Positions 1 through 64,000 of a stretch of DNA of 64,000 nucleotides are shown here, one piece after another. The stretch covers positions 2,078,001-2,142,000 of the forward strand of contig NZ_OX365700.1 in assembly GCF_947241125.1 (NCBI RefSeq), written 5' to 3'. The first letter of the stretch is position 1. Each line of letters begins with the position of its first letter. The position numbers were made by a program, and so were the translations under genes. The DNA comes from Nitrospira tepida. GTDB lineage: Bacteria; Nitrospirota; Nitrospiria; Nitrospirales; Nitrospiraceae. The notes under the pieces were generated by a model, which was not told where the DNA came from, made no database searches, and saw only the letters and a program-made list of their open reading frames with translations.

Positions 1-1
1 C

Positions 2-256
2 GGTGGCCGGGTGATGATGAAGTTGACGGCGCGGCGCCAGGTCCTCCGCGATCGCGTGATGTCTCTCCCGAAACGATGGTTCTATTTCCGCACGTACGGG
101 CAGACGTACAAGGGCCAGACCTTGGATACGACGCCGCTCTACGTAAATGTGAAGTTCCCCGTCGTCAGTCCCCTAAGGTCAGTCGAGTCCCCGGCGCCTG
201 CCCCAGATGCCACCAAGGACGGTCCGGCTCAGGCACCGCCGCTCTCATCCGCGTGA
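2..256 (+). CDS. 3' end of an unrecognised gene (partial at window edge)
   Basis: The frame is open from the first base of the window to a TGA at 254-256, so this is probably the C-terminal part of a protein that begins upstream. The visible residues are basic and aromatic at first (KRWFYFRTYGQTYKGQ), followed by a Pro/Ala-rich tail. I recognise no family. A GTG at 11 or ATGs at 14 and 17 could also serve as starts of a short protein. It is convergent with the leftward genes that follow. The 257-354 stretch between them shows nothing clear. Confidence 0.4.
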   Translation, partial: GGRVMMKLTARRQVLRDRVMSLPKRWFYFRTYGQTYKGQTLDTTPLYVNVKFPVVSPLRSVESPAPAPDATKDGPAQAPPLSSA

Positions 257-354
257 TGGCGGACCGGTGGACTCGCTGTATTCCTACTGTCCCGTGCTGC
301 TGTTCTCCTGATCCCTTGGGGGACTGCCACAGGCTGTGAATTTAGGGTTTCTGC

Positions 355-939
355 TCAGCCAGGATGGCGAATCCGTCGGTGTCTGCCCTTCGCCTCAGGA
401 ATCGTGTCCGGCCGTGAGAGTTCGTGAAGGAGATCAGGTTTGTGGTGATCCATGTTGTCTCTCGACAGGGATGAACTGGGTGATGGCGTCCTCTGACGTT
501 GCTGCGGCTCCCCACTGACCGGCTCGCCGTTCCAATCGCTCCGTACTTTATCGAAGACCCAACCTCCCTTCCCAAGGTCCTCGACCGCGAGCCGGCCGGC
601 GAGATAGTTTCCGACTCGAATCACGTCATCCAATTCGTCCGCGAACGCGACCAGGATCAGGGTCCCGGAGGGGGCGACGAGGAAGAACGCGCGGCTGTCG
701 CGCTCTTTCGTCCGTCCGCGGTGTGCCTCGATGATGTCCCCGACCGACGCGGTGAACGTTCCGCTGACCTCCGCATGAAACCGGCCTTTTGGCTTCCGTT
801 CGAGCGGCGCGTGTTCTCGATGGATCTTCTGTTGGGTGAAGTCCCAGGTGACACGAGCGACAAACGCGGGATCCTTCCTGAAGACGGTCGCGTGGAAGGT
901 GAACGCGAATCGCGTCGGGCTCTTGCCTGGGGCGGTCAT
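355..939 (-). CDS. hypothetical protein
   Basis: An open frame of about 194 residues starting MTAPGKSPTRFAFTFHATVF. I chose the ATG at 939 because the longer frame upstream is low-complexity and a weak GA-rich ribosome site (CAGGA) lies just before this ATG. The N-terminal 130 residues have the alternating hydrophobic pattern of a beta-rich fold (FAFTFHATVF, FHAEVSGTF, RAFFLVAPSGTLILVAF). The C-terminal quarter is charged and probably disordered. No family is recognised. It is the last gene of the leftward maintenance block, downstream of the MarR-like gene. Confidence 0.5.
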   Translation of the reverse strand: MTAPGKSPTRFAFTFHATVFRKDPAFVARVTWDFTQQKIHREHAPLERKPKGRFHAEVSGTFTASVGDIIEAHRGRTKERDSRAFFLVAPSGTLILVAFADELDDVIRVGNYLAGRLAVEDLGKGGWVFDKVRSDWNGEPVSGEPQQRQRTPSPSSSLSRDNMDHHKPDLLHELSRPDTIPEAKGRHRRIRHPG

Positions 940-1108
940 CGGTCCTGCTCCGAGGAGCAGGCGAGTCGTGTCCCCGAGCAGAGTAGGCGGGCGATCATGG
1001 CAATCTGCGTCCAATCTACCCATGTATTACAGCCCGACGGCAGTTGGAGCGGCACTCAACGAACGCGCTGCACGAGAGGATGGCGCCGGGCTCCGACAGA
1101 ACGAGTGG

Positions 1109-1828
1109 TTAGATGATGGGACCGCGCGGCAAAGGGTCGGAGTCGGAATGTTCAGGGCAGTCGATCTGCAGGTCCCGGTCACCGAATGGGGCATCGACGA
1201 AGGCGCAATGGTGCGGCTTCTCCGGATTCTCCGGATATTGCCTGGGCCGGAAGTGCCGGCAGGTGATGCACATCTGGCTGGTGGGGATCTGCTTGGCCTC
1301 CTGAAGCTGCAGGAGGGTATGGAGCAGGTGGGCGTACAATTCCTCCTGGGTGGCAGGACTGAGTGATTCAAGGACGGAGTTGAGCACATGGGGCCATTGG
1401 AGGAGGCGATGGGCGGCGAGCGCTCCGGCTGGTTCAAGCGTCAGCAGCACGTCTTTTGAGGGAAGATCGGTGGTCTGCACGTGAATGAGATCCTTGGTGA
1501 CGAGCTGGTGAATGGCTTCGTCGAGGCTCGGGCAGCACACATCGAGCGCGCGCACGAGGCTGCTCCGGAACATGCTGTGGAGCTGCGAGGCGAGCAGCAA
1601 CGTGAGGATGTGTTGTTCAATCAGCGAAGAGGGGCAGGATGCGGGTTCTTTGGCGACCTGGTTATAGAAGCTGATCTTGGTGAGGGCCACACGGATGCGC
1701 TGCAGGAGCGTGGCCTTCGCCAGCGTGGCATTGCCGACACCGTGGCAGGGAGAGAGCGTTGATGTGTCAAGACAGTCCATCGAGCAACGTGGCTCTGGGT
1801 CAGGGTTTACACAGTTGTGATGGTGCAT
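1109..1828 (-). CDS. MarR-like winged-helix transcriptional regulator with Cys-rich tail
   Basis: The protein has a helical winged-helix core (residues about 50-150 include LEQHILTLLLASQLHSM and a recognition-helix/wing stretch ending LTLEPAGALAAHRLLQW) and a C-terminal tail rich in Cys and His (CITCRHFRP, PHHCAFVDAPFGD, IDCPEH). As I recall, this tail occurs in a subgroup of MarR proteins and could bind a metal or sense redox state; that role is inference. The start is uncertain. ATG 1828 is preferred because the palindromic operator at 1862-1901 lies upstream of it, but ATG 1780 is possible and neither has a strong ribosome site. It probably represses its own promoter. Confidence 0.65.
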   Translation of the reverse strand: MHHHNCVNPDPEPRCSMDCLDTSTLSPCHGVGNATLAKATLLQRIRVALTKISFYNQVAKEPASCPSSLIEQHILTLLLASQLHSMFRSSLVRALDVCCPSLDEAIHQLVTKDLIHVQTTDLPSKDVLLTLEPAGALAAHRLLQWPHVLNSVLESLSPATQEELYAHLLHTLLQLQEAKQIPTSQMCITCRHFRPRQYPENPEKPHHCAFVDAPFGDRDLQIDCPEHSDSDPLPRGPII

Positions 1829-1861
1829 GGCTTTTATACCAGCAAGACGACCCTTCGCACA

Positions 1862-1901
1862 CCTAGCCATTCGTAGGGGGCAGCCTAGCCACTTGGCTAG
1901 G
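1862..1901. promoter_or_regulatory. palindromic operator of the MarR-like gene
   Basis: A perfect 8-2-8 inverted repeat, CCTAGCCA-CT-TGGCTAGG, spans 1884-1901. A third identical half-site CCTAGCCA lies at 1862-1869, exactly 22 bp (two helical turns) away. The cluster sits immediately upstream of the leftward MarR-like gene and downstream of the ParB-like gene's stop. Position and symmetry fit an autoregulatory MarR operator. Confidence 0.6.
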
Positions 1902-1939
1902 TCCGGAAGCCCTCTGTCAGCAATGGCTTCAACGGTTGC

Positions 1940-3154
1940 TCACCCCTCCAGTGATTTGCCTCTCTCCCTTGGCCGCCCGGTGTTCAGTTTGGAGGCACCG
2001 TCCCCAACCACGCTGAGTGTGGGCGTCCCGTTCCCGAGTGGATGAGCATCCCGTCCCCTGTGGGAGGCCGCCGAAACGGCCTCCTGCACCAGTCCGAGCT
2101 GTTGCTCCACTTTGCGCAGGCTTTTTGCCGCCTGGTCCGGGGTTCCGGGACTCCAGGTCGTGATCGTCTTGGCATAGACGGCCAAGGTGGCAAGGATCTG
2201 ACTGGCGCAATCGAGTCCGTTGGACAGGAGTTCGGGGCCGGGGCTGTGGCGGAGCGAGTCCTGGAATCGGTCGACCGCCTGCTGCTGTTGGAGCGCAGCA
2301 GCTTTGACCTCTGCCTCCATGGCTTTGATCCGGTTGCGTTCCTGCTGGAGTTGCTCTTCCAGGGTCTCCTTGTCCTTGTGAGCCGCTTGCAGCTGCTTGG
2401 AGAGGTCCTCCAGTCGTTGTCGGAAATCCTCAAGCTCGGTCTGGAAACGGCTCTGCACAGCCTGATCGACGGTCGCGTTGGTTGCCTTCTGTTTCGAGGT
2501 CAGGGTCGTGGCGAGGGACTTCGCCTGCTTGAGGGTCTGTTGGAGTGCGGTGATCTGGTTGTTGAGGGACTGGATCTGGAGCTGTTTCTCCTGGAGTTGC
2601 TGGCGGAGATCGTGAATCAACGAGCTCTGCTCGGCAGCCGGGGCGACTGGGGCCCCGGAGCTGCTGTGAGCGGTGAGCCGTTGCTGAAGCTCCGTGAGAT
2701 AGGCGCGCTGCCGTTCGGGCGAGGCGGCCGCGAGGGTCAACTTGATCTCGCCGGGAAGATACGGAATCAGGCCCTGCAGTTCCGGGATGAGGCTTTGGAG
2801 GACCTTGCGTTTCCACTCGGCCTCGCACTGCCGAAGGCGTTCCTGGTCGTGGGGTGACAGGTGGCGGCGATGGACGTTGTCGAACAGGGCGGCGATCTTT
2901 TCTTCCAGCGTGGTGGCGATGCTGCACGGCACCTCGCCGTACTTGGCTCGGATGGCTGCCTCGTAGCGATGGTGACCGGAGAGAATCGTGTACCGGTCAC
3001 CGGTCCGCTCGACGATCAGGTGGCAGAGGATGCCGACTTCCGCGACACTCCGGCAGAGGTCGTCGAAGTCGGGGTCAGCGAGCGGGGGAAACAGGTCTTT
3101 GTACTCCGGGTTCACGATCAGCTGGTTGACTGGGATCATGACAGAGGGTTGCAT
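1940..3154 (-). CDS. ParB-like N-terminal domain protein with long coiled coil
   Basis: Residues 1-100 match the ParB/Srx fold: an IPVNQLIVNPEY start, a region that in ParB selects effectors, and the signature GHHRYEAA at about 60-67 (ParB box II, which in true ParB binds CTP). An alpha-helical segment follows with HLSPHDQERLRQCEAEW. Residues about 185-310 are a long Gln/Lys/Glu-rich coiled coil. No clear HTH was seen, so this is not a standard chromosomal ParB. It lies in a leftward block behind a sigma-like gene and overlaps the preceding gene by about 80 bp; an internal ATG at 3139 would shorten the overlap. A role in segregation or in regulating the element is inferred. Confidence 0.7.
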   Translation of the reverse strand: MQPSVMIPVNQLIVNPEYKDLFPPLADPDFDDLCRSVAEVGILCHLIVERTGDRYTILSGHHRYEAAIRAKYGEVPCSIATTLEEKIAALFDNVHRRHLSPHDQERLRQCEAEWKRKVLQSLIPELQGLIPYLPGEIKLTLAAASPERQRAYLTELQQRLTAHSSSGAPVAPAAEQSSLIHDLRQQLQEKQLQIQSLNNQITALQQTLKQAKSLATTLTSKQKATNATVDQAVQSRFQTELEDFRQRLEDLSKQLQAAHKDKETLEEQLQQERNRIKAMEAEVKAAALQQQQAVDRFQDSLRHSPGPELLSNGLDCASQILATLAVYAKTITTWSPGTPDQAAKSLRKVEQQLGLVQEAVSAASHRGRDAHPLGNGTPTLSVVGDGASKLNTGRPRERGKSLEG

Positions 3155-3698
3155 ACAGTCCTCGCAGTTTGATGGTTCCGACTGCTTTCCGAACAGCCTG
3201 ATAGTGGATGGAGAAGCCTTCCCGCAGGAAGTGCCGATGGATGTCTGTCGACCTCAGCCGGGGGTTGGTCCCGAGCAAGGCGCGAATGGTGTGGATCAAC
3301 GTGTCGTCGGAGATGTCCTTGCGGACGAGTTGGCGAGTTCGGACGAAGTCCTGGGCATCCGGCGACAGAAAACTGAGAGGGATAGCGTAGCGGCGCCCGT
3401 TGCGCCCGCCCCGGCCGCGGGTCCGGAGGAGATACCATCGCTCTGGCGCGTGGCAAAGCAGAACCTGGAGGGCGGGCGGAAGATGGGTGCGAGGCAGGGG
3501 GAGCCAGAGGCGGAGTTGCTGGGTGCTATGCGTGATGTGGAACCGCGTCAGCACCTGGCGGAAGGCGGGCAGTGAGATGTACGGGACCTCCCCGAGCGCG
3601 TCGATTCGCGGGCAGGTCAGGCCATGGGCGATCCCAAGCTCTCGGGCCAGCGCGTGGAACTCCTGCTTTGAGGTGTTAACGAGCAGGCTGGTCTTCAC
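3075..3698 (-). CDS. unrecognised protein with HTH-like C-terminal segment
   Basis: The first 70 codons of the longer open frame are Ser/Arg/Thr-rich and overlap the upstream gene. I therefore start at GTG 3698, which overlaps the upstream stop by 23 bp and suggests translational coupling. The 207-residue product has a basic centre (RTRGRGGRNGRRYAIPLSFL) and a helical segment, LRSTDIHRHFLREGFSIHY, resembling a DNA-binding helix pair. I do not recognise the family. The 3' end overlaps the ParB-like gene's start by about 80 bp. The conserved order of these genes suggests a shared maintenance or regulatory role. Confidence 0.55.
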   Translation of the reverse strand: MKTSLLVNTSKQEFHALARELGIAHGLTCPRIDALGEVPYISLPAFRQVLTRFHITHSTQQLRLWLPLPRTHLPPALQVLLCHAPERWYLLRTRGRGGRNGRRYAIPLSFLSPDAQDFVRTRQLVRKDISDDTLIHTIRALLGTNPRLRSTDIHRHFLREGFSIHYQAVRKAVGTIKLRGLYATLCHDPSQPADREPGVQRPVSPAR

Positions 3699-4278
3699 TG
3701 AATCGCTCCGAGTGCGGTGCGTCCATCCATGCCGGGATCGAGTCGCCGACGTCCGGGGATGAGACATCGATCTTGTGGACGTCATCGTCGAGCCCATCCT
3801 GTGAGCCGGGTGCGTCCCGAGAATCCTCGCTGGCCTCGTCTTGCGCATCCTGGAACGAGGGCTCGTGGAATCGCTCGATGCGAGAGAGGATGGTGGTGCG
3901 GTAGCCAAGCTGCTGGAATTCTCGCTTCCGTTTTTCGTAGGTCGAGTATTCGATGAATTTGAGGAAGGTGCCGCTGGGATCCTCGACGAGCACGATTTTG
4001 TCCCTGCCCGGAACGAGCCGGTGGAACTCCTTTTGGAGGAATCGGTAGATATAGCTGCTCAGTTGGCAGTGTGCCCCTTTGGTGAAGTCGTAGTTCGCCA
4101 GGCCCTCAACGAAGGCGATGAACGATTGTTGTTTGAGATCTTCTCGGCTGACGGCCGGATCGAGGCAGTGGTAGCGGTCGATGACCGCCTCGATGAGTCT
4201 GTCGTGCTTCTGCCAAAGTTCGAAGATGGCGTTCTGAGGATTGGCGAGGTGCAACGAAGCGTTTGAAGGCACGAACAT
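3676..4278 (-). CDS. sigma-70 region 2-like protein
   Basis: Residues about 20-90 resemble sigma region 2: a helix beginning LWQKHDRLIEAVIDRY, then DLKQQSFIAFVEGLANYDFT, then LSSYIYRFLQKEFHRL. This corresponds to the 'DLxQEGxxGLxxAxxxFD...Fs.YA...I' pattern of that region. No region 4 HTH is visible. The C-terminal 70 residues are acidic and disordered (many D, E and S). It could be a small divergent sigma factor, or a sigma-like regulator that binds core RNA polymerase. It is first in the leftward block, with an AAAGGGA ribosome site 8-9 nt upstream of ATG 4278. Function is inferred from the fold pattern only. Confidence 0.55.
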   Translation of the reverse strand: MFVPSNASLHLANPQNAIFELWQKHDRLIEAVIDRYHCLDPAVSREDLKQQSFIAFVEGLANYDFTKGAHCQLSSYIYRFLQKEFHRLVPGRDKIVLVEDPSGTFLKFIEYSTYEKRKREFQQLGYRTTILSRIERFHEPSFQDAQDEASEDSRDAPGSQDGLDDDVHKIDVSSPDVGDSIPAWMDAPHSERFSEDQPAR

Positions 4279-4622
4279 GATGATCCCTTTCCCTTAGGTA
4301 GATGAACAAGGTGACAGACATGAACAGCGAGATAAACTGAGGAGACTTGATCGAAAGGAAGACTGGTACCTCTACGCAGAATGTTTCAATTCTCGGTGGA
4401 GAAACACGGATGGCTTCTGGTCCCATGGAGAAGGGCTGGCAGACGGCGAGGAAGGTTGGCGTGCTGGAGGAACGTGGGTTCTGGAGACTGAGCTCGGACG
4501 AATTCGGATGGAGCCGTACCGATGACTGGATGAGCCCGCACGAATGAATCGGAACACGGTGGGTCGAGCGAGAGTGCGCGTGTGTAGATTCCTGAAAGTT
4601 CATGTTGACTACGCTTAAAGCG

Positions 4623-4639
4623 AACTCCAGCCTGGAGTT
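4623..4639. promoter_or_regulatory. perfect 8-1-8 palindrome, candidate operator
   Basis: AACTCCAG-C-CTGGAGTT is a perfect inverted repeat with a single central base. No T-tract follows, so an operator is more likely than a terminator. It lies in the divergent region and could be the binding site of the XRE protein encoded at 4858 or of another dimeric regulator. Confidence 0.45.
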
Positions 4640-4796
4640 GAAGCGGTATTGTATGTAAACTAGTTAACAGATATCAAGAGGGATACGAACCACAGTAACG
4701 TGTCGTCTCCTGAGTAATACAGATTCAGGTATAATGATTGTAAGTTATTGAAAATACACAATATGTAAAATTGATGGTATTTTGAGATAGCCTGTC

Positions 4797-4825
4797 TTTA
4801 CACGGATGACAAACTTTGTTATACG
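4797..4825 (+). promoter_or_regulatory. candidate sigma-70 promoter of the XRE gene
   Basis: A -35 TTTACA (4797-4802), a 17-bp spacer and a -10 TATACG (4820-4825) would start transcription near 4832, about 25 nt before the ATG. A ribosome site AAGGAG lies at 4847-4852. Confidence 0.5.
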
Positions 4826-4857
4826 TCTATCCGTTGGTATATAGATAAGGAGTCAGG

Positions 4858-5535
4858 ATGGCTGAGACGGCCCTGTGGAATTTGATTCGCGAGGTGCGGA
4901 CGCGGGCGGGATTGAACCCGAGAGAGTTGGCTCGCCAGCTCAAGATGTCTCCGGCGCACCTGTACCAGATCGAGGATGAACAGAGCGGGGCATTGCCGAG
5001 CGATGAAACGCTGCGGGCCATCGCACGGGTCTGTTGTGCGGATCTTCAGGAGCGGGCAGCGGTGACGCATAGCCTCCTCCTGGCGCGTGCGCGATTGATC
5101 GTCTCTCCTGAAGTGGCGGCCCATCTTTCGCCTCGAGGGGAAGAGAACATGCCGGAGGAGTTCCAACGGCGGGTTCAGGCTGATCTCAAAGGACGATCGG
5201 AAACCGAAATCAGATTCTTGGATGCGCAGTTGGGCTTCAATGGGCGGCTTGGGTTGGTGGCGGCAGGGCTCGCGGGCTTGACGAAGAGTGAGGTGAGAGC
5301 CTTGGCTGTGGCATTAGACCAGCCGGTCGAGGATTATCTGGTTGCTGCGGGATATCTCCCGGATTGGATGCTGCCGCTGGTGAGAAAAGAGGAGGGGGAG
5401 GTTGGGCTGTTCGATGCGCTCCGGAACATTTCAGGGAAGGCCTTGGGGGAACTCGCCAGTGTCCTGCCGCCCGCTTGGATGAAGTTGGTTCAGGGGTTGC
5501 AGGCTGCCAAGATCGAGGTCGGAGAGAAAAAATAA
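4858..5535 (+). CDS. XRE-family helix-turn-helix regulator
   Basis: Residues about 5-60 form a Cro/C1-type HTH: LIREVRTRAGLNPRELARQL, then the recognition helix region SPAHLYQIEDEQSGALPSDE, then LRAIARV. The remaining 160 residues are helical and unassigned. Residues 125-170 contain a second weakly HTH-like helical repeat (GLTKSEVRALAVALDQPVED), which may be another XRE-like unit used for dimerisation. ATG 4858 has a good ribosome site. It is expressed away from the maintenance block and probably controls the divergent promoters. A hairpin terminator follows. Confidence 0.75.
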   Translation: MAETALWNLIREVRTRAGLNPRELARQLKMSPAHLYQIEDEQSGALPSDETLRAIARVCCADLQERAAVTHSLLLARARLIVSPEVAAHLSPRGEENMPEEFQRRVQADLKGRSETEIRFLDAQLGFNGRLGLVAAGLAGLTKSEVRALAVALDQPVEDYLVAAGYLPDWMLPLVRKEEGEVGLFDALRNISGKALGELASVLPPAWMKLVQGLQAAKIEVGEKK

Positions 5536-5554
5536 GCCGGGTTTGCAATGAAGC

Positions 5555-5592
5555 GGGCTGACGGGAGTGAGATCCTGTCAGCCCTTCGTATT
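5555..5592 (+). terminator. intrinsic terminator-like hairpin
   Basis: GGGCTGACGGG (5555-5565) pairs with CCTGTCAGCCC (5574-5584) over a short loop, followed by a weak T-rich run (TTCGTATTTT). It lies 20 bp after the XRE gene's stop. The following 210 bp to vapC show no gene. Confidence 0.6.
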
Positions 5593-5802
5593 TTCAGGCC
5601 CTGCGGTCTGTCGCATGGAAGTGCCTGCCGTATCGTTGATCCTTCAACGGCACTGGCGGTGTGAAATGCGAAGCGGTCTGAGCCACTGGAGGACGGCGGC
5701 CTTTCGTTCGAGGGAAAACTTGCCGACACGACCATCTTGACTGGTGACGCTTCGGCGGCTGCGACATGCGCGATCATGGATCGCGCGCATCAGAACTTGT
5801 GT

Positions 5803-6216
5803 TTAGGACCTCGCGAGGTACTGCGTCCAATCGAGGGTCTGCAACTGAAGCGCCGGATGCATGGCTTCGAAATCGGCGTCGCAATGGATCAAGGTGACGC
5901 GGTGCTCCAGCGCGACCGTGGCGATGAGACAATCCGCAGCCGTGGGCGACACTCCGTGTTTTCTTAGCCGCCCCGCATTCTGCCAGGCTTTTTCCCACCA
6001 GGCCACCTCGAACGGAAGGCGTATGACTGGAGCAAACCACTGCAGCAAGGTGTCCGGATGTTCGGACTTCGTGAGGCCCGTCATCAGTTCGAGCAGAATC
6101 CACTCGGTGAGCGCGGTGTCCCCGCTGAGGATCAACGGCTTGAGTCGTGCACGGACTTCGGGATGACCGGCTGGACGCAGGGCATGGATCCACACGGACG
6201 TGTCAACGAGATACAT
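5803..6216 (-). CDS. vapC: VapC-type PIN-domain toxin ribonuclease
   Basis: A 137-residue PIN domain. The N-terminus MYLVDTSVWIHAL carries the first catalytic Asp (D5). The second acidic residue is in LTEWILLELM (E about 38). The third cluster is SPTAADCLIATVALEH (D about 95), and the last is IHCDADFEAM (D about 114-116). VapC toxins cleave tRNA or rRNA when released from VapB. The start overlaps the vapB 3' end by 14 bp, so the two are translationally coupled. Length and motif spacing are normal, so it is probably functional and may act as an addiction module for the element. Confidence 0.9.
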   Translation of the reverse strand: MYLVDTSVWIHALRPAGHPEVRARLKPLILSGDTALTEWILLELMTGLTKSEHPDTLLQWFAPVIRLPFEVAWWEKAWQNAGRLRKHGVSPTAADCLIATVALEHRVTLIHCDADFEAMHPALQLQTLDWTQYLARS

Positions 6217-6424
6217 GCGGGGTCCGTTTGCGGCGTTGCTGTCGAAGCTGCTCGGGCGTCAGGTCGAGGGGAATCGTCCCGAGCGCATCCGCGAGTTTCT
6301 GTAACTGACCCTGGCGGATGACCGTTCGGAGACTGGCTTCGACGGTTCCTTTGATGGTATCCGTGCCAAGCGCCTTCTGAGCCTGTCGCAGGAGATGCTG
6401 ATCGATTTCGATAGTGGTCTTCAT
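6203..6424 (-). CDS. vapB: VapB-type antitoxin
   Basis: A 73-residue protein beginning MKTTIEIDQHLLRQAQKALG, the short strand-helix-helix pattern of the VapB (DUF2191-like) antitoxin family, with a basic C-terminal tail (RQQRRKRTPH). It should neutralise the VapC toxin and repress the shared promoter. It precedes and overlaps vapC, the usual antitoxin-first order. A near-consensus promoter lies at 6463-6491. Confidence 0.85.
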   Translation of the reverse strand: MKTTIEIDQHLLRQAQKALGTDTIKGTVEASLRTVIRQGQLQKLADALGTIPLDLTPEQLRQQRRKRTPHVSR

Positions 6425-6462
6425 GTCATCCTCTGCCCCTATGATTTCAGATTTATGGCTAT

Positions 6463-6491
6463 ATCATACTGGAAAACAATATGGGCGTCAA
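6463..6491 (-). promoter_or_regulatory. vapBC promoter
   Basis: On the minus strand, a -35 TTGACG (6486-6491), a 17-bp spacer and a -10 TATGAT (6463-6468), close to the sigma-70 consensus, read into vapB. The surrounding AT-rich segment (ATATATAT near 6500) could hold the VapBC operator. Confidence 0.65.
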
Positions 6492-6606
6492 AACGATGTC
6501 CATATATATAGAATGACGTGAAGATGATGGGGCTGGCAACGATTGCCGCGACCTCAGCTGCGTTCATGCACTCAGTGTCCACGAGTTTGGTCGAGACACG
6601 GTCCTC

Positions 6607-7881
6607 TTAGAATTCAACTCCTTCCGTAGTGGGAAGGAAAGGGGGGACGCCTCCGCCATCGGCCACTGGGGCTTCACCGTCTGCTGCTTGATCGAATGCG
6701 GTCGCGTCGCCGCTCGTCTTGAATTGGACGCGGGTCAACGGGGTCAGGCGCTCGTTGGCCTTTAGCGTTGCGTTCGCGCGGGGTTCCAATACCTCAGACC
6801 GCGGACCCGAAAGTGCCGGCGCCGTGGCCGGAGCAGCGGCGTCGAAGAACGAATGGTCCTGCCGGTCGAGTCGGGAAATCAGTGCCGACGCCTCTTTCTT
6901 TGTCAGATGGTGGATCTTGGCGAGAATGAGGTCCTCGGCCAATCCCGCTTCCTTGGCTTTTCGCAGAATGCGCCGTTTCTGGGGCTCGGTCATCTGTGGC
7001 GCTGCCGGCGTGTCGGGAGCGGCAGAGGGGGGTGGATCGGCCTGTTCCAGTGGTCGTGCCGGAACGGAAATGGCCGACGGCTCAGATGTGGCGCTCTCGG
7101 CCTGATCAGAGCCGGGTCCGTTCAGGGATAATGCCTTCGGGAGGTCGTGTTCGAGGACTGTGGTGGCCTGTGGGTCGATGGCCGGATTGGTGTCCTCTGG
7201 TTCCTGGACGTCGATGGAACCCAGCTTGCTGAGGATCTCCGCGTTGAGCTTTTTCAACTCTTCGATGTCGGCGGCGGACCCGTCGAAGCGGAGGGCGAGC
7301 GGGTAATGGATGCGGGGCTGGCCCTTGTGGACCATGTGTCTGGGGACCCGGCGGAGTTTGAGCTGGATCATCGCAAACCGTCCGATGTGGGTATTCATCC
7401 AGTCGAAGTAGGAGTTGATGTCGATCATGCTGTTCGAGCTGCCGAGGTCGATCTGATACAGACCGGCCATGCTGATCCTGGGCAGCATGACGAGCAGCTG
7501 CGCGCGCTCCGAACACTCGCCTTTCTCGAGCAGTTCGCAGGGGCATTCGCGTGGCTCGAATCGGAAGGTGCGTTCGTCGAGGCGCTGGGCCTGTTTCTTG
7601 TTCCCGATGCATTTCAGCCCATGGGAGTTCCCGTACCATCGGAGGGATTGGGGAAAAATCAGCTCCGGATTGTTGGAAGGAAACATGACGTCCAGCTCGG
7701 TGGGTTTCTCCCCATAGAGTTCTTGGACCTCCTTGGGCACAACGAAGTAGGGGGTTTCGACGGGATAGCTGCCGCTCTTGCCGAGCGCTCGGATGCCCAG
7801 GCGAATCTTGCCGATGATCGGGTAGCGACGGCGGTTGGAGAGGCCGTTGATGCGCGTGAACGGAACGAAGGTCGTGGTCAT
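6607..7881 (-). CDS. recombination directionality factor (phage gp3-like) family protein
   Basis: The N-terminal 200 residues read IGKIRLGIRALGKSGSYPV, ETPYFVVPKEVQELYGEKPTE, LDVMFPSNN, LKCIGNKKQAQ, followed by a cluster C-P-C-E-L-x(4)-G-E-C. From memory, this resembles the family annotated 'recombination directionality factor-like', after phiC31-type gp3. That family controls serine-integrase direction, but many members on plasmids are uncharacterised. The C-terminal half is Pro/Ala-rich with one helical stretch (QKRRILRKAKEAGLAEDLIL), probably a separate small domain. It lies 77 bp downstream of the Cas4-like nuclease gene in the same direction. Confidence 0.55.
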   Translation of the reverse strand: MTTTFVPFTRINGLSNRRRYPIIGKIRLGIRALGKSGSYPVETPYFVVPKEVQELYGEKPTELDVMFPSNNPELIFPQSLRWYGNSHGLKCIGNKKQAQRLDERTFRFEPRECPCELLEKGECSERAQLLVMLPRISMAGLYQIDLGSSNSMIDINSYFDWMNTHIGRFAMIQLKLRRVPRHMVHKGQPRIHYPLALRFDGSAADIEELKKLNAEILSKLGSIDVQEPEDTNPAIDPQATTVLEHDLPKALSLNGPGSDQAESATSEPSAISVPARPLEQADPPPSAAPDTPAAPQMTEPQKRRILRKAKEAGLAEDLILAKIHHLTKKEASALISRLDRQDHSFFDAAAPATAPALSGPRSEVLEPRANATLKANERLTPLTRVQFKTSGDATAFDQAADGEAPVADGGGVPPFLPTTEGVEF

Positions 7882-7958
7882 GGCGATGTGCCTCCTTGTG
7901 ATGGACTTGGGACGAGCGATTAGGTGATGTTGGCGGGCGTTCGGCGGCCCTGCCTGGA

Positions 7959-9062
7959 TCAGGCGACCCGAGGGTCGGGATCAGCCTGAAGAGTCCGGCT
8001 TTCCTGGGCGACCCTGCTAACCGACAGTTTTTCGATGGGCAGGGAAGTCTCAGCCAGCTCCTGGACATAAGACGGTAACAGCTTCACGTCATGGCGGGTC
8101 TGCGTGGATTGGGTGATGCGGACGATGAACCCGTGCCCCTCTGCTTCGCTGGCTTGCTGCGTCTTGAGGCCGGCTTTCAGCAGCTTCTTCACCTGGTCGA
8201 ATCGTTTGTGGAGGGGTTTGATCCTGGCGTCGAGATCAAGGTACTCCGCAGCCAGTGCCGCCATGTCGGGTGAGAGAGGCACCGTATTCGTGAGGACCGG
8301 AGCCACGTGGCCTTCCCAGCACAGGCGTGAGTAGGGGCAGTACTGGCAATGGTAATTGGAGTCGTCTTCGTAGGGCCGGTCCGGCAAGGTCTGGTCAGCT
8401 CGATGCTGTTCGATCTGCGCGAATCGGGCGAGCGCTTGCTGGTACAGACCGATGACGTCCTGTTTCGGGAAAGAACGCTCTCCATTGGAATGCACGATCT
8501 CGACCACGTTCAGTCGGTCGTTCGGTAAGTCGTAGTGTAGTCGGTATTCGAGGTAGGCGCTCTGGTTCTTGTTCTTGATGAGGAGCAGGGCTTCGTTGAT
8601 GTCCGGGTTGAGTTTGGTGATGCCGTGTAAATAGAAGCAGACCTGCGCAAAGTAATCGAAGGGATAGTCGCCCTCCGCGTACCGTTGGAAGGTGAAGTGT
8701 TCGATGGCCTTGTGTTCAAGCAGTCGGTCGATGCCGAGCAGATCCGTGACGATCCCATCGATGTGGCCCAGGATCGTGTACGCTTCCCCTGCGAAGACAG
8801 TTTCCCCGCAGACGACCTCCGTCTGGCGATCCCGCAGCTGAAACGCCGATTGCTCAATCCAATTCAGCGTGAGCTCTTCGTGCCAGGAACTGTCGTCCAG
8901 CACGACCAGGAATCGGCCGTGGGTCTGTCTTCGCGGGAACTCGCGCGCGTGGTAGACCAGTTTCCGCACACATTGGTTGGGACCGGCGCTGGAGGGACGG
9001 GGTCGATACGGCCAGTCCTGTGCTCCCATGGCGGCGAGGGGATGGATCAGTTCGGCGAGCAT
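7959..9062 (-). CDS. Cas4/RecB-like PD-(D/E)XK exonuclease with Fe-S cluster cysteines
   Basis: Nuclease motifs are in order: GHIDG (Asp 102), LLEHK (Glu 116, Lys 118) and QVCFY (Gln 140, Tyr 144). One Cys near the N-terminus (C31, in NQCVRKLVYH) and three near residues 239-248 (HCQYCPYSRLC) make the 1+3 arrangement that holds a [4Fe-4S] cluster in Cas4 and AddB-type nucleases. The last 100 residues contain a coiled coil (about 265-300) and a variable tail. No CRISPR genes are near. Neighbours are the RDF-like protein and the RecD2-like helicase, suggesting DNA processing for replication or recombination of the element. Confidence 0.8.
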   Translation of the reverse strand: MLAELIHPLAAMGAQDWPYRPRPSSAGPNQCVRKLVYHAREFPRRQTHGRFLVVLDDSSWHEELTLNWIEQSAFQLRDRQTEVVCGETVFAGEAYTILGHIDGIVTDLLGIDRLLEHKAIEHFTFQRYAEGDYPFDYFAQVCFYLHGITKLNPDINEALLLIKNKNQSAYLEYRLHYDLPNDRLNVVEIVHSNGERSFPKQDVIGLYQQALARFAQIEQHRADQTLPDRPYEDDSNYHCQYCPYSRLCWEGHVAPVLTNTVPLSPDMAALAAEYLDLDARIKPLHKRFDQVKKLLKAGLKTQQASEAEGHGFIVRITQSTQTRHDVKLLPSYVQELAETSLPIEKLSVSRVAQESRTLQADPDPRVA

Positions 9063-9419
9063 AGACCACCTGTCGAGGGCTCATGTTCGGAAATACCGAG
9101 AAGAAGAACTGCTGCGAGTCTATCCGGTCGTGGCCGCCAGAATGAGGGGAGGGGCGTGGTCGAGGCGGGCAAGCAGCACGAACTCGATGTGCCAGAGTGA
9201 AAATAGAGGCGCGGTGGTCTCTATATTCAAAATGGAAAACAGAAGCGGGTCCGGGGGTGGGGTGCGGGGCGCCCTTTCGCTGGTTTGGACGGTCCCGTTC
9301 CATCCGGTGGGTTTGAAGGGCAGGGCGGGACATTTGCGACGGACCTCTGGAAAGAGTATGTGGGACGACAATGCGTGACAGGGTCAACAGATGGCCCGAT
9401 TCACCAGGAGGCGAGGAAG
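9063..9419. other. intergenic region between divergent genes
   Basis: 357 bp between the leftward nuclease gene and the next rightward gene. Open frames on both strands here lack ribosome sites and recognisable content. An AT-rich patch (TCTCTATATTCAAAATGG, about 9220-9237) may contain promoters. Nothing firmer is visible. Confidence 0.4.
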
Positions 9420-9731
9420 GTGAAGGAGATGCGCGTTCCACCGGAACCGACCGTCGCTGGTCGTCGGGAGTGTCTGGAAGAACTCCTGCTGGATGATTTG
9501 GAGGTCATGGATCGACACCCGCTGAGGACGCTGCGAATCACATGGCTCTCCGGGGTGAGTGTGTTGTTGGCAATCATGCCGAAGCATCGGGCGCACGTGT
9601 GGTTCCAGTACGTGCTCGCTCGCATGTCTCGCCATCCGTATTTGATGAGGTCAGGGGTTGATCGAGCTCTGGCCTGTTGGCTGGAGTGGCAATTGAATCA
9701 ACGCGAGCGATTCCAGCATGGAAGCCAGTGA
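9420..9731 (+). CDS. small hypothetical protein
   Basis: A 103-residue frame starting at GTG 9420, chosen because AGGAGG at 9406-9411 is 8 nt upstream; an in-frame ATG lies at 9429. The product is helical and basic, with a hydrophobic centre (ITWLSGVSVLLAIMP, HVWFQYVLARM) and a Gln/Arg-rich end. It may be a small DNA-binding or membrane-associated protein. It precedes the RecD2-like gene by 250 bp. No family is recognised. Confidence 0.4.
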   Translation: MKEMRVPPEPTVAGRRECLEELLLDDLEVMDRHPLRTLRITWLSGVSVLLAIMPKHRAHVWFQYVLARMSRHPYLMRSGVDRALACWLEWQLNQRERFQHGSQ

Positions 9732-9981
9732 GCTCATGGGGTCGGAGCGATGGCGGCGTCTGGATCTGGCCGATCGAATTGCGTCAGGAAGGACTCAGTG
9801 AGACACCCGGTCTGTGGGTGGAGAGCGCGATCGATGTTCCGTGCGCCGGTTCAAGGGATGAGGTGAGTGGGGTTCACCTCGTGCGGGTCGTGCGCGAGTG
9901 ACGAACTGGGATTGTTCCTGTGGTCAGTTCTGTGTGTGAGACGAGCCAGGTGCGTAGGCAGAGGGGGAGGAGTACCCATCG

Positions 9982-12156
9982 GTGGATCAGGAGCGAGTAG
10001 CTTCAGGCTCGGATATCTGTATCGAGGTGGAAGTCTTGCGGGCTCTTTACCGGAAGGCTGAGACCGGATTTACCGTGTTATCCGTGCGCGAGGCGGGGAG
10101 GGCTGCATCGGCGCTCGATAGGCCTCGGGTCTTCAAGGTGATAGGTCTGTTCCGGACGCAGCCGGTAGATGGTCAGTGCCTGCTGCTGGTGGGTCGGTGG
10201 GAGTATGGCACCCGGGGAGAACAGTTCCGCGTGGCAGCGGTGAGCTGTGCGCGTCCTCATACACCGGAAGGGATCAAGGCCTATCTCGCCTCGGGGGTGC
10301 TCTCTGGCATCGGACCGGTCCTCGCGCAGCGGATCCTTGATCGCTTCGGAAGAGACGCGCTGACAGTGTTGGATCTGCATCCCGAACAGTTCATCGAGAT
10401 TCAGGGCATTGGCGAGTCCACGATCCAGCATCTCGTCAAGTCCTGGCAGATTCAGAAAGGACAGGCAGCGACCCTGAGCGAGTTATTGGGCTTGGGCTTG
10501 AGCGTGGGTCTGGCGCACAAGGCCCTCCGGCAGTTCGGACCCGAGGCGGCTCTGCAGATCCGGACGAATGCTTACTGCTTGGCGGAGCTCCATGGGGTCG
10601 GGTTTCAGCGGGCGGACAGCATCGCCCGGGGACGAGGCATGGCGATGAACGATCCTCATCGGCTGGTCGCCGGGCTGCACTATGTCCTGGAGCAGGAAGC
10701 AGGAAGAGGCCATAGCTGTCTGCCGCGCGAGATCCTCGTGAAAGAGGCGCAACGGGTGCTCAATGTCGAAGCGACCGAGTTGGAGGCCGCGGTGGCGAGG
10801 GCGAGCGAGCGTGGGACACTGCAGGAGTGGGAGCGCACGCTGTACCTGCCTCGGCTCTATAACGCGGAGCGAGCGCTTGAGGCCGGGCTGCGAGACCTGG
10901 CAAGCCAGACCTTTCTCCCCTCCCGGATTGAGTTGGGGGCCGTGGAACGCCTGGCGCTGACGCCGGTGCAGCGAGAGGCGGTCGCACGGGCCCTGAATCA
11001 TGGTCTGTCGGTGATTGCAGGATTGCCTGGGACGGGAAAGACGATGGCCGTGGGATATCTGTTGCGCCAGGCGGTGCGGCTGGGATTGAAGGTGGCGCTC
11101 GCGGCTCCAACCGGGAAAGCGGCGAAGCGGGCGGGGGAGGGCACTGGCCTGGACGGCATGACGATCCATCGGTTGCTGGAATGGCACCCCGGGGAGGGGT
11201 GTCGGTTCAATCGGCGACGGCCGCTGCGGGTCGATCTGCTGGTGGTGGATGAAGCGCCGATGCTGGATCTTGAAATGGCGGCGGCGCTCGTCAATGCGCT
11301 GGATCCGGCTAGGACCAGGCTGGTGTTCGTCGGCGACATCCATCAACTGCCTGCGGTGGGAGCGGGACAGGTGCTCCGCGATCTTATCGCAGCCAACATC
11401 TGTCCGGTCACGGAACTCGTGGAGATCCAGCGCCAGACCGCCGGGTCGCAGATCGTTCGTCTGGCCCACGACATCCACTTCGGAACCGTGCCGTCTCTGC
11501 GCTCAGGCTCGCTGGGCGAGTGTGAGTTTTTCCTGCGGAACGAGCCGGAAGAAGTGCTCGCGGCGCTGCGGGATGTCCTTCCGACGCTGCCGTTTCAGCC
11601 GCGGGAGATTCAGGTCCTGGCTCCGATGAAAAGGGGACCGCTGGGGACGGTGGAGCTGAATCGAGTGTTGCAGGACATCATGAACCCCGGGATGTCGGAC
11701 GATGGCTCTCCCTTTCGCGTCGGGGATCGGGTGATCCATTTGGACAATGACTACAAGAAGCAGGTGTTCAACGGTGAGATCGGGTCGATCACAGAGGTGT
11801 CAGAAACGGAGCGCGTGCTGCAGGTCGCTTTTCCGGATCGCGAGGTCTCTTATACGGAAGCGGACTGGGACGACTTGGCCCTGGCTTATTCTTTGACAGT
11901 GCACAAGGCCCAGGGATCGGAATTTCCCTGCACGGTTGTGGTGATGCACTCGAGCCACTACCCGATGTTGACTCGTGAAGTGTTGTATACCGCAGTGACC
12001 AGGGCGCAGAAGCAGCTGGTCTACATCGGGAGTCCTCAGGCCTTTTACACGGCATTGAAACGGGATCAAGGCACTCGTCGCCATAGCGGGTTATTTCGCG
12101 ATTCTCCCCTAGCTGTGCTTGAGCCCTTCTCTCATCAGACAGTGTTCCTCGCATAG
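9982..12156 (+). CDS. recD2: RecD2-type superfamily 1 DNA helicase
   Basis: A 724-residue SF1B helicase. The N-terminal 250 residues hold an OB-like start and HhH-type segments typical of RecD2 (GIGPVLAQRILDRFG, IQGIGESTIQHL, LHGVGFQRADSIA). Walker A is GLPGTGKT (347-354), Walker B is LLVVDEAPML (D423, E424) and the C-terminal motif is LTVHKAQGSEF (about 638-648). RecD2 unwinds 5'-3'. The start is GTG 9982 with the strong site GGGGGAGGAG ending 9 nt upstream. It probably serves replication, repair or transfer of the element. A decayed fragment of a related 3' end lies at about 13930-14108. Confidence 0.9.
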   Translation: MDQERVASGSDICIEVEVLRALYRKAETGFTVLSVREAGRAASALDRPRVFKVIGLFRTQPVDGQCLLLVGRWEYGTRGEQFRVAAVSCARPHTPEGIKAYLASGVLSGIGPVLAQRILDRFGRDALTVLDLHPEQFIEIQGIGESTIQHLVKSWQIQKGQAATLSELLGLGLSVGLAHKALRQFGPEAALQIRTNAYCLAELHGVGFQRADSIARGRGMAMNDPHRLVAGLHYVLEQEAGRGHSCLPREILVKEAQRVLNVEATELEAAVARASERGTLQEWERTLYLPRLYNAERALEAGLRDLASQTFLPSRIELGAVERLALTPVQREAVARALNHGLSVIAGLPGTGKTMAVGYLLRQAVRLGLKVALAAPTGKAAKRAGEGTGLDGMTIHRLLEWHPGEGCRFNRRRPLRVDLLVVDEAPMLDLEMAAALVNALDPARTRLVFVGDIHQLPAVGAGQVLRDLIAANICPVTELVEIQRQTAGSQIVRLAHDIHFGTVPSLRSGSLGECEFFLRNEPEEVLAALRDVLPTLPFQPREIQVLAPMKRGPLGTVELNRVLQDIMNPGMSDDGSPFRVGDRVIHLDNDYKKQVFNGEIGSITEVSETERVLQVAFPDREVSYTEADWDDLALAYSLTVHKAQGSEFPCTVVVMHSSHYPMLTREVLYTAVTRAQKQLVYIGSPQAFYTALKRDQGTRRHSGLFRDSPLAVLEPFSHQTVFLA

Positions 12157-12214
12157 AGTGCGCGGTATCCAGAAGGCATGCAGCGATAATCAGCCTGAAC
12201 ATGACCAATAAACA

Positions 12215-12253
12215 GGTTGCGGAATCTTACGATATTCGTTAGATTGTGCAACC
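12215..12253 (+). promoter_or_regulatory. imperfect 39-bp palindrome upstream of abiEi
   Basis: GGTTGC at 12215 and GCAACC ending at 12253 bound an inverted repeat centred near 12234, with about 15 of 19 arm positions matching. It ends three bases before the abiEi ATG. AbiEi antitoxins are known to bind inverted repeats in their own promoter and repress it, so this is probably that operator. No ribosome site is visible between it and the ATG, so a very short leader is likely. Confidence 0.55.
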
Positions 12254-12256
12254 GAT

Positions 12257-13063
12257 ATGAATGCAAGACCCACCATCTCAGCTGGCCAATTTGTCGACAA
12301 CCTCCTGGCAACAGGACGCTATACGTTCACGCGAGCGGAGGCGAAACAGCAGCTCGGGGCAACACCGGGAGCCGTATACATGGCTTTGCATCGGCTGGTC
12401 AAGGCCGGCCGTCTGGTGATGCCCCGGTCCGGGTTCTACGTCATCGTGGACGCGCAGCACTGGTCCGTCGGCACTCTGCCTCCGGAGTGGTTTATCGATG
12501 AGCTCATGAAGAATATGGGGAAACAGTACTATGTGGGCCTGCTCTCCGCGGCTCAGAGTCATGGTGCGGCACACCATAGACCGCAGGAATTCCAGGTCAT
12601 GGTGCCGACGCGAGCTGTCCGACCAATTCGGGTTGGTAACGTACACATCCGCTTCTTCGGAAAGGGACCGTTCGACCATTCAGTCACGGTCGAGGTCAAG
12701 ACCCCGACCGGCTTCCAGAAGGCCTCCTCAGCTGAGACAACAGCCTGGGACCTTGTTCGCTATCCTAGAGCGGCCGGAGGGCTGGAACACGTGATCACCG
12801 TATTGGCTGAACTGGCCGAGCGCCTGGATGCGGCTAAACTTACGGCGATAGTGAAGAGACATGGAGAGATCCTCGTTGCGCAACGGTTGGGATATCTGCT
12901 TGATCGGCTGAGCCGCAGGAAGTTGACGCGCGGCCTGGCCGATTGGGTTGACAAGAAAGATCCCCCTTTGAGACCCCTGGATCCGGCCTCACCGGTCGGA
13001 GATGGGCCTGAGAGCCGGAAGTGGCGTCTCCTGGTTAATGCCAAGTTGGAGCCTGAAGGATGA
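12257..13063 (+). CDS. abiEi: AbiEi-type antitoxin / transcriptional repressor
   Basis: A 268-residue protein. The N-terminal winged-helix domain (residues 8-65: QFVDNLLATGRYTFTRAEAK, YMALHRLVKAGRL) is followed by the AbiEi antitoxin domain (GLLSAAQSHGAAHHRPQEFQ, TPTGFQKASSAETTAWDLV, residues about 95-175). AbiEi represses its operon and neutralises the AbiEii toxin. It overlaps the toxin gene by ATGA at 13060-13063. The pair can act as phage abortive infection or as a plasmid-stabilising module. Its context next to a decayed recD2 end suggests that the cassette arrived by recombination. Confidence 0.88.
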   Translation: MNARPTISAGQFVDNLLATGRYTFTRAEAKQQLGATPGAVYMALHRLVKAGRLVMPRSGFYVIVDAQHWSVGTLPPEWFIDELMKNMGKQYYVGLLSAAQSHGAAHHRPQEFQVMVPTRAVRPIRVGNVHIRFFGKGPFDHSVTVEVKTPTGFQKASSAETTAWDLVRYPRAAGGLEHVITVLAELAERLDAAKLTAIVKRHGEILVAQRLGYLLDRLSRRKLTRGLADWVDKKDPPLRPLDPASPVGDGPESRKWRLLVNAKLEPEG

Positions 13064-13848
13064 TTCCGCAGGCCTTCATCACTCAGTGGCGAAACGCGGC
13101 GCCTTGGCCCCAAGACGCTCAGGTTGAGCAGGATCTGATACTCTGCCGCGCTCTGGTCGAGATCTTTCGTGAATTGGAAATCTCGGATCATCTCATTCTC
13201 CGAGGTGGGACAGCTCTGCACAAACTGTACGTGGCCAGACCCGTCAGATATTCGGAGGATATCGATTTGGTTCAGCGCAAGACGGGCCCAATCGGACCTC
13301 TTCTCGATAAACTCCGAGCGCGGCTCGATCCAATACTCGGGACACCGCGTCGACAAAACAACCCTGACAATGTGACGCTTCGCTATCGCATGGTGTCCGA
13401 GGTTCCGCCGGTTGTTCCACTGCGGCTCAAGATCGAGATCAACAGCCGGGAGCACTTTGATGTGTTTGGCTTCAAGTCACGGCTATTCGCCGTCCGTTCT
13501 CGGTGGTTCGAGGGCGAGGCCGCGGTGAATACGTATACGCTTGAAGAGCTGCTCGCCACCAAGCTGCGGGCACTCTACCAGCGCCGTAAAGGGCGTGATC
13601 TCTTCGATCTGTGGATCGGACTGCGCATGGAGGGTGTCGACCCCGAGCGCATCATTGAGGCATTTCATCGTTACATGAAGGCAGCAGGGGCAAAGATCAG
13701 GGTGACAGACTTCGAAGAGAACCTGGCGGCGAAAGTTGCCTCCCGGACCTTCAACGAAGATCTCCGCCCCTTACTAGCGCCCATTGTCGAGTACGACGCT
13801 CGCGCCGCAGCGAAACTTGTGAGCGATCGGCTCGTTGCCCATCTGTGA
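13060..13848 (+). CDS. abiEii: AbiEii-type nucleotidyltransferase toxin
   Basis: A 262-residue DNA-polymerase-beta-like nucleotidyltransferase. Motif I is LILRGGTALHKLY (GG 49-50), followed by YSEDIDL with the metal-binding Asp pair D67 and D69. The later Lys/Asp motifs are in LATKLRALYQRRKGRDLFDL (K168, R179-D180, D183). Family toxins transfer nucleotides and block growth when not held by AbiEi. Length and all core motifs are normal. The ATG overlaps the antitoxin stop. Confidence 0.9.
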   Translation: MIPQAFITQWRNAAPWPQDAQVEQDLILCRALVEIFRELEISDHLILRGGTALHKLYVARPVRYSEDIDLVQRKTGPIGPLLDKLRARLDPILGTPRRQNNPDNVTLRYRMVSEVPPVVPLRLKIEINSREHFDVFGFKSRLFAVRSRWFEGEAAVNTYTLEELLATKLRALYQRRKGRDLFDLWIGLRMEGVDPERIIEAFHRYMKAAGAKIRVTDFEENLAAKVASRTFNEDLRPLLAPIVEYDARAAAKLVSDRLVAHL

Positions 13849-13929
13849 AGGTTCAAGGGTGTCGGCTCGCGCCGGTCCGTGCTGTGACATCATTTCTGTC
13901 ATGATTGACTCGCGGGATCGTTCGCGGTC

Positions 13930-14108
13930 CCGCGAAGTGTTGTTCCCCGGGGGGCGTACGCAGGCATCTGGTCTACACCGGCAGTCCTCAGGCCTTTTAA
14001 ACGGCACTGGAACGAGATCACGCCTCCGTTCGCCATAGCCGGTTATTTCAGCATCATTCTCCATCGCTCTCTTCGTCCATCTCTCACCAATCACTGTCTC
14101 TGCAGTAG
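13930..14108 (+). pseudogene. decayed 3' fragment of a recD2-like gene
   Basis: In one frame the stretch 13968-14108 reads LVYTGSPQAF, a stop, TALERDHASVRHSRLF and a tail ending at TAG 14106-14108. This aligns without gaps to the last 46 residues of the RecD2-like protein (LVYIGSPQAFYTALKRD...). The TAC Tyr codon has become TAA at 13998-14000. Upstream similarity (CGCGAAGTGTTGTT) reaches about 13930 and is disrupted. Divergence is substantial, so it is a relic of a homologous gene rather than a fresh duplication. The 13849-14235 gap holds nothing else recognisable. Confidence 0.75.
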
Positions 14109-14235
14109 AGCCTTCGGCACTTCCCTTCGTATCACAATCAGCCGGTAATACTCTCCGTGGAATTGTCAGGGCGGAGCGTCGTTCCGTCTGGAGTGACGCA
14201 GCTAGGAGATTCTGCCGGCGCAGAGGGAGTTGGCG

Positions 14236-14571
14236 ATGCAGTGGAGAAGGATGAGTCTCGTGGCCGGCATGATTGCCTGGTCCTCGGTCGCCGTCCACGC
14301 GGGAGCGGTCGTGAAGCTGTGTGAACGGAAGTACCAGCTTCCTGGCGGAGTCGTGACGGTGCCAGAGACTGTTCAGTATGTGCTTGGGACGCCGATGACC
14401 TGTCCGGAGGCGGATCTGCTCTCGCCTCTCCCATCGGCTCGCATCCTCGATCCGGCTCCAGAAGCACTGTCGTCGCTGTTGAAGACGGTCCGGTCACTGC
14501 CCGTGGTCTTGCCGAAAACAACCGTCCGGCAGTCCGGCCACAGCGATCAGCAGCGCGAACTCACTCAGTGA
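14236..14571 (+). CDS. small exported protein upstream of the transfer operon
   Basis: A 111-residue frame with a signal peptide (MQWRRMSLVAGMIAWSSVAV, likely cleaved after HAG or VHA). The mature part has two Cys and a Pro/Leu-rich, probably extended chain. ATG 14236 is chosen because AGGGAG lies 6 nt upstream; a TTG at 14230 is less likely. It is the first gene before the pilin gene in the transfer direction and may be a periplasmic accessory of the transfer apparatus. No family is recognised. Confidence 0.5.
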   Translation: MQWRRMSLVAGMIAWSSVAVHAGAVVKLCERKYQLPGGVVTVPETVQYVLGTPMTCPEADLLSPLPSARILDPAPEALSSLLKTVRSLPVVLPKTTVRQSGHSDQQRELTQ

Positions 14572-14852
14572 TGATCATGGAGCAAGAGCAGAAATCCATC
14601 ATGGGACGGTGCGGTTCGAGTCTGGACCAAGCGTGGGGCGACGGAACGATCAAGGGGAATGAGGCCAATCGGCCAGGCAGTGCACTGCCGTACCTCCCAG
14701 GCTGATCCGACGATCCGTATGAAACGGCTAGGCCAGCGACGGCGATGCAGAAAAGAGAGGTGACCCAGTGAGGAACTAAGACGGTCTGTTGTCTGACTTT
14801 GTTCGGCATGGCTGCACGATCAGTTGTATGAGCTCTGAATGATCCAAGGATA

Positions 14853-14867
14853 GAACCTGGAGGGTTC
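14853..14867 (+). promoter_or_regulatory. hairpin carrying the ribosome site of the pilin gene
   Basis: GAACC-TGGAG-GGTTC forms a 5-bp stem whose loop and 3' stem contain the Shine-Dalgarno GGAGG. It ends 3 nt before the pilin ATG at 14871. It could modulate pilin translation. The preceding 280 bp (14572-14852) contain no convincing gene and probably the main transfer promoter, which I could not fix. Confidence 0.35.
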
Positions 14868-14870
14868 CAC

Positions 14871-15179
14871 ATGCGTAACCTCATGAAGAAGATGACAGCG
14901 GTTCTGGGCGTGATAGCGATGGTGCTCTTCGCCAGCATGGTGATCATGGCAGTTCCGGCGTTCGCGGGCGCGGATGCGACGTTCGGTCCGCTGAACACCC
15001 TGTTGACGGGCTGGATGCAGGGTTCGCTCGGCACCTTGCTGGGCCTGATTGCCGGGGCGATCGGGCTGGGTTCTGCGATGGCCGGCCGGTGGGGCTACAT
15101 GTTCACCGGATTCGGCGTCGCAGCCGGGTCCTTTTATTTGCCAACGGTGATCCCGACTATTACCACGGGACTGATGTAA
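14871..15179 (+). CDS. traA: TraA/VirB2-like conjugative pilin precursor
   Basis: A 102-residue protein with a long leader (MRNLMKKMTAVLGVIAMVLF, ending VPAFAG) and a mature part of about 68 residues with two hydrophobic helices (LLGLIAGAIGLGSAMAG and MFTGFGVAAGSFYLP), the size and layout of F-type propilins. The subunit is inserted in the inner membrane and polymerised into the pilus. It heads the traL-E-K-B gene order. The ribosome site GGAGGG lies 5-6 nt upstream within a small hairpin. Sequence similarity to F TraA cannot be judged by eye, so the call rests on architecture and position. Confidence 0.75.
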   Translation: MRNLMKKMTAVLGVIAMVLFASMVIMAVPAFAGADATFGPLNTLLTGWMQGSLGTLLGLIAGAIGLGSAMAGRWGYMFTGFGVAAGSFYLPTVIPTITTGLM

Positions 15180-15291
15180 GGCTCAGGCTCGATCGGGATG
15201 GGGTTGCACAGACGACTCCATCCCGGTCTGGTTCACGGCGACAGATCCGGGTCCACGGGTCAGCGGGTGGGTGCCGGTACGGAGGGTCACG

Positions 15292-15570
15292 ATGCAGGTC
15301 TTCATCCCGAGATATCTGGACAGTCCGCCACAGATCGCCTGGTGGGAGTTGGACGAACTGATCGTGCTGATTCTGTGCGGCTTCATCGGCATCCTCACGC
15401 GGCAGCTGACCTCTCTGCTCGTCGTCGGCCTCCTGTGCACGTTCATGATTTCAACGCTGAAGAGCGGGAAGAGCGACGGATTCATCTTCCACTTCGCTTA
15501 TTGGTACGGGATCCCGGGATTCGACCTGCCGTTGGGGCCGGATGGAACGGTTCGGGAGTTGATCGAGTGA
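15292..15570 (+). CDS. traL: TraL, type IV secretion pilus assembly protein
   Basis: A 92-residue protein starting MQVFIPRYLDSPPQIAWWEL, matching the TraL pattern: an Ile-Pro-x-Tyr-Leu-Asp start followed by two closely spaced hydrophobic segments (LIVLILCGFIGIL, TSLLVVGLLCTFMIS) and a short tail with FHFAYWYG. TraL corresponds to VirB3 and sits in the inner membrane near the pilus base. ATG 15292 is preferred over the upstream in-frame starts. It is 7 bp from traE. Confidence 0.88.
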   Translation: MQVFIPRYLDSPPQIAWWELDELIVLILCGFIGILTRQLTSLLVVGLLCTFMISTLKSGKSDGFIFHFAYWYGIPGFDLPLGPDGTVRELIE

Positions 15571-15577
15571 GGAGCGC

Positions 15578-16183
15578 ATGCATATCGGACGCTATGTGAA
15601 GGATCTCTACAGCACGCGGGCCATCGCGTTCGTTCTGCTCCTGGCCAACATCGGATTGGTGCTGGCCTTGATGGCGAACGGCCTGTATCGCCGGGTGGAG
15701 ATTCTCCACGTGGTTCCCGCGTCGGTCTCCCAAGAATACCTGGTGACCTCGGATGGGAATGTCTCGGATGAGTACCGGCGGCAGATCGCCCTGACCTTGC
15801 TGCCGTTCGTCACGAATGTCACGCCGAGATCCGTCGAGTTCGGCCACACGGTCGTGCTGCGCTACGTGGCGCCGGAGCAGTACGGGATGATGTCGGAAGG
15901 GTTGGGGGCCGAGCGGATCTACATCGTCGGGAATAACCTCAATCGGGTGTTTTTCCCGGACGCGACGGAGATCGTCGGAGATGACGTGATCATCAGCGGG
16001 TTGGAACGCCGGTTTTCGGGGTCGATTCTGGTAGCGGAGGAGGAGCGTGAATACCATCTCACACTGCGATTCAAAGACTTCAGGCCTGAGATTGTGGCGA
16101 TCAGCAGCCAGCATCGCGATCGCGCTCGCGCTGGCAAGTCCGCCATTCAGTCAGGCCGATCAGAGACTGACCGTCGAGGATAG
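15578..16183 (+). CDS. traE: TraE, type IV secretion inner-membrane protein
   Basis: A 201-residue VirB5-position protein (TraE/VirB8-like fold). It has a single N-terminal membrane helix (AIAFVLLLANIGLVLALMAN) and a periplasmic domain with the family's features: VVPASVSQEYLVTSDGNVSD, YRRQIALTLLPFVTNVTP, VFFPDATEIVGDDVIISG. The C-terminal 45 residues overlap the traK frame and may be partly fortuitous. It lies between traL and traK in canonical order. Confidence 0.88.
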   Translation: MHIGRYVKDLYSTRAIAFVLLLANIGLVLALMANGLYRRVEILHVVPASVSQEYLVTSDGNVSDEYRRQIALTLLPFVTNVTPRSVEFGHTVVLRYVAPEQYGMMSEGLGAERIYIVGNNLNRVFFPDATEIVGDDVIISGLERRFSGSILVAEEEREYHLTLRFKDFRPEIVAISSQHRDRARAGKSAIQSGRSETDRRG

Positions 16184-16796
16184 CCGGACGCTGCGGGCGG
16201 CGGTGTCGCTTCGTGACATCAATGTCATCGAGCTGCCCGAAGAGGTGACCTCCGTGTCCAGCTCCAAACCGGATCTGGAGGCGAAGGCGCAGGGCCGGTA
16301 TGTCATGGTTCGGGTCCGCACGAGCCCGGCGGATCTCGTGGTGATGGCCGGCAGACAGGCCTACGTCTTCGAACTGGTGGCGAGCGCGGAATCAACGCAA
16401 CGGATCACGGTCGAGGACGATCGGGCGGACGGAGCGCCGGGGGAAGACGATCCCGTCAAGATGGCGGCGGATTATGTGGATGGGCTCGTCGAGTTGATAC
16501 GGCGAGCGGCGTTGGAAGACTTGCCGCGAGGCTGCCATTCAGCCCCGATCGACCCGGAGCAGTATCCCAGGTGGATGGAGCTCGAGGTCGTCAAGGGGAT
16601 CGAATCCCGCTGTCCACGCTATCGCGTGATGGCATACCGGCTGGCGAACAAGACGTCCGGGACGCAGACGCTCCGGGAGTCGGAGTTTTTCACGGGGAAG
16701 GAGCTCGCGATCGCCTTGAATCGCCACGTCATCGAATCGGGCGAGGAGGTGCGAGTCTTGTGGATCGATCTGGTTCCGTCTCCGGCGGCGAAATAG
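16047..16796 (+). CDS. traK: TraK, secretin-like outer-membrane core protein
   Basis: A 249-residue VirB9/secretin-like component. A signal peptide (SAASIAIALALASPPFSQA) is followed by a beta-rich domain (VIELPEEVTSVSSSKPDLEA, YVMVRVRTSPADLVVMAG). GTG 16047 has a GGAGGAGG site just upstream but creates a 137-bp overlap with traE. A TTG at 16092 would start directly at the signal peptide, so the true start is uncertain. TraK with TraB and TraV forms the envelope-spanning core channel. Confidence 0.85.
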   Translation: MNTISHCDSKTSGLRLWRSAASIAIALALASPPFSQADQRLTVEDSRTLRAAVSLRDINVIELPEEVTSVSSSKPDLEAKAQGRYVMVRVRTSPADLVVMAGRQAYVFELVASAESTQRITVEDDRADGAPGEDDPVKMAADYVDGLVELIRRAALEDLPRGCHSAPIDPEQYPRWMELEVVKGIESRCPRYRVMAYRLANKTSGTQTLRESEFFTGKELAIALNRHVIESGEEVRVLWIDLVPSPAAK

Positions 16797-16862
16797 AGCG
16801 GCACGGTCGGGCTGTACTCCTGGGGAAGGCTTGTCCGCGCCGAGGCGAAAGAACATAACGAC

Positions 16863-18212
16863 ATGAATCCGATGCAGCAGAAATCAACAAGCCCAATTCT
16901 CAATCCGGGCGGTGATCCGAACCGGAAACCGAAGACGCCGCCGTCGAAATGGCTGATCGGGCTGATCGGTCTCGTCGTGCTCGCCGTCGGCACGGTGGGG
17001 CTCAACCAATTCCGGACACCCGGCAGTCACGGGGCTCGGGCCCAGGCGCAGTCCAAACCAGTCTCGCTGGATGCGGCGAAAACGGACCAGGAGATCTGGC
17101 GGGCGGAGGCGGGGAAACGGATCGAGGCGTTGTCGCAGGAGAAAGACGAGTTGCGGCGGATGATCGATGCGCTTCGCCTGCGCATGGAGGCGAAGGAGAA
17201 GGAGCCGCTCAAGCCTGAGTCCAAGCCGACGGGCGACGGGCGAGCGGACAAGACAGCCGTACGAAACGGGGTCCTGCCGCCCCCGCTTCCTCCGACCTGG
17301 GCCCAAGGGCCGGATGCCCTCAACCAGCGCTCCGGCACTCCGCCGCGGGTTCCAGGTACGGCCTCCGCGCCCATCCCTGCTCGCCAGGTCGGCAGTGAGA
17401 AGAAAGATGTCATTGTGGCACCGACCGATGGCATTCGCACCTTCCGGGTCGAGCCGGTGTCCCTTCGGACGAATCAGTCCAAGAAGTACTGGCTGCCCAC
17501 GGGCACGATCGTGCCCGTCAAATTGCTCTCCGGTTTGGATGCGCCGGCGCGGACTGCCGGCGCTACGGGAGGGGGCGGAGGCGCGATGGGGAACAGTCCG
17601 TCTCCCATCCTGATGCAGATCCGGGATCTGATGAAGCTGCCTAATGACTTTCGGGTGCATGCCACCGACTGCTTCTTAATGGGAGAAGGGCTCGCGGAAT
17701 TGTCGTCGGAGCGCGTGCAGATCCGCGGGGTCAATATCTCCTGCGTTCGGCAGAACGGCACAGCGGTGGATATGACCATTAAAGGGTTCGTCGCCGGCGA
17801 GGACGGCAAGGCTGGCATGCGCGGGCCGGTGGTGATGAAAGAGGGCGCGATGTTGGCGCGCTCGCTCCTGGCCGGCTTCGTGTCGGGCATCAGCCGCGCG
17901 TTCATGCCGTTTCAACAGGGCTTCGTCATCTCCAGCAGTCCGTCGCAAGCCTTCACGTTTCCGCCGGCGGGCCAGTTGGCGATGGCGGGGGTGGCGGGCG
18001 GAGCGGGGAATGCGGCGTCGTTGCTGGCACGCCATTACGCCGTGATGGCCTCCTCGATCTTCCCGATCATCGAGATCTCGGCGGATCGGGAGGTGGACTT
18101 CATTGTGTCGGACGGGAAGGAGCTTGAGGAGTTTTTCTTGTCGTCTGCTCCATCCAGCAGCGTATACAGCCCACCCGGTTCGTTTAACCCGTCCGCGGTG
18201 CCGATCCAATAA
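16863..18212 (+). CDS. traB: TraB, type IV secretion core scaffold protein
   Basis: A 449-residue VirB10 homologue. It has a cytoplasmic N-terminus, a membrane helix (WLIGLIGLVVLAVGTVGL, residues 30-47), a coiled-coil then Pro-rich linker (residues 75-175), and a beta-barrel domain containing YWLPTGTIVPVKLLSGLDAP, DCFLMGEGLAELSSERVQI and IKGFVAGEDGKAGMRGPVV. A helical antenna region (LARSLLAGFVSGISRAF) precedes the C-terminus. It spans the periplasm and links the inner-membrane ATPases to the TraK/TraV ring. A good ribosome site is hard to see; spacing from traK is 66 bp. Confidence 0.92.
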   Translation: MNPMQQKSTSPILNPGGDPNRKPKTPPSKWLIGLIGLVVLAVGTVGLNQFRTPGSHGARAQAQSKPVSLDAAKTDQEIWRAEAGKRIEALSQEKDELRRMIDALRLRMEAKEKEPLKPESKPTGDGRADKTAVRNGVLPPPLPPTWAQGPDALNQRSGTPPRVPGTASAPIPARQVGSEKKDVIVAPTDGIRTFRVEPVSLRTNQSKKYWLPTGTIVPVKLLSGLDAPARTAGATGGGGGAMGNSPSPILMQIRDLMKLPNDFRVHATDCFLMGEGLAELSSERVQIRGVNISCVRQNGTAVDMTIKGFVAGEDGKAGMRGPVVMKEGAMLARSLLAGFVSGISRAFMPFQQGFVISSSPSQAFTFPPAGQLAMAGVAGGAGNAASLLARHYAVMASSIFPIIEISADREVDFIVSDGKELEEFFLSSAPSSSVYSPPGSFNPSAVPIQ

Positions 18213-18232
18213 TACCCGAAGGGAGCAAGTTG

Positions 18233-19060
18233 ATGACCGGACGCTATCGGAGGTTGCCCATGCGAAACACACATCTTCCAGGGCTCTGTCTCAGGACCGT
18301 TCTCATGATGGCCGTGATGTCCTTCGTCTCGACGCCCGTCGTCGCCGAGGAACCTCCGGGACAGTCGGTCAGAGCCACGATCGAGGCGAAGTTCCCCGGG
18401 GTGAAGATCAAGAATCTCTCGCAAACCGAGATCCCTGGCTGGTACCTGGTCGAGACCGATGGGGCGCAGTTGGATGCGAGCATTCTGTACGTCCATGAGA
18501 GCGGACGGTATGTCTTCTCGGGTGGCCTGTTCGACCTGGCTTCCGGACGGAACTTGACCAGGGAATACTTGAGGCGCAAGCAGCAGGAGGTGCTCTCGGG
18601 CTTGGATCTCTCCAAGGTCATTCTGTTGAAACCACAAGCCGAGGCACAGAGGGAGCCTGCGCTGCACCCGATTGTGGTGTTCGATGATCCGGATTGTCCC
18701 TTCTGCCGCAAATTTCATCCTGAAGTGAAGAAGATTGTTCAGGCCGGTGTTCCCGTCGCGGTGGTGCTCTACCCGCTGGTGCGTCCGCACCCGGATGCCT
18801 ATCGCAAGTCCGTCGCGATCTGGTGCGCGGCGGACCAGGCCGTCATGCTTGATCATGCCCTGGCGGGTCAGCCGGTCCCATCTCCGGAGCAGCCCTGTGC
18901 CCATCCGATCGACGAGAATCTCAAACTGGGTCACGACCTGCATGTGTCGAGCACTCCGTCGATCTTCTTGCCGAACGGCACCCTTGTGCTCGGGCATCGT
19001 TCCGCGGAGGAGATCCTGGCCTTGGTTCGGCCGAATCCTGGCCTCTCGCTTGGACAATGA
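18233..19060 (+). CDS. dsbC: DsbC-like periplasmic disulfide isomerase
   Basis: A 275-residue protein with a signal peptide (VLMMAVMSFVSTPVVA), a DsbC-type N-terminal dimerisation domain (SVRATIEAKFPGVKIKNLSQ, ILYVHESGRYVFSGGLFDL) and a thioredoxin fold with the active site DDPDCPFCRKF (C155, C158) and the cis-Pro loop SSTPSIFLPNG. It probably folds the Cys-rich TraU, TraN and TraV/TraH proteins, as plasmid-encoded DsbC does in SXT/IncA/C-type systems. ATG 18233 is chosen over TTG 18230; AAGGGAG lies 7 nt upstream. Its stop overlaps the traV ATG. Confidence 0.9.
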   Translation: MTGRYRRLPMRNTHLPGLCLRTVLMMAVMSFVSTPVVAEEPPGQSVRATIEAKFPGVKIKNLSQTEIPGWYLVETDGAQLDASILYVHESGRYVFSGGLFDLASGRNLTREYLRRKQQEVLSGLDLSKVILLKPQAEAQREPALHPIVVFDDPDCPFCRKFHPEVKKIVQAGVPVAVVLYPLVRPHPDAYRKSVAIWCAADQAVMLDHALAGQPVPSPEQPCAHPIDENLKLGHDLHVSSTPSIFLPNGTLVLGHRSAEEILALVRPNPGLSLGQ

Positions 19061-19794
19061 AGAGTACGGGTCGAGAAAGAGCGCTGAGAATGCGACACAT
19101 CGGCGGACAGGTTGGGACCGGCTTGATGGCGATGGGGCTCGTCCTCTTGTCGGGCTGTGGCTATCACTCGCAATTCAGTTGCAAGGGGTATCCTGAATCT
19201 GCCAGTTGCCGGTCGGTCTCGGAGAACTTCGATCGGAGGTTTGAGCCGTCTCCTCCATCCCAGGATCTTACGCAGGAGAGTCACGGTCGCAATCCGACCG
19301 GCCCCAGGGAGGGGTTTCCGCCAGCGCCACCGGTGGCGGGGACGATCGATTCCTATCTGGGCAAGCCGGTCCTGGTCCCGGCGGACGTCCTGCGAGTCTG
19401 GATCGCTCCTTATCAGGATTCGAAGGGCCGGCTGCACGATTCGGCTCAGCTGTACGTCGTGCTGAGCGAGGCGCATTTTGTCTACGGCCACCGGCAAGGC
19501 ATGCGTCGCGTCCCGCGCGGCGCTCGGCCTGGCGCCGATTTCTTGCCGAAGACGTCACGGATGGTTGAACGAGCGAGTCGCGGCAAGACCGGGGGGACCG
19601 GCGCTGCCTCAGGGACAGGGTCGGGTCCCAGCACCTCTCAGGATCTCAACCTTCAGGACGAGAGCCGTCATTCCATGGCGCAGCCGCGAGTCAACGGTGT
19701 GCCAGGGGCTCCGAGCAATCCGGGCCCATCGCCCATGAATGGAACGCCGGCCTCGCCCGTGGATTCCTATGGCTTCGGGCCGAATTTCCCGTGA
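19057..19794 (+). CDS. traV: TraV, outer-membrane lipoprotein of the transfer channel
   Basis: A 245-residue lipoprotein with lipobox LLSG-C and the TraV signature FSCKGYPESASCRSV (paired Cys with C-x-G-x-P) just after it. The middle segment PVLVPADVLRVWIAPYQDSK with LHDSAQLYVVLSEAHFVYG matches the TraV core. The rest is a Pro/Gly/Ser-rich disordered tail, longer than in F TraV. It anchors the TraK/TraB core in the outer membrane. The start overlaps dsbC by ATGA; an internal ATG at 19090 is an alternative. Confidence 0.88.
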   Translation: MKSTGRERALRMRHIGGQVGTGLMAMGLVLLSGCGYHSQFSCKGYPESASCRSVSENFDRRFEPSPPSQDLTQESHGRNPTGPREGFPPAPPVAGTIDSYLGKPVLVPADVLRVWIAPYQDSKGRLHDSAQLYVVLSEAHFVYGHRQGMRRVPRGARPGADFLPKTSRMVERASRGKTGGTGAASGTGSGPSTSQDLNLQDESRHSMAQPRVNGVPGAPSNPGPSPMNGTPASPVDSYGFGPNFP

Positions 19795-19842
19795 TCTCCG
19801 GTTTCCGGAAACGATCGGCTTGTCATTCGGAGAGAGATCTAC

Positions 19843-22374
19843 ATGTCTACCCTGCTTGAGTATTTTGCGAGAAAGATGATCGCGCGGACGTCGATCAGTG
19901 ACTGGCTGCCGCACCATGCCTATGATCCGGACAACCGGGTGTACCGGCTGGCTGACGGCCGGATCGGCTGTGTCTGGGAAAGCCCGCCCTTGTTGGGCAT
20001 GGGACCGGACACGATTCAGAAGCTCACGAACCTGTTCGAATCGAGCCAGGCGCCGACCGGCACCACCTACCAGCTCATGATCCATGCCTCGCCGGTGATC
20101 CAGCCCTATCTGGATGCGCACGTGGGATTGAGCCATCGGGGGGATCCGGACTCCCGGTTCCTCCGGGATGCGACACGCACCAGGGAGTTTTTCCTGGAGT
20201 CGCAGGGAACACGGTTGATCCCGACGTCGGGCATCAGGCCCCGGGACTTCAACGTCTATGTGTCGGTTACGATGCCTCTGAAGGAGGAGTATCCGAACGG
20301 GATCGAGTTCGAGGACATTGTCGAACAGCTCGAGGGGGTGGAGCAGACGCTGCGCAACGTCGGGTTGCCGGTGGTCAGAGTCCCTCCGTTGGAGCTCATC
20401 TGGCTGCTCCATACGCTGCTGAGCCCGGGCCATGCCTGGGAGGAACGCCCGCCCTCCTACAACTCGACGCAGTTGATCAGCGACCAGGTCGTGGCGCGGG
20501 ATACCTACGCGAAACTCCACGCGCGCATGTTCGAACTCGATGGGAAGTTCGTCAAGAGCCTGACGGTGCAGCAGTTTCCCGAGGAGTGGCACGGATCCAA
20601 AAACCGGGAGCTGATCGGCAGTCTCCTGCGAGGGATGGACCAGATCACCTGTCCGTTCTTCCTCACACTCAATGCGGTGAAGCTAGACCAGGTCAAGTCG
20701 GTCGCCGCACTGCGGAAGAAGCATGTCGTGGTGACGAACCAGGCGGTGGGCTTCATGCTGAAGCTCATTCCCATCTTCGAGAAGAAGCTCCAGCACTTCA
20801 ACCGCATGATGGCGCTGGTCGCGGAAGGCAAGCAGACCATCGGGCTGTACGTCCAGGCCGCGCTGTACGGAAACGATCCCAAGGAGTTGGAGAAACACAG
20901 CTCGGCGATCAAGGCGATCTATCGCACGCACGACTGGCTGCTGCAGGACGACCATTTCATCGGGTTCCGGGTGTTCTTGTTCGGCCTGCCAATGGGGCTT
21001 CCTTCGAACGTGCCACTCCTCCGCGACGACCTGCGCCGGCTCAAGACGGTCCACTCGGAGGTCCCGGCCCACCTCGCTCCCATCGCCGGCGACTGGAAAG
21101 GCATGGGGCAGCCCGTGATGCTGCTGACCTCCCGGTCCGGGCAGATGATGAGTCTGGACGTGTTCGCGAATACAGAAGGCAATTTCAACATCTGTATCGC
21201 GGCCGACTCGGGGGCGGGGAAGAGTTTCTTCGCCAATTTCTTCTTCCGGTCCTATCTGGCCACCGGCGGGCAGGCCTGGGTCATCGACGCCGGCAAGAGC
21301 TACATGAAGCTCTGCGAGCACCTCAAGGGGCAGTTCATGCAGTTCTCGCGCGAGGCGAGGAAATTGTGCTTGAACCCCCTGTCACGGGTGATCGGCCGCT
21401 ATGACCGGAAGGCCGAGTCGCCGGAAGAGGAAGCGGACCGCAAGGACGAATTGGCAATGATCAAAGCGATCTTCGCGCAGATGCTGTCCCCCTCGCGTGC
21501 GCTGACCGATCTGGAGCTGTCCTGTCTGGAGCAGGCCTTGATCCAGGTGCTTGCTCAGAAGGGAGGCGATGCGACGCCGACCGATGTCGCGGCGGCGCTG
21601 CTGAAGATGGGGCAGGAGCGGGAGGATCAGCGGATCACGGATCTCGGCACTCAGCTCTTTCCCTATACGGCCGCGGGCAACTACGGCGATCTCTTCAACG
21701 GCCCGAACAACATGCACTTCGAGCGGGACTTCTATGTGCTGGAGCTGGACGGCCTCGATGCGCTCCCGGACCTGCGCTCGGTGATCCTGCTCCAGATGAT
21801 CATGAACATTCAGGTGGCCATGTACCAGGGCGATCGGGCCAGGCGGAAGATCTGCGCGATGGACGAGGCCTGGGATCTCCTGTCTCAAGGAGGCAACGTG
21901 TCGGCGTTCTTCGAGAAAGGCGTCCGGCGAGTCAGGAAGTACGGGGGATCGATCATGACGATCACCCAGGGCATCAACGATTACTACGACAAGATGGGAC
22001 AGACCGGGGCGGCCTTGCTGGCCAATTCGGACTTCGTCTTCCTGCTCAAGCAGAAGCCGGAGAGCATCGAGTCCATCAAGCAGCGGGGCCGGCTGATCCT
22101 GAGCGAGTTCGAGTATCAACTGCTGCGATCCGTCCATCGGGGCGCCGGCTATTCGGAAATCTTCTTCTATACGGCCAATCACGGCCGGGGAATCGGCCGG
22201 CTGACCGTCGATCGGCGCACGCAGTTGATGTACTCCACCAAGGCAGAAGAGCTGGCCTTGATCGACCGGATCGTGAAGGCGGGTGGTCCGGAGATGACGA
22301 TCGATCGGGCCATCGACCTCATTCTGGAGCAGGAACATGAAAGAGCTGCTGCAACAGGTGAACGAGTGGCATGA
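19843..22374 (+). CDS. traC: TraC, VirB4-type secretion ATPase
   Basis: An 843-residue VirB4-family ATPase, the normal length of TraC. Walker A is ADSGAGKS (about 454-461), and Walker B is ICAMDEAW (D674-E675) followed by the conserved GVRRVRKYGGSIMTITQGIN. The N-terminal half holds the TraC-specific domain (VYRLADGRIGCVWESPPLLG). It powers pilus assembly at the inner membrane. Its 3' end overlaps the next gene by 38 bp. Confidence 0.95.
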   Translation: MSTLLEYFARKMIARTSISDWLPHHAYDPDNRVYRLADGRIGCVWESPPLLGMGPDTIQKLTNLFESSQAPTGTTYQLMIHASPVIQPYLDAHVGLSHRGDPDSRFLRDATRTREFFLESQGTRLIPTSGIRPRDFNVYVSVTMPLKEEYPNGIEFEDIVEQLEGVEQTLRNVGLPVVRVPPLELIWLLHTLLSPGHAWEERPPSYNSTQLISDQVVARDTYAKLHARMFELDGKFVKSLTVQQFPEEWHGSKNRELIGSLLRGMDQITCPFFLTLNAVKLDQVKSVAALRKKHVVVTNQAVGFMLKLIPIFEKKLQHFNRMMALVAEGKQTIGLYVQAALYGNDPKELEKHSSAIKAIYRTHDWLLQDDHFIGFRVFLFGLPMGLPSNVPLLRDDLRRLKTVHSEVPAHLAPIAGDWKGMGQPVMLLTSRSGQMMSLDVFANTEGNFNICIAADSGAGKSFFANFFFRSYLATGGQAWVIDAGKSYMKLCEHLKGQFMQFSREARKLCLNPLSRVIGRYDRKAESPEEEADRKDELAMIKAIFAQMLSPSRALTDLELSCLEQALIQVLAQKGGDATPTDVAAALLKMGQEREDQRITDLGTQLFPYTAAGNYGDLFNGPNNMHFERDFYVLELDGLDALPDLRSVILLQMIMNIQVAMYQGDRARRKICAMDEAWDLLSQGGNVSAFFEKGVRRVRKYGGSIMTITQGINDYYDKMGQTGAALLANSDFVFLLKQKPESIESIKQRGRLILSEFEYQLLRSVHRGAGYSEIFFYTANHGRGIGRLTVDRRTQLMYSTKAEELALIDRIVKAGGPEMTIDRAIDLILEQEHERAAATGERVA

Positions 22375-22882
22375 CCGGCATCCGAAGCTGGTGCTCGCCC
22401 TCCTCGGGATCGGAGTGATCTGGCCCGTTCTGGCTGTGGCGAGTCCTTGGTATCAGCTTGCGCTCCGGTCGGATGAAAGCCTGCCGGACTACCGGCTCTT
22501 CCTGATCGAGAAAGGGCGCGAGCCGCAGCGGGGCGAACTCGTGGCGTTTGTGATGGCGCAGGCCTCTGCCGATCGCGTGCAGCCGGCTGGCCTGGCCAGG
22601 CCCTACACGAGGGTCGGGGTGCTCTGGACGAAGCGCCTCGTCGGGGTGCCGGGTGATCGGGTGGAAGTGCGAGGGAGGCAGGTGCTGGTCAATGGTGCAG
22701 TGGTCGGAGAAGGCCTGGAGCGTGATCGACTCGGGCAACCGATCCGTTTGGCGAAGCTCGAGAGTCCGATTCCACCGGGGCAGTATTACGTGGCCCTGTC
22801 CCATCCGCGATCCTTCGACTCCCGGTACTACGGCTATGTGAGGGCGGAGGATCTCCGAGGGGTGGTCACTCCGATCTGGTAG
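22337..22882 (+). CDS. trhF: TraF/TrhF-type S26 signal peptidase
   Basis: A 181-residue S26-family protein with an N-terminal membrane helix (LVLALLGIGVIWPVLAVA). The Ser-containing motif is SDESLPDY, the Lys motif is LWTKRLVGVPGDRVEV, and the C-terminal boxes are PPGQYYVALSHPRSFDSRYYG. Such peptidases in MPF systems process pilin leaders or other exported subunits. The classic S-M-P is here S-L-P. It is embedded between traC (38-bp overlap) and traW, as in SXT/IncA/C-type clusters, where the gene is called trhF. Confidence 0.85.
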   Translation: MKELLQQVNEWHDRHPKLVLALLGIGVIWPVLAVASPWYQLALRSDESLPDYRLFLIEKGREPQRGELVAFVMAQASADRVQPAGLARPYTRVGVLWTKRLVGVPGDRVEVRGRQVLVNGAVVGEGLERDRLGQPIRLAKLESPIPPGQYYVALSHPRSFDSRYYGYVRAEDLRGVVTPIW

Positions 22883-22914
22883 GTGGCAGTGATTTAGAGG
22901 GGGAGGTCTGTTTC

Positions 22915-24126
22915 ATGATGAGAAGGCAGGGACTGTTGGTGCTGGTCGTCGCGGGGCTGCTCTGCGGCGGAGCCCTGTCCTGGTCGAGTGCGGGGGAATC
23001 CTCAAGGCAGGCTCGGGAGCCCGAACGGTCTCCACGCGAGGTGGCGGAAGAGATTGCGCGCTTCTCCCGGACGGTGCTGCAACCTTCCCAAGGCCGGGAG
23101 TCTCGCGAAGTCAATCGGGATGGGATCTATCTGCTCTTGTCCCTGTCCATGCCGGACGAAGTGCTGAAAGGATATTTTGCCGAGGCAAAGCTGCTGGGCG
23201 CGCGCATCGTGATCCGGGGTCTGCTCAATGCGCCTTCGTCCGGCGACGGGCCGGTCAAATTGTCCTTCAAGGCGACAGGCGAACGGTTCCGGCAGTTGAT
23301 GGGGACTGATGAGGCGTTGCTGGCAGCGGTCTCGATCGACCCGGTGCTCTACGGGCGTCTCGGGGTCTCGGAAGTCCCGGCTCTCGCGATCGTGAAAGGG
23401 GACCATGATGCGGTGGTGATCGGCTCGACTTCCGTTCGCCATCTGTTGGAGGTCCTGGCGCGCGAAGAGAGAGTCTATCGCGCGCTGGCGGAGTGGTTTG
23501 ACCGGCGCCAGCGAGGGTTCCTGCAAGGAGGACCGACGAGTGAACCGCAACCGAGCCTCCCGATGCCGAGCGGGCATCAGCGGATCCGCACGGACTCTCC
23601 GACCTGGTCGATTGCCGAACGCGACATGAAACAAGTGCTGAGCGAGGCGGTGGCCAGGGCGGATTGGAACGCGATCAAGCGCCGTGCGGAGGACGCGACG
23701 GCGCGGAAGATCCATCGAGGCCCTCAGCTTCCCTTGCCGGAAACTCAGCAACCTCGCAGCTTCCTGGTGGATGCTACGGTCCGATTCCCGGACGATGTGA
23801 CAGATCCGAAAACGGGAACTCTCTACATCAAGGCGGGCTCGACCGTGAATCCGCTCGACAAGGTGAAGCTCCCCTACACGCTCATCTTCTTCAATGGCAA
23901 CTCGCAGGAACAGGTGCAATGGGTTCAGCACTACCTCCTGGCTCACGAGGACCGTCCGCTGAAACTGCTCGTGACGGAAGGGCATATCGGTCCGCTCGGT
24001 CGGCTGTTGCACCGTCCGGTCTACTGGGCGAATCTGCTGATGTATGAGCGGTTCGGCCTGGTCGCTGTCCCGAGTCTGGTGACGCAGGAAGGCAATCGAT
24101 TCCGGGTTCAGGAGATCGTGCCATGA
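22915..24126 (+). CDS. traW: TrbC-TraW fusion, pilus assembly protein
   Basis: A 403-residue exported protein with two recognisable parts. Residues 1-25 are a signal peptide. Residues about 65-190 match TrbC (LLLSLSMPDEVLKGYFAEAK, GARIVIRGLL, LGVSEVPALAIVKGD; thioredoxin-like without CxxC). Residues about 225-403 match TraW (SIAERDMKQVL, FLVDATVRFPDDVTDP, TVNPLDKVKLPYTLIFFNG). In F these are separate genes; fused forms occur in other MPF-F systems. A GGGGGAGG site lies about 11-13 nt upstream of ATGATG. The stop overlaps traU by ATGA. Confidence 0.9.
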   Translation: MMRRQGLLVLVVAGLLCGGALSWSSAGESSRQAREPERSPREVAEEIARFSRTVLQPSQGRESREVNRDGIYLLLSLSMPDEVLKGYFAEAKLLGARIVIRGLLNAPSSGDGPVKLSFKATGERFRQLMGTDEALLAAVSIDPVLYGRLGVSEVPALAIVKGDHDAVVIGSTSVRHLLEVLAREERVYRALAEWFDRRQRGFLQGGPTSEPQPSLPMPSGHQRIRTDSPTWSIAERDMKQVLSEAVARADWNAIKRRAEDATARKIHRGPQLPLPETQQPRSFLVDATVRFPDDVTDPKTGTLYIKAGSTVNPLDKVKLPYTLIFFNGNSQEQVQWVQHYLLAHEDRPLKLLVTEGHIGPLGRLLHRPVYWANLLMYERFGLVAVPSLVTQEGNRFRVQEIVP

Positions 24127-25259
24127 GACAGGATCGGGCGGAACGGTCCACTGCGGCTAAACCCGAAGAAAGTGCGCGAGTTCAGCAGCGCTCTAGGCTG
24201 GCAAGCCTCGCTGGACTGCTCCTCCTGTTCGCAGTTCTCCTGGGCGGAACGATGCCGGACTCCGCGGAAGCCGTCTGTCCGAAGAACACGAATATCCTGG
24301 CCGATACCCTGGTGAAGACCTGCTGGGAATGCATGTTTCCCATCAGTCTCTTCGGGTTCACGCTCACGGAGGTCGGGGAGGACTCGACTCGTCCCGCCGT
24401 CGGGCCTGGGATCTCCGCCGTCTATCCGCCTCAGCTCTGCGGCTGCGTGTGTCTCACGCCGTACCTCTGCGTCCCGGGCATACCGCTTGGCATCTGGGAG
24501 CCGGTCCGACTGGTCGAAATCGTCCGCACGCCGCTCTGCTTCCCGGCTCTCAACGGGATCACGTTGGGGCCGGAGTTCGTGTTCGAGGGACGCGGATCGG
24601 CCAATACCAATATGGATTCCCCCGACCTGGACTTCACCTTTTACCATTCGCACTTCTACATCTTTCCCCTCTGGGCCATCGTCGGCATCGCGGTGGACTG
24701 GGCTTGTGTCAATCCCAGCGCCGCCGGCGACGAGATCGATCTGGCGTACCTGTCTGAGATCGACCCCTCCTGGAACGATGACCTGCTGGCACTCATTCTG
24801 TTCCCGGAAGCCCTCTTGTTGGGGAATCCGCTCACGGTCGCGGCCTGTGCCGCCGATTCCCTTGCCGCGTCAGCTGGTTTTCCCATCGATCCCTTGTTCT
24901 GGTGCGCGGGAAGTTTCGGCTTGATGTACCCGACGACGGGCAACGTGTCGGAGTCGAGCGGCCAGCTCAAACCAGCGGCGCTGGCCATGTCGCGCCTGCT
25001 GGCTCGGCTGGCCCGCTTCGGCACCGAGTTCTATACGGCAGCGGACGGGCCGTTGATCTGCACGGACTTTCCGACCGGCCTGATTGTGAAGAGTCAATAC
25101 AAATACCAGTTGCTTTACCCGATCCCCAATGTCCCGGCGCCCTGTTGCCAGCCGATCGGTCGAACGGTGCTGATGTGGGGGATGGGCAAGATGGTGCCGG
25201 TGATCGGAGAAGACTTCGTCTTTCTCCTGTGGAAGCTGCAGCGTTGCTGTCTGCTGTAG
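24123..25259 (+). CDS. traU: TraU, mating-pair assembly protein
   Basis: A 378-residue Cys-rich periplasmic protein, close to the usual TraU length. It has a long N-terminal leader (LASLAGLLLLFAVLLGGT, ending SAEA) and the family pattern: VKTCWECMFPISLFG, CGCVCLTPYLCVPGIPLGIW, EPVRLVEIVRTPLCFPALNG and the conserved C-terminal CCQPIGRTVLMWG. About 16 Cys residues would need DsbC. It is translationally coupled to traW and is the last gene before the foreign recombination module that separates it from traF. Confidence 0.93.
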   Translation: MRQDRAERSTAAKPEESARVQQRSRLASLAGLLLLFAVLLGGTMPDSAEAVCPKNTNILADTLVKTCWECMFPISLFGFTLTEVGEDSTRPAVGPGISAVYPPQLCGCVCLTPYLCVPGIPLGIWEPVRLVEIVRTPLCFPALNGITLGPEFVFEGRGSANTNMDSPDLDFTFYHSHFYIFPLWAIVGIAVDWACVNPSAAGDEIDLAYLSEIDPSWNDDLLALILFPEALLLGNPLTVAACAADSLAASAGFPIDPLFWCAGSFGLMYPTTGNVSESSGQLKPAALAMSRLLARLARFGTEFYTAADGPLICTDFPTGLIVKSQYKYQLLYPIPNVPAPCCQPIGRTVLMWGMGKMVPVIGEDFVFLLWKLQRCCLL

Positions 25260-25391
25260 CGAGAAAGGGGGGTCAATATCTTTTATGTAACATTCGTTCC
25301 TCTGGAAAACTTCGCCAAGACCGGCTTTCTGCAAGGCATTCTCACATCCCTATGCCATGATCGTTTCCGAAAAAAACCAGCTTGCGCTGTC

Positions 25392-25429
25392 GTTACGTTT
25401 CATGTAACCTACGTTACATGAAAGGTAAC
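25392..25429. repeat. 17-bp inverted repeat before the tyrosine recombinase gene
   Basis: GTTACGTTTCATGTAAC (25392-25408) and GTTACATGAAAGGTAAC (25413-25429) are inverted copies matching at 16 of 17 positions around a 4-bp centre. Further copies of the ATGTAAC core lie at 25285-25291 (direct) and 25481-25487 (inverted). It covers the ATG at 25418. Either an operator of the module's XRE protein or a recombinase core site is possible. Confidence 0.6.
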
Positions 25430-25435
25430 GACCGA

Positions 25436-26432
25436 ATGGGGCCATTTTCCGCAACCGCGGAGAATGTCCTTCCTGCCAACGTTACATTTCTTGATCCGCC
25501 TGAACAACTTTATGCCGCGATGCTGGAAGGGTGGCGGCTTCAGCAGCACAGTCGTCATCTAAACCCTTCCACGATTAAAGCGCGTCATCGGCTTGTCCAG
25601 CGCTTTCAACAGTACACGGATACATTTCCCTGGCAGTGGAAGCCAGAAGACCTTGTCGAGTTCAGTGCCGAGCTCTCGCAAAAGCTCAGTGTCTCAACTC
25701 TTCGCCAATACCAGACTACTCTTCAGTTATTTCTGGAGTATGTCACCGATCGGAGATACGGGTGGGTGGAACGCTGTGAGCGCGAGATTGGATCTTCCAT
25801 CATTCAAATCTGTGATGAATGGAACACGGTCTCACACGCTACAGAATACGAGGGCCGTCCCAGCCGTCGCCCATTTACCTTCGACGAGATCGATAGATTG
25901 TTTGAATATGTCGAACAACACCATGCAGAGGTGCTTCGCCAGCGCCGAAAAGGTTCCCTTGCGGCGGCGCGCGATGCCGTGATGGTCAAGGTCGCCTATG
26001 CCTTTGGTCTCCGGCGAACGGAGGTGTGCAGGCTTGATATCAGTGATTTTCGGCGCAATCCTGATCCGAAAATGAAACATCTTGGTCGGTTCGGTGTTCT
26101 GCACGTGCGATTTGGGAAGGCCGCGAACGGGGGGCCGCCACGACGGCGGTTGGTCTTCACTGTGCCGGAGGTCAGCTGGATTGTGGAGGTTCTCGAACAA
26201 TATCTCAGAGACATCAGGACCCTGTTCAATGTGGGTGCCCATCCTGCCTTATTTCCGACAGAGCGGGTTCAATACCTTGGGAGTAAGGACTTTGGATCTC
26301 GCTTTCAACACATCGTGGAGGAGGCGGGTTTGCCTGTCGAATTATCCCTTCATCATCTGCGCCATACGTACGCCACCAATCTAGCCGAATATGGGTACGA
26401 TCCCGTGTTCATTCAACAGCAACTCGGGCACG
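25436..26432 (+). pseudogene. tyrosine recombinase, 5' part (gene split by IS21 array)
   Basis: A XerC/D-like site-specific recombinase of the phage integrase family. The N-terminal SAM-like domain runs to about residue 125 (LNPSTIKARHRLVQRFQQYT). The catalytic domain has Arg I in YAFGLRRTEVCRLDI and H-x-x-R in LSLHHLRHTYATNLAE, and breaks off at QQQLGH. The native sequence is cut at 26432 by the IS21-family array; the frame then runs a few codons into the IS and stops. The missing end with the catalytic Tyr lies at 38014-38123. ATG 25436 is the preferred start and ATG 25418 an alternative. As it stands the protein lacks its nucleophile and should be inactive. Confidence 0.9.
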
Positions 26433-26675
26433 TGCGTATTCCGACCCAAGCCGGCCACTGATTCCGACGCAAGTCGGCCACCCATTCCGACGGAACGCGG
26501 CCACTGATTCCGACCGGAAGTCGGCCACTTTTCCGAGTCCTCTCGGAATCGGTGGCCGACATCCCTCGGAATAACAGGCGGCTCGCCGCCGTCCGATCGT
26601 TCTGGAGCCATTCGCGACGCAGGTCCTCCTCACCCTTGGGTATCGTGTCCCTTCCAATTTATGAGGGAGGAACCG

Positions 26676-28235
26676 ATGCCAGCGGAGCGAGTGACCATGC
26701 GAAAGATCAAAGACATTCTGCGACTGAAATGGGCCTGTGGGCTCAGTAACCGACAAGTCGCCGCGAGTTGTGGCGTGGCGCGGAGCACGGTCGCCGAGAC
26801 GCTCTATCGGGCCACGGCGGCCGGGCTGACCTGGCCGTTCCCGGAGGACCTGGACGATCAGCAGCTGGAAACCCGGCTGTATCCGGTGGCCCCCTCGCCG
26901 ACCGGCCCGCCGCGGGCTGTGCCGGACTGGGCGACCGTGCACCAGGAATTGACGCGGAAGGGTGTCACCCTGGCGCTCCTCTGGCAGGAGTACAAAGCCC
27001 AGCATCCGGCCGGCTATCAGTACAGCCGCTTTTGCGATCGCTATGGGGCCTGGCGGGCCACCCTGGATCGGTGTCTGCGGCAGGAGCATCGTGCCGGTGA
27101 GAAACTCTTCGTTGACTATGCGGGCCAGACCGTGCCGGTCCAGGATCGGCAGACCGGCGAGGTGCGGCCAGCCCAGATCTTCGTCGCGGTGTGGGGGGCC
27201 TCCAATTACACCTACGCCGAGGCCACCTGGACCCAAACGCTGCCGGATTGGATTGGTGCGCATACGCGCGCCTTCGCCTCGTTCGGCGGCGTGCCGGAAA
27301 TCATCGTGCCCGATAACTTACGGAGCGGCGTCACCAAGGCCTGCCGCTATGAGCCCGAGTTGAACCCGACCTATGCCGATCTGGCCCGGCACTACGATGT
27401 CGCGGTGATTCCGGCTCGGGTGCGCAAACCGCGCGACAAGGCGAAGGTCGAAGCGGGCGTCCTGCTCGTCGAACGATGGATCCTGGCCTGTCTGCGGCAT
27501 CACCCCTTCTTCAGTCTGGCGGAGCTCAATATCGCCATCGCCGCCTGTTTGGACCGGCTGAATCGCCGCCCCTTCAAGAAACTCCCTGGTTGTCGACAGT
27601 CTCAGTTCGACGCGGTGGACCGGCCCGCCTTGCAGCCGCTGCCCACCGAGCCCTACGTCTATGCCGAGTGGCGGACGGCGCGGGTGAATATCGATTCGCA
27701 TCTTGAGGTCGAGGGCCACTACTACAGCGTCCCGTCGCCGTTGGTCCATACGGCCCTCGATGTGCGGCTGACCGTGACCACCGTCGAGTGCTTCCACAAA
27801 AACCAGCGGGTGGCGAGCCATGTGCGGAGTGCGGAGCGGGGTCGGCATACGACGGTGGTGGCGCATCTCCCCTCGGCGCATCAGCAATATCTGGCATGGT
27901 CTCCCTCCCGCCTGATCCAGTGGGCCGAGACCGTGGGGCCCGCGACCGGAACCGTCGTGGCCGAACTCCTGGCGCGGCGGCCGCATCCCGAGCAAGGCTA
28001 TCGCTCCTGTCTGGGCATTCTCCGCCTGGAGCGTGCGTACGGCGTGGCGCGACTCGAAGCCGCCTGCCGGCGGGCGCAGGCGCTGGAGGCGTTCACCTAC
28101 AAGAGTGTGCAGTCCATTTTAAAGACCGGACTCGACCAACAGCCGCTCCCCGAGCCGGTGCTGACGGTCCCGCTGCCGTTCGAGCACGCCCATCTGCGCG
28201 GCACCACCTATTACCAACAGGAAGGAGGGTTCTGA
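26676..28235 (+). CDS. istA: IS21-family transposase IstA, copy 1
   Basis: A 519-residue DDE transposase. The N-terminal HTH (LRLKWACGLSNRQVAASCGV) is followed by the rve core with FVDYAG (D147), VPDNLRSG (D213) and KAKVEAGVLLVERW (E259), then a beta-barrel domain with EGHYYSVP. ATG 26676 has AGGGAGG 5 nt upstream; an ATG at 26697 is a weaker alternative. It performs strand cleavage and transfer together with IstB. Confidence 0.95.
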   Translation: MPAERVTMRKIKDILRLKWACGLSNRQVAASCGVARSTVAETLYRATAAGLTWPFPEDLDDQQLETRLYPVAPSPTGPPRAVPDWATVHQELTRKGVTLALLWQEYKAQHPAGYQYSRFCDRYGAWRATLDRCLRQEHRAGEKLFVDYAGQTVPVQDRQTGEVRPAQIFVAVWGASNYTYAEATWTQTLPDWIGAHTRAFASFGGVPEIIVPDNLRSGVTKACRYEPELNPTYADLARHYDVAVIPARVRKPRDKAKVEAGVLLVERWILACLRHHPFFSLAELNIAIAACLDRLNRRPFKKLPGCRQSQFDAVDRPALQPLPTEPYVYAEWRTARVNIDSHLEVEGHYYSVPSPLVHTALDVRLTVTTVECFHKNQRVASHVRSAERGRHTTVVAHLPSAHQQYLAWSPSRLIQWAETVGPATGTVVAELLARRPHPEQGYRSCLGILRLERAYGVARLEAACRRAQALEAFTYKSVQSILKTGLDQQPLPEPVLTVPLPFEHAHLRGTTYYQQEGGF

Positions 28236-28999
28236 TGTTACGTCATCCCACACTCACGGCGCTGGAGGCGATGAAGCTCACCGGCATGGCCATCGCCTTG
28301 GCGGAGCAATTGGAGATGCCCGACGTCCAGCGGCTCAGCTTCGAGGAACGGCTGGGGCTATTAGTCGATCGCGAGTGCACGGTCCGGGACAATCACCGGT
28401 TGGCGCGGCGGCTGGCCCAGGCCCGGTTCCCCGGCCACGCCACGCTGGAAGATCTCGATTATCGCCATCCCCGGGGGCTGGACAAAAGCGTGATCGCGTC
28501 CCTGGCCACGGGTCAGTGGATTCGCCGTCATGACAATGTGTTGATCGTGGGGCCGACTGGCGCGGGCAAAACGTACCTGGCCTGTGCACTGGCCCAGATG
28601 GCCTGTCGGTTGGGGTGCTCCGCCCTGTATTTGCGACTCCCGCGGTTCTTCCGGGACCTGGCGATCGCCAAAGGCGATGGCCGCTATGGCCGCGTGCTCC
28701 GGAGTCTCGCGAAGACGGACCTCGTGGTGCTGGATGACTGGGGGCTGGCCCCGTTGACCGACGAGCATCGCCGAGATCTCTTGGAACTCCTCGATGATCG
28801 CCATGGACGTCGGGCCACCCTCGTGGCCAGTCAACTCCCGATCGATCACTGGCACACGGCGATCGGGGAGCCGACACTGGCCGACGCGATTCTTGACCGG
28901 CTCGTCCACAATGCCTATAAGATCACTTTGAAAGGAGAATCAATGCGCAAACGGTTAGCCAAATCGGACGGAAGTCGGCCACTGAAGACAGAGCACTGA
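28235..28999 (+). CDS. istB: IS21-family helper ATPase IstB, copy 1
   Basis: A 254-residue AAA+ ATPase related to DnaC. Walker A is VGPTGAGKTY (about 105-114), Walker B is LVVLDDWGL, and a sensor stretch lies in ATLVASQLPIDHWH. The ATG overlaps the istA stop as TGATG, and GGAGGG lies upstream. IstB stimulates transposition and selects the target. The N-terminal in-frame extension seen upstream is an overlap with istA and not a real fusion. Confidence 0.95.
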   Translation: MLRHPTLTALEAMKLTGMAIALAEQLEMPDVQRLSFEERLGLLVDRECTVRDNHRLARRLAQARFPGHATLEDLDYRHPRGLDKSVIASLATGQWIRRHDNVLIVGPTGAGKTYLACALAQMACRLGCSALYLRLPRFFRDLAIAKGDGRYGRVLRSLAKTDLVVLDDWGLAPLTDEHRRDLLELLDDRHGRRATLVASQLPIDHWHTAIGEPTLADAILDRLVHNAYKITLKGESMRKRLAKSDGSRPLKTEH

Positions 29000-29110
29000 G
29001 GCCCTGCGTCGCGGGGCTCCGAGGGGTGGCCGGATTCGCTCGGAATCGGTGGCCGGATTCAGCGGAATACGCACTGCGCAATGCAATCGAATATCTGAAA
29101 GGGGGCTCAC

Positions 29111-29779
29111 GTGAATCTTCCCCAAGAGCTTATGCAGCGGACACTGTCAGCTTTGAAGGCAGCGTGTGCATTTCGGCGGCACCTCCTCAAGCATGGGGGG
29201 GCCATCCACATCACCTCCACCGCCAAGAAATTCTATGCCGTGGAGAAGGGGTTCGTTCGCCTTACGTCTATCCAATCAACTGGTCGACAGGTCACACGAG
29301 TGCTTCTTGGGAGAGGCGCGTTGTTTGGGGAGCTCCCATTTGTGCCAAATCTGGAGATGCTCGAGGAAGTGGCGCTGGCCAACGGCCCAACCGCTGTCCT
29401 TGAGTTCGACTGCTTGTCTGCCGAGAGGGCCATGCAAAGCAGCCTTGAGCTGCAGCGGCTGCTGATCGAAGCGCTTGGCGCGCAGCTACAGATCCTCTCC
29501 CGCCGGCTGCAGTGGCAGCAGACAGACCCGTTAGAAAAGCGCGTGGCCATGGTGCTGTATGATCTGATGTGCTTCGGAGGGACACCCTGTGGCCACGGCC
29601 CTGGCTATGCGATGGATATTCGGCTGACCCATGAGGAGCTCGCAGAAATTGTCGGAGCCGCCCGACCGAGCGTCAGCGCCGTCTTGGGCAAGCTGCATCA
29701 GAAGGAACTCATTTCCTCGACCAGATCCTACCTCTGCATACGAAGCCTTGAGCGATTAAAACACCAACTCTCCCAGTGA
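29111..29779 (+). CDS. Crp/Fnr-family transcriptional regulator, cargo copy 1
   Basis: A 222-residue regulator with an N-terminal cyclic-nucleotide-binding-like beta-roll (AVEKGFVRLTSIQSTGRQVT, LLGRGALFGELPF), a long dimer helix (QRLLIEALGAQLQILSRRLQ) and a C-terminal winged helix (LTHEELAEIVGAARPSVSAV). No N-terminal Cys cluster like that of FNR is present. The start GTG 29111 follows AAAGGGGG. Only 37 bp separate it from the IS right end, so its promoter may be partly IS-derived. It probably controls the downstream P460 gene through the palindrome at 29947-29962. Confidence 0.88.
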   Translation: MNLPQELMQRTLSALKAACAFRRHLLKHGGAIHITSTAKKFYAVEKGFVRLTSIQSTGRQVTRVLLGRGALFGELPFVPNLEMLEEVALANGPTAVLEFDCLSAERAMQSSLELQRLLIEALGAQLQILSRRLQWQQTDPLEKRVAMVLYDLMCFGGTPCGHGPGYAMDIRLTHEELAEIVGAARPSVSAVLGKLHQKELISSTRSYLCIRSLERLKHQLSQ

Positions 29780-29782
29780 CAA

Positions 29783-29814
29783 CACGAGCAGCGGAAACCC
29801 TGCCGCCGCTCGTG
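29783..29814 (+). terminator. hairpin after the Crp/Fnr gene, copy 1
   Basis: CACGAGCAGCGG pairs with CCGCCGCTCGTG (one mismatch) across an 8-nt loop, starting 3 nt after the stop. There is no clear T-run, so it may be a weak or factor-dependent terminator. Confidence 0.5.
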
Positions 29815-29946
29815 CAGACTCATGTTCAAAAGATACTCCCTCTCGCAGAGGAATGAAGCTGATCTAGCCCACTATCTCCAGTGGGAGAGTCTACCGTTCG
29901 GCACACGGCCTTCCCCTTAGACGCCCCAAATGCAATTCATCTGACT

Positions 29947-29990
29947 TGTCATATTCATGACAGACCCCCACACAGTCTCTGCGGTACTGT
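29947..29990 (+). promoter_or_regulatory. candidate Crp/Fnr-activated promoter of the P460 gene, copy 1
   Basis: The perfect palindrome TGTCAT-ATTC-ATGACA spans 29947-29962. A -10 element TACTGT follows at 29985-29990, giving a start near 29997. The palindrome centre is then about 42 bp upstream, the classic position of a class II Crp/Fnr activator site. The resulting leader of about 270 nt (29997-30268) has no other recognised feature. Confidence 0.55.
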
Positions 29991-30268
29991 TCTCTACATG
30001 ACGCCGTTCACGTATGTGGCCCAATCAGACGCCGGTACCATCTGAGGAATGGTTGCGTGCGAAGGCCGGCGTTGCCGAGACGTGATCTGATGCCACCACG
30101 GGGCTCTCGTGTGTTCGGAGGAAGATTATGCGGAGTACGCGTCTGGATGTTTCTAGGACGCGCTGAATACCACGCTTGAACGACAGCGCGAACGAGGCTG
30201 TTTGCACCCGATGCAGGCAGGATGTGCGAGGACAATCGAATGGGCTCTACAACAACTGGAGGGGCATG

Positions 30269-30883
30269 ATGAACAAGATCTGGTCTGTCATGGGTATGGC
30301 GTGTGTTGCCGTGGCGCTTCAGAGCAGCCCCTTGCGGGCCGAAGCAGAGCCGCTCTTCGTGCCCAATGTGGTCGATGCGGCAACCGGAGCCCTTCGCGTG
30401 CCGGCCAATTATACAGAGTGGCCGACGTTGGGGACGTGGGCGCATGCCAATACTGGCGAGGCTCTCGAGAAGATGGGTCCAGGCCTTCACGAGTACCATG
30501 TGGTGTATACCCAGCCGGAAACCATTGCGTACTACAAGAAGACTGGCCAATTTCCTGATGGCGCCGTGTTAGTCAAAGAACTGTTGAATGCCACGACGAT
30601 GTCGATGACGACAGGATTGGCCGTCGGCCACGCAACCACTATTAAAGGGTGGTTCGTACTCGTGCGCGACACCAAAGGCCGGCACAAAGAGTCGAGCCTC
30701 TGGGGAGATGGATGGGCCTGGTCTCTGTTCAACGCAGAAGATCCGAAACGAACAGTGTCGAAAAACTACAAGACGGATTGTCTTCCTTGCCATACACCAG
30801 CCAAAGAGCTTGCCAGGGCCAATGCCCCTGATGCAGACAAGTGGATTTATGCATTTGGCTACCCGGTGCTCCAGAAGAAATAG
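30269..30883 (+). CDS. cytochrome P460-family c-type cytochrome, cargo copy 1
   Basis: A 204-residue exported protein with a signal peptide (MNKIWSVMGMACVAVALQSS, cleaved near RAEA). The P460 domain includes NYTEWPTLGTWAHAN, HEYHVVYTQPETIAYYKKTG, FPDGAVLVKEL and the haem c motif CLPCHTPAKE, ending WIYAFGYPVL. Family members oxidise hydroxylamine or act on NO in the periplasm using a Lys-crosslinked haem; the exact substrate here is unknown. ATG 30269 is preferred (GGAGG 6 nt upstream) over the adjacent ATG 30266. Two identical gene copies suggest a dosage effect. Confidence 0.85.
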   Translation: MNKIWSVMGMACVAVALQSSPLRAEAEPLFVPNVVDAATGALRVPANYTEWPTLGTWAHANTGEALEKMGPGLHEYHVVYTQPETIAYYKKTGQFPDGAVLVKELLNATTMSMTTGLAVGHATTIKGWFVLVRDTKGRHKESSLWGDGWAWSLFNAEDPKRTVSKNYKTDCLPCHTPAKELARANAPDADKWIYAFGYPVLQKK

Positions 30884-31145
30884 GCGAGTTTAAGCGTCTC
30901 AGTGCGTATTCCGACCCAAGCCGGCCACTGATTCCGACGCAAGTCGGCCACCCATTCCGACGGAACGCGGCCACTGATTCCGACCGGAAGTCGGCCACTT
31001 TTCCGAGTCCTCTCGGAATCGGTGGCCGACATCCCTCGGAATAACAGGCGGCTCGCCGCCGTCCGATCGTTCTGGAGCCATTCGCGACGCAGGTCCTCCT
31101 CACCCTTGGGTATCGTGTCCCTTCCAATTTATGAGGGAGGAACCG

Positions 31146-32705
31146 ATGCCAGCGGAGCGAGTGACCATGCGAAAGATCAAAGACATTCTGCGACTGAAAT
31201 GGGCCTGTGGGCTCAGTAACCGACAAGTCGCCGCGAGTTGTGGCGTGGCGCGGAGCACGGTCGCCGAGACGCTCTATCGGGCCACGGCGGCCGGGCTGAC
31301 CTGGCCGTTCCCGGAGGACCTGGACGATCAGCAGCTGGAAACCCGGCTGTATCCGGTGGCCCCCTCGCCGACCGGCCCGCCGCGGGCTGTGCCGGACTGG
31401 GCGACCGTGCACCAGGAATTGACGCGGAAGGGTGTCACCCTGGCGCTCCTCTGGCAGGAGTACAAAGCCCAGCATCCGGCCGGCTATCAGTACAGCCGCT
31501 TTTGCGATCGCTATGGGGCCTGGCGGGCCACCCTGGATCGGTGTCTGCGGCAGGAGCATCGTGCCGGTGAGAAACTCTTCGTTGACTATGCGGGCCAGAC
31601 CGTGCCGGTCCAGGATCGGCAGACCGGCGAGGTGCGGCCAGCCCAGATCTTCGTCGCGGTGTGGGGGGCCTCCAATTACACCTACGCCGAGGCCACCTGG
31701 ACCCAAACGCTGCCGGATTGGATTGGTGCGCATACGCGCGCCTTCGCCTCGTTCGGCGGCGTGCCGGAAATCATCGTGCCCGATAACTTACGGAGCGGCG
31801 TCACCAAGGCCTGCCGCTATGAGCCCGAGTTGAACCCGACCTATGCCGATCTGGCCCGGCACTACGATGTCGCGGTGATTCCGGCTCGGGTGCGCAAACC
31901 GCGCGACAAGGCGAAGGTCGAAGCGGGCGTCCTGCTCGTCGAACGATGGATCCTGGCCTGTCTGCGGCATCACCCCTTCTTCAGTCTGGCGGAGCTCAAT
32001 ATCGCCATCGCCGCCTGTTTGGACCGGCTGAATCGCCGCCCCTTCAAGAAACTCCCTGGTTGTCGACAGTCTCAGTTCGACGCGGTGGACCGGCCCGCCT
32101 TGCAGCCGCTGCCCACCGAGCCCTACGTCTATGCCGAGTGGCGGACGGCGCGGGTGAATATCGATTCGCATCTTGAGGTCGAGGGCCACTACTACAGCGT
32201 CCCGTCGCCGTTGGTCCATACGGCCCTCGATGTGCGGCTGACCGTGACCACCGTCGAGTGCTTCCACAAAAACCAGCGGGTGGCGAGCCATGTGCGGAGT
32301 GCGGAGCGGGGTCGGCATACGACGGTGGTGGCGCATCTCCCCTCGGCGCATCAGCAATATCTGGCATGGTCTCCCTCCCGCCTGATCCAGTGGGCCGAGA
32401 CCGTGGGGCCCGCGACCGGAACCGTCGTGGCCGAACTCCTGGCGCGGCGGCCGCATCCCGAGCAAGGCTATCGCTCCTGTCTGGGCATTCTCCGCCTGGA
32501 GCGTGCGTACGGCGTGGCGCGACTCGAAGCCGCCTGCCGGCGGGCGCAGGCGCTGGAGGCGTTCACCTACAAGAGTGTGCAGTCCATTTTAAAGACCGGA
32601 CTCGACCAACAGCCGCTCCCCGAGCCGGTGCTGACGGTCCCGCTGCCGTTCGAGCACGCCCATCTGCGCGGCACCACCTATTACCAACAGGAAGGAGGGT
32701 TCTGA
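31146..32705 (+). CDS. istA: IS21-family transposase IstA, copy 2
   Basis: The same 519-residue DDE transposase as in copy 1, with no visible substitution. The HTH, the three catalytic acidic residues and the ribosome site are all present, so it should be active. Confidence 0.95.
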   Translation: MPAERVTMRKIKDILRLKWACGLSNRQVAASCGVARSTVAETLYRATAAGLTWPFPEDLDDQQLETRLYPVAPSPTGPPRAVPDWATVHQELTRKGVTLALLWQEYKAQHPAGYQYSRFCDRYGAWRATLDRCLRQEHRAGEKLFVDYAGQTVPVQDRQTGEVRPAQIFVAVWGASNYTYAEATWTQTLPDWIGAHTRAFASFGGVPEIIVPDNLRSGVTKACRYEPELNPTYADLARHYDVAVIPARVRKPRDKAKVEAGVLLVERWILACLRHHPFFSLAELNIAIAACLDRLNRRPFKKLPGCRQSQFDAVDRPALQPLPTEPYVYAEWRTARVNIDSHLEVEGHYYSVPSPLVHTALDVRLTVTTVECFHKNQRVASHVRSAERGRHTTVVAHLPSAHQQYLAWSPSRLIQWAETVGPATGTVVAELLARRPHPEQGYRSCLGILRLERAYGVARLEAACRRAQALEAFTYKSVQSILKTGLDQQPLPEPVLTVPLPFEHAHLRGTTYYQQEGGF

Positions 32706-33469
32706 TGTTACGTCATCCCACACTCACGGCGCTGGAGGCGATGAAGCTCACCGGCATGGCCATCGCCTTGGCGGAGCAATTGGAGATGCCCGACGTCCAG
32801 CGGCTCAGCTTCGAGGAACGGCTGGGGCTATTAGTCGATCGCGAGTGCACGGTCCGGGACAATCACCGGTTGGCGCGGCGGCTGGCCCAGGCCCGGTTCC
32901 CCGGCCACGCCACGCTGGAAGATCTCGATTATCGCCATCCCCGGGGGCTGGACAAAAGCGTGATCGCGTCCCTGGCCACGGGTCAGTGGATTCGCCGTCA
33001 TGACAATGTGTTGATCGTGGGGCCGACTGGCGCGGGCAAAACGTACCTGGCCTGTGCACTGGCCCAGATGGCCTGTCGGTTGGGGTGCTCCGCCCTGTAT
33101 TTGCGACTCCCGCGGTTCTTCCGGGACCTGGCGATCGCCAAAGGCGATGGCCGCTATGGCCGCGTGCTCCGGAGTCTCGCGAAGACGGACCTCGTGGTGC
33201 TGGATGACTGGGGGCTGGCCCCGTTGACCGACGAGCATCGCCGAGATCTCTTGGAACTCCTCGATGATCGCCATGGACGTCGGGCCACCCTCGTGGCCAG
33301 TCAACTCCCGATCGATCACTGGCACACGGCGATCGGGGAGCCGACACTGGCCGACGCGATTCTTGACCGGCTCGTCCACAATGCCTATAAGATCACTTTG
33401 AAAGGAGAATCAATGCGCAAACGGTTAGCCAAATCGGACGGAAGTCGGCCACTGAAGACAGAGCACTGA
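32705..33469 (+). CDS. istB: IS21-family helper ATPase IstB, copy 2
   Basis: Identical to the IstB of copy 1, with intact Walker A (VGPTGAGKTY) and Walker B (LVVLDDWGL) motifs. It overlaps the istA stop by one base (TGATG). Confidence 0.95.
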   Translation: MLRHPTLTALEAMKLTGMAIALAEQLEMPDVQRLSFEERLGLLVDRECTVRDNHRLARRLAQARFPGHATLEDLDYRHPRGLDKSVIASLATGQWIRRHDNVLIVGPTGAGKTYLACALAQMACRLGCSALYLRLPRFFRDLAIAKGDGRYGRVLRSLAKTDLVVLDDWGLAPLTDEHRRDLLELLDDRHGRRATLVASQLPIDHWHTAIGEPTLADAILDRLVHNAYKITLKGESMRKRLAKSDGSRPLKTEH

Positions 33470-33580
33470 GGCCCTGCGTCGCGGGGCTCCGAGGGGTGGC
33501 CGGATTCGCTCGGAATCGGTGGCCGGATTCAGCGGAATACGCACTGCGCAATGCAATCGAATATCTGAAAGGGGGCTCAC

Positions 33581-34249
33581 GTGAATCTTCCCCAAGAGCT
33601 TATGCAGCGGACACTGTCAGCTTTGAAGGCAGCGTGTGCATTTCGGCGGCACCTCCTCAAGCATGGGGGGGCCATCCACATCACCTCCACCGCCAAGAAA
33701 TTCTATGCCGTGGAGAAGGGGTTCGTTCGCCTTACGTCTATCCAATCAACTGGTCGACAGGTCACACGAGTGCTTCTTGGGAGAGGCGCGTTGTTTGGGG
33801 AGCTCCCATTTGTGCCAAATCTGGAGATGCTCGAGGAAGTGGCGCTGGCCAACGGCCCAACCGCTGTCCTTGAGTTCGACTGCTTGTCTGCCGAGAGGGC
33901 CATGCAAAGCAGCCTTGAGCTGCAGCGGCTGCTGATCGAAGCGCTTGGCGCGCAGCTACAGATCCTCTCCCGCCGGCTGCAGTGGCAGCAGACAGACCCG
34001 TTAGAAAAGCGCGTGGCCATGGTGCTGTATGATCTGATGTGCTTCGGAGGGACACCCTGTGGCCACGGCCCTGGCTATGCGATGGATATTCGGCTGACCC
34101 ATGAGGAGCTCGCAGAAATTGTCGGAGCCGCCCGACCGAGCGTCAGCGCCGTCTTGGGCAAGCTGCATCAGAAGGAACTCATTTCCTCGACCAGATCCTA
34201 CCTCTGCATACGAAGCCTTGAGCGATTAAAACACCAACTCTCCCAGTGA
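33581..34249 (+). CDS. Crp/Fnr-family transcriptional regulator, cargo copy 2
   Basis: The exact second copy of the 222-residue regulator, with GTG start and the same 37-bp distance to the IS right end. Both copies would read the same promoter-proximal sequence, so regulator dosage is doubled together with its presumed P460 target. Confidence 0.88.
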   Translation: MNLPQELMQRTLSALKAACAFRRHLLKHGGAIHITSTAKKFYAVEKGFVRLTSIQSTGRQVTRVLLGRGALFGELPFVPNLEMLEEVALANGPTAVLEFDCLSAERAMQSSLELQRLLIEALGAQLQILSRRLQWQQTDPLEKRVAMVLYDLMCFGGTPCGHGPGYAMDIRLTHEELAEIVGAARPSVSAVLGKLHQKELISSTRSYLCIRSLERLKHQLSQ

Positions 34250-34252
34250 CAA

Positions 34253-34284
34253 CACGAGCAGCGGAAACCCTGCCGCCGCTCGTG
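34253..34284 (+). terminator. hairpin after the Crp/Fnr gene, copy 2
   Basis: The same 12-bp stem (one mismatch) and 8-nt loop as in copy 1. Confidence 0.5.
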
Positions 34285-34416
34285 CAGACTCATGTTCAAA
34301 AGATACTCCCTCTCGCAGAGGAATGAAGCTGATCTAGCCCACTATCTCCAGTGGGAGAGTCTACCGTTCGGCACACGGCCTTCCCCTTAGACGCCCCAAA
34401 TGCAATTCATCTGACT

Positions 34417-34460
34417 TGTCATATTCATGACAGACCCCCACACAGTCTCTGCGGTACTGT
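34417..34460 (+). promoter_or_regulatory. candidate Crp/Fnr-activated promoter of the P460 gene, copy 2
   Basis: The second copy of the TGTCAT-ATTC-ATGACA palindrome (34417-34432) and the -10 TACTGT (34455-34460). Confidence 0.55.
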
Positions 34461-34738
34461 TCTCTACATGACGCCGTTCACGTATGTGGCCCAATCAGAC
34501 GCCGGTACCATCTGAGGAATGGTTGCGTGCGAAGGCCGGCGTTGCCGAGACGTGATCTGATGCCACCACGGGGCTCTCGTGTGTTCGGAGGAAGATTATG
34601 CGGAGTACGCGTCTGGATGTTTCTAGGACGCGCTGAATACCACGCTTGAACGACAGCGCGAACGAGGCTGTTTGCACCCGATGCAGGCAGGATGTGCGAG
34701 GACAATCGAATGGGCTCTACAACAACTGGAGGGGCATG

Positions 34739-35353
34739 ATGAACAAGATCTGGTCTGTCATGGGTATGGCGTGTGTTGCCGTGGCGCTTCAGAGCAGCCC
34801 CTTGCGGGCCGAAGCAGAGCCGCTCTTCGTGCCCAATGTGGTCGATGCGGCAACCGGAGCCCTTCGCGTGCCGGCCAATTATACAGAGTGGCCGACGTTG
34901 GGGACGTGGGCGCATGCCAATACTGGCGAGGCTCTCGAGAAGATGGGTCCAGGCCTTCACGAGTACCATGTGGTGTATACCCAGCCGGAAACCATTGCGT
35001 ACTACAAGAAGACTGGCCAATTTCCTGATGGCGCCGTGTTAGTCAAAGAACTGTTGAATGCCACGACGATGTCGATGACGACAGGATTGGCCGTCGGCCA
35101 CGCAACCACTATTAAAGGGTGGTTCGTACTCGTGCGCGACACCAAAGGCCGGCACAAAGAGTCGAGCCTCTGGGGAGATGGATGGGCCTGGTCTCTGTTC
35201 AACGCAGAAGATCCGAAACGAACAGTGTCGAAAAACTACAAGACGGATTGTCTTCCTTGCCATACACCAGCCAAAGAGCTTGCCAGGGCCAATGCCCCTG
35301 ATGCAGACAAGTGGATTTATGCATTTGGCTACCCGGTGCTCCAGAAGAAATAG
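34739..35353 (+). CDS. cytochrome P460-family c-type cytochrome, cargo copy 2
   Basis: An identical 204-residue product with signal peptide and the haem motif CLPCHTPAKE. The gene ends 19 bp before IS copy 3. There is no sign of divergence between the two cargo copies, which implies very recent duplication. Confidence 0.85.
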   Translation: MNKIWSVMGMACVAVALQSSPLRAEAEPLFVPNVVDAATGALRVPANYTEWPTLGTWAHANTGEALEKMGPGLHEYHVVYTQPETIAYYKKTGQFPDGAVLVKELLNATTMSMTTGLAVGHATTIKGWFVLVRDTKGRHKESSLWGDGWAWSLFNAEDPKRTVSKNYKTDCLPCHTPAKELARANAPDADKWIYAFGYPVLQKK

Positions 35354-35615
35354 GCGAGTTTAAGCGTCTCAGTGCGTATTCCGACCCAAGCCGGCCACTG
35401 ATTCCGACGCAAGTCGGCCACCCATTCCGACGGAACGCGGCCACTGATTCCGACCGGAAGTCGGCCACTTTTCCGAGTCCTCTCGGAATCGGTGGCCGAC
35501 ATCCCTCGGAATAACAGGCGGCTCGCCGCCGTCCGATCGTTCTGGAGCCATTCGCGACGCAGGTCCTCCTCACCCTTGGGTATCGTGTCCCTTCCAATTT
35601 ATGAGGGAGGAACCG

Positions 35616-37175
35616 ATGCCAGCGGAGCGAGTGACCATGCGAAAGATCAAAGACATTCTGCGACTGAAATGGGCCTGTGGGCTCAGTAACCGACAAGTCG
35701 CCGCGAGTTGTGGCGTGGCGCGGAGCACGGTCGCCGAGACGCTCTATCGGGCCACGGCGGCCGGGCTGACCTGGCCGTTCCCGGAGGACCTGGACGATCA
35801 GCAGCTGGAAACCCGGCTGTATCCGGTGGCCCCCTCGCCGACCGGCCCGCCGCGGGCTGTGCCGGACTGGGCGACCGTGCACCAGGAATTGACGCGGAAG
35901 GGTGTCACCCTGGCGCTCCTCTGGCAGGAGTACAAAGCCCAGCATCCGGCCGGCTATCAGTACAGCCGCTTTTGCGATCGCTATGGGGCCTGGCGGGCCA
36001 CCCTGGATCGGTGTCTGCGGCAGGAGCATCGTGCCGGTGAGAAACTCTTCGTTGACTATGCGGGCCAGACCGTGCCGGTCCAGGATCGGCAGACCGGCGA
36101 GGTGCGGCCAGCCCAGATCTTCGTCGCGGTGTGGGGGGCCTCCAATTACACCTACGCCGAGGCCACCTGGACCCAAACGCTGCCGGATTGGATTGGTGCG
36201 CATACGCGCGCCTTCGCCTCGTTCGGCGGCGTGCCGGAAATCATCGTGCCCGATAACTTACGGAGCGGCGTCACCAAGGCCTGCCGCTATGAGCCCGAGT
36301 TGAACCCGACCTATGCCGATCTGGCCCGGCACTACGATGTCGCGGTGATTCCGGCTCGGGTGCGCAAACCGCGCGACAAGGCGAAGGTCGAAGCGGGCGT
36401 CCTGCTCGTCGAACGATGGATCCTGGCCTGTCTGCGGCATCACCCCTTCTTCAGTCTGGCGGAGCTCAATATCGCCATCGCCGCCTGTTTGGACCGGCTG
36501 AATCGCCGCCCCTTCAAGAAACTCCCTGGTTGTCGACAGTCTCAGTTCGACGCGGTGGACCGGCCCGCCTTGCAGCCGCTGCCCACCGAGCCCTACGTCT
36601 ATGCCGAGTGGCGGACGGCGCGGGTGAATATCGATTCGCATCTTGAGGTCGAGGGCCACTACTACAGCGTCCCGTCGCCGTTGGTCCATACGGCCCTCGA
36701 TGTGCGGCTGACCGTGACCACCGTCGAGTGCTTCCACAAAAACCAGCGGGTGGCGAGCCATGTGCGGAGTGCGGAGCGGGGTCGGCATACGACGGTGGTG
36801 GCGCATCTCCCCTCGGCGCATCAGCAATATCTGGCATGGTCTCCCTCCCGCCTGATCCAGTGGGCCGAGACCGTGGGGCCCGCGACCGGAACCGTCGTGG
36901 CCGAACTCCTGGCGCGGCGGCCGCATCCCGAGCAAGGCTATCGCTCCTGTCTGGGCATTCTCCGCCTGGAGCGTGCGTACGGCGTGGCGCGACTCGAAGC
37001 CGCCTGCCGGCGGGCGCAGGCGCTGGAGGCGTTCACCTACAAGAGTGTGCAGTCCATTTTAAAGACCGGACTCGACCAACAGCCGCTCCCCGAGCCGGTG
37101 CTGACGGTCCCGCTGCCGTTCGAGCACGCCCATCTGCGCGGCACCACCTATTACCAACAGGAAGGAGGGTTCTGA
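35616..37175 (+). CDS. istA: IS21-family transposase IstA, copy 3
   Basis: A third identical 519-residue IstA. The DDE residues are intact and the ribosome site is the same as in the other copies. Confidence 0.95.
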   Translation: MPAERVTMRKIKDILRLKWACGLSNRQVAASCGVARSTVAETLYRATAAGLTWPFPEDLDDQQLETRLYPVAPSPTGPPRAVPDWATVHQELTRKGVTLALLWQEYKAQHPAGYQYSRFCDRYGAWRATLDRCLRQEHRAGEKLFVDYAGQTVPVQDRQTGEVRPAQIFVAVWGASNYTYAEATWTQTLPDWIGAHTRAFASFGGVPEIIVPDNLRSGVTKACRYEPELNPTYADLARHYDVAVIPARVRKPRDKAKVEAGVLLVERWILACLRHHPFFSLAELNIAIAACLDRLNRRPFKKLPGCRQSQFDAVDRPALQPLPTEPYVYAEWRTARVNIDSHLEVEGHYYSVPSPLVHTALDVRLTVTTVECFHKNQRVASHVRSAERGRHTTVVAHLPSAHQQYLAWSPSRLIQWAETVGPATGTVVAELLARRPHPEQGYRSCLGILRLERAYGVARLEAACRRAQALEAFTYKSVQSILKTGLDQQPLPEPVLTVPLPFEHAHLRGTTYYQQEGGF

Positions 37176-37939
37176 TGTTACGTCATCCCACACTCACGGC
37201 GCTGGAGGCGATGAAGCTCACCGGCATGGCCATCGCCTTGGCGGAGCAATTGGAGATGCCCGACGTCCAGCGGCTCAGCTTCGAGGAACGGCTGGGGCTA
37301 TTAGTCGATCGCGAGTGCACGGTCCGGGACAATCACCGGTTGGCGCGGCGGCTGGCCCAGGCCCGGTTCCCCGGCCACGCCACGCTGGAAGATCTCGATT
37401 ATCGCCATCCCCGGGGGCTGGACAAAAGCGTGATCGCGTCCCTGGCCACGGGTCAGTGGATTCGCCGTCATGACAATGTGTTGATCGTGGGGCCGACTGG
37501 CGCGGGCAAAACGTACCTGGCCTGTGCACTGGCCCAGATGGCCTGTCGGTTGGGGTGCTCCGCCCTGTATTTGCGACTCCCGCGGTTCTTCCGGGACCTG
37601 GCGATCGCCAAAGGCGATGGCCGCTATGGCCGCGTGCTCCGGAGTCTCGCGAAGACGGACCTCGTGGTGCTGGATGACTGGGGGCTGGCCCCGTTGACCG
37701 ACGAGCATCGCCGAGATCTCTTGGAACTCCTCGATGATCGCCATGGACGTCGGGCCACCCTCGTGGCCAGTCAACTCCCGATCGATCACTGGCACACGGC
37801 GATCGGGGAGCCGACACTGGCCGACGCGATTCTTGACCGGCTCGTCCACAATGCCTATAAGATCACTTTGAAAGGAGAATCAATGCGCAAACGGTTAGCC
37901 AAATCGGACGGAAGTCGGCCACTGAAGACAGAGCACTGA
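37175..37939 (+). CDS. istB: IS21-family helper ATPase IstB, copy 3
   Basis: A third identical 254-residue IstB, overlapping istA by one base. Downstream lies the IS right end, then the remainder of the interrupted recombinase gene. Confidence 0.95.
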   Translation: MLRHPTLTALEAMKLTGMAIALAEQLEMPDVQRLSFEERLGLLVDRECTVRDNHRLARRLAQARFPGHATLEDLDYRHPRGLDKSVIASLATGQWIRRHDNVLIVGPTGAGKTYLACALAQMACRLGCSALYLRLPRFFRDLAIAKGDGRYGRVLRSLAKTDLVVLDDWGLAPLTDEHRRDLLELLDDRHGRRATLVASQLPIDHWHTAIGEPTLADAILDRLVHNAYKITLKGESMRKRLAKSDGSRPLKTEH

Positions 37940-38013
37940 GGCCCTGCGTCGCGGGGCTCCGAGGGGTGGCCGGATTCGCTCGGAATCGGTGGCCGGATTC
38001 AGCGGAATACGCA

Positions 38014-38123
38014 GGCACGCATTTCTCTCGACAACAGCCATCTATACACATGTCAGCAGTGATTTCAAAAACCACCAACTGCAACAGGCGCTTGAACGCC
38101 TCTATCGGCCAAAGGAGGAGTAA
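38014..38123 (+). pseudogene. tyrosine recombinase, 3' part (gene split by IS21 array)
   Basis: After one copy of the GGCACG duplication, the sequence continues the recombinase frame as AFLSTTAIYTHVSSDF..., including the catalytic Tyr in IYTHV, and ends at TAA 38121-38123. Joined to the part ending at 26432, it gives a complete XerC/D-like C-terminus (LGH, then Y about 12 residues later). The last codons contain AAAGGAGG, which also serves as the ribosome site of the next gene. Confidence 0.9.
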
Positions 38124-38124
38124 G

Positions 38125-38454
38125 GTGACCAAGAAAATGGCCGCTGAATGGAATCTCAAGAAAGTGATGGAGCAGCATCATTTTCATTCGACTACAGAGC
38201 TGGTCCCGATGCTGGCGCAACGGGGAGTCCAGTTGTCTCGCATTCAAGTGTATCGACTCGTTGCCCAGGCGCCTCTCCGTCTCACACTGGATCTGCTGGC
38301 TGCGTTATGTGACATCTTCGCCTGCACACCGAATGATCTGATCACCATCAAACAGGTAGACCGTCAAGAAAGGAAAAAGCTTGCTGCAGCCGGAGAGACA
38401 AAATCATCAGGTCGATTGTCCCTCATTAAGACACGTGTCCATCGACCGAAGTAA
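38125..38454 (+). CDS. small XRE/Cro-type HTH protein of the recombinase module
   Basis: A 109-residue protein starting at GTG 38125, with AAAGGAGGAG ending 4 nt upstream and only one base after the recombinase stop, so it is translationally coupled. The HTH covers residues about 8-65 (LVPMLAQRGVQLSRIQVYRL, LDLLAALCDIFACTPNDLIT), the compact 'HTH_26' form. The C-terminus is basic. It lies between the recombinase and the zinc-ribbon gene, and could regulate the module or direct recombination. The ATGTAAC repeats upstream of the recombinase are candidate binding sites. Confidence 0.8.
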   Translation: MTKKMAAEWNLKKVMEQHHFHSTTELVPMLAQRGVQLSRIQVYRLVAQAPLRLTLDLLAALCDIFACTPNDLITIKQVDRQERKKLAAAGETKSSGRLSLIKTRVHRPK

Positions 38455-38466
38455 GAGACGGAAGCC

Positions 38467-40449
38467 ATGGCGCCTGTTGGGATCTGTCCGATCTGCAACG
38501 AAAAACGACTCCTGAAGCGCATCCTTCATCAACGTCGGGTGTGTGTCCGGTGTCGTGCGGCCCAAAAGAAAATCTGTGGCACCTGCGGCAATGCCCGTAG
38601 GGTCGTAAGGCATTTGAATGGGCAGCCAATTTGTCACCAATGTTGGAAATGCCATCCCTCTCAGTTGGCTACCTGCACAGTATGTCAGAGCTTCGGTCCC
38701 GTTGTGGTGAAGAGAGCCGGAAGCCCCATCTGCGGGGCGTGTTACCCTCGTCACACTGAGCCCTGTTCGCTCTGTGGTCAGCAGAGACCAGTCCAGAGTC
38801 GACGTGACGGAAGGGCCTTGTGTATGTGTTGTTATATGGCGATCCGGGACGGCAAAGACCCTTTGCACGTGCGCCGGCGGCCAAGGCGACCCGGACGCAT
38901 ACGCATCTGTTCGAACTGTGGTCAACGAAAGTTGTGCCAAGGATTTCTAGGGCCGACGCCCTTATGTGCAGAGTGCGCCGGCCGTCCACTCGTGCAGTGC
39001 GTGTGGTGCGGTGAAAAGAAACCTGTGACGGCGTATTGGCCAGGTGGCCCCGTCTGTAATCATTGTGCCGAAGAATTTAGGCAAAAGCCGAAGGAATGTA
39101 CAAGATGTAGAAATATGGGCATGGCCGTCCCATTCGAGAAGCGGCAGATCATTTGCCGGCCGTGCGCTGGTTGGGAGGATTCAAGCCGTTGTGTGCACTG
39201 CGGGCAGCAAAAACCGCGCTATGCAAAGGGGTATTGTGTTGACTGTTATCTGCGGCACGTGGCCCTTCCGAAGTTACTGAATCTCCAAGGTGCTTCATCA
39301 AATACCCCACATCTGAACCGGGTAATGGAGACCTTACTCAGCCGAAAGCCCATCTCCGTGGTGAATTGGTTGAAAACAGGAAGCGCGGCTCTGCTCCACT
39401 CCATCGCGCAAGGCCAAACAGCACTCTCACATTCCGCACTTGACAAACATACGTCCCCCGGCCACGCGGAGTTCGTGCGCTCAATCCTTGTGGAAGCAGG
39501 TGGACTGCCAGTGAGGAATCGAATGGCCGCCCACATTGACCACTGGCTCGAGGTCTTCAGAGCCGAAGTGCCCGACCAGCATCGTCTTCTCATTATGATG
39601 TTTGCTGAATGGCGTATAGTGCGTCGACTCCGTGGGAAAATTCAACACCAACGCCTGACACGCTGGGCTTTGCACTCAATGAAATTGCGGTTACGGATCG
39701 CCGTCAGGTTTTTGGAGTGGTTAGATAGACAGGAAAAGACGCTCCAGCAATGCACCCAAAAGGATGTTGAATGCTGGCTCACTGAGAGTAAGGTGACGAC
39801 CCCATATCTCGTCCGCGACTTTTTGCAGTGGACATCGCTCCGCAAGTTCTCACGCCCGCTAGAGGTGCCTCTTCTGAAATCGAGCGGAATGGTTCTCGTT
39901 GACGAGGACAGGCGCTGGGCAATGATTGAGCGATTAAGCAACGATGAATCCATGAGACTCGAACTTCGCCTCTGCGGCCTATTCGTTCTTGTTTTTGGCC
40001 AACATGTCAGCCGGATCGTCACGTTACTGGATTCTATGGTGCAAATCGACGAGAAGAAGAACGTAAAGATAGTCTTTGGAGGGGAACCAGTTGTGATGCC
40101 ACCCGTTATAGCAAGATTGCTCTCCAAGCAATTAGTGGCTTGCCGTGGAAATCCAAACGGTCGTCGAGCCGATGGGACGTACTGGTTGTTTCCGGGACGA
40201 CATTACGGGAGTCATCGGAACGTGGTCCGCTTGCAGAAGAACCTTAACAACATTGGGGTGGAGTGTCGGAGGGGCCGTAACAGTGCCTTGTTACAATTAG
40301 CGAGCCAACTTCATCCGGCAGTTCTCGGACGGCTCTTACATATGTCACCGAACGTAGCAGTCAGGTGGTCCCAAAATGCTGGCGGTGGCTTTAATCGATA
40401 TGTGGCCTCTCGAACAGCCAGGATCGAGAACGGCCATCACTCTGCATGA
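38467..40449 (+). CDS. zinc-ribbon array protein with degenerate tyrosine-recombinase domain
   Basis: A 660-residue protein. Residues 1-275 contain about ten C-x2-C pairs (CPICNEKRLLKRIL, CGTCGNARRVVRHLNGQPIC, CSLCGQQRPV, CSNCGQRKLC, CVWCGEKKPVTAYWPGGPVC, CVHCGQQKP), which look like tandem zinc ribbons. Residues about 300-650 have an integrase-like layout: a SAM-like helical domain (MKLRLRIAVRFLEWLDRQEK), then LFVLVFGQHVSRIVTLLDSM and GRNSALLQLASQL, LLHMS and VAVRWSQ. The catalytic Arg (G-L-R in true integrases) is His, and the Tyr position appears to be Trp. It is probably a catalytically dead accessory recombinase. It follows the XRE gene by 12 bp. Confidence 0.75.
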   Translation: MAPVGICPICNEKRLLKRILHQRRVCVRCRAAQKKICGTCGNARRVVRHLNGQPICHQCWKCHPSQLATCTVCQSFGPVVVKRAGSPICGACYPRHTEPCSLCGQQRPVQSRRDGRALCMCCYMAIRDGKDPLHVRRRPRRPGRIRICSNCGQRKLCQGFLGPTPLCAECAGRPLVQCVWCGEKKPVTAYWPGGPVCNHCAEEFRQKPKECTRCRNMGMAVPFEKRQIICRPCAGWEDSSRCVHCGQQKPRYAKGYCVDCYLRHVALPKLLNLQGASSNTPHLNRVMETLLSRKPISVVNWLKTGSAALLHSIAQGQTALSHSALDKHTSPGHAEFVRSILVEAGGLPVRNRMAAHIDHWLEVFRAEVPDQHRLLIMMFAEWRIVRRLRGKIQHQRLTRWALHSMKLRLRIAVRFLEWLDRQEKTLQQCTQKDVECWLTESKVTTPYLVRDFLQWTSLRKFSRPLEVPLLKSSGMVLVDEDRRWAMIERLSNDESMRLELRLCGLFVLVFGQHVSRIVTLLDSMVQIDEKKNVKIVFGGEPVVMPPVIARLLSKQLVACRGNPNGRRADGTYWLFPGRHYGSHRNVVRLQKNLNNIGVECRRGRNSALLQLASQLHPAVLGRLLHMSPNVAVRWSQNAGGGFNRYVASRTARIENGHHSA

Positions 40450-40927
40450 TGAGAAATGAGCTGTACTGTCGTCTCTGGCCGTGACGCTCGGCCGTGGGGT
40501 CGTGTCCCCGATTTCCGTAGAAATTGGCTTCTCCCCGCATTGACTCTACAAAATAACCTCCACATTTCCCTTATACGAGGCGATCGGCATCCGGCCTGAC
40601 CTCCAGATCCCCCCTCAGGTAGCCGCGGTACTCTCCAAGGCGGTCAGGATCGCACTGAGCTGCTGCCAGCCATCGATCCGCCGCGTGCTATGACGGGGAC
40701 GTATTACTAAGTTGGGGGCCGCAAGGTTTCAATTAGGCCATGGGACGAATGGAGAGAGAGCCCCTTACCGGAAAGAGGGTTAGGAATGGAAGAATACCCC
40801 CTATTACGAAAATCACCCCTTTACCAGTCCCCAGCTGGACGCGGCGTTGTACTTCATGGCTCTCCGGCGATGGGCGACTGTGCGAGGGTTACTCAGAATG
40901 GAGTTTGGTTTCTGGTGGAGTAGGAGT
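40450..40927. other. intergenic region at the right boundary of the recombinase module
   Basis: 478 bp with no convincing complete gene. A hairpin CCGATTTC-CGTA-GAAATTGG (40508-40527) follows the zinc-ribbon gene and may end its transcript. On the minus strand, about 40727-40615 keeps an open frame reading APNLVIRPRHSTRRIDGWQQ before a stop, possibly the tail of a lost gene. Between 40759 and 40828, related C-rich motifs (CCCCTTACC, its inverse GGGTTAGG, CCCCCTATTAC, CCCCTTTACC) recur. The right end of the inserted module should lie here, but no repeat matching the 25392-25429 region was found. Confidence 0.4.
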
Positions 40928-41836
40928 GTGAGAAAAAAGATCGTGCGAGGATTCATCGTGATGGTCTGTGCGGTGCTCGCGCCGGTTGTCGCGCGGGCCG
41001 GGTCTCTCCCTGACCAGCATCCGTCCTCTTCCCGCTTGGCGAATGAGTTTTATGAGCGAGCCAGGGAGGGATGGTTCTGGTATCAGGATCCGGTCGAGGA
41101 AGACGAAACGGATGCGGTTGTCAGACCGGTGACGTTGGCCACTCTTCCGCTCGAAGCCTGGCTGGACCCCGCCAAGTATCGCAGCCTCCTCAAGCGGGTC
41201 CCTATCGAACAGGAAGACTTGAGCACGCTGCCGGCTGGGATGCTGAGGGAGTTGGCCTCGGCCAAACGCGAGGCCGCGTTGGATGCCCCCACTCCAGAGA
41301 CCGTGAAGACGTACATCATCGCGCAACGCGCCGTGTTCAAGCGCTCCGAGGACTTCACGTCCATGTGGCAGTTGGCGATGTTTACGAACCCGCAGCTCGA
41401 TTTTGCGACCGAGCATCCGACCTCGCAGTTCGGCCACGACGTGGAGGCACAGGCGACGCAAGAGGTGGACGAGCGGCTCCTCTCATCCGCAAGGGCGAAC
41501 CATGTCGGCCTGTTCTTCTTCTTCACGTCCACCTGTCGATTTTGCCAGGAGCAGTCGAAGATTCTGAAGCTGTTCGCCGATACCTACCAGATCGAGGTCT
41601 TTCCGGTCACCCTGGACGGGCAGGGGCTGAAGGAATTCCCGAAGGCTGCGGCGGACAACGGCATGGCCGAACGCGTGTCATTGCAGAAGGTCCCGACGAT
41701 CTATCTCGCGATACCCCAAGAAAACTTCCTGGTCCCGATCGGCTCCGGTGTCATGACATTCAACGAGCTTCGCGAGCGTGTGCTCACGATCCTGAAGCAG
41801 CGCCCTCAGTTGAGGAGAAAAGCGGGCGATTCGTAA
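40928..41836 (+). CDS. traF: TraF, thioredoxin-like pilus assembly protein
   Basis: A 302-residue F-type TraF. The signal peptide starts after VRKKIVRGF (VMVCAVLAPVVARAG). The mature part has REGWFWYQDPVEE, the family's hydrophobic/aromatic start, the thioredoxin fold FFFFTSTCRFCQEQSKIL with C203-x-x-C206, and the cis-Pro segment LQKVPTIYLAI. GTG 40928 is chosen for signal-peptide length and the GGTGGAG upstream; starts at 40847 or 40898 would add an unlikely extension. It should help assemble the pilus in the periplasm together with TraH and TraU. Confidence 0.88.
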   Translation: MRKKIVRGFIVMVCAVLAPVVARAGSLPDQHPSSSRLANEFYERAREGWFWYQDPVEEDETDAVVRPVTLATLPLEAWLDPAKYRSLLKRVPIEQEDLSTLPAGMLRELASAKREAALDAPTPETVKTYIIAQRAVFKRSEDFTSMWQLAMFTNPQLDFATEHPTSQFGHDVEAQATQEVDERLLSSARANHVGLFFFFTSTCRFCQEQSKILKLFADTYQIEVFPVTLDGQGLKEFPKAAADNGMAERVSLQKVPTIYLAIPQENFLVPIGSGVMTFNELRERVLTILKQRPQLRRKAGDS

Positions 41837-41854
41837 CAGCCCGAAGAGGTGACT

Positions 41855-43192
41855 ATGGCAACACGGATACTGCGGACCCTGTTCATCGTCGGCGCGATGG
41901 TCTGGATGCCGGCCGTCGCCTCGGCTCAGAGCGTCAATGATTCCCTCCAGTCCATGTTCGATAGCTGGGGCGTCGTCAGCACGGCGATACCGGGGGCCTA
42001 TGAGAGCCAAAGCCGCGGGTATCTCGCCGCGGGCGCCTACTCGATCCGGCTGAACAACGACAACTTCTCGCTCTGGAATATCAACCCTCCACGGTTCCGG
42101 CGGGGCTGCGCGGGCATCGACACGTACCTGGGCAGTTTCTCCTACGCCAAGCTGAACCGGTACGTCGATATGCTCCAGCAGTTCGGCGGGTCCGTGGTGT
42201 TGGGCTATGCCTTCCAGCTCGCGATGAAAGAACTCTGCGAGACCTGCTCGAACGTCCTCAACATGATCGAGACCGCGTCCAGGACGTTGAATGCGCTGGG
42301 CCGGATTCAACCGTGCCAGGCCGGACAGGAGGTGGGGGAAGCGCTCGCCCAGAGCATGAAGGATCCGGACAAGCTCAACCAGTACGCGTACCGGAAATGG
42401 CAGCAGTTCAAGACCCAAACCGGCATCACCGGGGATCCGTGGGAAGATCGGGACAGCGCCCAGGATAATACGTCGGCTGATGCGGCAGCGGCTCTGAAGG
42501 GCACGGAATACGACATCACGGGGAATCTCGTGTGGAACGTCTTGAAGCAGGCAGGAGTGGAAGATCAGACCGCTCGCATCATCATGTCGACGACCGGCAC
42601 AATCATTGTGAATGACCAGGGCCAGTCCGAGTATCATCCGCCCACGATCAACTTCTCCGACTTGATCGATGTGGTGCCGGCGGAGACCGTCCGGGTCTAC
42701 GCCTGCACCGATGATCCCGCCCAATGCCTCCAGATCCAGCCTCAGAATGAAACGGCGATGGAAGGGTTCAAGAGCCGCACGGCAACGGCGCTGCAGAACA
42801 TCGTGACCAATCTCTATAGTAAGACCGCGATGAGCGCGGCGGATGTGACGCTGGTGAACATGAGCCCGATCCCGGTGCTGAAGATCTTGACGGATTACGG
42901 GCATCCGAATGAAGTCGCGACCCAGTTGGTACGGATGACGAGCGAGGTGGTGGCCATCGAAATGGCGATTCAATGGATGGAGTGGGCCGTGAACAACGCG
43001 ATCCAGCAGGGGGCCAAGATCAAACAGCTCAAGCCCAGCTTTGCCGTGGATACGGCTGAATTCCGGAAAGAGGCGCACGAGGTGCTCGCCGAAGCCTACG
43101 CCGAGGCAGCGAAGCGTTCGGCCCACCTCCAGAATATCTACAACGTCACAAAGATGGCCCTGGAGCAGGGACAGTATCGCACGGCCCGCTAG
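41855..43192 (+). CDS. traH: TraH, pilus assembly protein
   Basis: A 445-residue protein near the normal TraH length. It has a signal peptide (LRTLFIVGAMVWMPAVASA), then the TraH N-terminal pattern SVNDSLQSMFDSWGVVSTAI and GAYESQSRGYLAAGAYSIRL. Conserved Cys and helical segments follow (CAGIDTYLGSFSY, ELCETCSNVLNMIE), and a C-terminal coiled coil ends it. ATG 41855 has AAGAGG 6 nt upstream. It is periplasmic or outer-membrane-associated and acts with TraF and TraU. Confidence 0.93.
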   Translation: MATRILRTLFIVGAMVWMPAVASAQSVNDSLQSMFDSWGVVSTAIPGAYESQSRGYLAAGAYSIRLNNDNFSLWNINPPRFRRGCAGIDTYLGSFSYAKLNRYVDMLQQFGGSVVLGYAFQLAMKELCETCSNVLNMIETASRTLNALGRIQPCQAGQEVGEALAQSMKDPDKLNQYAYRKWQQFKTQTGITGDPWEDRDSAQDNTSADAAAALKGTEYDITGNLVWNVLKQAGVEDQTARIIMSTTGTIIVNDQGQSEYHPPTINFSDLIDVVPAETVRVYACTDDPAQCLQIQPQNETAMEGFKSRTATALQNIVTNLYSKTAMSAADVTLVNMSPIPVLKILTDYGHPNEVATQLVRMTSEVVAIEMAIQWMEWAVNNAIQQGAKIKQLKPSFAVDTAEFRKEAHEVLAEAYAEAAKRSAHLQNIYNVTKMALEQGQYRTAR

Positions 43193-43225
43193 GGTGCCGT
43201 GAGCTGAGGCCGGAGCGGACAGCCA

Positions 43226-46200
43226 ATGTGGCAGATCTTTACGTTCGGGAACGGGGATGTCATCGCGGCGGTGATCACGGGCCTCAAGGTGATGATGACC
43301 ACGGGGGCTTATGAAAGCCTCTTCAGGCTCGGCCTGCTCGGCCTGGTGGTCTTCGCCTTGCTCCATGTGACCTTCAACCGTCGGTTCCTCGGCCCCCTAC
43401 TGATCGGCGCGGTCGGGCTGCTGTACGCCTCGGTATTCGTGACGGCCGACGTCTCGATCGAAGATCAGGTCAATGCGGCGGTGCCCGACACGATCGTGAC
43501 CGGGGTGCCGGTGCTGATCGCGTTTCCGGCCTACGTCTCTGGTCAGGTGGGGTATCACCTCACCTCCATCACCGAGACGGCGCTCTTGTTGCCGACCGGC
43601 TATCGTTCCACGGGATCGGTGATCAACCGCCCGTTGTTCGAGACGCAGAAGCTGCTCGACTTCACGCTCCCTGACAGCGATCTGTGGAAAAACCTCGTCC
43701 AGTATCTCATGAACTGCACGCTGAAGGAGATCGACTACAACCAACTGAACCGCACGGCTGTGGAGAAGGCGACCGATGCTCTTGGCGCGATCGCGGCGAC
43801 CAATCCCGCTCTGAGTTCACCGTGGTATCAGAATGGCAATATCCAGCCCACTGCGCAGCTCTGCACGGACTTCTACGCGAACGTCATCACGCCGGGCTTT
43901 ACGACACCGGCGCCCGAATATCTGGAAGCCACCCAGAAGCTGCGTTCGTCGCTCGGTGCGGACCCTGCGACTCCTGGAGACGAGTTGCCAGTGATTGATC
44001 AACTCCGGACGACCCTGCTCGGTGTGCCGGGACAGACTTCGGACCAGGTTCTCCGGAATATCGTGATCGTGAAGGCCTGGAAGGAGGCATGGGCCCAGAG
44101 GGCCAAGACGATGAACGATGTGCCGTCGGCAGTGAAGCTGGCTCAGGAGGCCACAACCCAGGATTTGAAGTATCAGGCCTATACCAAGTCCTATATCGCC
44201 GCGAAGTTCCTCCCCGTGCTCCGAACGGTCGCGGAAGGCCTGGTGTATCTGGTCACCCCGTTCATCGCCGTGATGGCCCTGTCCGGCTCCATGACTCGGG
44301 TCCTCGGCCTCTACGGGCGGAGCTTCGCATGGCTCGCCATGTGGGGGCCGCTCTATGCGGTCGTAAATTTCGTCATGTATTTCGAAGCTAACGCCAAGGT
44401 CAAGGATCTCATCATCAATTCGGGGTTCGCCGACGCCATCACGTTCAATTCGTTCGACCCGATCCGAGAGTACATCGTCGGGATCAATTCCATGGCGACG
44501 GATCTCACGCTGGCGGTACCGGCCGTCGCCTGGGGCCTGGTCTGGGCCGGAGGGAATCTCGCCTCTTCGCTCACCGGAAGTCTCTCCGCTCCTCTCTCTG
44601 CCGCCGGCCAGGAAGCAGGGCGGTTCGCTCGTGGTCACGGGCAGGTCATGTCGGAACCACCGTCCTATCTGATGGAGCCGGTTCGGATGGAGACTGCAGG
44701 ACGTTCCGCGTCGCAAGAGAGCTATACAGTCCCGGTTGGCGTCGGCGGCCTGCGGGTCGATGCGCAAACAGGGGTCTCGACTCTACATCACGCTGATGGC
44801 GGGACGACCCGCATCGGGGCGAACGGCATGGTGACCTACCAGGGGCCGACGGGAGGGTTCTCGCGGCGCGCGAGCGAGCTGGCTCCCACCGGCGCCTGGT
44901 ATGAGAGCGGCGCGTTCCGTCGCGACGAGTTCGATCACGCGGCCGGCCGGATAGTGCAGAAACAGTTCGAAGTCCGCGGGGCCACGATCGATAAAAGTTT
45001 CAGCTACGAGCATGATGGTGTCCTCCACTCGGTCCGGGAAGAATACAACCAGGAAACGGGAAGAACCGTCCGCCGCGTGGATTCCTCGATTAAGGATGGC
45101 GTGAGCCGGGTCGAGACGAGCACGCAGTGGGGGCCGCAACAGGTCAGCGAAACGGGTCCTGTCATGGCCTGGGCGGTCCATCCCGATGGCCGGCAGGAAC
45201 CGGTCACCGGCACCCTCTCACGTTCGGGTCTGCGCCTCGGCCACGAGGACTTCTGGGGCGAAGGGCAGCTGGTGACCTCCGGCGACGGCCCGACCCGCGA
45301 ATACAAGGGACGACTCACCGGACAGAAGATCAACGGGATCTCGGTCTTCGCCGTCTCGCAGGGAGGCTATAAAGAGGGCGTCGTCGGGGAGGTGCTGAGA
45401 GAGGATGCCAATCTCCGCTACTACCACAGCGCCGATGGCACCTTTTATACTCGCGAGGCGGCGGAGAGCATTGACGTGCGCAAACTGGACGGGGAGATGG
45501 AGACGATTCAGGGCAAGGCGAGGGAATTCGGTCGTGTGACTGTGGGATCAGATGAAAAGTTCCAGCACAATCCCCTCACGTATGAAATCGAAAGCACCAA
45601 GGGCGACCACAAGGCTGCCTATTCAGGGGAGATCCATGTCGATGCAGAGGGAAGGAAGTTTCTCCAAGCGACGGCGGGTGGGACAGAGCGGAGCAACAAG
45701 GATCGCTTCGTCGATGCGGGGATGGAGTATGTCTACAAGACCGGTGACAACGGCGGCAAGAGCTACACTGCGGATGGCGTGAGGCTTCAACGGATCATCG
45801 GGCTTCTTCCCGAGAATGAGGCGGTGATCAGGCAGGTGGCGACGCACGAGGAAGGGAACGTGATCCAGCTTGCCAACGGCCAGGAGCGGCGCGTCCCCAC
45901 GTCGGTCAGTCTGTCTTATTCAATTCCCGGAGGGGTGACGAAATCCTTGACCGGCAATTACGACCACCAGGGAGATTTTCACATCGCTGCCGGGCAGAGC
46001 AGGGAAGGGGTGGAATTTCTGACGCTTGACCAGTATCGCGGGCAGGAGGTTGCCGTCCGCGGCGTGAGAAGCAATCAGACGGGAGAAGCAATCTTCAGCC
46101 ACGCGGAGGGAGGCCGAAAGACAGAACTGTGGGACTATGTGTCACACGTGATGGGATGGCAGGAAAAGGAACAATACCTCAAAGACAAACCGATTCAGTG

Positions 46201-47395
46201 GAAGGATGGGACGACCGGGCAGACCCACAAGGGACATTTCTTCGGCCTGTTCGATCAGGAAGGGAACCTGCTGGAGGGCAGCGTGGTCAATGACCTGAGG
46301 AGCCAGGCGTTCGTGATGAAGCAGAATCCGCTGACGAAAGAATACGAGACCGGCTTCATTGACATGCATCAAGATCCCGATTCGCATGCCTCCGTGGCGA
46401 CCTACACGACCCTTTCTACCGAACAGATCGGCGCGGACGGGACCGCTCGGACATTGACGCTGGGGCCGCAAGCAGGGAATGGCACGAGAGAGATCCTCTC
46501 GGATATCGGAACAGGCGGGAGAAAGACCGACCTGTTCCATGACTACACCCATGAAACAGGCGGGCATTTCGTCGAGCGGTTCGAGGAATTCCATCGGATG
46601 CAGGGTGGGACTCTCTCCGAAATGCATAACACACGCATGTTCAGCGGCACCAAGTGGATTCCCGATCCCGTCCATCAGGGGCAACATCATCCCGTGCAGA
46701 TGCGTGGCTTCATGGATGAACAAGGGAACGTGGTCTACGCCGAATTTCAGAGCGGCCAGTATGGGAAGACGTGGAACTACAAGGTGGTCGATGGAAAGGC
46801 GCAATGGGGAGTGGCCGAGACCGCTCAGCCCACGTCTGGTGGACCGGGATTGACGAATTTCCGTTCGCTTTCCAAGAACGAGGTGGAATCGAGTGGCTTG
46901 GCCTCGACCCAGGTTATTGGGCCTGACGGAAAGCTGCTCTATGAGAAAGGGGATAGCGGCATACAGGTGATCGAATGGGATGTGTACAGGCAGGAACTCC
47001 AGCGACGGGTGAACATCGGCGCCGAGTATGCTGTGTTTGGGCACTGGGATGCGAAAGAACTCACCAATGAAGACAGCGGGGCGAAGCAAACTTTAAAAGC
47101 GATTGGGGCCGGCAAAACCGCTGTTGACATTGTAACGGGTGCCGGTAATTTGGCTATGACAGGTCGGCGACTTGGCGGGGCATTCGGAGGCGGAACCGGC
47201 GCTGCAGGTCCAAAAGGAGGACCACTTCCAGAAGGAGGTCCCACTGGTCGGCCTGGCATGCAGCCTGGGCTGGGGACTTCGCCGCAGAGTATGGAGGATC
47301 TCCAGAGGTTCCAGGAGGATCTTACGCATGCCCTCAAGAAAAGCGGGATCGATATTACTGGGGCGAAGGGCGCTGGTAAGCACATTCAACCGTGA
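43226..47395 (+). CDS. traG: TraG, mating-pair stabilisation protein, unusually long
   Basis: A 1389-residue protein; F TraG is about 940. Residues 1-460 are the TraG N-terminal membrane part (YESLFRLGLLGLVVFALLHV, LLIGAVGLLYASVF, LRTVAEGLVYLVTPFIAVMA, YGRSFAWLAMWGPLYAVVNF). From about 480 to 1330 comes a long hydrophilic region, rich in Gly, Asp and Tyr, with loose repeats of the kind 'GxxxYxxxxG' (TGVSTLHHADGGTTRIGANG, YNQETGRTVRRVDSS). It ends in a Gly/Pro-rich tail. The membrane part assists pilus assembly. The extension probably takes the place of F TraG's periplasmic entry-exclusion/stabilisation domain, but is not recognisable by eye. Confidence 0.88.
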   Translation: MWQIFTFGNGDVIAAVITGLKVMMTTGAYESLFRLGLLGLVVFALLHVTFNRRFLGPLLIGAVGLLYASVFVTADVSIEDQVNAAVPDTIVTGVPVLIAFPAYVSGQVGYHLTSITETALLLPTGYRSTGSVINRPLFETQKLLDFTLPDSDLWKNLVQYLMNCTLKEIDYNQLNRTAVEKATDALGAIAATNPALSSPWYQNGNIQPTAQLCTDFYANVITPGFTTPAPEYLEATQKLRSSLGADPATPGDELPVIDQLRTTLLGVPGQTSDQVLRNIVIVKAWKEAWAQRAKTMNDVPSAVKLAQEATTQDLKYQAYTKSYIAAKFLPVLRTVAEGLVYLVTPFIAVMALSGSMTRVLGLYGRSFAWLAMWGPLYAVVNFVMYFEANAKVKDLIINSGFADAITFNSFDPIREYIVGINSMATDLTLAVPAVAWGLVWAGGNLASSLTGSLSAPLSAAGQEAGRFARGHGQVMSEPPSYLMEPVRMETAGRSASQESYTVPVGVGGLRVDAQTGVSTLHHADGGTTRIGANGMVTYQGPTGGFSRRASELAPTGAWYESGAFRRDEFDHAAGRIVQKQFEVRGATIDKSFSYEHDGVLHSVREEYNQETGRTVRRVDSSIKDGVSRVETSTQWGPQQVSETGPVMAWAVHPDGRQEPVTGTLSRSGLRLGHEDFWGEGQLVTSGDGPTREYKGRLTGQKINGISVFAVSQGGYKEGVVGEVLREDANLRYYHSADGTFYTREAAESIDVRKLDGEMETIQGKAREFGRVTVGSDEKFQHNPLTYEIESTKGDHKAAYSGEIHVDAEGRKFLQATAGGTERSNKDRFVDAGMEYVYKTGDNGGKSYTADGVRLQRIIGLLPENEAVIRQVATHEEGNVIQLANGQERRVPTSVSLSYSIPGGVTKSLTGNYDHQGDFHIAAGQSREGVEFLTLDQYRGQEVAVRGVRSNQTGEAIFSHAEGGRKTELWDYVSHVMGWQEKEQYLKDKPIQWKDGTTGQTHKGHFFGLFDQEGNLLEGSVVNDLRSQAFVMKQNPLTKEYETGFIDMHQDPDSHASVATYTTLSTEQIGADGTARTLTLGPQAGNGTREILSDIGTGGRKTDLFHDYTHETGGHFVERFEEFHRMQGGTLSEMHNTRMFSGTKWIPDPVHQGQHHPVQMRGFMDEQGNVVYAEFQSGQYGKTWNYKVVDGKAQWGVAETAQPTSGGPGLTNFRSLSKNEVESSGLASTQVIGPDGKLLYEKGDSGIQVIEWDVYRQELQRRVNIGAEYAVFGHWDAKELTNEDSGAKQTLKAIGAGKTAVDIVTGAGNLAMTGRRLGGAFGGGTGAAGPKGGPLPEGGPTGRPGMQPGLGTSPQSMEDLQRFQEDLTHALKKSGIDITGAKGAGKHIQP

Positions 47396-47537
47396 TCCCT
47401 TCGCATCAATAGGAGTGCTTGATGCGTGTAGCGGGATCGGAACACTATCGCTTGTCACGCGGGTAGCATTGAAAATGGCTACTGTTCGTCAATTTAGGTA
47501 AACTTTCGCCTGACAACATGTAGGTTCACTCATCATG

Positions 47538-47765
47538 ATGTGGACTCAATTAGAGGTCTTCTGGCGGCGGCTGAAGAACTGGTGGAAGGGCCTCGGATGG
47601 GAGCTATCTCAACGAGGAGATGAGTTGGGTCTGTTGGATCCTGATCCTGAGTCCAGCAGGGAGGAACTTAATCCAGGAACCGGTTACCCCATGATCGATG
47701 AGATCATCGATGTTCATGGCAACACCTATGGGAGAGGAGAAGACTCTCTCTGCGATAATGATTAG
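47538..47765 (+). CDS. small acidic hypothetical protein
   Basis: A 75-residue frame beginning MWTQLEVFWRRLKNWWKGLG, with a Trp-rich amphipathic start and an acidic tail. ATG 47538 is one codon after another ATG, with only a weak ribosome site. It follows traG by 142 bp. It could be an accessory or entry-exclusion peptide, but nothing identifies it. Confidence 0.35.
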   Translation: MWTQLEVFWRRLKNWWKGLGWELSQRGDELGLLDPDPESSREELNPGTGYPMIDEIIDVHGNTYGRGEDSLCDND

Positions 47766-48108
47766 CGGTTCCCTGGCGTGATGACGGTTATCAAGTCGTA
47801 TTGTTCTTGAGGAGGGTCATCACACCTTTTGATGTTGGGCTACGACTGATCTGGTGCAAGATGCGAAGACAGAGAGGCGAGGCGGGCGTGGAATAAACAG
47901 CCCGGCTGACTGCCTCTGACTCAAAGTGATTGGTCGAGATACACCGCGGGCTGATAGCCGGATGGACTGCAGGATTGGCAGCCTATCTCAGTGATTGGCA
48001 CCAGACGGAGCGATGGATAAGTGTGTGAGTTCGAAGTAAACTTGGGCATCGGCACATTATTCAGGTTGCCTCAATATACTGCGGGGAAAGCCTGCAGCAG
48101 ACTTATTA
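47766..48108. other. intergenic region between traG block and gene cassette
   Basis: 343 bp with no supported gene. GAGGAGGGTCATCACACC near 47810 resembles a ribosome site but no open frame follows. The right border coincides with GTTCGGC at 48109-48115, one mismatch from an integron core site. Confidence 0.4.
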
Positions 48109-48139
48109 GTTCGGCGTCATATTTCTACGCCCCTATATC

Positions 48140-48871
48140 ATGGCCACTTTGACATCAGTAATCCCCGACGTAGACGTGCTTGTGGCACTAGCGCCTGAAG
48201 AACTTGCTGAGGTCGTTCTGCGGCTCGCCCATGAGCGCCGGCAAAACGGCCTCATTCACCTACAGTCCTTGGTGTCAGACATTCACGGTACTCCAGGAGC
48301 CTCGGACGGCTATCCCCAGAACCGGAAACGAGATGCTGAGTTGGCGCTTGCCGAGGCATGGAATTGGCTGTCGGTGCAGGGCCTTCTGATTCCGGAGCCA
48401 AGAACGAACGGGAACAATGGATGGATGCTTCTGAGCCGCCGCGCCCGAACAATATTGGCTAACGACTCGTTCAAGACTTATGCGCGCAGCGTTGCGTTCC
48501 CGAAGGCATTGTTGCATCCGTCAATAGCCGATGAAGTCTGGCTCGACATTGTTCGCGGTGACTTAGAAACCGCAGTGTTCAAGGCATTTCGGGCGGTCGA
48601 AGTAGCTGTGCGAGAGGCCGGACACTTTGCCGATACGGATATTGGAACCGCGCTAATGCGCAAGGCATTCGACAAAATGACCGGTCCGCTCTCTAATTTG
48701 CAGCAGCCCGAGGCGGAGCGTGAGGCATTGGCACATTTGTTTGCCGGAGCAATCGGTTCATACAAGAACCCACATTCTCATCGCACTGTTTCCATCAGCG
48801 ACGCGACGGAAGCCCAAGAAATGGTCATCTTGGCGAGCCACTTGCTTCGCATTGTTGATAGCAGGCGGTAG
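48140..48871 (+). CDS. TIGR02391/Ymh-family protein in an integron-like cassette
   Basis: A 243-residue protein. The C-terminal 120 residues match the family pattern: GDLETAVFKAFRAVEVAVRE, GTALMRKAFDKMTGPL, REALAHLFAGAIGSYKNPHS and HR. The N-terminal 110 residues hold a winged-helix-like part (ALAEAWNWLSVQGLLIPEP). The molecular function of the family is not established; members are frequent in mobile and defence regions. There is no clear ribosome site, as is common for integron cassettes. An attC-like site begins immediately after the stop. Confidence 0.78.
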   Translation: MATLTSVIPDVDVLVALAPEELAEVVLRLAHERRQNGLIHLQSLVSDIHGTPGASDGYPQNRKRDAELALAEAWNWLSVQGLLIPEPRTNGNNGWMLLSRRARTILANDSFKTYARSVAFPKALLHPSIADEVWLDIVRGDLETAVFKAFRAVEVAVREAGHFADTDIGTALMRKAFDKMTGPLSNLQQPEAEREALAHLFAGAIGSYKNPHSHRTVSISDATEAQEMVILASHLLRIVDSRR

Positions 48872-48946
48872 CCTATGACGCCGATCCCATCATTCCACCG
48901 GACGTGCGCGAAAAGCCGCGCAGGCCGGTGAATTCAGACGTTAGAC
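48872..48946 (+). repeat. attC: attC-like integron recombination site
   Basis: CACCGGACGTGCGCG (48896-48910) pairs with CGCGCAGGCCGGTG (48918-48931) leaving an unpaired base in the stem, as in attC L boxes. The site ends with the core GTTAGAC (48940-48946), matching GTTRRRY. The outer left box (CCTATGAC) is imperfect. No integron integrase gene is present in the window. Confidence 0.7.
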
Positions 48947-48969
48947 GCGCTCGATTTTCTATGGCTATG

Positions 48970-50118
48970 TCATGGGAAGCTTCCGCAAGGTGTTTTTGGT
49001 GCTTGAGCGGTGATAAGCCGGAGGTCCTCGGAGAGCATTGAAGCCATAGGGAATGCGGTGGTGGGAGTGACTGGGAGGCGGATCGTTCCGAGGACTTCTC
49101 CAGAGGGGATCGACGATACTTGCAGGACGACCTCGGCTGCTGTCTGGGTAGTATCGATGTTTCCGGTGATAAGTACGGTGGCCGGAATCCAGCGGCCGAG
49201 CGCCACCTGTTGGCTGTCATGGACCCGGCCGCTGAGTTGAAACTGTTGTTCCTCGATGATTCTGGATTTTGTTGGATCGTCAGCGACGAAACAGATCTGT
49301 GCCTGCAAGAAGTGTTTCGCAAGAGACGCCTCGATGACCTCTTCGAGTACGGTAGGGAATCCTTGAAGTTTGGCGACCTGAACGACGAGCGGATGAGGCC
49401 AGCGCTCGGCCGGAATGGAATGAGTCGCGGCCTGGTAAGCTTTGGTGAGCTGTTTCGGTGAGACGTCGAGCATCGTCGTGATGGTATGTGGTCCCTGCCT
49501 ATAGTTCACTTCCAATCTGCCTGTGTGCGCTTCCTGTGACGTAGCCCTTGCCTGATCGTTCCGGAGGAGATGCGCTAGTCGGAGGACTGTCCTCATAGCG
49601 GGAGTCGGATACGTCGCGAGTAGATCTGTCTGCCCGGCCCATTTCACGTCAATCCAGCCTCCCTTCACCGGCTCCCATCGTTCCGTCAGCTCGAGGGTGC
49701 GGTGAATGTTGCTGGGTAGGAGGATGGAGCCCTGAAGGGGTTCTCGCATGAGAAGTCGTCGGCATCCGTAAGGCATCGGTTCATCCGAAGCGTGGCCGAG
49801 CGTGAGGACGTACTTGATCATGCCGTACGGACACTGGAAGAGTCCGGGAACGATCGAGAGGGGCGAGAAGACGTAGCGGCGATAGTGTTGGGATGTCTCT
49901 GTCTGAACCGCGGTGGTCACGGCTGTCGCTTGCTCGATGGCCAGGGTCCAGCCCAGATGATCTGGGTGTACTTCTGTCCTGATCCGAAGGTGGCGGGTCG
50001 GATGGCGGTCGAGCTCGAACACGCGGGTCTGGGGAGGGCCCGCGACCTCCGGGACAAGTTCTGCACATCCCGCGAGAAGGAAGCTGATAAGCAGGGGAAG
50101 GAGGCGGCTGGTTCTCAT
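48970..50118 (-). CDS. lipoprotein with LpoB/CsgG-like C-terminal domain
   Basis: A 382-residue protein starting MRTSRLLPLLISFLLAGC, with lipobox LLAG-C. The N-terminal half shares its pattern with the upstream gene product (RIRTEVHPDHLGWTLAIEQA, VFSPLSIVPGLFQCPYGMI). The C-terminal part, with RIIEEQQFQLSGRVHDSQQ, ATVLITGNI and SIPSGEVLGTIRLP, resembles the LpoB/CsgG family of outer-membrane lipoproteins. ATG 50118 overlaps the upstream stop by ATGA, so the pair is one operon. It may help the transfer machinery cross the cell wall or outer membrane; this is inference. Confidence 0.65.
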   Translation of the reverse strand: MRTSRLLPLLISFLLAGCAELVPEVAGPPQTRVFELDRHPTRHLRIRTEVHPDHLGWTLAIEQATAVTTAVQTETSQHYRRYVFSPLSIVPGLFQCPYGMIKYVLTLGHASDEPMPYGCRRLLMREPLQGSILLPSNIHRTLELTERWEPVKGGWIDVKWAGQTDLLATYPTPAMRTVLRLAHLLRNDQARATSQEAHTGRLEVNYRQGPHTITTMLDVSPKQLTKAYQAATHSIPAERWPHPLVVQVAKLQGFPTVLEEVIEASLAKHFLQAQICFVADDPTKSRIIEEQQFQLSGRVHDSQQVALGRWIPATVLITGNIDTTQTAAEVVLQVSSIPSGEVLGTIRLPVTPTTAFPMASMLSEDLRLITAQAPKTPCGSFP

Positions 50119-51410
50119 TGTGTGATGAGCCATCCCTCCCGCCTCGTATCATTGTGGGGCGCGATGTCCCCCTGTGGGCGACCTGCGTGCATCACCGTGT
50201 CGAGGATCCGTGCGCTCATGGTGTCGAGAAACTCGGCCCACTGCCCGGGCGGGGCTTCCACGAGGAGATGAGCGAGAACTTCGCCCGTCTCGATGGAAGT
50301 GATGCTCGTCGTCGCGAGGTAGCCTTGTTCGTGGAGATTCCGGGCATACACGCGGACGAGAAGGGTTGCACCGGACCATTCCCCAATTCCGTTCTGCGCC
50401 GAGTCCCTGTAGCGGCCTTGATGGTGAGCCGCCTGTAGGTCTTCGGTTTCGGTGAGAAGCTCGTCGCGCGCGACGACAGCCAGATCCGACCGAGCAAAGT
50501 GTCGGAGCAGATGCGTCGCGATCGCTCGCGTTTCAGGAGCGGCAGCATTTCTATCGGGTTCCACGACGGTTCGGATTCTGATCGCTGATGGCCACCGGCC
50601 TGCGGGAGCCCGTGCCGCTTCCTGCTCGATGGCGGTGCGGAGCATCACGGTGGTCAACGGGATCGGATGAGAGACGAGAGGGCCTCCTGGTTGCTGGAGT
50701 TGAATCTCTGCGTGGCCGGAAAGGGTGTCGGAGATCTCGATGCCCTGCCGCGCGAGCAGGTTTGCGATCCAACGAGCTCGGAAGGTGATTGTCGGCTGCT
50801 GCGGACTCGGAGGAATGTCGATGCCGAGAGGATCCTTGCCGGGGAGCTGCCATACGAGCGCAAGAGAACCAGTCGTCACCGGCTGATCCTCCTCTTCAAT
50901 CCGGCGATCCAGGCTGACATCGTTTCGCATCATCGTTGCTTCGAAGGAGTAGGCCTCGCCGCCGCCGGCCAGCGAGCAAGGTTCATAGAGGGCTGGTCGG
51001 CGCCACATCGGCGCCCCGGGATCAGCGAAAGCGAGTCCCGTCATCCCTAAGATTCCCCACGTCGGACATGTGACCCACCCTGCCACGAGTTTTGGAATTC
51101 TCCAGGTTTTCGCAGCCGGATAGACTCTGGTCTTCCACGTTTCCTGCTGCGTCACGTCGACATACCGTCGGATCCGTTGGATCGGCTGAACGGACCACCC
51201 AAGGCCATCGGTGTGGGTCGTGATCCGGAGTTCCGGAGGACCGATAGGCTCAGTGTGGTGAATGACCGGCACCTGCTGAACGTGGTCGAGGCTGACGGGT
51301 TTGTCGATCGGCGCGCAGTGGGGCAGCACAAGCGCAATGTAGACAAACCAGGGGAATGATGTATGGGGGACCGGTGGTTGGTCCGTGGGAGCTTGGTTTT
51401 GATGACCCAT
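50115..51410 (-). CDS. paralogous envelope protein with LpoB/CsgG-like domain
   Basis: A 431-residue protein when started at ATG 51410 (MGHQNQAPTDQPPVPHTSFP). It shares with the downstream gene an N-terminal region (RITTHTDGLGWSVQPIQRI) and a C-terminal one (FARSDLAVVARDELLTETED, TSITSIETGEVLAHLLVEAP), so the two are ancient paralogues. The hydrophobic stretch FPWFVYIALVLPHC may be a signal peptide with an atypical lipobox (His before Cys). It is divergent from the NusA-like gene across 178 bp. Confidence 0.6.
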   Translation of the reverse strand: MGHQNQAPTDQPPVPHTSFPWFVYIALVLPHCAPIDKPVSLDHVQQVPVIHHTEPIGPPELRITTHTDGLGWSVQPIQRIRRYVDVTQQETWKTRVYPAAKTWRIPKLVAGWVTCPTWGILGMTGLAFADPGAPMWRRPALYEPCSLAGGGEAYSFEATMMRNDVSLDRRIEEEDQPVTTGSLALVWQLPGKDPLGIDIPPSPQQPTITFRARWIANLLARQGIEISDTLSGHAEIQLQQPGGPLVSHPIPLTTVMLRTAIEQEAARAPAGRWPSAIRIRTVVEPDRNAAAPETRAIATHLLRHFARSDLAVVARDELLTETEDLQAAHHQGRYRDSAQNGIGEWSGATLLVRVYARNLHEQGYLATTSITSIETGEVLAHLLVEAPPGQWAEFLDTMSARILDTVMHAGRPQGDIAPHNDTRREGWLITQ

Positions 51411-51588
51411 TTCTGCCTCGGTAGCAACCAGATGATGCGCAGCTTCCTCCAGAACTAATACAGGAGCGGAGGCGAAACGCAAGCCAAGGCAGAAGGGGCA
51501 AGTTGGCAGTCACGGGCGCGTCGAACTGGGGGAAAGCCCCTGACAGAGGCGGGAGTAATACAAAGGACGGAGGAAGGAAGCCGGCTTG

Positions 51589-52215
51589 ATGGAGAAGATC
51601 GGGGACTTCGTGCTGGGTCGGGTTGTGAAGGCCTTACCGGACCGGGACAGTTACCTCATCCTAGTCCATGGCACGCAGCCCTTCGCTGTGCTTCCGAAGC
51701 AGTATGCCGACCGGCCCTATCGGGTCAAGGACACAATCTCGGCAGCGGTGTACCGGTTGGGTGAGGTGTATCCGGTCTTGTCCCAGCGCTGTCCCCATTA
51801 CATCCGCCGTATTTCGGAATCCATCCTCCGTCCTGTGTTGGCGGCTGGTGAAGTCCGGATACGTCGGGTCGCCACGGGCCTCGGTTCGCCGTTTGTCAAG
51901 ATCGCCGTCGAGAGTGAAGAGGGAGTCGACCCGGTCAGGTTGTGTGTGCCCTACCGTCAGAGCTACGCCAGCTACACCAGACTGATGGTGTCGTTTGTCC
52001 GGTACTCGACGGACCTGGGACGATTCATCCGCAATGCGCTGGCACCGGCACCGGTCGATCGTATCAGACGGATCGACGTGTTCCGGGAGGAGCAGATGGC
52101 GCGGGTACTGGTCCCGGCCGAGTGCAAGGGATATTTCCTGGGAAAGGGCGGCCTGAACATCGCGCTCGCGAGCAAGCTGACATCAGTGGCGATCGAGCTG
52201 AGGACAGAACAGTGA
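51589..52215 (+). CDS. NusA-like KH-domain protein
   Basis: A 208-residue protein. Its C-terminal two thirds resemble the KH1-KH2 pair of NusA: SILRPVLAAGEVRIRRVATG and SPFVKIAVESEEGVDPVRLC correspond to NusA KH1 and its entry. The end, ARVLVPAECKGYFLGKGGLN with IALASKLTSVAIEL, matches NusA KH2 with a G-K-G-G loop (canonical 'AIGKxGQNxRLAxxLtGw'). The NusA RNA-polymerase-binding N-terminal domain seems shortened or replaced. It would bind RNA and affect elongation or termination. ATG 51589 has AGGAAGG about 12 nt upstream. It heads the rightward block ending with membrane transfer genes. Confidence 0.7.
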   Translation: MEKIGDFVLGRVVKALPDRDSYLILVHGTQPFAVLPKQYADRPYRVKDTISAAVYRLGEVYPVLSQRCPHYIRRISESILRPVLAAGEVRIRRVATGLGSPFVKIAVESEEGVDPVRLCVPYRQSYASYTRLMVSFVRYSTDLGRFIRNALAPAPVDRIRRIDVFREEQMARVLVPAECKGYFLGKGGLNIALASKLTSVAIELRTEQ

Positions 52216-52241
52216 TAGTCGCTCCGGGAGAGGAGGGTTCC

Positions 52242-52982
52242 ATGGCATCGGCAACGCAACAGAATGGACAAGCAGGATCGGCGAGAAAGGAAGAGCAGGG
52301 GACGAATGGGCGGACTGGTCCAGCTGGTCAGGGAAGGAATCGCCCGATGCGCGGACGTCCCAGCCCCGAGGAACGGGCCGAGCACAACCGCGAACGGCTG
52401 CAAGATCCTCAGAGCCTGTTGCTCCTGCCGCGCACGCCCGAGGGGAGGGTTATCGTAGGGATGCTCTTCCCCCTGGATAAGGCTGTCAATCGGCTCCGGC
52501 TCAGCGCAGGACATTCCCTATCTGTCGGTGAGGTGCAGGCGCAGCTAGATCGTATCCATGAGTGGGTGCACTTGGGATACGAACTTCTGAAGGCGATGGG
52601 GGTCAGTGAGCAGGATTTCGCACCAGCGCCGGTCCTGAACTATCAGTATCGCCTCACCCTCGCCGGGCAACGGAATGCGCGGGTGATCACCCCGCGATCC
52701 GAGGAAACGAAGAAGGTGTCGCGGGTGGCGGAGAAGCTGGATGGAGTGATTCTTCACACACGGATGAGTTGCGACGATTTATCGCAGACGGAGCATCTGT
52801 TCACGAAGATTCACGAACTGATCAGGCGCCTCCACGAATTGATCGCGGATTTCTGTGCACAGGTGGAGTTGCCCTACCGAACGCCACGCGAAGCGGAGGA
52901 CTTGTTTAGCGAGCCTCCGGACCGAGGCGCTCAAACGCCCATGACGGCGGGAGGAACTGTCCCTCCTCGGATAGCGACGTAA
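52242..52982 (+). CDS. hypothetical protein following the NusA-like gene
   Basis: A 246-residue protein. Residues 1-60 are disordered and rich in Gln, Gly and Arg (AGQGRNRPMRGRPSPEERAE). Residues 70-225 are mostly helical (VGMLFPLDKAVNRLRLSAGH, LDRIHEWVHLGYELLKAMG, LFTKIHELIRRLHELIADF). ATG 52242 is selected because AGAGGAGGG lies 4-5 nt upstream; the longer open frame upstream is overlap with the previous gene. It is 26 bp behind the NusA-like gene, hence probably cotranscribed. No family is recognised; the basic N-terminus suggests nucleic-acid contact. Confidence 0.6.
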   Translation: MASATQQNGQAGSARKEEQGTNGRTGPAGQGRNRPMRGRPSPEERAEHNRERLQDPQSLLLLPRTPEGRVIVGMLFPLDKAVNRLRLSAGHSLSVGEVQAQLDRIHEWVHLGYELLKAMGVSEQDFAPAPVLNYQYRLTLAGQRNARVITPRSEETKKVSRVAEKLDGVILHTRMSCDDLSQTEHLFTKIHELIRRLHELIADFCAQVELPYRTPREAEDLFSEPPDRGAQTPMTAGGTVPPRIAT

Positions 52983-53036
52983 CCCGCACAGCACTCAACA
53001 TCGAGCCCAGGTGGTGGTGAACAAGGGGAGGAACGC

Positions 53037-54080
53037 ATGATGCGCCTTTGGATTTGCAGTTTGATGGCGATGTTGCTGGTCGGATGCGTGAGTAGTGAGG
53101 AATATGAGCGAGTCCGGACTCAGTATGAGCATCTCAAGGACGTGAAAACAGAGTGGGAAACGGAGAAGGACGATTTGCAGCAGCGCGTGGATGCGGTTCA
53201 TCGGGCCTACTCGAACGTGAGCAAGGATCAGGGCACGCTGCGGCTGCAACAGGACCAGACCAAGACAGAAGTCGCACGCGCCCGCGATGACGCCAGACTG
53301 CTCACAAGCAAACTGGCATCGCAGGAGTCTCGGGTCTCGGAGCTGGATCAAAAATTCGGCAAGGTCATGGACCAGCTCAGCTTCCTGGCGGAGACCAATG
53401 TGACGCTCACAAATCGGGTCGAATCCTTGATCGCCAAGATGGGGACCCTGATGGCCAGGATGAAGCCAGTGGCCTCGGGAGATCCGAAAGCCAAAGCTCC
53501 CGAACTACGCAAGGAGGCTGGCGCGAAGGACGGAGAAGGTCGGCCGGATGATGCGCTGCGGGAAACGGTCTCGAAGGTGGGTCCGAACACCACGGTTCCT
53601 TCGAACTCTGGGGAGGAAAGTAAGCAGACGGAGAACACCCAGTCTCCCGCCGTAGAACAGGCCATGCGGCAACTTGGAGTCAAAGCCGACCCGTCGGCCG
53701 TTGGGAGAGGAGCCGGGAAATCCGCTGCGGCCGTGAAGAACAGTCCGTTCACACCGGCGTCAAAGATCGCTCAGGGATCTGTCGATGGCAAGGGGCAGCG
53801 CTCTCCCGTGGAAACAAGCGGGAGTGCCATCCGGGATCCGGGGATCAAGAAAGGCGAACCAGAGCGGAAAGCAGGCGCCCAGGGGGCTCTGGGTCCGAGC
53901 GAGGGCACTGTGGCGGAAAGGATATCGATTCCGACCGAGACGTCTGGTTCACGGATTGGTCCTCCAGCGGAGCCTCTTGCCGCACCGCCACCTGGGACAC
54001 TGACCTTCTCGCCTCAGCCGGCTGCCGACACCACCGTCCCGGAAAAAGGGGAGAAGAAGGGTGATGGCAAAGCGAGATAA
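53037..54080 (+). CDS. coiled-coil lipoprotein
   Basis: A 347-residue protein with lipobox MLLVG-C at residues 13-17. A long coiled coil follows (about 20-140: YEHLKDVKTEWETEKDDLQQ, LTSKLASQESRVSELDQKF). The last 200 residues are Ser/Pro/Gly/Lys-rich and disordered. GGGGAGG precedes ATG 53037; the next codon is also ATG. It is likely anchored in the outer membrane and may bridge the periplasm in the transfer machinery. The 3' end overlaps the next gene by about 17 bp. Confidence 0.65.
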   Translation: MMRLWICSLMAMLLVGCVSSEEYERVRTQYEHLKDVKTEWETEKDDLQQRVDAVHRAYSNVSKDQGTLRLQQDQTKTEVARARDDARLLTSKLASQESRVSELDQKFGKVMDQLSFLAETNVTLTNRVESLIAKMGTLMARMKPVASGDPKAKAPELRKEAGAKDGEGRPDDALRETVSKVGPNTTVPSNSGEESKQTENTQSPAVEQAMRQLGVKADPSAVGRGAGKSAAAVKNSPFTPASKIAQGSVDGKGQRSPVETSGSAIRDPGIKKGEPERKAGAQGALGPSEGTVAERISIPTETSGSRIGPPAEPLAAPPPGTLTFSPQPAADTTVPEKGEKKGDGKAR

Positions 54081-54543
54081 GAAGGACATCGACTTTCTGA
54101 GTACGCAGAGTTATCCCGGTCGAGAGGTCGAGGCGTTAGGGCTGGTCGTGGAGATCCACACGGTGGGATTGGGCACGTTTCGCGACTATATCGCGCGGAT
54201 TATGGACATCTTGGGTGGCCGGGTGAACACCTACGATAAGCCGGCTCGCAAGGCCATGGAGAAGGTGTTCGATAGTCTGCAGGACCAGGCTGGGGCTCTC
54301 GGTGCTGATGCGGTGATCGGGGTGGCGGTGGAAGTCTCACCGGTTCCCTTCAAAGGGATGGCCATGACCCAGGTCTTGGGATTTGGAACGGCGGTGCGAT
54401 TTCTCAGGAAGGAAGTAAGTGAGTTTGAAGGAAGGGACGGTGTGCTCCCGCTGTCGGAGGAGTCCAAACGAGTCGTGAGTGAGATGACGGCTCGTTCCGG
54501 ACGAGCGGTGGCGCGACCGACGATACCGATTCTGAAAAGCTAG
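54064..54543 (+). CDS. YbjQ-family (UPF0145-like) protein
   Basis: A 159-residue protein matching the YbjQ fold: FLSTQSYPGREVEALGLVVE, GLGTFRDYIARIMDILGG, AGALGADAVIGVAVEVSPVP and QVLGFGTAVRFL. YbjQ proteins form beta-rich pentamers of unknown function, often called heavy-metal-binding by similarity. It overlaps the lipoprotein gene and precedes traN by 11 bp. GTG 54061 is an alternative start. A YbjQ gene within a transfer operon is unusual. Confidence 0.75.
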   Translation: MAKRDKKDIDFLSTQSYPGREVEALGLVVEIHTVGLGTFRDYIARIMDILGGRVNTYDKPARKAMEKVFDSLQDQAGALGADAVIGVAVEVSPVPFKGMAMTQVLGFGTAVRFLRKEVSEFEGRDGVLPLSEESKRVVSEMTARSGRAVARPTIPILKS

Positions 54544-54554
54544 GGAAGGGGTCG

Positions 54555-56597
54555 ATGCCGCGCGTTCCGTTCCAATTCGTCGAGGTGATGCCGTCGTCGG
54601 CGGCCAGACCGCTCAGTCGATCGAGATGGCTCATGATTGTTGCGGCGCTGTCGGTAAGCTGTGCTGCGGCCTTGGTGAGACCGGCCACGGCGGCGGGGCC
54701 ATGCGACAGCGTCGCCGATGCGTATGCACGGGCTCAATGTGTGTTGGGCGAGATGCAAGCTGCTGGTTCGGTCAGCCCTGGAAACTTGGCGCCGAATATG
54801 ACGCAGACGCCTCAGTACGGCGGGGCTACCAGCTGTACAACCTCCGGCTGTTCGGGAGCGTCGCAGGAAGGGTATTTCAGCAACACGGGAGATATTGGCT
54901 CTCTCAATTCGGATTCCTCCAACGCGACGTTGACGGATCCAACGTATTCGACGCTCCAGGGGCAGAAATCGTCCAAAGATGGATGGGATGTGAGCACAAC
55001 CGCTCCGGTCAAGACCGCCGAGGCGGTGGCCTCCAGCATCACTCCGTCACCAGGACTCAGCGCGACCTGTGTGGACGTCCCGACCTGTATCGAATGGGTT
55101 CCTGGCCCGCCCTCCATCCAGACCTGCCAAGTCCCCGGGATAGCCGAAACCATGTGCTACAGAACCTGGTCTCCTTCGTTGACGGCGGCAGCCTGTTCCG
55201 CGCCCCCGAATGGGACGCCTCCGGTGGATACCGAGACCTTATTCGACGGCTGCTCGCCCTACCAAGCGTTGGCGACGAGTGGACAAGCGACGCAGAAGTC
55301 AGAGACCTGTTTGGATAATGCCACACGCACGGTGACATGCTCAGACCCGACAGGGGCCGCGATCGGGACGGGTGGCGGCTGGGGAGGGTCTCACGATCAC
55401 ACTCCCGGGATGTCGCAAGCGTGGTACGGCATCAATTATGTGATTCCGACTCCCAACGGCACAGGAGGCTACACGTTGAAATTCAGTTTCTCCGGGAATG
55501 CTGTCGGAGAAAACAAGTACGGCTGTACGAACGCGAGCGGGAGTGCCGGAACGGTGGTGGTGTCAGAAGGTGGGGCAACCTCGATGACAGGCAGGCCGCC
55601 TTTTTGTAATCGTAAGTGTGGCTGCTGGGGCAACGGGATGACGTTTGTCCTGGGAACGGCGATCTGGACGGGACCGACGACGTTTCAGATTCCATTTACC
55701 TTTTGGTGGGAGGCCCATGCCTATAGCGTCACGATCACGGGTGGGCTCACGTGGCAAAGCTATAACGTGAGTCCGCAGTCCGGGTGCTGGAATGAGCAGC
55801 AGACCTGGCAGATTCAGAACCAGGCTCCCGATACCTGCCAATCGTATGTGGCGGCGGGCTGTACGCAGATCGGGTCGAGTTGCTCGCAATTCAATACCAC
55901 CACCGGGACCTGCGAGATGTACACCAACACCTATTCCTGTGCGTCGACGCCCGTGTGCGACAAGACCGTCACGATGAAGCAATGCACTCAATGCGGAACG
56001 CCTGGGAGCTATGTGCCGTTTTGTGTGAATACGTCCACGCCGCCGGACCAATCTCTGGCTCTGTCCGCCACGTATCTCCAGCTGATCAAAGACGTCGAGA
56101 ACGACTGGGATACGAGCAGTTTGCGAGTCTTCAACGGAACGAGGATGGCCTGCGATTACAGCACCATTGCGTCCGTGCTGATCAACTGTTGTGACGCGAG
56201 CGACCCGAGCAAATTGTTGGGAACCTGTTCGGACGAGGAGATTCAACTCGCAAAGGATCGGCAGTTGTACAAGGCCCACTACGTCGGCGATCGCTGCGTC
56301 GAGTGGATCAGCTTCGGGCTGGGAAAGGTCTGCATCCGAAAGGAGCAGGTGTTTTGTGATTTCAAGTCGGAACTGGCCCGCATTGTCCAGGAACAAGGCC
56401 GCGCCCAAATCGGTTGGCCCTGGGGTTCCGCCGATGCGCCAGAGTGTAGTGGGTTCAGCATCACGCAATTCTCCTCGTTGAATTTCGCCGCCATGGACTT
56501 TACCGAGTGGTACGTGCACGTCAGCGCGAATATCGATCCGGCGGCCGTGGCTTCCGACATGAACGCGAAGATTTGCGCCTACAGCGGAAAGTGCTAG
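54555..56597 (+). CDS. traN: TraN, outer-membrane mating-pair stabilisation protein
   Basis: A 680-residue Cys-rich exported protein. A signal peptide begins about residue 25 (WLMIVAALSVSCAAALVRPA). The conserved TraN tail is seen in MACDYSTIASVLINCCDASD, RCVEWISFGLGKVCIRKEQV, FCDFKSELARIVQEQGRAQI and the GWPWGSADAPECSGFSITQF stretch. The middle, with Gly/Thr/Asn-rich beta segments, is the receptor-contacting variable part in this family. It follows AGGGAAGGGG. It lies 11 kb from traU, unlike the F order (traU-trbC-traN). Confidence 0.92.
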   Translation: MPRVPFQFVEVMPSSAARPLSRSRWLMIVAALSVSCAAALVRPATAAGPCDSVADAYARAQCVLGEMQAAGSVSPGNLAPNMTQTPQYGGATSCTTSGCSGASQEGYFSNTGDIGSLNSDSSNATLTDPTYSTLQGQKSSKDGWDVSTTAPVKTAEAVASSITPSPGLSATCVDVPTCIEWVPGPPSIQTCQVPGIAETMCYRTWSPSLTAAACSAPPNGTPPVDTETLFDGCSPYQALATSGQATQKSETCLDNATRTVTCSDPTGAAIGTGGGWGGSHDHTPGMSQAWYGINYVIPTPNGTGGYTLKFSFSGNAVGENKYGCTNASGSAGTVVVSEGGATSMTGRPPFCNRKCGCWGNGMTFVLGTAIWTGPTTFQIPFTFWWEAHAYSVTITGGLTWQSYNVSPQSGCWNEQQTWQIQNQAPDTCQSYVAAGCTQIGSSCSQFNTTTGTCEMYTNTYSCASTPVCDKTVTMKQCTQCGTPGSYVPFCVNTSTPPDQSLALSATYLQLIKDVENDWDTSSLRVFNGTRMACDYSTIASVLINCCDASDPSKLLGTCSDEEIQLAKDRQLYKAHYVGDRCVEWISFGLGKVCIRKEQVFCDFKSELARIVQEQGRAQIGWPWGSADAPECSGFSITQFSSLNFAAMDFTEWYVHVSANIDPAAVASDMNAKICAYSGKC

Positions 56598-56615
56598 CGC
56601 AGAGGCCAAAACGGC

Positions 56616-57170
56616 ATGGTGCATATAGTTCTGGTTGGCGCGCTCCTGGTCATTGCGCTGGTTCCAATAGGAGCCGAAGCAATCGGCGGATCACCCCTCA
56701 GCGGGGACACCTACTGGTATCTGAACCATCGCTGCATTCAGGAGGCCGCGCACCGATACCAAGTCTCGCCTGTTCTGCTCGAAGCGATCGTGCACGTGGA
56801 GAGCGAAGGGAATCCCTTTGCGGTCGGGGTCAATCGCCAAGGCGAGGGTGAGTCGCGCGGCAGGCTGTCCTATACACAAGCGGCGGAGCTGGTCAGTCGC
56901 TTATGGCAGCAGGGCGCCAATTTTGATGTGGGACTGGGGCAGATCAACAGTCGCAATCTGGAACAGTATCGCGTGCATCCCGTCTATCTTCTGGATCCCT
57001 GTGTCAATTTGCAGTGGGCGGCGTTCGTGCTCCGGCAGAAGCTCGATCTGTTTGGAAACAATTGGGTCGCGATCGGACGGTATAACGGTTCGAAGCGGCT
57101 GACTCAGTATGTGTGGAAAGTCTATCGCTCGCTTGTTGATCTGGAACAGGTGAGGAAGACACGCCGATGA
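56616..57170 (+). CDS. lytic transglycosylase (SLT domain, VirB1-like)
   Basis: A 184-residue exported protein with an N-terminal signal (MVHIVLVGALLVIALVPIGA). The SLT fold is clear: AAHRYQVSPVLLEAIVHVES with catalytic Glu 62, the motif FDVGLGQINSRNL, and the end WVAIGRYNGSKRLTQYVWKV. It opens the peptidoglycan for the transfer apparatus, the role of VirB1/F orf169 proteins. It is 18 bp behind traN. The 57171-57365 interval after it has no clear gene. Confidence 0.9.
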   Translation: MVHIVLVGALLVIALVPIGAEAIGGSPLSGDTYWYLNHRCIQEAAHRYQVSPVLLEAIVHVESEGNPFAVGVNRQGEGESRGRLSYTQAAELVSRLWQQGANFDVGLGQINSRNLEQYRVHPVYLLDPCVNLQWAAFVLRQKLDLFGNNWVAIGRYNGSKRLTQYVWKVYRSLVDLEQVRKTRR

Positions 57171-57365
57171 CTTGCGAGCAAGCGGGTCTTGCTCCTGCAC
57201 CTCCCGGACGGGTTTGAACAGCTCCAGCATACGGTCGCCCCTGTGTGCGGGACACTCACCAATCGTAGCGAGTCGCTGGGAGCATTTCATATACATTCGG
57301 GAATGAAATTGAATGGTTGAACAGTGGCTGGTGGCTGTCGAGGCGGGTCGGTGGAAGACGCGGAC

Positions 57366-57782
57366 GTGAAGGTCGTTGCGATCGAGGCGGTTCCGGGCCA
57401 TGAGAATCGGGTGATGCGATATTTGCAGCAACTTCACACCGCACGGATGACTGAACTCGTGAAGGGCTATGTGGTGTGCGAGTTGGATCGGACAAAGATT
57501 GAGGCGGTGTCGAAGTTTCCTGGTGTCAGGAGAGTGATGCCGATCGAGGATCTGTGCGATGCGGGAGCGTTAGGCGCACCTCCCAGTGCTCGTGAGGAGA
57601 CGTTCGTTCCAGGAGACCTCGTGCGCATCGCCCATTGGCCGAGTGCGCCCGTGATCGGGTTCCTACGAGAGTGGGACGGGGAACAGGGGGTGGTGGACGT
57701 AGCCCTGTTCGGGCGAGCGATTCCCGTCCTCGTGACGCGGCCAGCGATTGAACCTGTTCCGTTGCCCGAACAATGGGCCTAG
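57366..57782 (+). CDS. NusG/RfaH-like transcription elongation factor
   Basis: A 138-residue protein. The N-terminal part, VVAIEAVPGHENRVMRYLQQ, LVKGYVVCELDRTKIEAVSK and FPGVRRVMPIEDL, matches the NGN domain of NusG. The C-terminal 55 residues (PGDLVRIAHWPSAPVIGFLR, VVDVALFGRAIPVLVTR) match its KOW domain. RfaH/ActX-type paralogues on conjugative plasmids act as antiterminators for long operons. GTG 57366 makes the usual NusG-like start; GTG 57351 and 57324 are alternatives. It lies 3 bp before the HD-domain gene. With the NusA-like gene at 51589 it may control elongation through the transfer operons. Confidence 0.75.
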   Translation: MKVVAIEAVPGHENRVMRYLQQLHTARMTELVKGYVVCELDRTKIEAVSKFPGVRRVMPIEDLCDAGALGAPPSAREETFVPGDLVRIAHWPSAPVIGFLREWDGEQGVVDVALFGRAIPVLVTRPAIEPVPLPEQWA

Positions 57783-57785
57783 CCC

Positions 57786-59123
57786 GTGGTGAACCGATGG
57801 CTGAGTGCGGTGGTAACCCGATTGGGATGGAAGCAATCAGTCAGCGTGGCGGCGCCACAGCCTCGTGTGCCCGACCCGATTCAAATCGATTTGTCCGACC
57901 TGGCCAAGAACCTGTGGCTACCTTTGAACGTTGATTTCATGCGGATCGAGGTCGCGCCGGAGGAGGGTCAGGCGAACGATCGGGCCATGGAGGCCGAATC
58001 GGACGCGGCTCAGCCTGGTGATACTCCTGAAGCGAAGGAGGGCGCCTCTTCCGACATGCCTCCGAATCAATCCCGATCTGTGAGCCAGCCTCTCCGACCG
58101 GAAGGCCTTCAGTCCTCCGCCCTGGTGCGGGATCTACTGGTACCGTATCAGGCCATCCTCGAGGCACAGCGTGTGTGGGTGCCTATCCTGGAAATGGTGA
58201 AGGTGCTGGAGCAGTACGGGCACTGTCCGTCAGTGGTTGTCACTGCGCCAGAGAAGGATGAGGAACACAGCGATCTATACAGTATCCGCGACACATTGGC
58301 GAGAGTGACGCTGAAGGAGCACACCCATCGCGTTACGCTGCTGGCGATGAAGAGTCTCAAGGAAACCTATCGCGACTATGAGCCGCTGGTCCCGAAGATG
58401 CTGATGGCCGCGCTGGGCCATGATCTGGGAAAGATTCCGGTGTTCCGCGCGAGCGGGATCTACACGATGGGTGACCATCCCGCTGTGAGCGCGATGAAGG
58501 TGCAGGAACTCTTCGCAGGCTCCGACATTCCGTGGCTGAAGGAGTCGTTGGATGCGATCCGAGGACATCATCGAGCGAGTAAAGACCAGTTCGACGCTCT
58601 CCTGCGGCAGGCGGACGGACGGGCGCGAGAATTGGAGGTGGCTGCCTTCTCCAAGGAATTGAAAGTGCAGCCGTGGGAAAGCTGGTTTTCGGTTCCCCGC
58701 TTGCTGGAACTGATGGAGCCGAAGATCAACCAGCTCCAGCGGGGCGGGAGGTGGTCCGCCATCTCCATCAAGGATACGGTCTACGCGCATCCTGACCTGC
58801 TCCTCGACGCGGCCCGGCGCCTCTCCGCGGAGCGCAAGGTGGTGGATCTCTCTTTGATCCGGCTTTCCGATCGCGAGAAGGCCTTGCGCCGCATCGTCGA
58901 TGAAGTACGGCGTGCTGACGTCCTTGCAGTACCGATCGGGGAGGGATTCTATGGGCGGAGCTATCAGATCATCATGAACAATCCGAGACGGAGAAATACG
59001 CTCCCACCTCGTAATTACTTTGTCCCGATCAAGCTGGAAGTCTTCAACGTGCCGGCGTCGGATCTGGAGGCCCGCAAGTCCGGTATCCTCCAAATCGTTG
59101 TCGAACTGCGGGCGATCTCGTAG
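57786..59123 (+). CDS. HD-domain phosphohydrolase-like protein
   Basis: A 445-residue protein with an HD domain in its centre: HTHRVTLLAMKSLKETYR, then MLMAALGHDLGKIPVFR (the HD pair) and later DAIRGHHRASKDQFDAL. The N-terminal 130 residues are acidic and Pro-rich, and the C-terminal 150 residues are unassigned. HD proteins hydrolyse phosphates of nucleotides or signalling molecules. The MOB-H relaxases also carry an HD-like motif, but the other relaxase features were not seen here. The start is GTG 57786 or 57789. It lies between the NusG-like gene and two membrane proteins, so a transfer-linked role is likely but undefined. Confidence 0.7.
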   Translation: MVNRWLSAVVTRLGWKQSVSVAAPQPRVPDPIQIDLSDLAKNLWLPLNVDFMRIEVAPEEGQANDRAMEAESDAAQPGDTPEAKEGASSDMPPNQSRSVSQPLRPEGLQSSALVRDLLVPYQAILEAQRVWVPILEMVKVLEQYGHCPSVVVTAPEKDEEHSDLYSIRDTLARVTLKEHTHRVTLLAMKSLKETYRDYEPLVPKMLMAALGHDLGKIPVFRASGIYTMGDHPAVSAMKVQELFAGSDIPWLKESLDAIRGHHRASKDQFDALLRQADGRARELEVAAFSKELKVQPWESWFSVPRLLELMEPKINQLQRGGRWSAISIKDTVYAHPDLLLDAARRLSAERKVVDLSLIRLSDREKALRRIVDEVRRADVLAVPIGEGFYGRSYQIIMNNPRRRNTLPPRNYFVPIKLEVFNVPASDLEARKSGILQIVVELRAIS

Positions 59124-59138
59124 GAGTACCCGCTGGCC

Positions 59139-59390
59139 ATGGAGAATCTCATCGATTATCTGAACCCGCTCTCCTATATGACGCTAGAAGAATATTTGGC
59201 CTGGTGGAACTGGGTCTTTGCGACTTTGTTCCGGGGTGTGGTGGCGCGAGTGTTGGCGGTGACGTGTCTCGGATTCGCGTTCTGGTACGGGGCCTACAAA
59301 CAACGGTTAGCAATCGGCATCTTCTTCTACGCGCTGACGATCCTGCTTGCCTATGTGAATTCGGTCGTCCGATTCTTCGGCGGGGGGTGA
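59139..59390 (+). CDS. small membrane protein
   Basis: An 83-residue protein with two hydrophobic segments (VVARVLAVTCLGFAFWYG and LAIGIFFYALTILLAYVNSV). AGGAG lies about 12 nt before ATG 59139. It is 3 bp from the next gene, with which it probably functions. It could be an inner-membrane partner of the coupling or transfer complex. No family is recognised. Confidence 0.6.
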   Translation: MENLIDYLNPLSYMTLEEYLAWWNWVFATLFRGVVARVLAVTCLGFAFWYGAYKQRLAIGIFFYALTILLAYVNSVVRFFGGG

Positions 59391-59393
59391 ACG

Positions 59394-60128
59394 ATGGAGA
59401 AAGGGGGACGTCCGGGGCCATTGTTCGCAGAGGGTATGGCTAGGGCCAAGCCCCGGAGCCTCATCGAGGCGATCTCCGAGATTCAGATTCTCGCGACGGT
59501 CGTCAAGACGGGGCGGGAGATTCCTGAGAACTATCTCTTGCTGGACCGGCGGATCGCGTATTTTGAAGTGGGAGTGAAAGGGGCACTGGCCGATGGTTTG
59601 ATCAGCGCCTTGTTCGTCCCGGTGAGCATGGGGGTGTTGTCGAACCTCGTGCCGATCTTCGGCACGCTCAGCCCGAGCTTATTTGATCAGCTCTTCTCCG
59701 TCCTGATCGCGATGGCGTACGGATTGGGCTACAACGTCATGATCGGGGTCAATCTGGGCAACTGCTACTATGGGAAGGCGTGCCGGCAAGCCATCGACAG
59801 CATTTACAGCGCGATGGTCACGTTCAACATCTTGAAGGTGATCCTGGTTTTTCTGCTCTTCCACGGATTGCACGGATTGCTCACGCCGCATTGGGTGCAT
59901 GCCAAAGCCGAACAGTTGTGGCCGGCGTGGCGGGTTCTTATGAATCAGGCTACGGCACTGGAGGTGCAAACGTGGATCCTGAATGTCCGCGAGGTGCTCC
60001 TTCTGTCGAGCTGGTTCGTTGTCTTCAGTACGGCTGTCTCGCTCATCATCCCGCGGATCTTGTTCGTGCGCGGCTCGAAGCAGGCGGAGCTCGAGCATCG
60101 CCGCAACATGCTCTACGACGGATACTGA
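59394..60128 (+). CDS. polytopic inner-membrane protein
   Basis: A 244-residue protein with a cytoplasmic N-terminus (LIEAISEIQILATVVKTGRE) and about four membrane helices (LADGLISALFVPVSMGVL, LFSVLIAMAYGLGYNVMIGV, ILKVILVFLLFHGLHGLL, LLSSWFVVFSTAVSLIIPRI), ending in a basic tail. It might be a transfer-associated protein that pairs with a TraD-type coupling protein outside the window. No family is recognised. It is the last rightward gene before the AT-richer helicase gene. Confidence 0.6.
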   Translation: MEKGGRPGPLFAEGMARAKPRSLIEAISEIQILATVVKTGREIPENYLLLDRRIAYFEVGVKGALADGLISALFVPVSMGVLSNLVPIFGTLSPSLFDQLFSVLIAMAYGLGYNVMIGVNLGNCYYGKACRQAIDSIYSAMVTFNILKVILVFLLFHGLHGLLTPHWVHAKAEQLWPAWRVLMNQATALEVQTWILNVREVLLLSSWFVVFSTAVSLIIPRILFVRGSKQAELEHRRNMLYDGY

Positions 60129-60139
60129 GTAGGTATGCG

Positions 60140-60289
60140 ATGGTGCCAAAGCCGGATTTGATTTGGGGCCAATTCAGCATCCTCAATGCTGACCCTGGTT
60201 TCACAGGTCTTATTTCAGAAACTCAACAACTTGCCATCCTAGAGGGAGTGAGATCGAGTGAGACGGAATCTTTAAGATTTCATCCTTAG
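60140..60289 (+). pseudogene. short frame, possibly the 5' stump of a lost gene
   Basis: ATG 60140 with GAGTAGG upstream begins MVPKPDLIWGQFSILNADPG and stops at 60289, overlapping the end of the helicase gene from the other strand. The start looks like a normal gene beginning 11 bp after the previous stop, but the frame ends after 49 residues where base composition shifts. It may be a transfer gene truncated when the defence-like locus was inserted, or it may be fortuitous. Confidence 0.3.
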
Positions 60290-62818
60290 CGGCTTAGAGA
60301 AAAAGGATTCGACCGTTCCACGGTCAAGAGACGCAGTCTTAATGGCGGTTCTGAATTCGCCGTGAACTGATCCATATTCCTTGCCGGCAAACTGTGCGCG
60401 AAGATTAGGAAGTTCGGAAGCAACTCGGTTACCTTCCTTAACAATATCTTCAATTACCGCATGAAACAGCCCTTCAATAAAAGGTTCCGCGATGGCATCC
60501 GGATAAACATCTGAAACGACTATTGGTCTAATGGGAATATCTTTTGCTTCCGCTATATTGGCAAGAACCCATTCTGGATGGCCCTTCGCCTGCTGAACAT
60601 CCCGTTTTGACAAAGCACCATCTGGCTTCTTGTCAGACTTATTTTCAATGGCATAACAACAGTCATGAAACAACCAGACAACATCCGGAACGCCATCTTC
60701 AGTGCGACGAAATACTTTGGCGCCAAAACACTCACCTAATCTTTCTAAGCCAATATTGAATTGGGTCGGGTCGTCAGGTTTGCTTAGCCCCTCCAGCATT
60801 TCATCAAGTTTTCCACTAAAGCGAGGACCTTGCCATCCCCACTTTTCGAAAATATTCCATATAGATTCCGCTCTAATATCATCGATGTCGGACGGATCCA
60901 CCGATGTAGCTCTGCTACGTGCACGCAAAAGGTGATCCATGAAACCCGAATTTATCCGCGTTGCTCGTGCTCGTTTTAGGCAATCAATTTCGCTTACCGT
61001 ATCGCCGAGGTGAAAAGCTGCAATACTCGCAAGGTACCACCACCAGGCTCTATAGCCTGATAGTTCATGATCGTTGGTGCGATCGGCCTGTTCACGGGCG
61101 GTGAGAAGGGCGTGTGTGAAATCGCTGTCCCAAAGTGACCTTAGATAATTGACCTCCGCTATAGCACCTTGGCTGTAAGGATCATCTCTCTCTTCATGGC
61201 CTTCGATCGTTATATCTTCTAAACTTTCATTCGCTTGCTTTCGATAGTCTGAGTCCATTAGTAGCCCAATAATCATGTCGCTCAGTTGATGGCGATGTTC
61301 TTTCGCCACGTCGCTTTGTTCCATACCCCATGTTAGTTCTCTCTGAATTTCCTCAGGGAAGCCCTGGACAAGTGCCGGCGTAGTCAAAGCATTGAGTAGG
61401 CTTTGGCCCAACATAATGACAACCGCAAAATCCGTTGCGTCTCTTGTGCATCGCCCCATTCCCTGAATAAGCCTTGTCCTTTCCCGCCGTCGCAGCAAGG
61501 GACCCATTTTCCAGTGGTCGCGCATATGACGTTCAAGAGCATCTATAGCAGCCGCTGTTTCCGAGATAATTAGTAAACGACAGGTGTCACCCGGCAAATC
61601 TATGCCATCGTATCGGCCAGCAAGACACAATATTCCGCAAACACTATTGGTGAAGGGTTCAAGCGACTCTTCAATATCCGCTGCGCTAAACTTAGAAGGC
61701 TGTGGCTTCATGCCACCCGAGATCCGAGTGAACGTTCTGTCCGCGGTTAGAAAAGATGGAGCCAGTAAAAGGGCCCGACGAGGTGCTATGGCCTTCCAAA
61801 CCTTGGCTATGAGATCGGAACATTCTTGTTCTGAATGACATATTCCTGGTACGAATACATATCTTTTTCCCCACTCAGCGTGCCTTGCTCTAATCGGTTT
61901 TATGGATGTGATGCCATAACTTCTCTGTAGATCGCCTTCGCCTCCCAAAGTCGCGGACATATAGATTCTCTGCTTGGTGTTAGCAAAAGGGGCATGCGTA
62001 TGGGTTGGAGGGATTACAGGTCTGAAAACAATCTCTCTGGTCGACACTAAACAAAGGCAGGCTTGGATTTGGTTTCGAATTAGACCCCATGGAAAATAAA
62101 TTTCCGCGTCTCTTTCACGATCGAAAATAGCTGTAATAGCTGGCACGACTCCAGAAGAAGCATGTACATCGGCTAATTCGACCACCTCAAATTCATCTTC
62201 GTCCGTCACTACCCGAAATTGTGCATCGGTAAGAGAAGGCCTGATTGCAGTCAAAACCTCTGAGTAAAGTCGGCGCGGCGCGTCCTTGCGAACCCTAACG
62301 GTCCACATTCCGCTCACAAATGACTCTGCACCATGTGCATCATCGAAGATGAGGACATCAGACTCTTGTATGACTGGATTGACATTGAACAGGTTGGAGT
62401 ATGTGGATACTGCGACTGCTTTTGCTAAACTATATTTCCCTACTTCAGCCGGATGGCGGCTGTCTTTGTTCCCGGTAAGATCTGCACACTCAATTCCAAG
62501 ATTTTGCGCCTCTCGCATAACTTGTTTGGCAAGTTGATTCGTCAATACAAGATAGGCCACTTTTTCGCCGGATCGACGTCGACGCCACTCTGCTATAAGT
62601 AAACCAACGGCCGTTTTCCCAGTTCCTGTGGGCAGTTCGAGAGCGATATCCCTGTCCGCGCAATCTTTATACTCTCTTAGAACATCGGCCTGGGGAACCC
62701 TGAGATATCCGTGACTACCAGCACGATTTGGTAGCTTCGAGAACAATTCCTCCGGTGAGGAATAGTTAACGGCCGCTTTGGGCTTACGAAATTCTGGTCG
62801 GTTCCCTGTGTCGCTCAT
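60272..62818 (-). CDS. DEAD-type helicase fused to a PD-(D/E)XK-like nuclease
   Basis: An 848-residue protein. The SF2 helicase part has Walker A LELPTGTGKTAVGLL (PTGTGKT 63-69), motif II VLIFDDAHG (DDAH, 159-162), KQRIYMSATLGG (motif III) and RTRLIQGMGRCTRDATDFAV (motif VI, XPD/DinG-like). Residues about 700-730 contain VPDVVW...AIENKS (D712, E725, K727), the core of a PD-(D/E)XK nuclease. The locus is visibly AT-richer than the rest and lies in opposite orientation, so it was probably acquired separately. Helicase-nuclease fusions of this type are common in anti-phage loci; the role here is inferred. Confidence 0.75.
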   Translation of the reverse strand: MSDTGNRPEFRKPKAAVNYSSPEELFSKLPNRAGSHGYLRVPQADVLREYKDCADRDIALELPTGTGKTAVGLLIAEWRRRRSGEKVAYLVLTNQLAKQVMREAQNLGIECADLTGNKDSRHPAEVGKYSLAKAVAVSTYSNLFNVNPVIQESDVLIFDDAHGAESFVSGMWTVRVRKDAPRRLYSEVLTAIRPSLTDAQFRVVTDEDEFEVVELADVHASSGVVPAITAIFDRERDAEIYFPWGLIRNQIQACLCLVSTREIVFRPVIPPTHTHAPFANTKQRIYMSATLGGEGDLQRSYGITSIKPIRARHAEWGKRYVFVPGICHSEQECSDLIAKVWKAIAPRRALLLAPSFLTADRTFTRISGGMKPQPSKFSAADIEESLEPFTNSVCGILCLAGRYDGIDLPGDTCRLLIISETAAAIDALERHMRDHWKMGPLLRRRERTRLIQGMGRCTRDATDFAVVIMLGQSLLNALTTPALVQGFPEEIQRELTWGMEQSDVAKEHRHQLSDMIIGLLMDSDYRKQANESLEDITIEGHEERDDPYSQGAIAEVNYLRSLWDSDFTHALLTAREQADRTNDHELSGYRAWWWYLASIAAFHLGDTVSEIDCLKRARATRINSGFMDHLLRARSRATSVDPSDIDDIRAESIWNIFEKWGWQGPRFSGKLDEMLEGLSKPDDPTQFNIGLERLGECFGAKVFRRTEDGVPDVVWLFHDCCYAIENKSDKKPDGALSKRDVQQAKGHPEWVLANIAEAKDIPIRPIVVSDVYPDAIAEPFIEGLFHAVIEDIVKEGNRVASELPNLRAQFAGKEYGSVHGEFRTAIKTASLDRGTVESFFSKPLRMKS

Positions 62819-63362
62819 ATTTTCCTGCTTGTCGTGTGGGCTGTGATAGCGGCTCAGCAGAATACCGTTTTCGCTTTAGCATGTCACCATGATATCTCAG
62901 AACCGACACTGCGGAGGTTTGTTCAGGTGATAGTCCAACCAAGCCGCGGGTCGCCGGTCCACCGACCATCAGCGAAGCGTTGCTTTTTCCTCTACCTCTC
63001 GGAAGACGGTAAAGGTCTCAACTTTGTCCATTCCGAAATAGGTCACGGTTGAACGTCTATCTAGCCTTGCTATCCCTAAGTCTCGCGGTCCAGCAGATAA
63101 AAGGTCACAGGGACGCATTCCTAAGCCGCTGTTCCTACATTTAACCTGTCCCCCAACCATCTGATTTGGGGACCGCGATCCTTTAGACACGGCTCTCAAT
63201 CTATCGACAATCGCGGTGCCGGCAAATGGGGTCTGCGGACTAGCGATCCATAGGGTTTATGAACCTGAAAAAATCGTGTGTGAGTGTCCTGGGTTCTGGG
63301 ATATGTTCAGACGGCGTCGAATCTGCGGGCCAAGGCGAGCAATGTGTGGACGTACCTCCCAG
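62819..63362. other. intergenic region between helicase and partition genes
   Basis: 544 bp with no supported gene. GTCCCC (63148-63153) and GGGGAC (63168-63173) form a small hairpin. The short frames on both strands lack ribosome sites. No iteron-like direct repeats that would mark a centromere or replication origin were recognised here. Confidence 0.4.
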
Positions 63363-63686
63363 CTACGATGCCGACCTTGTCGATGCGAAGGCTTGGTTGA
63401 TAAGGGATTGAATCTCGTTGGTGGCAGGGATTGGCCTCTGCGGTTTGGATGCTCGGAGGGTCCGCTCCGAAACCCGCCGCTGGATCTGTCGGGGCTTGCG
63501 AACTCCGCGACGGCCTTTCATTCTGCCCCAGTCTGCGAGCTGTTTTCTTAGGATGCTTTTGACGATATGACCCCGTTTTCGCGTGGGCAGGGACCATATC
63601 CACCGCCGGAGCGCAACGTCGGACGGATCTTCTTCGTTGAAATAGAGCCGGTAGATGCGATGCCCCTTCCCCGGCTCATTTCTCAT
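63363..63686 (-). CDS. ParR/StbB-like partition adaptor protein
   Basis: A 107-residue basic protein. The N-terminal half (RIYRLYFNEEDPSDVALRRW, RKRGHIVKSILRKQLADWG) has the strand-helix-helix pattern of ribbon-helix-helix DNA-binding proteins. The tail is Arg-rich. The ATG overlaps the stop of the upstream actin-like ATPase gene by 4 bp, as for ParR behind ParM. ParR binds the centromere and couples it to ParM filaments. The assignment depends largely on this gene order. Confidence 0.55.
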   Translation of the reverse strand: MRNEPGKGHRIYRLYFNEEDPSDVALRRWIWSLPTRKRGHIVKSILRKQLADWGRMKGRRGVRKPRQIQRRVSERTLRASKPQRPIPATNEIQSLINQAFASTRSAS

Positions 63687-64000
63687 ATGGTCCCTCCCAC
63701 ACGAAGCATATCTTCATCTTGAATTGCTTCCTCTTGGCGATCCCGCTCGGACTCTGGATGATGGACTGCATTGTTCGTGACCGGTCGTTGATAGACCCAC
63801 CGGCCGAAGTGCAGATACCCGCAGGCGTTCGCGTATTGCGAGTCTCTGAGAAATTCCACTTTCTCTCGGAATCCGGAAAGATAAGGCTTGAGGATCAATG
63901 CGCCTCCGCCGCAGAAAATGACGCGGTCAAAGGACGGAGCGCCTGGTCCCCAGAGTCTGGTCATTTCGCCGAGGATGCGTTCGGCAAATGGTTTGAGAAG
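63683..64000 (-). CDS. ParM/StbA-like actin-type ATPase, C-terminal part (runs off window)
   Basis: The frame is open to the window edge, entering as LLKPFAERILGEMTRLWG and continuing FDRVIFCGGGALILKPYLSG, then DSQYANACGYLHFGRWV. The GGGA loop and the later 'ANACGYL' are the phosphate-2/adenosine region and end segment of ParM/StbA-like actins. It forms dynamic filaments that separate plasmid copies. A C-terminal acidic tail follows. This is the clearest sign in the window that the element is a plasmid or has a plasmid-like phase. Confidence 0.75.
   Translation of the reverse strand, partial: LLKPFAERILGEMTRLWGPGAPSFDRVIFCGGGALILKPYLSGFREKVEFLRDSQYANACGYLHFGRWVYQRPVTNNAVHHPESERDRQEEAIQDEDMLRVGGTI

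Follow-up and report, generated by a model that had tools for sequence, protein, structure and literature searches.

The closest described counterparts of the three-gene unit analysed here are the "XER modules" of the Antarctic Arthrobacter plasmids pA2H2, pA8H1 and pA40H2, a trio noted once, in one paragraph of a plasmid survey (Romaniuk 2018, PMC6305408). They match it in all three families and in gene order, within an integrative element that carries cargo and is bounded by umuD and umuC; the paragraph calls the third gene recombinase XerC and mentions neither zinc ribbons, inactive residues nor ends, nor a wider distribution. Two further systems can be compared by description. The SE elements (intA-tfp-intB-srap; PMC10214605) are likewise translationally coupled and target-specific, leave a 6-bp footprint and include a recombinase-like subunit without RHRY (Tfp), but they have four genes with two active recombinases, are reported only in Gammaproteobacteria and have no reported zinc array. 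The GInt islands (ginABCD; PMC5385486) combine a recombinase operon with a small DNA-binding protein and cargo, and their GinC lacks the first arginine; they differ in gene order and families, with three genes for recombinase-like proteins and a GinD of HLH-like type. A recombinase-like subunit whose catalytic set is incomplete or missing thus has precedents in Tfp and GinC. RIT elements (RitA/B/C; PMC3414803, PMC8138268) also consist of three overlapping genes, but all three encode recombinases with a possible catalytic motif, whereas the present trio comprises one active recombinase, one degenerate one and a helix-turn-helix (HTH) protein, the catalytic set being found in int only. Finally, Tn554 and its actinobacterial relatives, the latter described as pairs with a very long recombinase (Van Houdt 2012, PMC3414803), join an ordinary and a very long recombinase to a small protein and have imperfect inverted ends and 6-bp junctions.

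The window, the 64,000-nucleotide stretch of DNA analysed here, is part of a complete 4.73-Mb chromosome whose nearest named relative is Nitrospira moscoviensis, and it spans an F-type conjugation operon. The trio element is inserted between traU (24123–25259) and the next tra gene. With a later array of insertion sequences removed, three tightly packed genes remain on the forward strand: int, xre and znr. The tyrosine recombinase gene int begins at ATG 25436 (with an alternative ATG at 25418); its open reading frame runs up to the array at 26432 and continues from 38020, leaving a 5′ part (25436–26432) without the catalytic tyrosine and a 3′ part (38020–38123) that contains it (IYTHV), followed by the stop. 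Read across the array, Int has 366–372 residues, matches PF00589 and carries the classical HHLRHT, LGH and Y motifs in its C-terminus (HHLRHT...LGHAFLSTTAIYTHV). The small Cro/C1-type HTH (XRE) protein of 109 residues (PF13443 HTH_26, E 5.6e-12) is encoded at 38125–38454, and znr (38467–40449) encodes a 660-residue protein in which about eight zinc ribbons (residues 7–260) precede a tyrosine-recombinase domain (about 360–650) that is apparently catalytically degenerate. The initial annotation had described the genes as strictly coupled, and every detail held: the int stop TAA (38121–38123) is followed by one base and the xre GTG, the xre Shine-Dalgarno sequence, AAAGGAGG, is within the 3′ end of int, and 12 bp separate the xre stop from the znr ATG.

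The array itself (26433–38013, forward strand) consists of three identical copies of an IS21-family element (istA/istB) alternating with two identical 1,829-bp spacers, each containing a Crp/Fnr regulator and a cytochrome P460-like gene, and it is flanked by a 6-bp duplication, GGCACG (26427–26432 and 38014–38019). It is absent from N. moscoviensis and from a second relative, genome G422, which is 99–100% identical to the window over 19 kb. Since the trio is uninterrupted in both, with a single GGCACG, the array is a later insertion. It splits int upstream of the catalytic tyrosine codon, which separates the 5′ part of the recombinase gene from that tyrosine, and a complete enzyme cannot be made from the window copy. 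This copy is therefore probably unable to move without Int from elsewhere in the cell; a search of the window genome found no second close int copy.

The limits of the element were obtained by comparison with N. moscoviensis and genome G069, and they place it at 25264–40832, a length of 3,982 bp once the array and one of the two GGCACG copies are subtracted. The limits proposed in the initial annotation, 25392–40449, were thus too narrow; its left coordinate falls at the start of a real dyad (arm from 25389) and does not mark an element end. The 3,982-bp block is 100% identical between the window and N. moscoviensis, whereas the tra flanks are about 93–95% identical. In G069, the tra locus lacks the block: with flank identities of 93% and 91%, the matches stop at window position 25257 and resume at 40837. 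One tra locus is therefore seen in three states: G069 has it empty, N. moscoviensis has it with the element but no IS, and in the window both the element and the IS array are present. The int-proximal left end begins with AAAGGGG (25264–25270), which pairs with an inverted CCCCTTT at the right end (40816–40832), where a further 10 bp, ACCAGTCCCC, follow (right end CAGTCCCC). On its own this 7-bp terminal repeat is weak and not significant (p ~0.10). The junction just before AAAGGGG differs by 3 nt (CCC) in the N. moscoviensis/window pair (GCGAG versus GCGAGCCC). Both Nitrospira copies occupy one site in the same orientation. Apart from the trio, the Nitrospira element contains only 383 bp and no cargo. 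It thus shares with the XER modules the order and strand of the trio and a bounded block with an empty counterpart, but not the variable cargo of the Arthrobacter elements, which we do not count as part of the core definition.

A second set of ends came from Arthrobacter plasmids. In pA2H2 and pA40H2, the trio lies with cargo (TerC, hypothetical proteins and a dTMP kinase) between umuD and a gene for a umuC-type polymerase, and in pA58H3 the umuD/umuC pair is uninterrupted, representing the empty site. This element measures 7,542 bp and has inverted ends, GGTGCTATT/AATAGCACC, with a p of ~0.006 by shuffling; its right end, AATAGCACC followed by 10 bp, has the same layout as the CCCCTTT plus 10 bp of Nitrospira. 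The hexamer that follows these 10 bp is ATAGAA in pA2H2 and AAACTA in pA40H2, although the two copies are otherwise near-identical. Three Arthrobacter left junctions are all at one site. In Rhodococcus, modules that are 94–99% similar were found in different plasmid surroundings; no sharp ends were obtained for loci L023 and L024 there, because homology fades gradually.

Relatives are widespread on actinobacterial plasmids and rare in Nitrospirota. A protein search of PLSDB gave 250 plasmid records with znr relatives, nearly all actinobacterial, the best matches being 27–30% identical to Znr over its full length, and on these plasmids the large gene is mostly annotated "hypothetical protein". 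By profile, 2 of 395 Nitrospirota genomes (the window genome and G422) contained it, in addition to N. moscoviensis. Searches with the Znr protein found none besides the window genome among its 60 nearest relatives, and viral contigs, queried with Znr and with the XRE profile, yielded no relative, nor did a phage collection. We then ran the three family profiles on six-frame translations of 22 loci, from Nitrospira and from plasmids of Streptomyces, Rhodococcus, Mycobacterium, Arthrobacter, Gordonia, Microbacterium and Pseudonocardia. All 22 had int, xre and znr in the same order and orientation, some genes being decayed, and the trio genes overlap or are coupled in these relatives. Protein distances covaried across 16 modules (Mantel r of 0.92 for int–znr, 0.88 for int–xre and 0.81 for xre–znr; permutation p 0.0002). 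The initial annotation had proposed a self-contained mobile unit whose three families should co-occur in other genomes and be bounded by reproducible ends. All of this was borne out, the genes being together in every locus examined and empty and occupied sites having been compared in two unrelated hosts, Nitrospira and Arthrobacter. Judged from these sequence comparisons, the family is real and reproducible, and in evolutionary terms it is mobile.

Znr is the most unusual of the three proteins. The window protein has 17 CxxC matches, 16 of them non-overlapping, within residues 7–260 (shuffled sequences: mean 2.3, maximum 8), which corresponds to up to about eight zinc ribbons rather than the roughly ten pairs first counted; its relatives have 16–18 CxxC, and 3 of 9 match the Pfam double zinc ribbon. 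The window protein itself matched nothing in Pfam or NCBIfam. When a profile of 24 Znr sequences was aligned with one of 19 recombinases using hhalign, the C-terminal domain matched their core-binding and catalytic domains with 95% probability (E 3.4e-8); an earlier comparison of 9 with 10 sequences, a less diverse set, gave no match. In addition, one Znr homologue matches the phrog_1 integrase (E 1.9e-8), and profile searches of the PDB returned no match. In an alignment of 23 readable copies, the position of the catalytic tyrosine is never Y (it is R in 14), and every copy has a tryptophan directly after it; only 4 have Arg I at the expected place, and 21 keep the second arginine. About 10 residues downstream, 21 of the 23 share a tyrosine that could serve as an unconventional nucleophile. 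An AlphaFold model of the C-terminal half from a single sequence was unusable (pLDDT 37), and the fold and residue mapping accordingly derive from sequence profiles. By these profiles, the C-terminal part of Znr is a relative of tyrosine recombinases that is apparently catalytically degenerate, in agreement with the inactive recombinase-like partner suggested at the outset.

Int, by comparison of ten members, has an invariant G191, R193, K228, H306, R309, H332 and Y341 (N. moscoviensis numbering), and the PF00589 match and the R-K-HxxR-H-Y set of a tyrosine recombinase are present in the window when int is read across the array, and only then. The XRE protein is 32–50% identical to its actinobacterial partners. 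Just before the int start lies a dyad with 20-bp arms (25389–25408 and 25413–25432), a 4-bp spacer and four GTTAC half-sites; its best score of 17 was not reached in 30 shuffles. This sequence is a candidate XRE operator or recombinase-binding site. The Arthrobacter counterpart has perfect 16-bp arms and a 7-bp spacer. The dyad was rejected as a universal recombination site, being strong in two families and weak or absent in the others.

Together, these observations make it probable that int, xre and znr are the translationally coupled machinery of a compact tyrosine-recombinase transposon. The trio could instead be a plasmid-maintenance recombination system, for multimer resolution or linked to partition, that has been copied between plasmids without being a transposon. 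Most relatives are indeed on plasmids (the 250 records above), several of them beside ParA/ParB genes, and the strong dyad that closely precedes int in two families is reminiscent of a single resolution site. However, no such site is common to the whole family, and the trio is also found on linear Streptomyces plasmids, which need no dimer resolution. The chromosomal copies in the tra operon, with their empty counterpart, and the interruption of umuDC together with cargo argue further for a transposon, and we consider a maintenance system unlikely.

Slightly less probable still is the view that the identical Nitrospira block was moved by homologous recombination after a once-only insertion and that the family is no longer mobile. 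The shared site and orientation fit this view, and whole conjugative regions have clearly been exchanged, as seen from the near-identity of G422 and the window. Yet, as closely as the flanks allow it to be resolved, the block of identity extends no further than the element on either side, and the left junction differs by CCC; the right-junction hexamers of the near-identical Arthrobacter copies differ as well, and the Rhodococcus modules are in different contexts. The comparison of junctions covers only these two pairs of copies, from Nitrospira and from Arthrobacter. Because the limits of identity are sharp at both ends and the left junction differs by 3 nt, the Nitrospira sequences are better explained by two recent insertions at the same site than by a single old one. 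For the Nitrospira and Arthrobacter sites taken separately, we keep a single insertion with homologous transfer as a residual possibility, since both Nitrospira copies, and likewise the three Arthrobacter left junctions, share one site. Membership in the actinobacterial Tn554-related class (TnpA/TnpB/TnpC) of Van Houdt 2012 (PMC3414803), which is suggested by the same general plan, the same hosts and the junction hexamers, is very improbable and was rejected on a test of four pBD2 proteins (assigned to Famint27/33/36/41 by position and length) that gave no significant match to the znr profile and each contain no more than one CxxC; moreover, TnpA and TnpB of Tn554 are both reported with RHRY, which Znr lacks, the gene order differs, and the small partner is of the HTH_26 type rather than a DUF6262-type TnpC.

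For the compact transposon, the following course of events may be envisaged. Int would perform all DNA cutting. Znr would be a protomer of the end complexes that does not cleave; by binding subterminal or target DNA, its zinc ribbons would determine the choice of ends and of target. The XRE protein may bind the dyad before int and repress the operon, steer the direction of the reaction, or both. Two of these roles, the joint action of the two recombinase-like proteins and a switch function of the XRE protein, had been put forward in the initial annotation, whose interpretation is thus supported in part, these two points being hypothetical. Movement would proceed via a circle or a copied intermediate and, as with Tn554 and the SE elements, short stretches of the old site would remain at the junctions; the junction hexamers suggest a route like the one proposed for these two (PMC10214605). 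In the window genome, the IS21 array later split int ahead of its tyrosine codon. A stronger form of this scheme, which we offer tentatively and at somewhat less than even chances, is an obligate heteromer of an active and a dead tyrosine recombinase in a family spanning Actinomycetota and Nitrospirota, in which the dead subunit, through its array of about eight zinc ribbons, would read subterminal or target DNA and so select ends and insertion sites (junctions between coupled genes) and the XRE protein would be a directionality switch.

The trio is a variant of the tyrosine-recombinase transposons, little noticed and with an unusual dead partner, and not a categorically new system. The statement in the initial annotation that no characterised system of this composition was known was nearly right: we found no functional study of the trio in the open-access literature, but its genes had been named together in the 2018 Arthrobacter survey (PMC6305408), in the paragraph cited above. 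As far as we found, the zinc-ribbon array, the family-wide loss of catalytic residues and the occurrence in Nitrospirota are unreported in that literature. Set beside the SE and GInt systems, the trio is a minimal case of an element with an incomplete recombinase-like subunit, with three genes in 4 kb, defined ends, empty sites and an intact copy in the cultured N. moscoviensis, and its dead subunit comes with an obvious candidate for DNA binding in the zinc ribbons. Naming the large gene would also allow many actinobacterial plasmid insertions and their cargo to be delimited across the PLSDB records. On these plasmids, the modules are often near par genes; pYLC1 carries two divergent modules, and in pA8H1 an additional int-HTH pair, in inverted orientation, is present at the right end.

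The tyrosine recombinase gene int is interrupted in the window by an IS21-family array (26433-38013), in which three mutually 100% identical IS copies alternate with two spacers, giving a repeat unit of 4,470 bp. The spacers, each 1,829 bp and likewise 100% identical to each other, both encode a regulator of the Crp/Fnr type together with a cytochrome P460-like protein. The array represents a recent tandem amplification. A search of the window genome revealed no further occurrence of the spacer outside the array, so its donor lies outside this genome. In N. moscoviensis, a different IS21 copy (89% identical), with about nine full copies in that genome, occupies another place in the same tra operon (18661-21304 of locus L002, corresponding to window 47132-47137).

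The conjugative region of G422 (L050, C2:463001-482000), a genome classified in a different genus of the same family, was 99-100% identical to the window, and the whole conjugative element shared by the two genomes has been transferred very recently.

All four GTTACAT repeats in the 3,982-bp element lie within its first 225 bp, at the int-proximal end (L002 8406-8612; window 25284-25490), and are candidate binding sites.

On Rhodococcus plasmids (L020-L022), the module belongs to a five-gene unit. This unit also includes an additional phage-type integrase, located upstream, and a coupled gene that overlaps the stop codon of znr and has no known function. The Pseudonocardia autotrophica plasmid pPA12743CP (L054) carries the order int-int-xre-znr-xre-znr, which represents two modules, interleaved or merged, and the way in which partners are exchanged might be visible there.

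Follow-up and report, generated by a model that had tools for sequence, protein, structure and literature searches.

The window analyzed here, a stretch of 64,000 nucleotides from the genome of Nitrospira tepida, raises the question whether a conjugative element can carry transcription elongation factors of its own. A sequence-only reading of this DNA had noticed a NusA-like and a NusG-like protein and proposed that the two serve antitermination. The evidence assembled below tips the balance slightly in favor of the view that a family of chromosomal F-type elements in Nitrospirota encodes its own elongation-factor pair in the transfer block, for read-through of transfer operons.

Both nus genes are located on a chromosomal conjugative element of the F type (MPF-F). 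The window lies within a single 4.73-Mb contig and contains the MPF-F genes TraL, E, K, B, V, C, U, N, F, H, and G (Table 1). A match to the coupling protein (T4CP; TraG-D_C) is present just left of the window (G000:C1:2077732-2077953), and a TraI_2 relaxase match is absent from the whole genome. The nusA-like gene is the first of a tightly packed block that runs rightward and has the HD-domain gene and two small ORFs as its last members; Pfam matches of TraN and the lytic transglycosylase bear out the earlier claim that both nus genes share this block with these two proteins. Upstream of the nusA-like gene, most element copies have two divergent, leftward lipoprotein-like genes (48970-51482 in the window). 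The T4SS block is split between traU and traF by a gene for a phage-type integrase and an ORF of 660 aa (25382-26461 and 38467-40449), an arrangement that is present in N. tepida (G000), G149, and G159 and absent from the other complete copies examined. At 26432-39840 of the window, a 4470-bp unit is repeated in tandem as three copies that are 100% identical; its ORFs resemble an IS21-type transposase pair and further ORFs. G149 and G159 do not have the unit at the corresponding site, where the integrase gene is directly followed by the o38467 homolog.

Table 1. Features of the conjugative element in the window (positions are those of the window).
Feature	Position	Strand	Remarks
Sigma-like protein	3676..4278	-	Sigma-70 region 2 only
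GTAATAC motif	14145..14151	+	Upstream of T4SS (tra) block
F-type T4SS block: TraA?, TraL, TraE, TraK, TraB, DsbC, TraV, TraC, S26, TrbC, TraU	14871..25259	+	
TraF, TraH, TraG	40847..47395	+	Same F-type T4SS
GTAATAC motif	51555..51561	+	Upstream of nusA-like
nusA-like gene	51589..52215	+	208 aa, S1-KH1-KH2; heads rightward transfer block
o52242	52242..52982	+	Family without PDB or Pfam match, mostly basic; directly 3' of nusA-like in examined element copies, including G281 and G365
Coiled-coil lipoprotein-like ORF	53037..54080	+	Block member
YbjQ family protein	54061..54543	+	Block member
TraN	54555..56597	+	Mating-pair stabilization; Pfam
Lytic transglycosylase (SLT)	56616..57170	+	Pfam
nusG-like gene	57351..57782	+	Minimal NGN + KOW; start codon at 57351 conserved in close relatives
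HD-domain protein	57786..59123	+	Directly after nusG-like in elements having nusG-like; candidate relaxase or nuclease

The product of the nusA-like gene is a NusA paralog cut down to the RNA-binding half, S1-KH1-KH2. It contains the NusA-type KH2 signature originally reported for this 208-residue protein (GYFLGKGGLN, then IALASKLTSVAIEL) and matches NusA in the PDB (1hh2, E 1e-10, residues 63-205). Because residues 2-207 correspond to positions 129-338 of the 340 positions of model TIGR01953 (E 3.6e-16), the protein comprises the S1-KH1-KH2 core of NusA and not a KH pair alone; its score of 59.1 bits stays far below the equivalog cut-off of 253.4 bits. The AlphaFold2 model (pLDDT 91.9, from an alignment of 10 sequences) superposes on the S1-KH1-KH2 region of NusA (1k0r in VIA-align, Z 23.3, rmsd 2.5 Å, 203 residues), and ranks 1-17 of a Foldseek search are all bacterial NusA chains (best E 1.7e-18), so that the proposed KH pair survives both in the predicted structure and in the NusA matches. 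What is missing is the N-terminal RNA polymerase-binding domain, as the 208 residues begin at S1 (model position 129 of 340). The GXXG loop of KH1, which is present in 12/12 host NusA proteins (there as GIKG), is deleted in all 23 aligned element copies; that of KH2 is kept in 21 of the 23 (GKGG in N. tepida) and altered in G203 (GKAA) and G365 (GPKA).

The NusA-like proteins of the elements are basic (pI 9.1-9.8) and evolve under purifying selection (dN/dS 0.10-0.14), which, together with E values of 1e-10 to 1e-16 and a Z score of 23, excludes a chance KH-like match. Phylogenetically, they form a single clade (support 1.0) that a long branch separates from host NusA, which makes them old element genes and excludes a recent duplication of a host nusA. 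A homolog with 95% identity is carried by Nitrospira moscoviensis NSP M-1.

The second protein is a minimal NGN-KOW protein of the NusG/Spt5 type. It had been read as a product of 138 residues (57366-57782, + strand); the fold stands, and the start is probably the GTG at 57351, which is an ATG at the equivalent place in G044 and extends the protein to 143 aa. As a single sequence, the 57366 product matches only the KOW domain of NusG. The NGN fold was recovered by the family profile, which matches NusG (1m1g, E 2.5e-8, positions 33-130), by the AlphaFold model (pLDDT 74.8), in which a KOW barrel comes after elements in the order b-a-b-b-a-b, and by a Foldseek search, in which the top 18 matches are all NusG, Spt5, or RfaH. 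The profile also picks up the host NusG genes of Nitrospirales across part of the NGN domain. As in other specialized NusG paralogs (NusG-SP), the gene sits in a long operon, and a separate host NusG is present in several carriers (e.g., G011, G041, G079, and G082); among the NusG-profile matches in the N. tepida genome, the element copy alone reached the reporting threshold. The nusG-like gene is likewise under purifying selection (dN/dS 0.18-0.28), and such selection on both nus genes places the observation far beyond chance.

Evidence that the two genes belong together comes from their distribution among 236 Nitrospirales genomes (family calls at E < 1e-70 for NusA-like proteins, with host NusA near 1e-18, and at E < 1e-11 over the full length for NusG-like proteins). 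The NusA-like protein occurs in 22 genomes and the NusG-like protein in 20, and the co-occurrence expected for related elements was found in every case: all 20 NusG-like carriers also hold the NusA-like protein (Fisher p 4e-27, a value that overstates independence because the genomes are related). Several clearly separate lineages of the NusA-like tree carry both nus genes. The order nusA-like, o52242, (lipoprotein), YbjQ, traN, LT, nusG-like, HD, o59139, o59394 is nearly constant and on the same strand even in divergent copies; the exceptions are a traN before YbjQ in G212 and G160, a traN located elsewhere in G011, and a lipoprotein gene that escaped detection in some copies.

The pair is not obligatory. 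Two Nitrospirales genomes have the NusA-like protein without the NusG-like protein, one on a 3.4-kb contig (G145) and the other in an otherwise complete block (G125). A search of the phylum adds G281 and G365, members of other Nitrospirota families, whose F-type elements carry a nusA-like gene adjoining o52242 and genes for the sigma-like protein and ParB. Even an enlarged profile detected no nusG-like gene in the elements of G125, G281, and G365. The gene content of G281 and G365 identifies NusA-like and o52242 as the constant core, with NusG-like as a near-constant third member within Nitrospirales. Searches of PDB and Pfam with o52242 gave no match.

The nus genes mark one family of elements rather than F-type systems in general. 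TraU is present in 26 Nitrospirales genomes, only 19 of which encode the NusA-like protein. The remaining seven (G103, G107, G109, G118, G120, and G123, all of one genus, and G150), which have neither the NusA-like nor a full-length NusG-like protein, apparently represent a second F-type T4SS lineage. Among 72,556 plasmid records, at least 5000 of which carry TraC relatives, there was neither an element-type NusA-like protein nor a NusG-like match, which, together with the seven TraU-bearing genomes, excludes a general F-type trait. The plasmid matches to the NusA-like protein were rejected as element-type: the two examined adjoin rimP and other housekeeping genes, and the identity, record size, and annotation of the remaining ones are suggestive of host nusA. 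A scan of IMG/VR yielded no relative. In the phage record MT835665, a full-length nusA has a rimP-like ORF before it and an infB-like ORF after it, which identifies the record as bacterial DNA. A scan of genome contigs with narrow patterns recovered 10 loci, eight of them from Nitrospira or Nitrospirales; the NusG-like alignment is too variable for such scans of sequence collections. The other two loci (L065 and L067) are element contigs in bins labeled Nitrosospira and Mesorhizobium and reflect either misbinned Nitrospira contigs or transfer.

A search for a shared, ops-like leader motif upstream of traA and traF had been suggested. A common motif does exist, but it is not ops: the classical ops element has seven matches with up to two mismatches in the window (7.07 expected), which is chance. 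Instead, GTAATA is the top-ranked 6-mer in a comparison of upstream regions from seven elements with those from 400 kb of host genome (26/210 vs. 2/229, Fisher p 2.5e-7; gene starts by a simple ORF rule). It precedes both the nusA-like gene and the tra block in the window (Table 1), where GTAATAB occurs 13 times (3.0 expected; three of the 13 in the triplicated unit), and lies no more than 150 nt ahead of nusA-like in 10 of 12 lineages. The 44 instances near gene starts share the consensus GnnCGTAATA, frequently lie 7-35 nt ahead of the start codon, and have no second box at fixed spacing. Such an arrangement is more in keeping with a -10-like promoter box and a short leader than with an ops or nut site; the box may serve the sigma-like protein of the element. 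This protein matches Sigma70_r2 in 6/6 element copies (best E 4.8e-10; SigA in the PDB, E 3.9e-6), and none of the six has a match to region 4. Region 2 of sigma factors is the part that reads the -10 element, and the region-2-only protein may be linked to the GTAATA box. Its gene is present in most complete Nitrospirales element copies and also in G281 and G365; in G160 and G213 the protein is longer, and a segment of approximately 45 residues after region 2 appears to be repeated. Sites resembling intrinsic terminators show no clear excess in either block (tra block, 16 vs. 10.3 ± 3.1; nusA block, 4 vs. 10.1 ± 3.2).

Antitermination is the best available, albeit unproven, reading of the NusA-like/NusG-like pair, and we infer that the two may form an antitermination complex. 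The NGN domain of the NusG-like protein would contact RNA polymerase at the docking site common to all NusG-like proteins, and the NusA-like protein would grip the nascent transcript via S1 and KH2. As the latter does not have the polymerase-binding domain of NusA, it would be tethered by the KOW domain of the NusG-like protein or by its constant neighbor o52242. Together, the two proteins might displace or antagonize host NusA and NusG, allowing the polymerase to read through pauses, Rho-dependent silencing, and terminators of the long transfer operons. That nusA-like comes first in its block suggests early production of a protein that would act on the rest of the element. This interpretation is favored by the fold and family identity of both proteins, their 20/20 co-occurrence, the gene order, purifying selection, the separate element clade, the basic nature of the proteins, and the precedents among NusG paralogs. 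It is weakened by the lack of a classical ops site and the loss of the KH1 GXXG loop, and a simple NusA-NusG complex is further called into question by the missing canonical polymerase-binding domain, the NusA-like carriers without a NusG-like protein (G125, G281, and G365), and the lack of a clear terminator excess.

The same missing domain, and the constancy of NusA-like and o52242 even where NusG-like is absent, would also agree with a NusA-like protein that works away from the elongating polymerase, as a free S1-KH-KH protein that partners with o52242 and either regulates element mRNAs post-transcriptionally or serves them as an RNA chaperone, the NusG-like protein acting separately. We consider this unlikely, because S1-KH1-KH2 is the architecture of an elongation factor and because the gene tightly co-occurs, and shares a block, with that of an NGN-KOW protein. 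An architecture of NusA minus its N-terminal domain is also what a dominant competitor of host NusA might look like, which would occupy nascent RNA or host partners and lower NusA-stimulated pausing and termination; it would act in the direction of the NusG paralog LoaP, which antiterminates by antagonizing NusA and requires no further factor, so that antagonizing NusA can be enough (PMC12691694). However, a generic decoy should hit all host genes, at a cost, and the RNA-binding loop is kept only in KH2, which makes this explanation less probable still. The housekeeping versions of NusA and NusG are able to stimulate pausing and termination, and nusA-like is the first gene of its block, as would befit a negative loop in which the nus genes silence or attenuate the transfer operons and keep the element quiet until induced. 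Such a loop is highly improbable, given that the known operon-resident NusG paralogs are thought to act positively (PMC7593976).

Returning to antitermination, the pair may even be part of a larger, private kit of three components: the region-2-only sigma-like protein on the single-box promoter GnnCGTAATA, the NusA-like protein with o52242, and the minimal NusG. Tentatively, host RNA polymerase that starts at element promoters could be passed on by such a kit to an elongation complex specific to the element and capable of reaching through the transfer operons.

NusG paralogs that reside in tra operons have been proposed as antiterminators of these operons (PMC7593976); ActX is located in the pilus operons of plasmids and has no function assigned (PMC7819879). 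The NusG-like protein of the elements resembles RfaH, ActX, LoaP, UpxY, and TaA in combining NGN with KOW and in being encoded alongside long operons, among them those for plasmid conjugation (PMC7593976, PMC7819879), but it differs from them by its shorter NGN domain (approximately 70 residues, close to the length in archaeal Spt5), the lack of an ops site, and its association with a NusA-like protein. Identity between NusG-like proteins of separate element lineages is about 25-33%. Processive antitermination of a conjugation operon is known also from bipartite systems of Gram-positive plasmids, which belong to a different host group and, in the portion of the source available, are not described in terms of Nus-type proteins (PMC8955417). 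The searched literature describes neither a NusA paralog on mobile elements nor a pairing of NusA-like protein and NusG paralog on a conjugative element. Unlike operon-resident NusG paralogs, which are known, a co-inherited, element-borne NusA paralog stripped of its polymerase-binding domain does not appear in the papers found.

The almost invariable pairing of the nus genes suggests that the elements bring their own equipment to transcribe long transfer blocks. If the pair works on the polymerase, a mobile element can bring along an elongation complex of several parts instead of relying on the Nus factors of the host, and nature would have provided a test of the RNA-binding half of NusA alone, with a GXXG loop in KH2 and not in KH1. 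The nus pair also offers a handle on the control of conjugation in nitrite oxidizers of the Nitrospira type.

Among NusA proteins, the element protein shares the S1-KH1-KH2 fold (Z 23) and the GXXG loop of KH2 with housekeeping NusA, from which it differs by the absence of the N-terminal polymerase-binding domain and the KH1 GXXG loop, its location on an element, and its placement in a separate, long-branch clade. Archaeal NusA, which consists of KH1-KH2 only (2cxc, Z 13.9; 138 residues in 2cxc), likewise is small, binds RNA, and has no polymerase-binding domain; to our knowledge it also does not have an S1 domain, which the element protein keeps. A NusA is also encoded on another mobile-genome record, the 636-kb uncultured phage LR756504; unlike the element protein, it is full length (423 aa) and possesses the N-terminal domain and both GXXG loops. 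The phage-record gene is located at positions 1063-2334 of LR756504.1 (L184).
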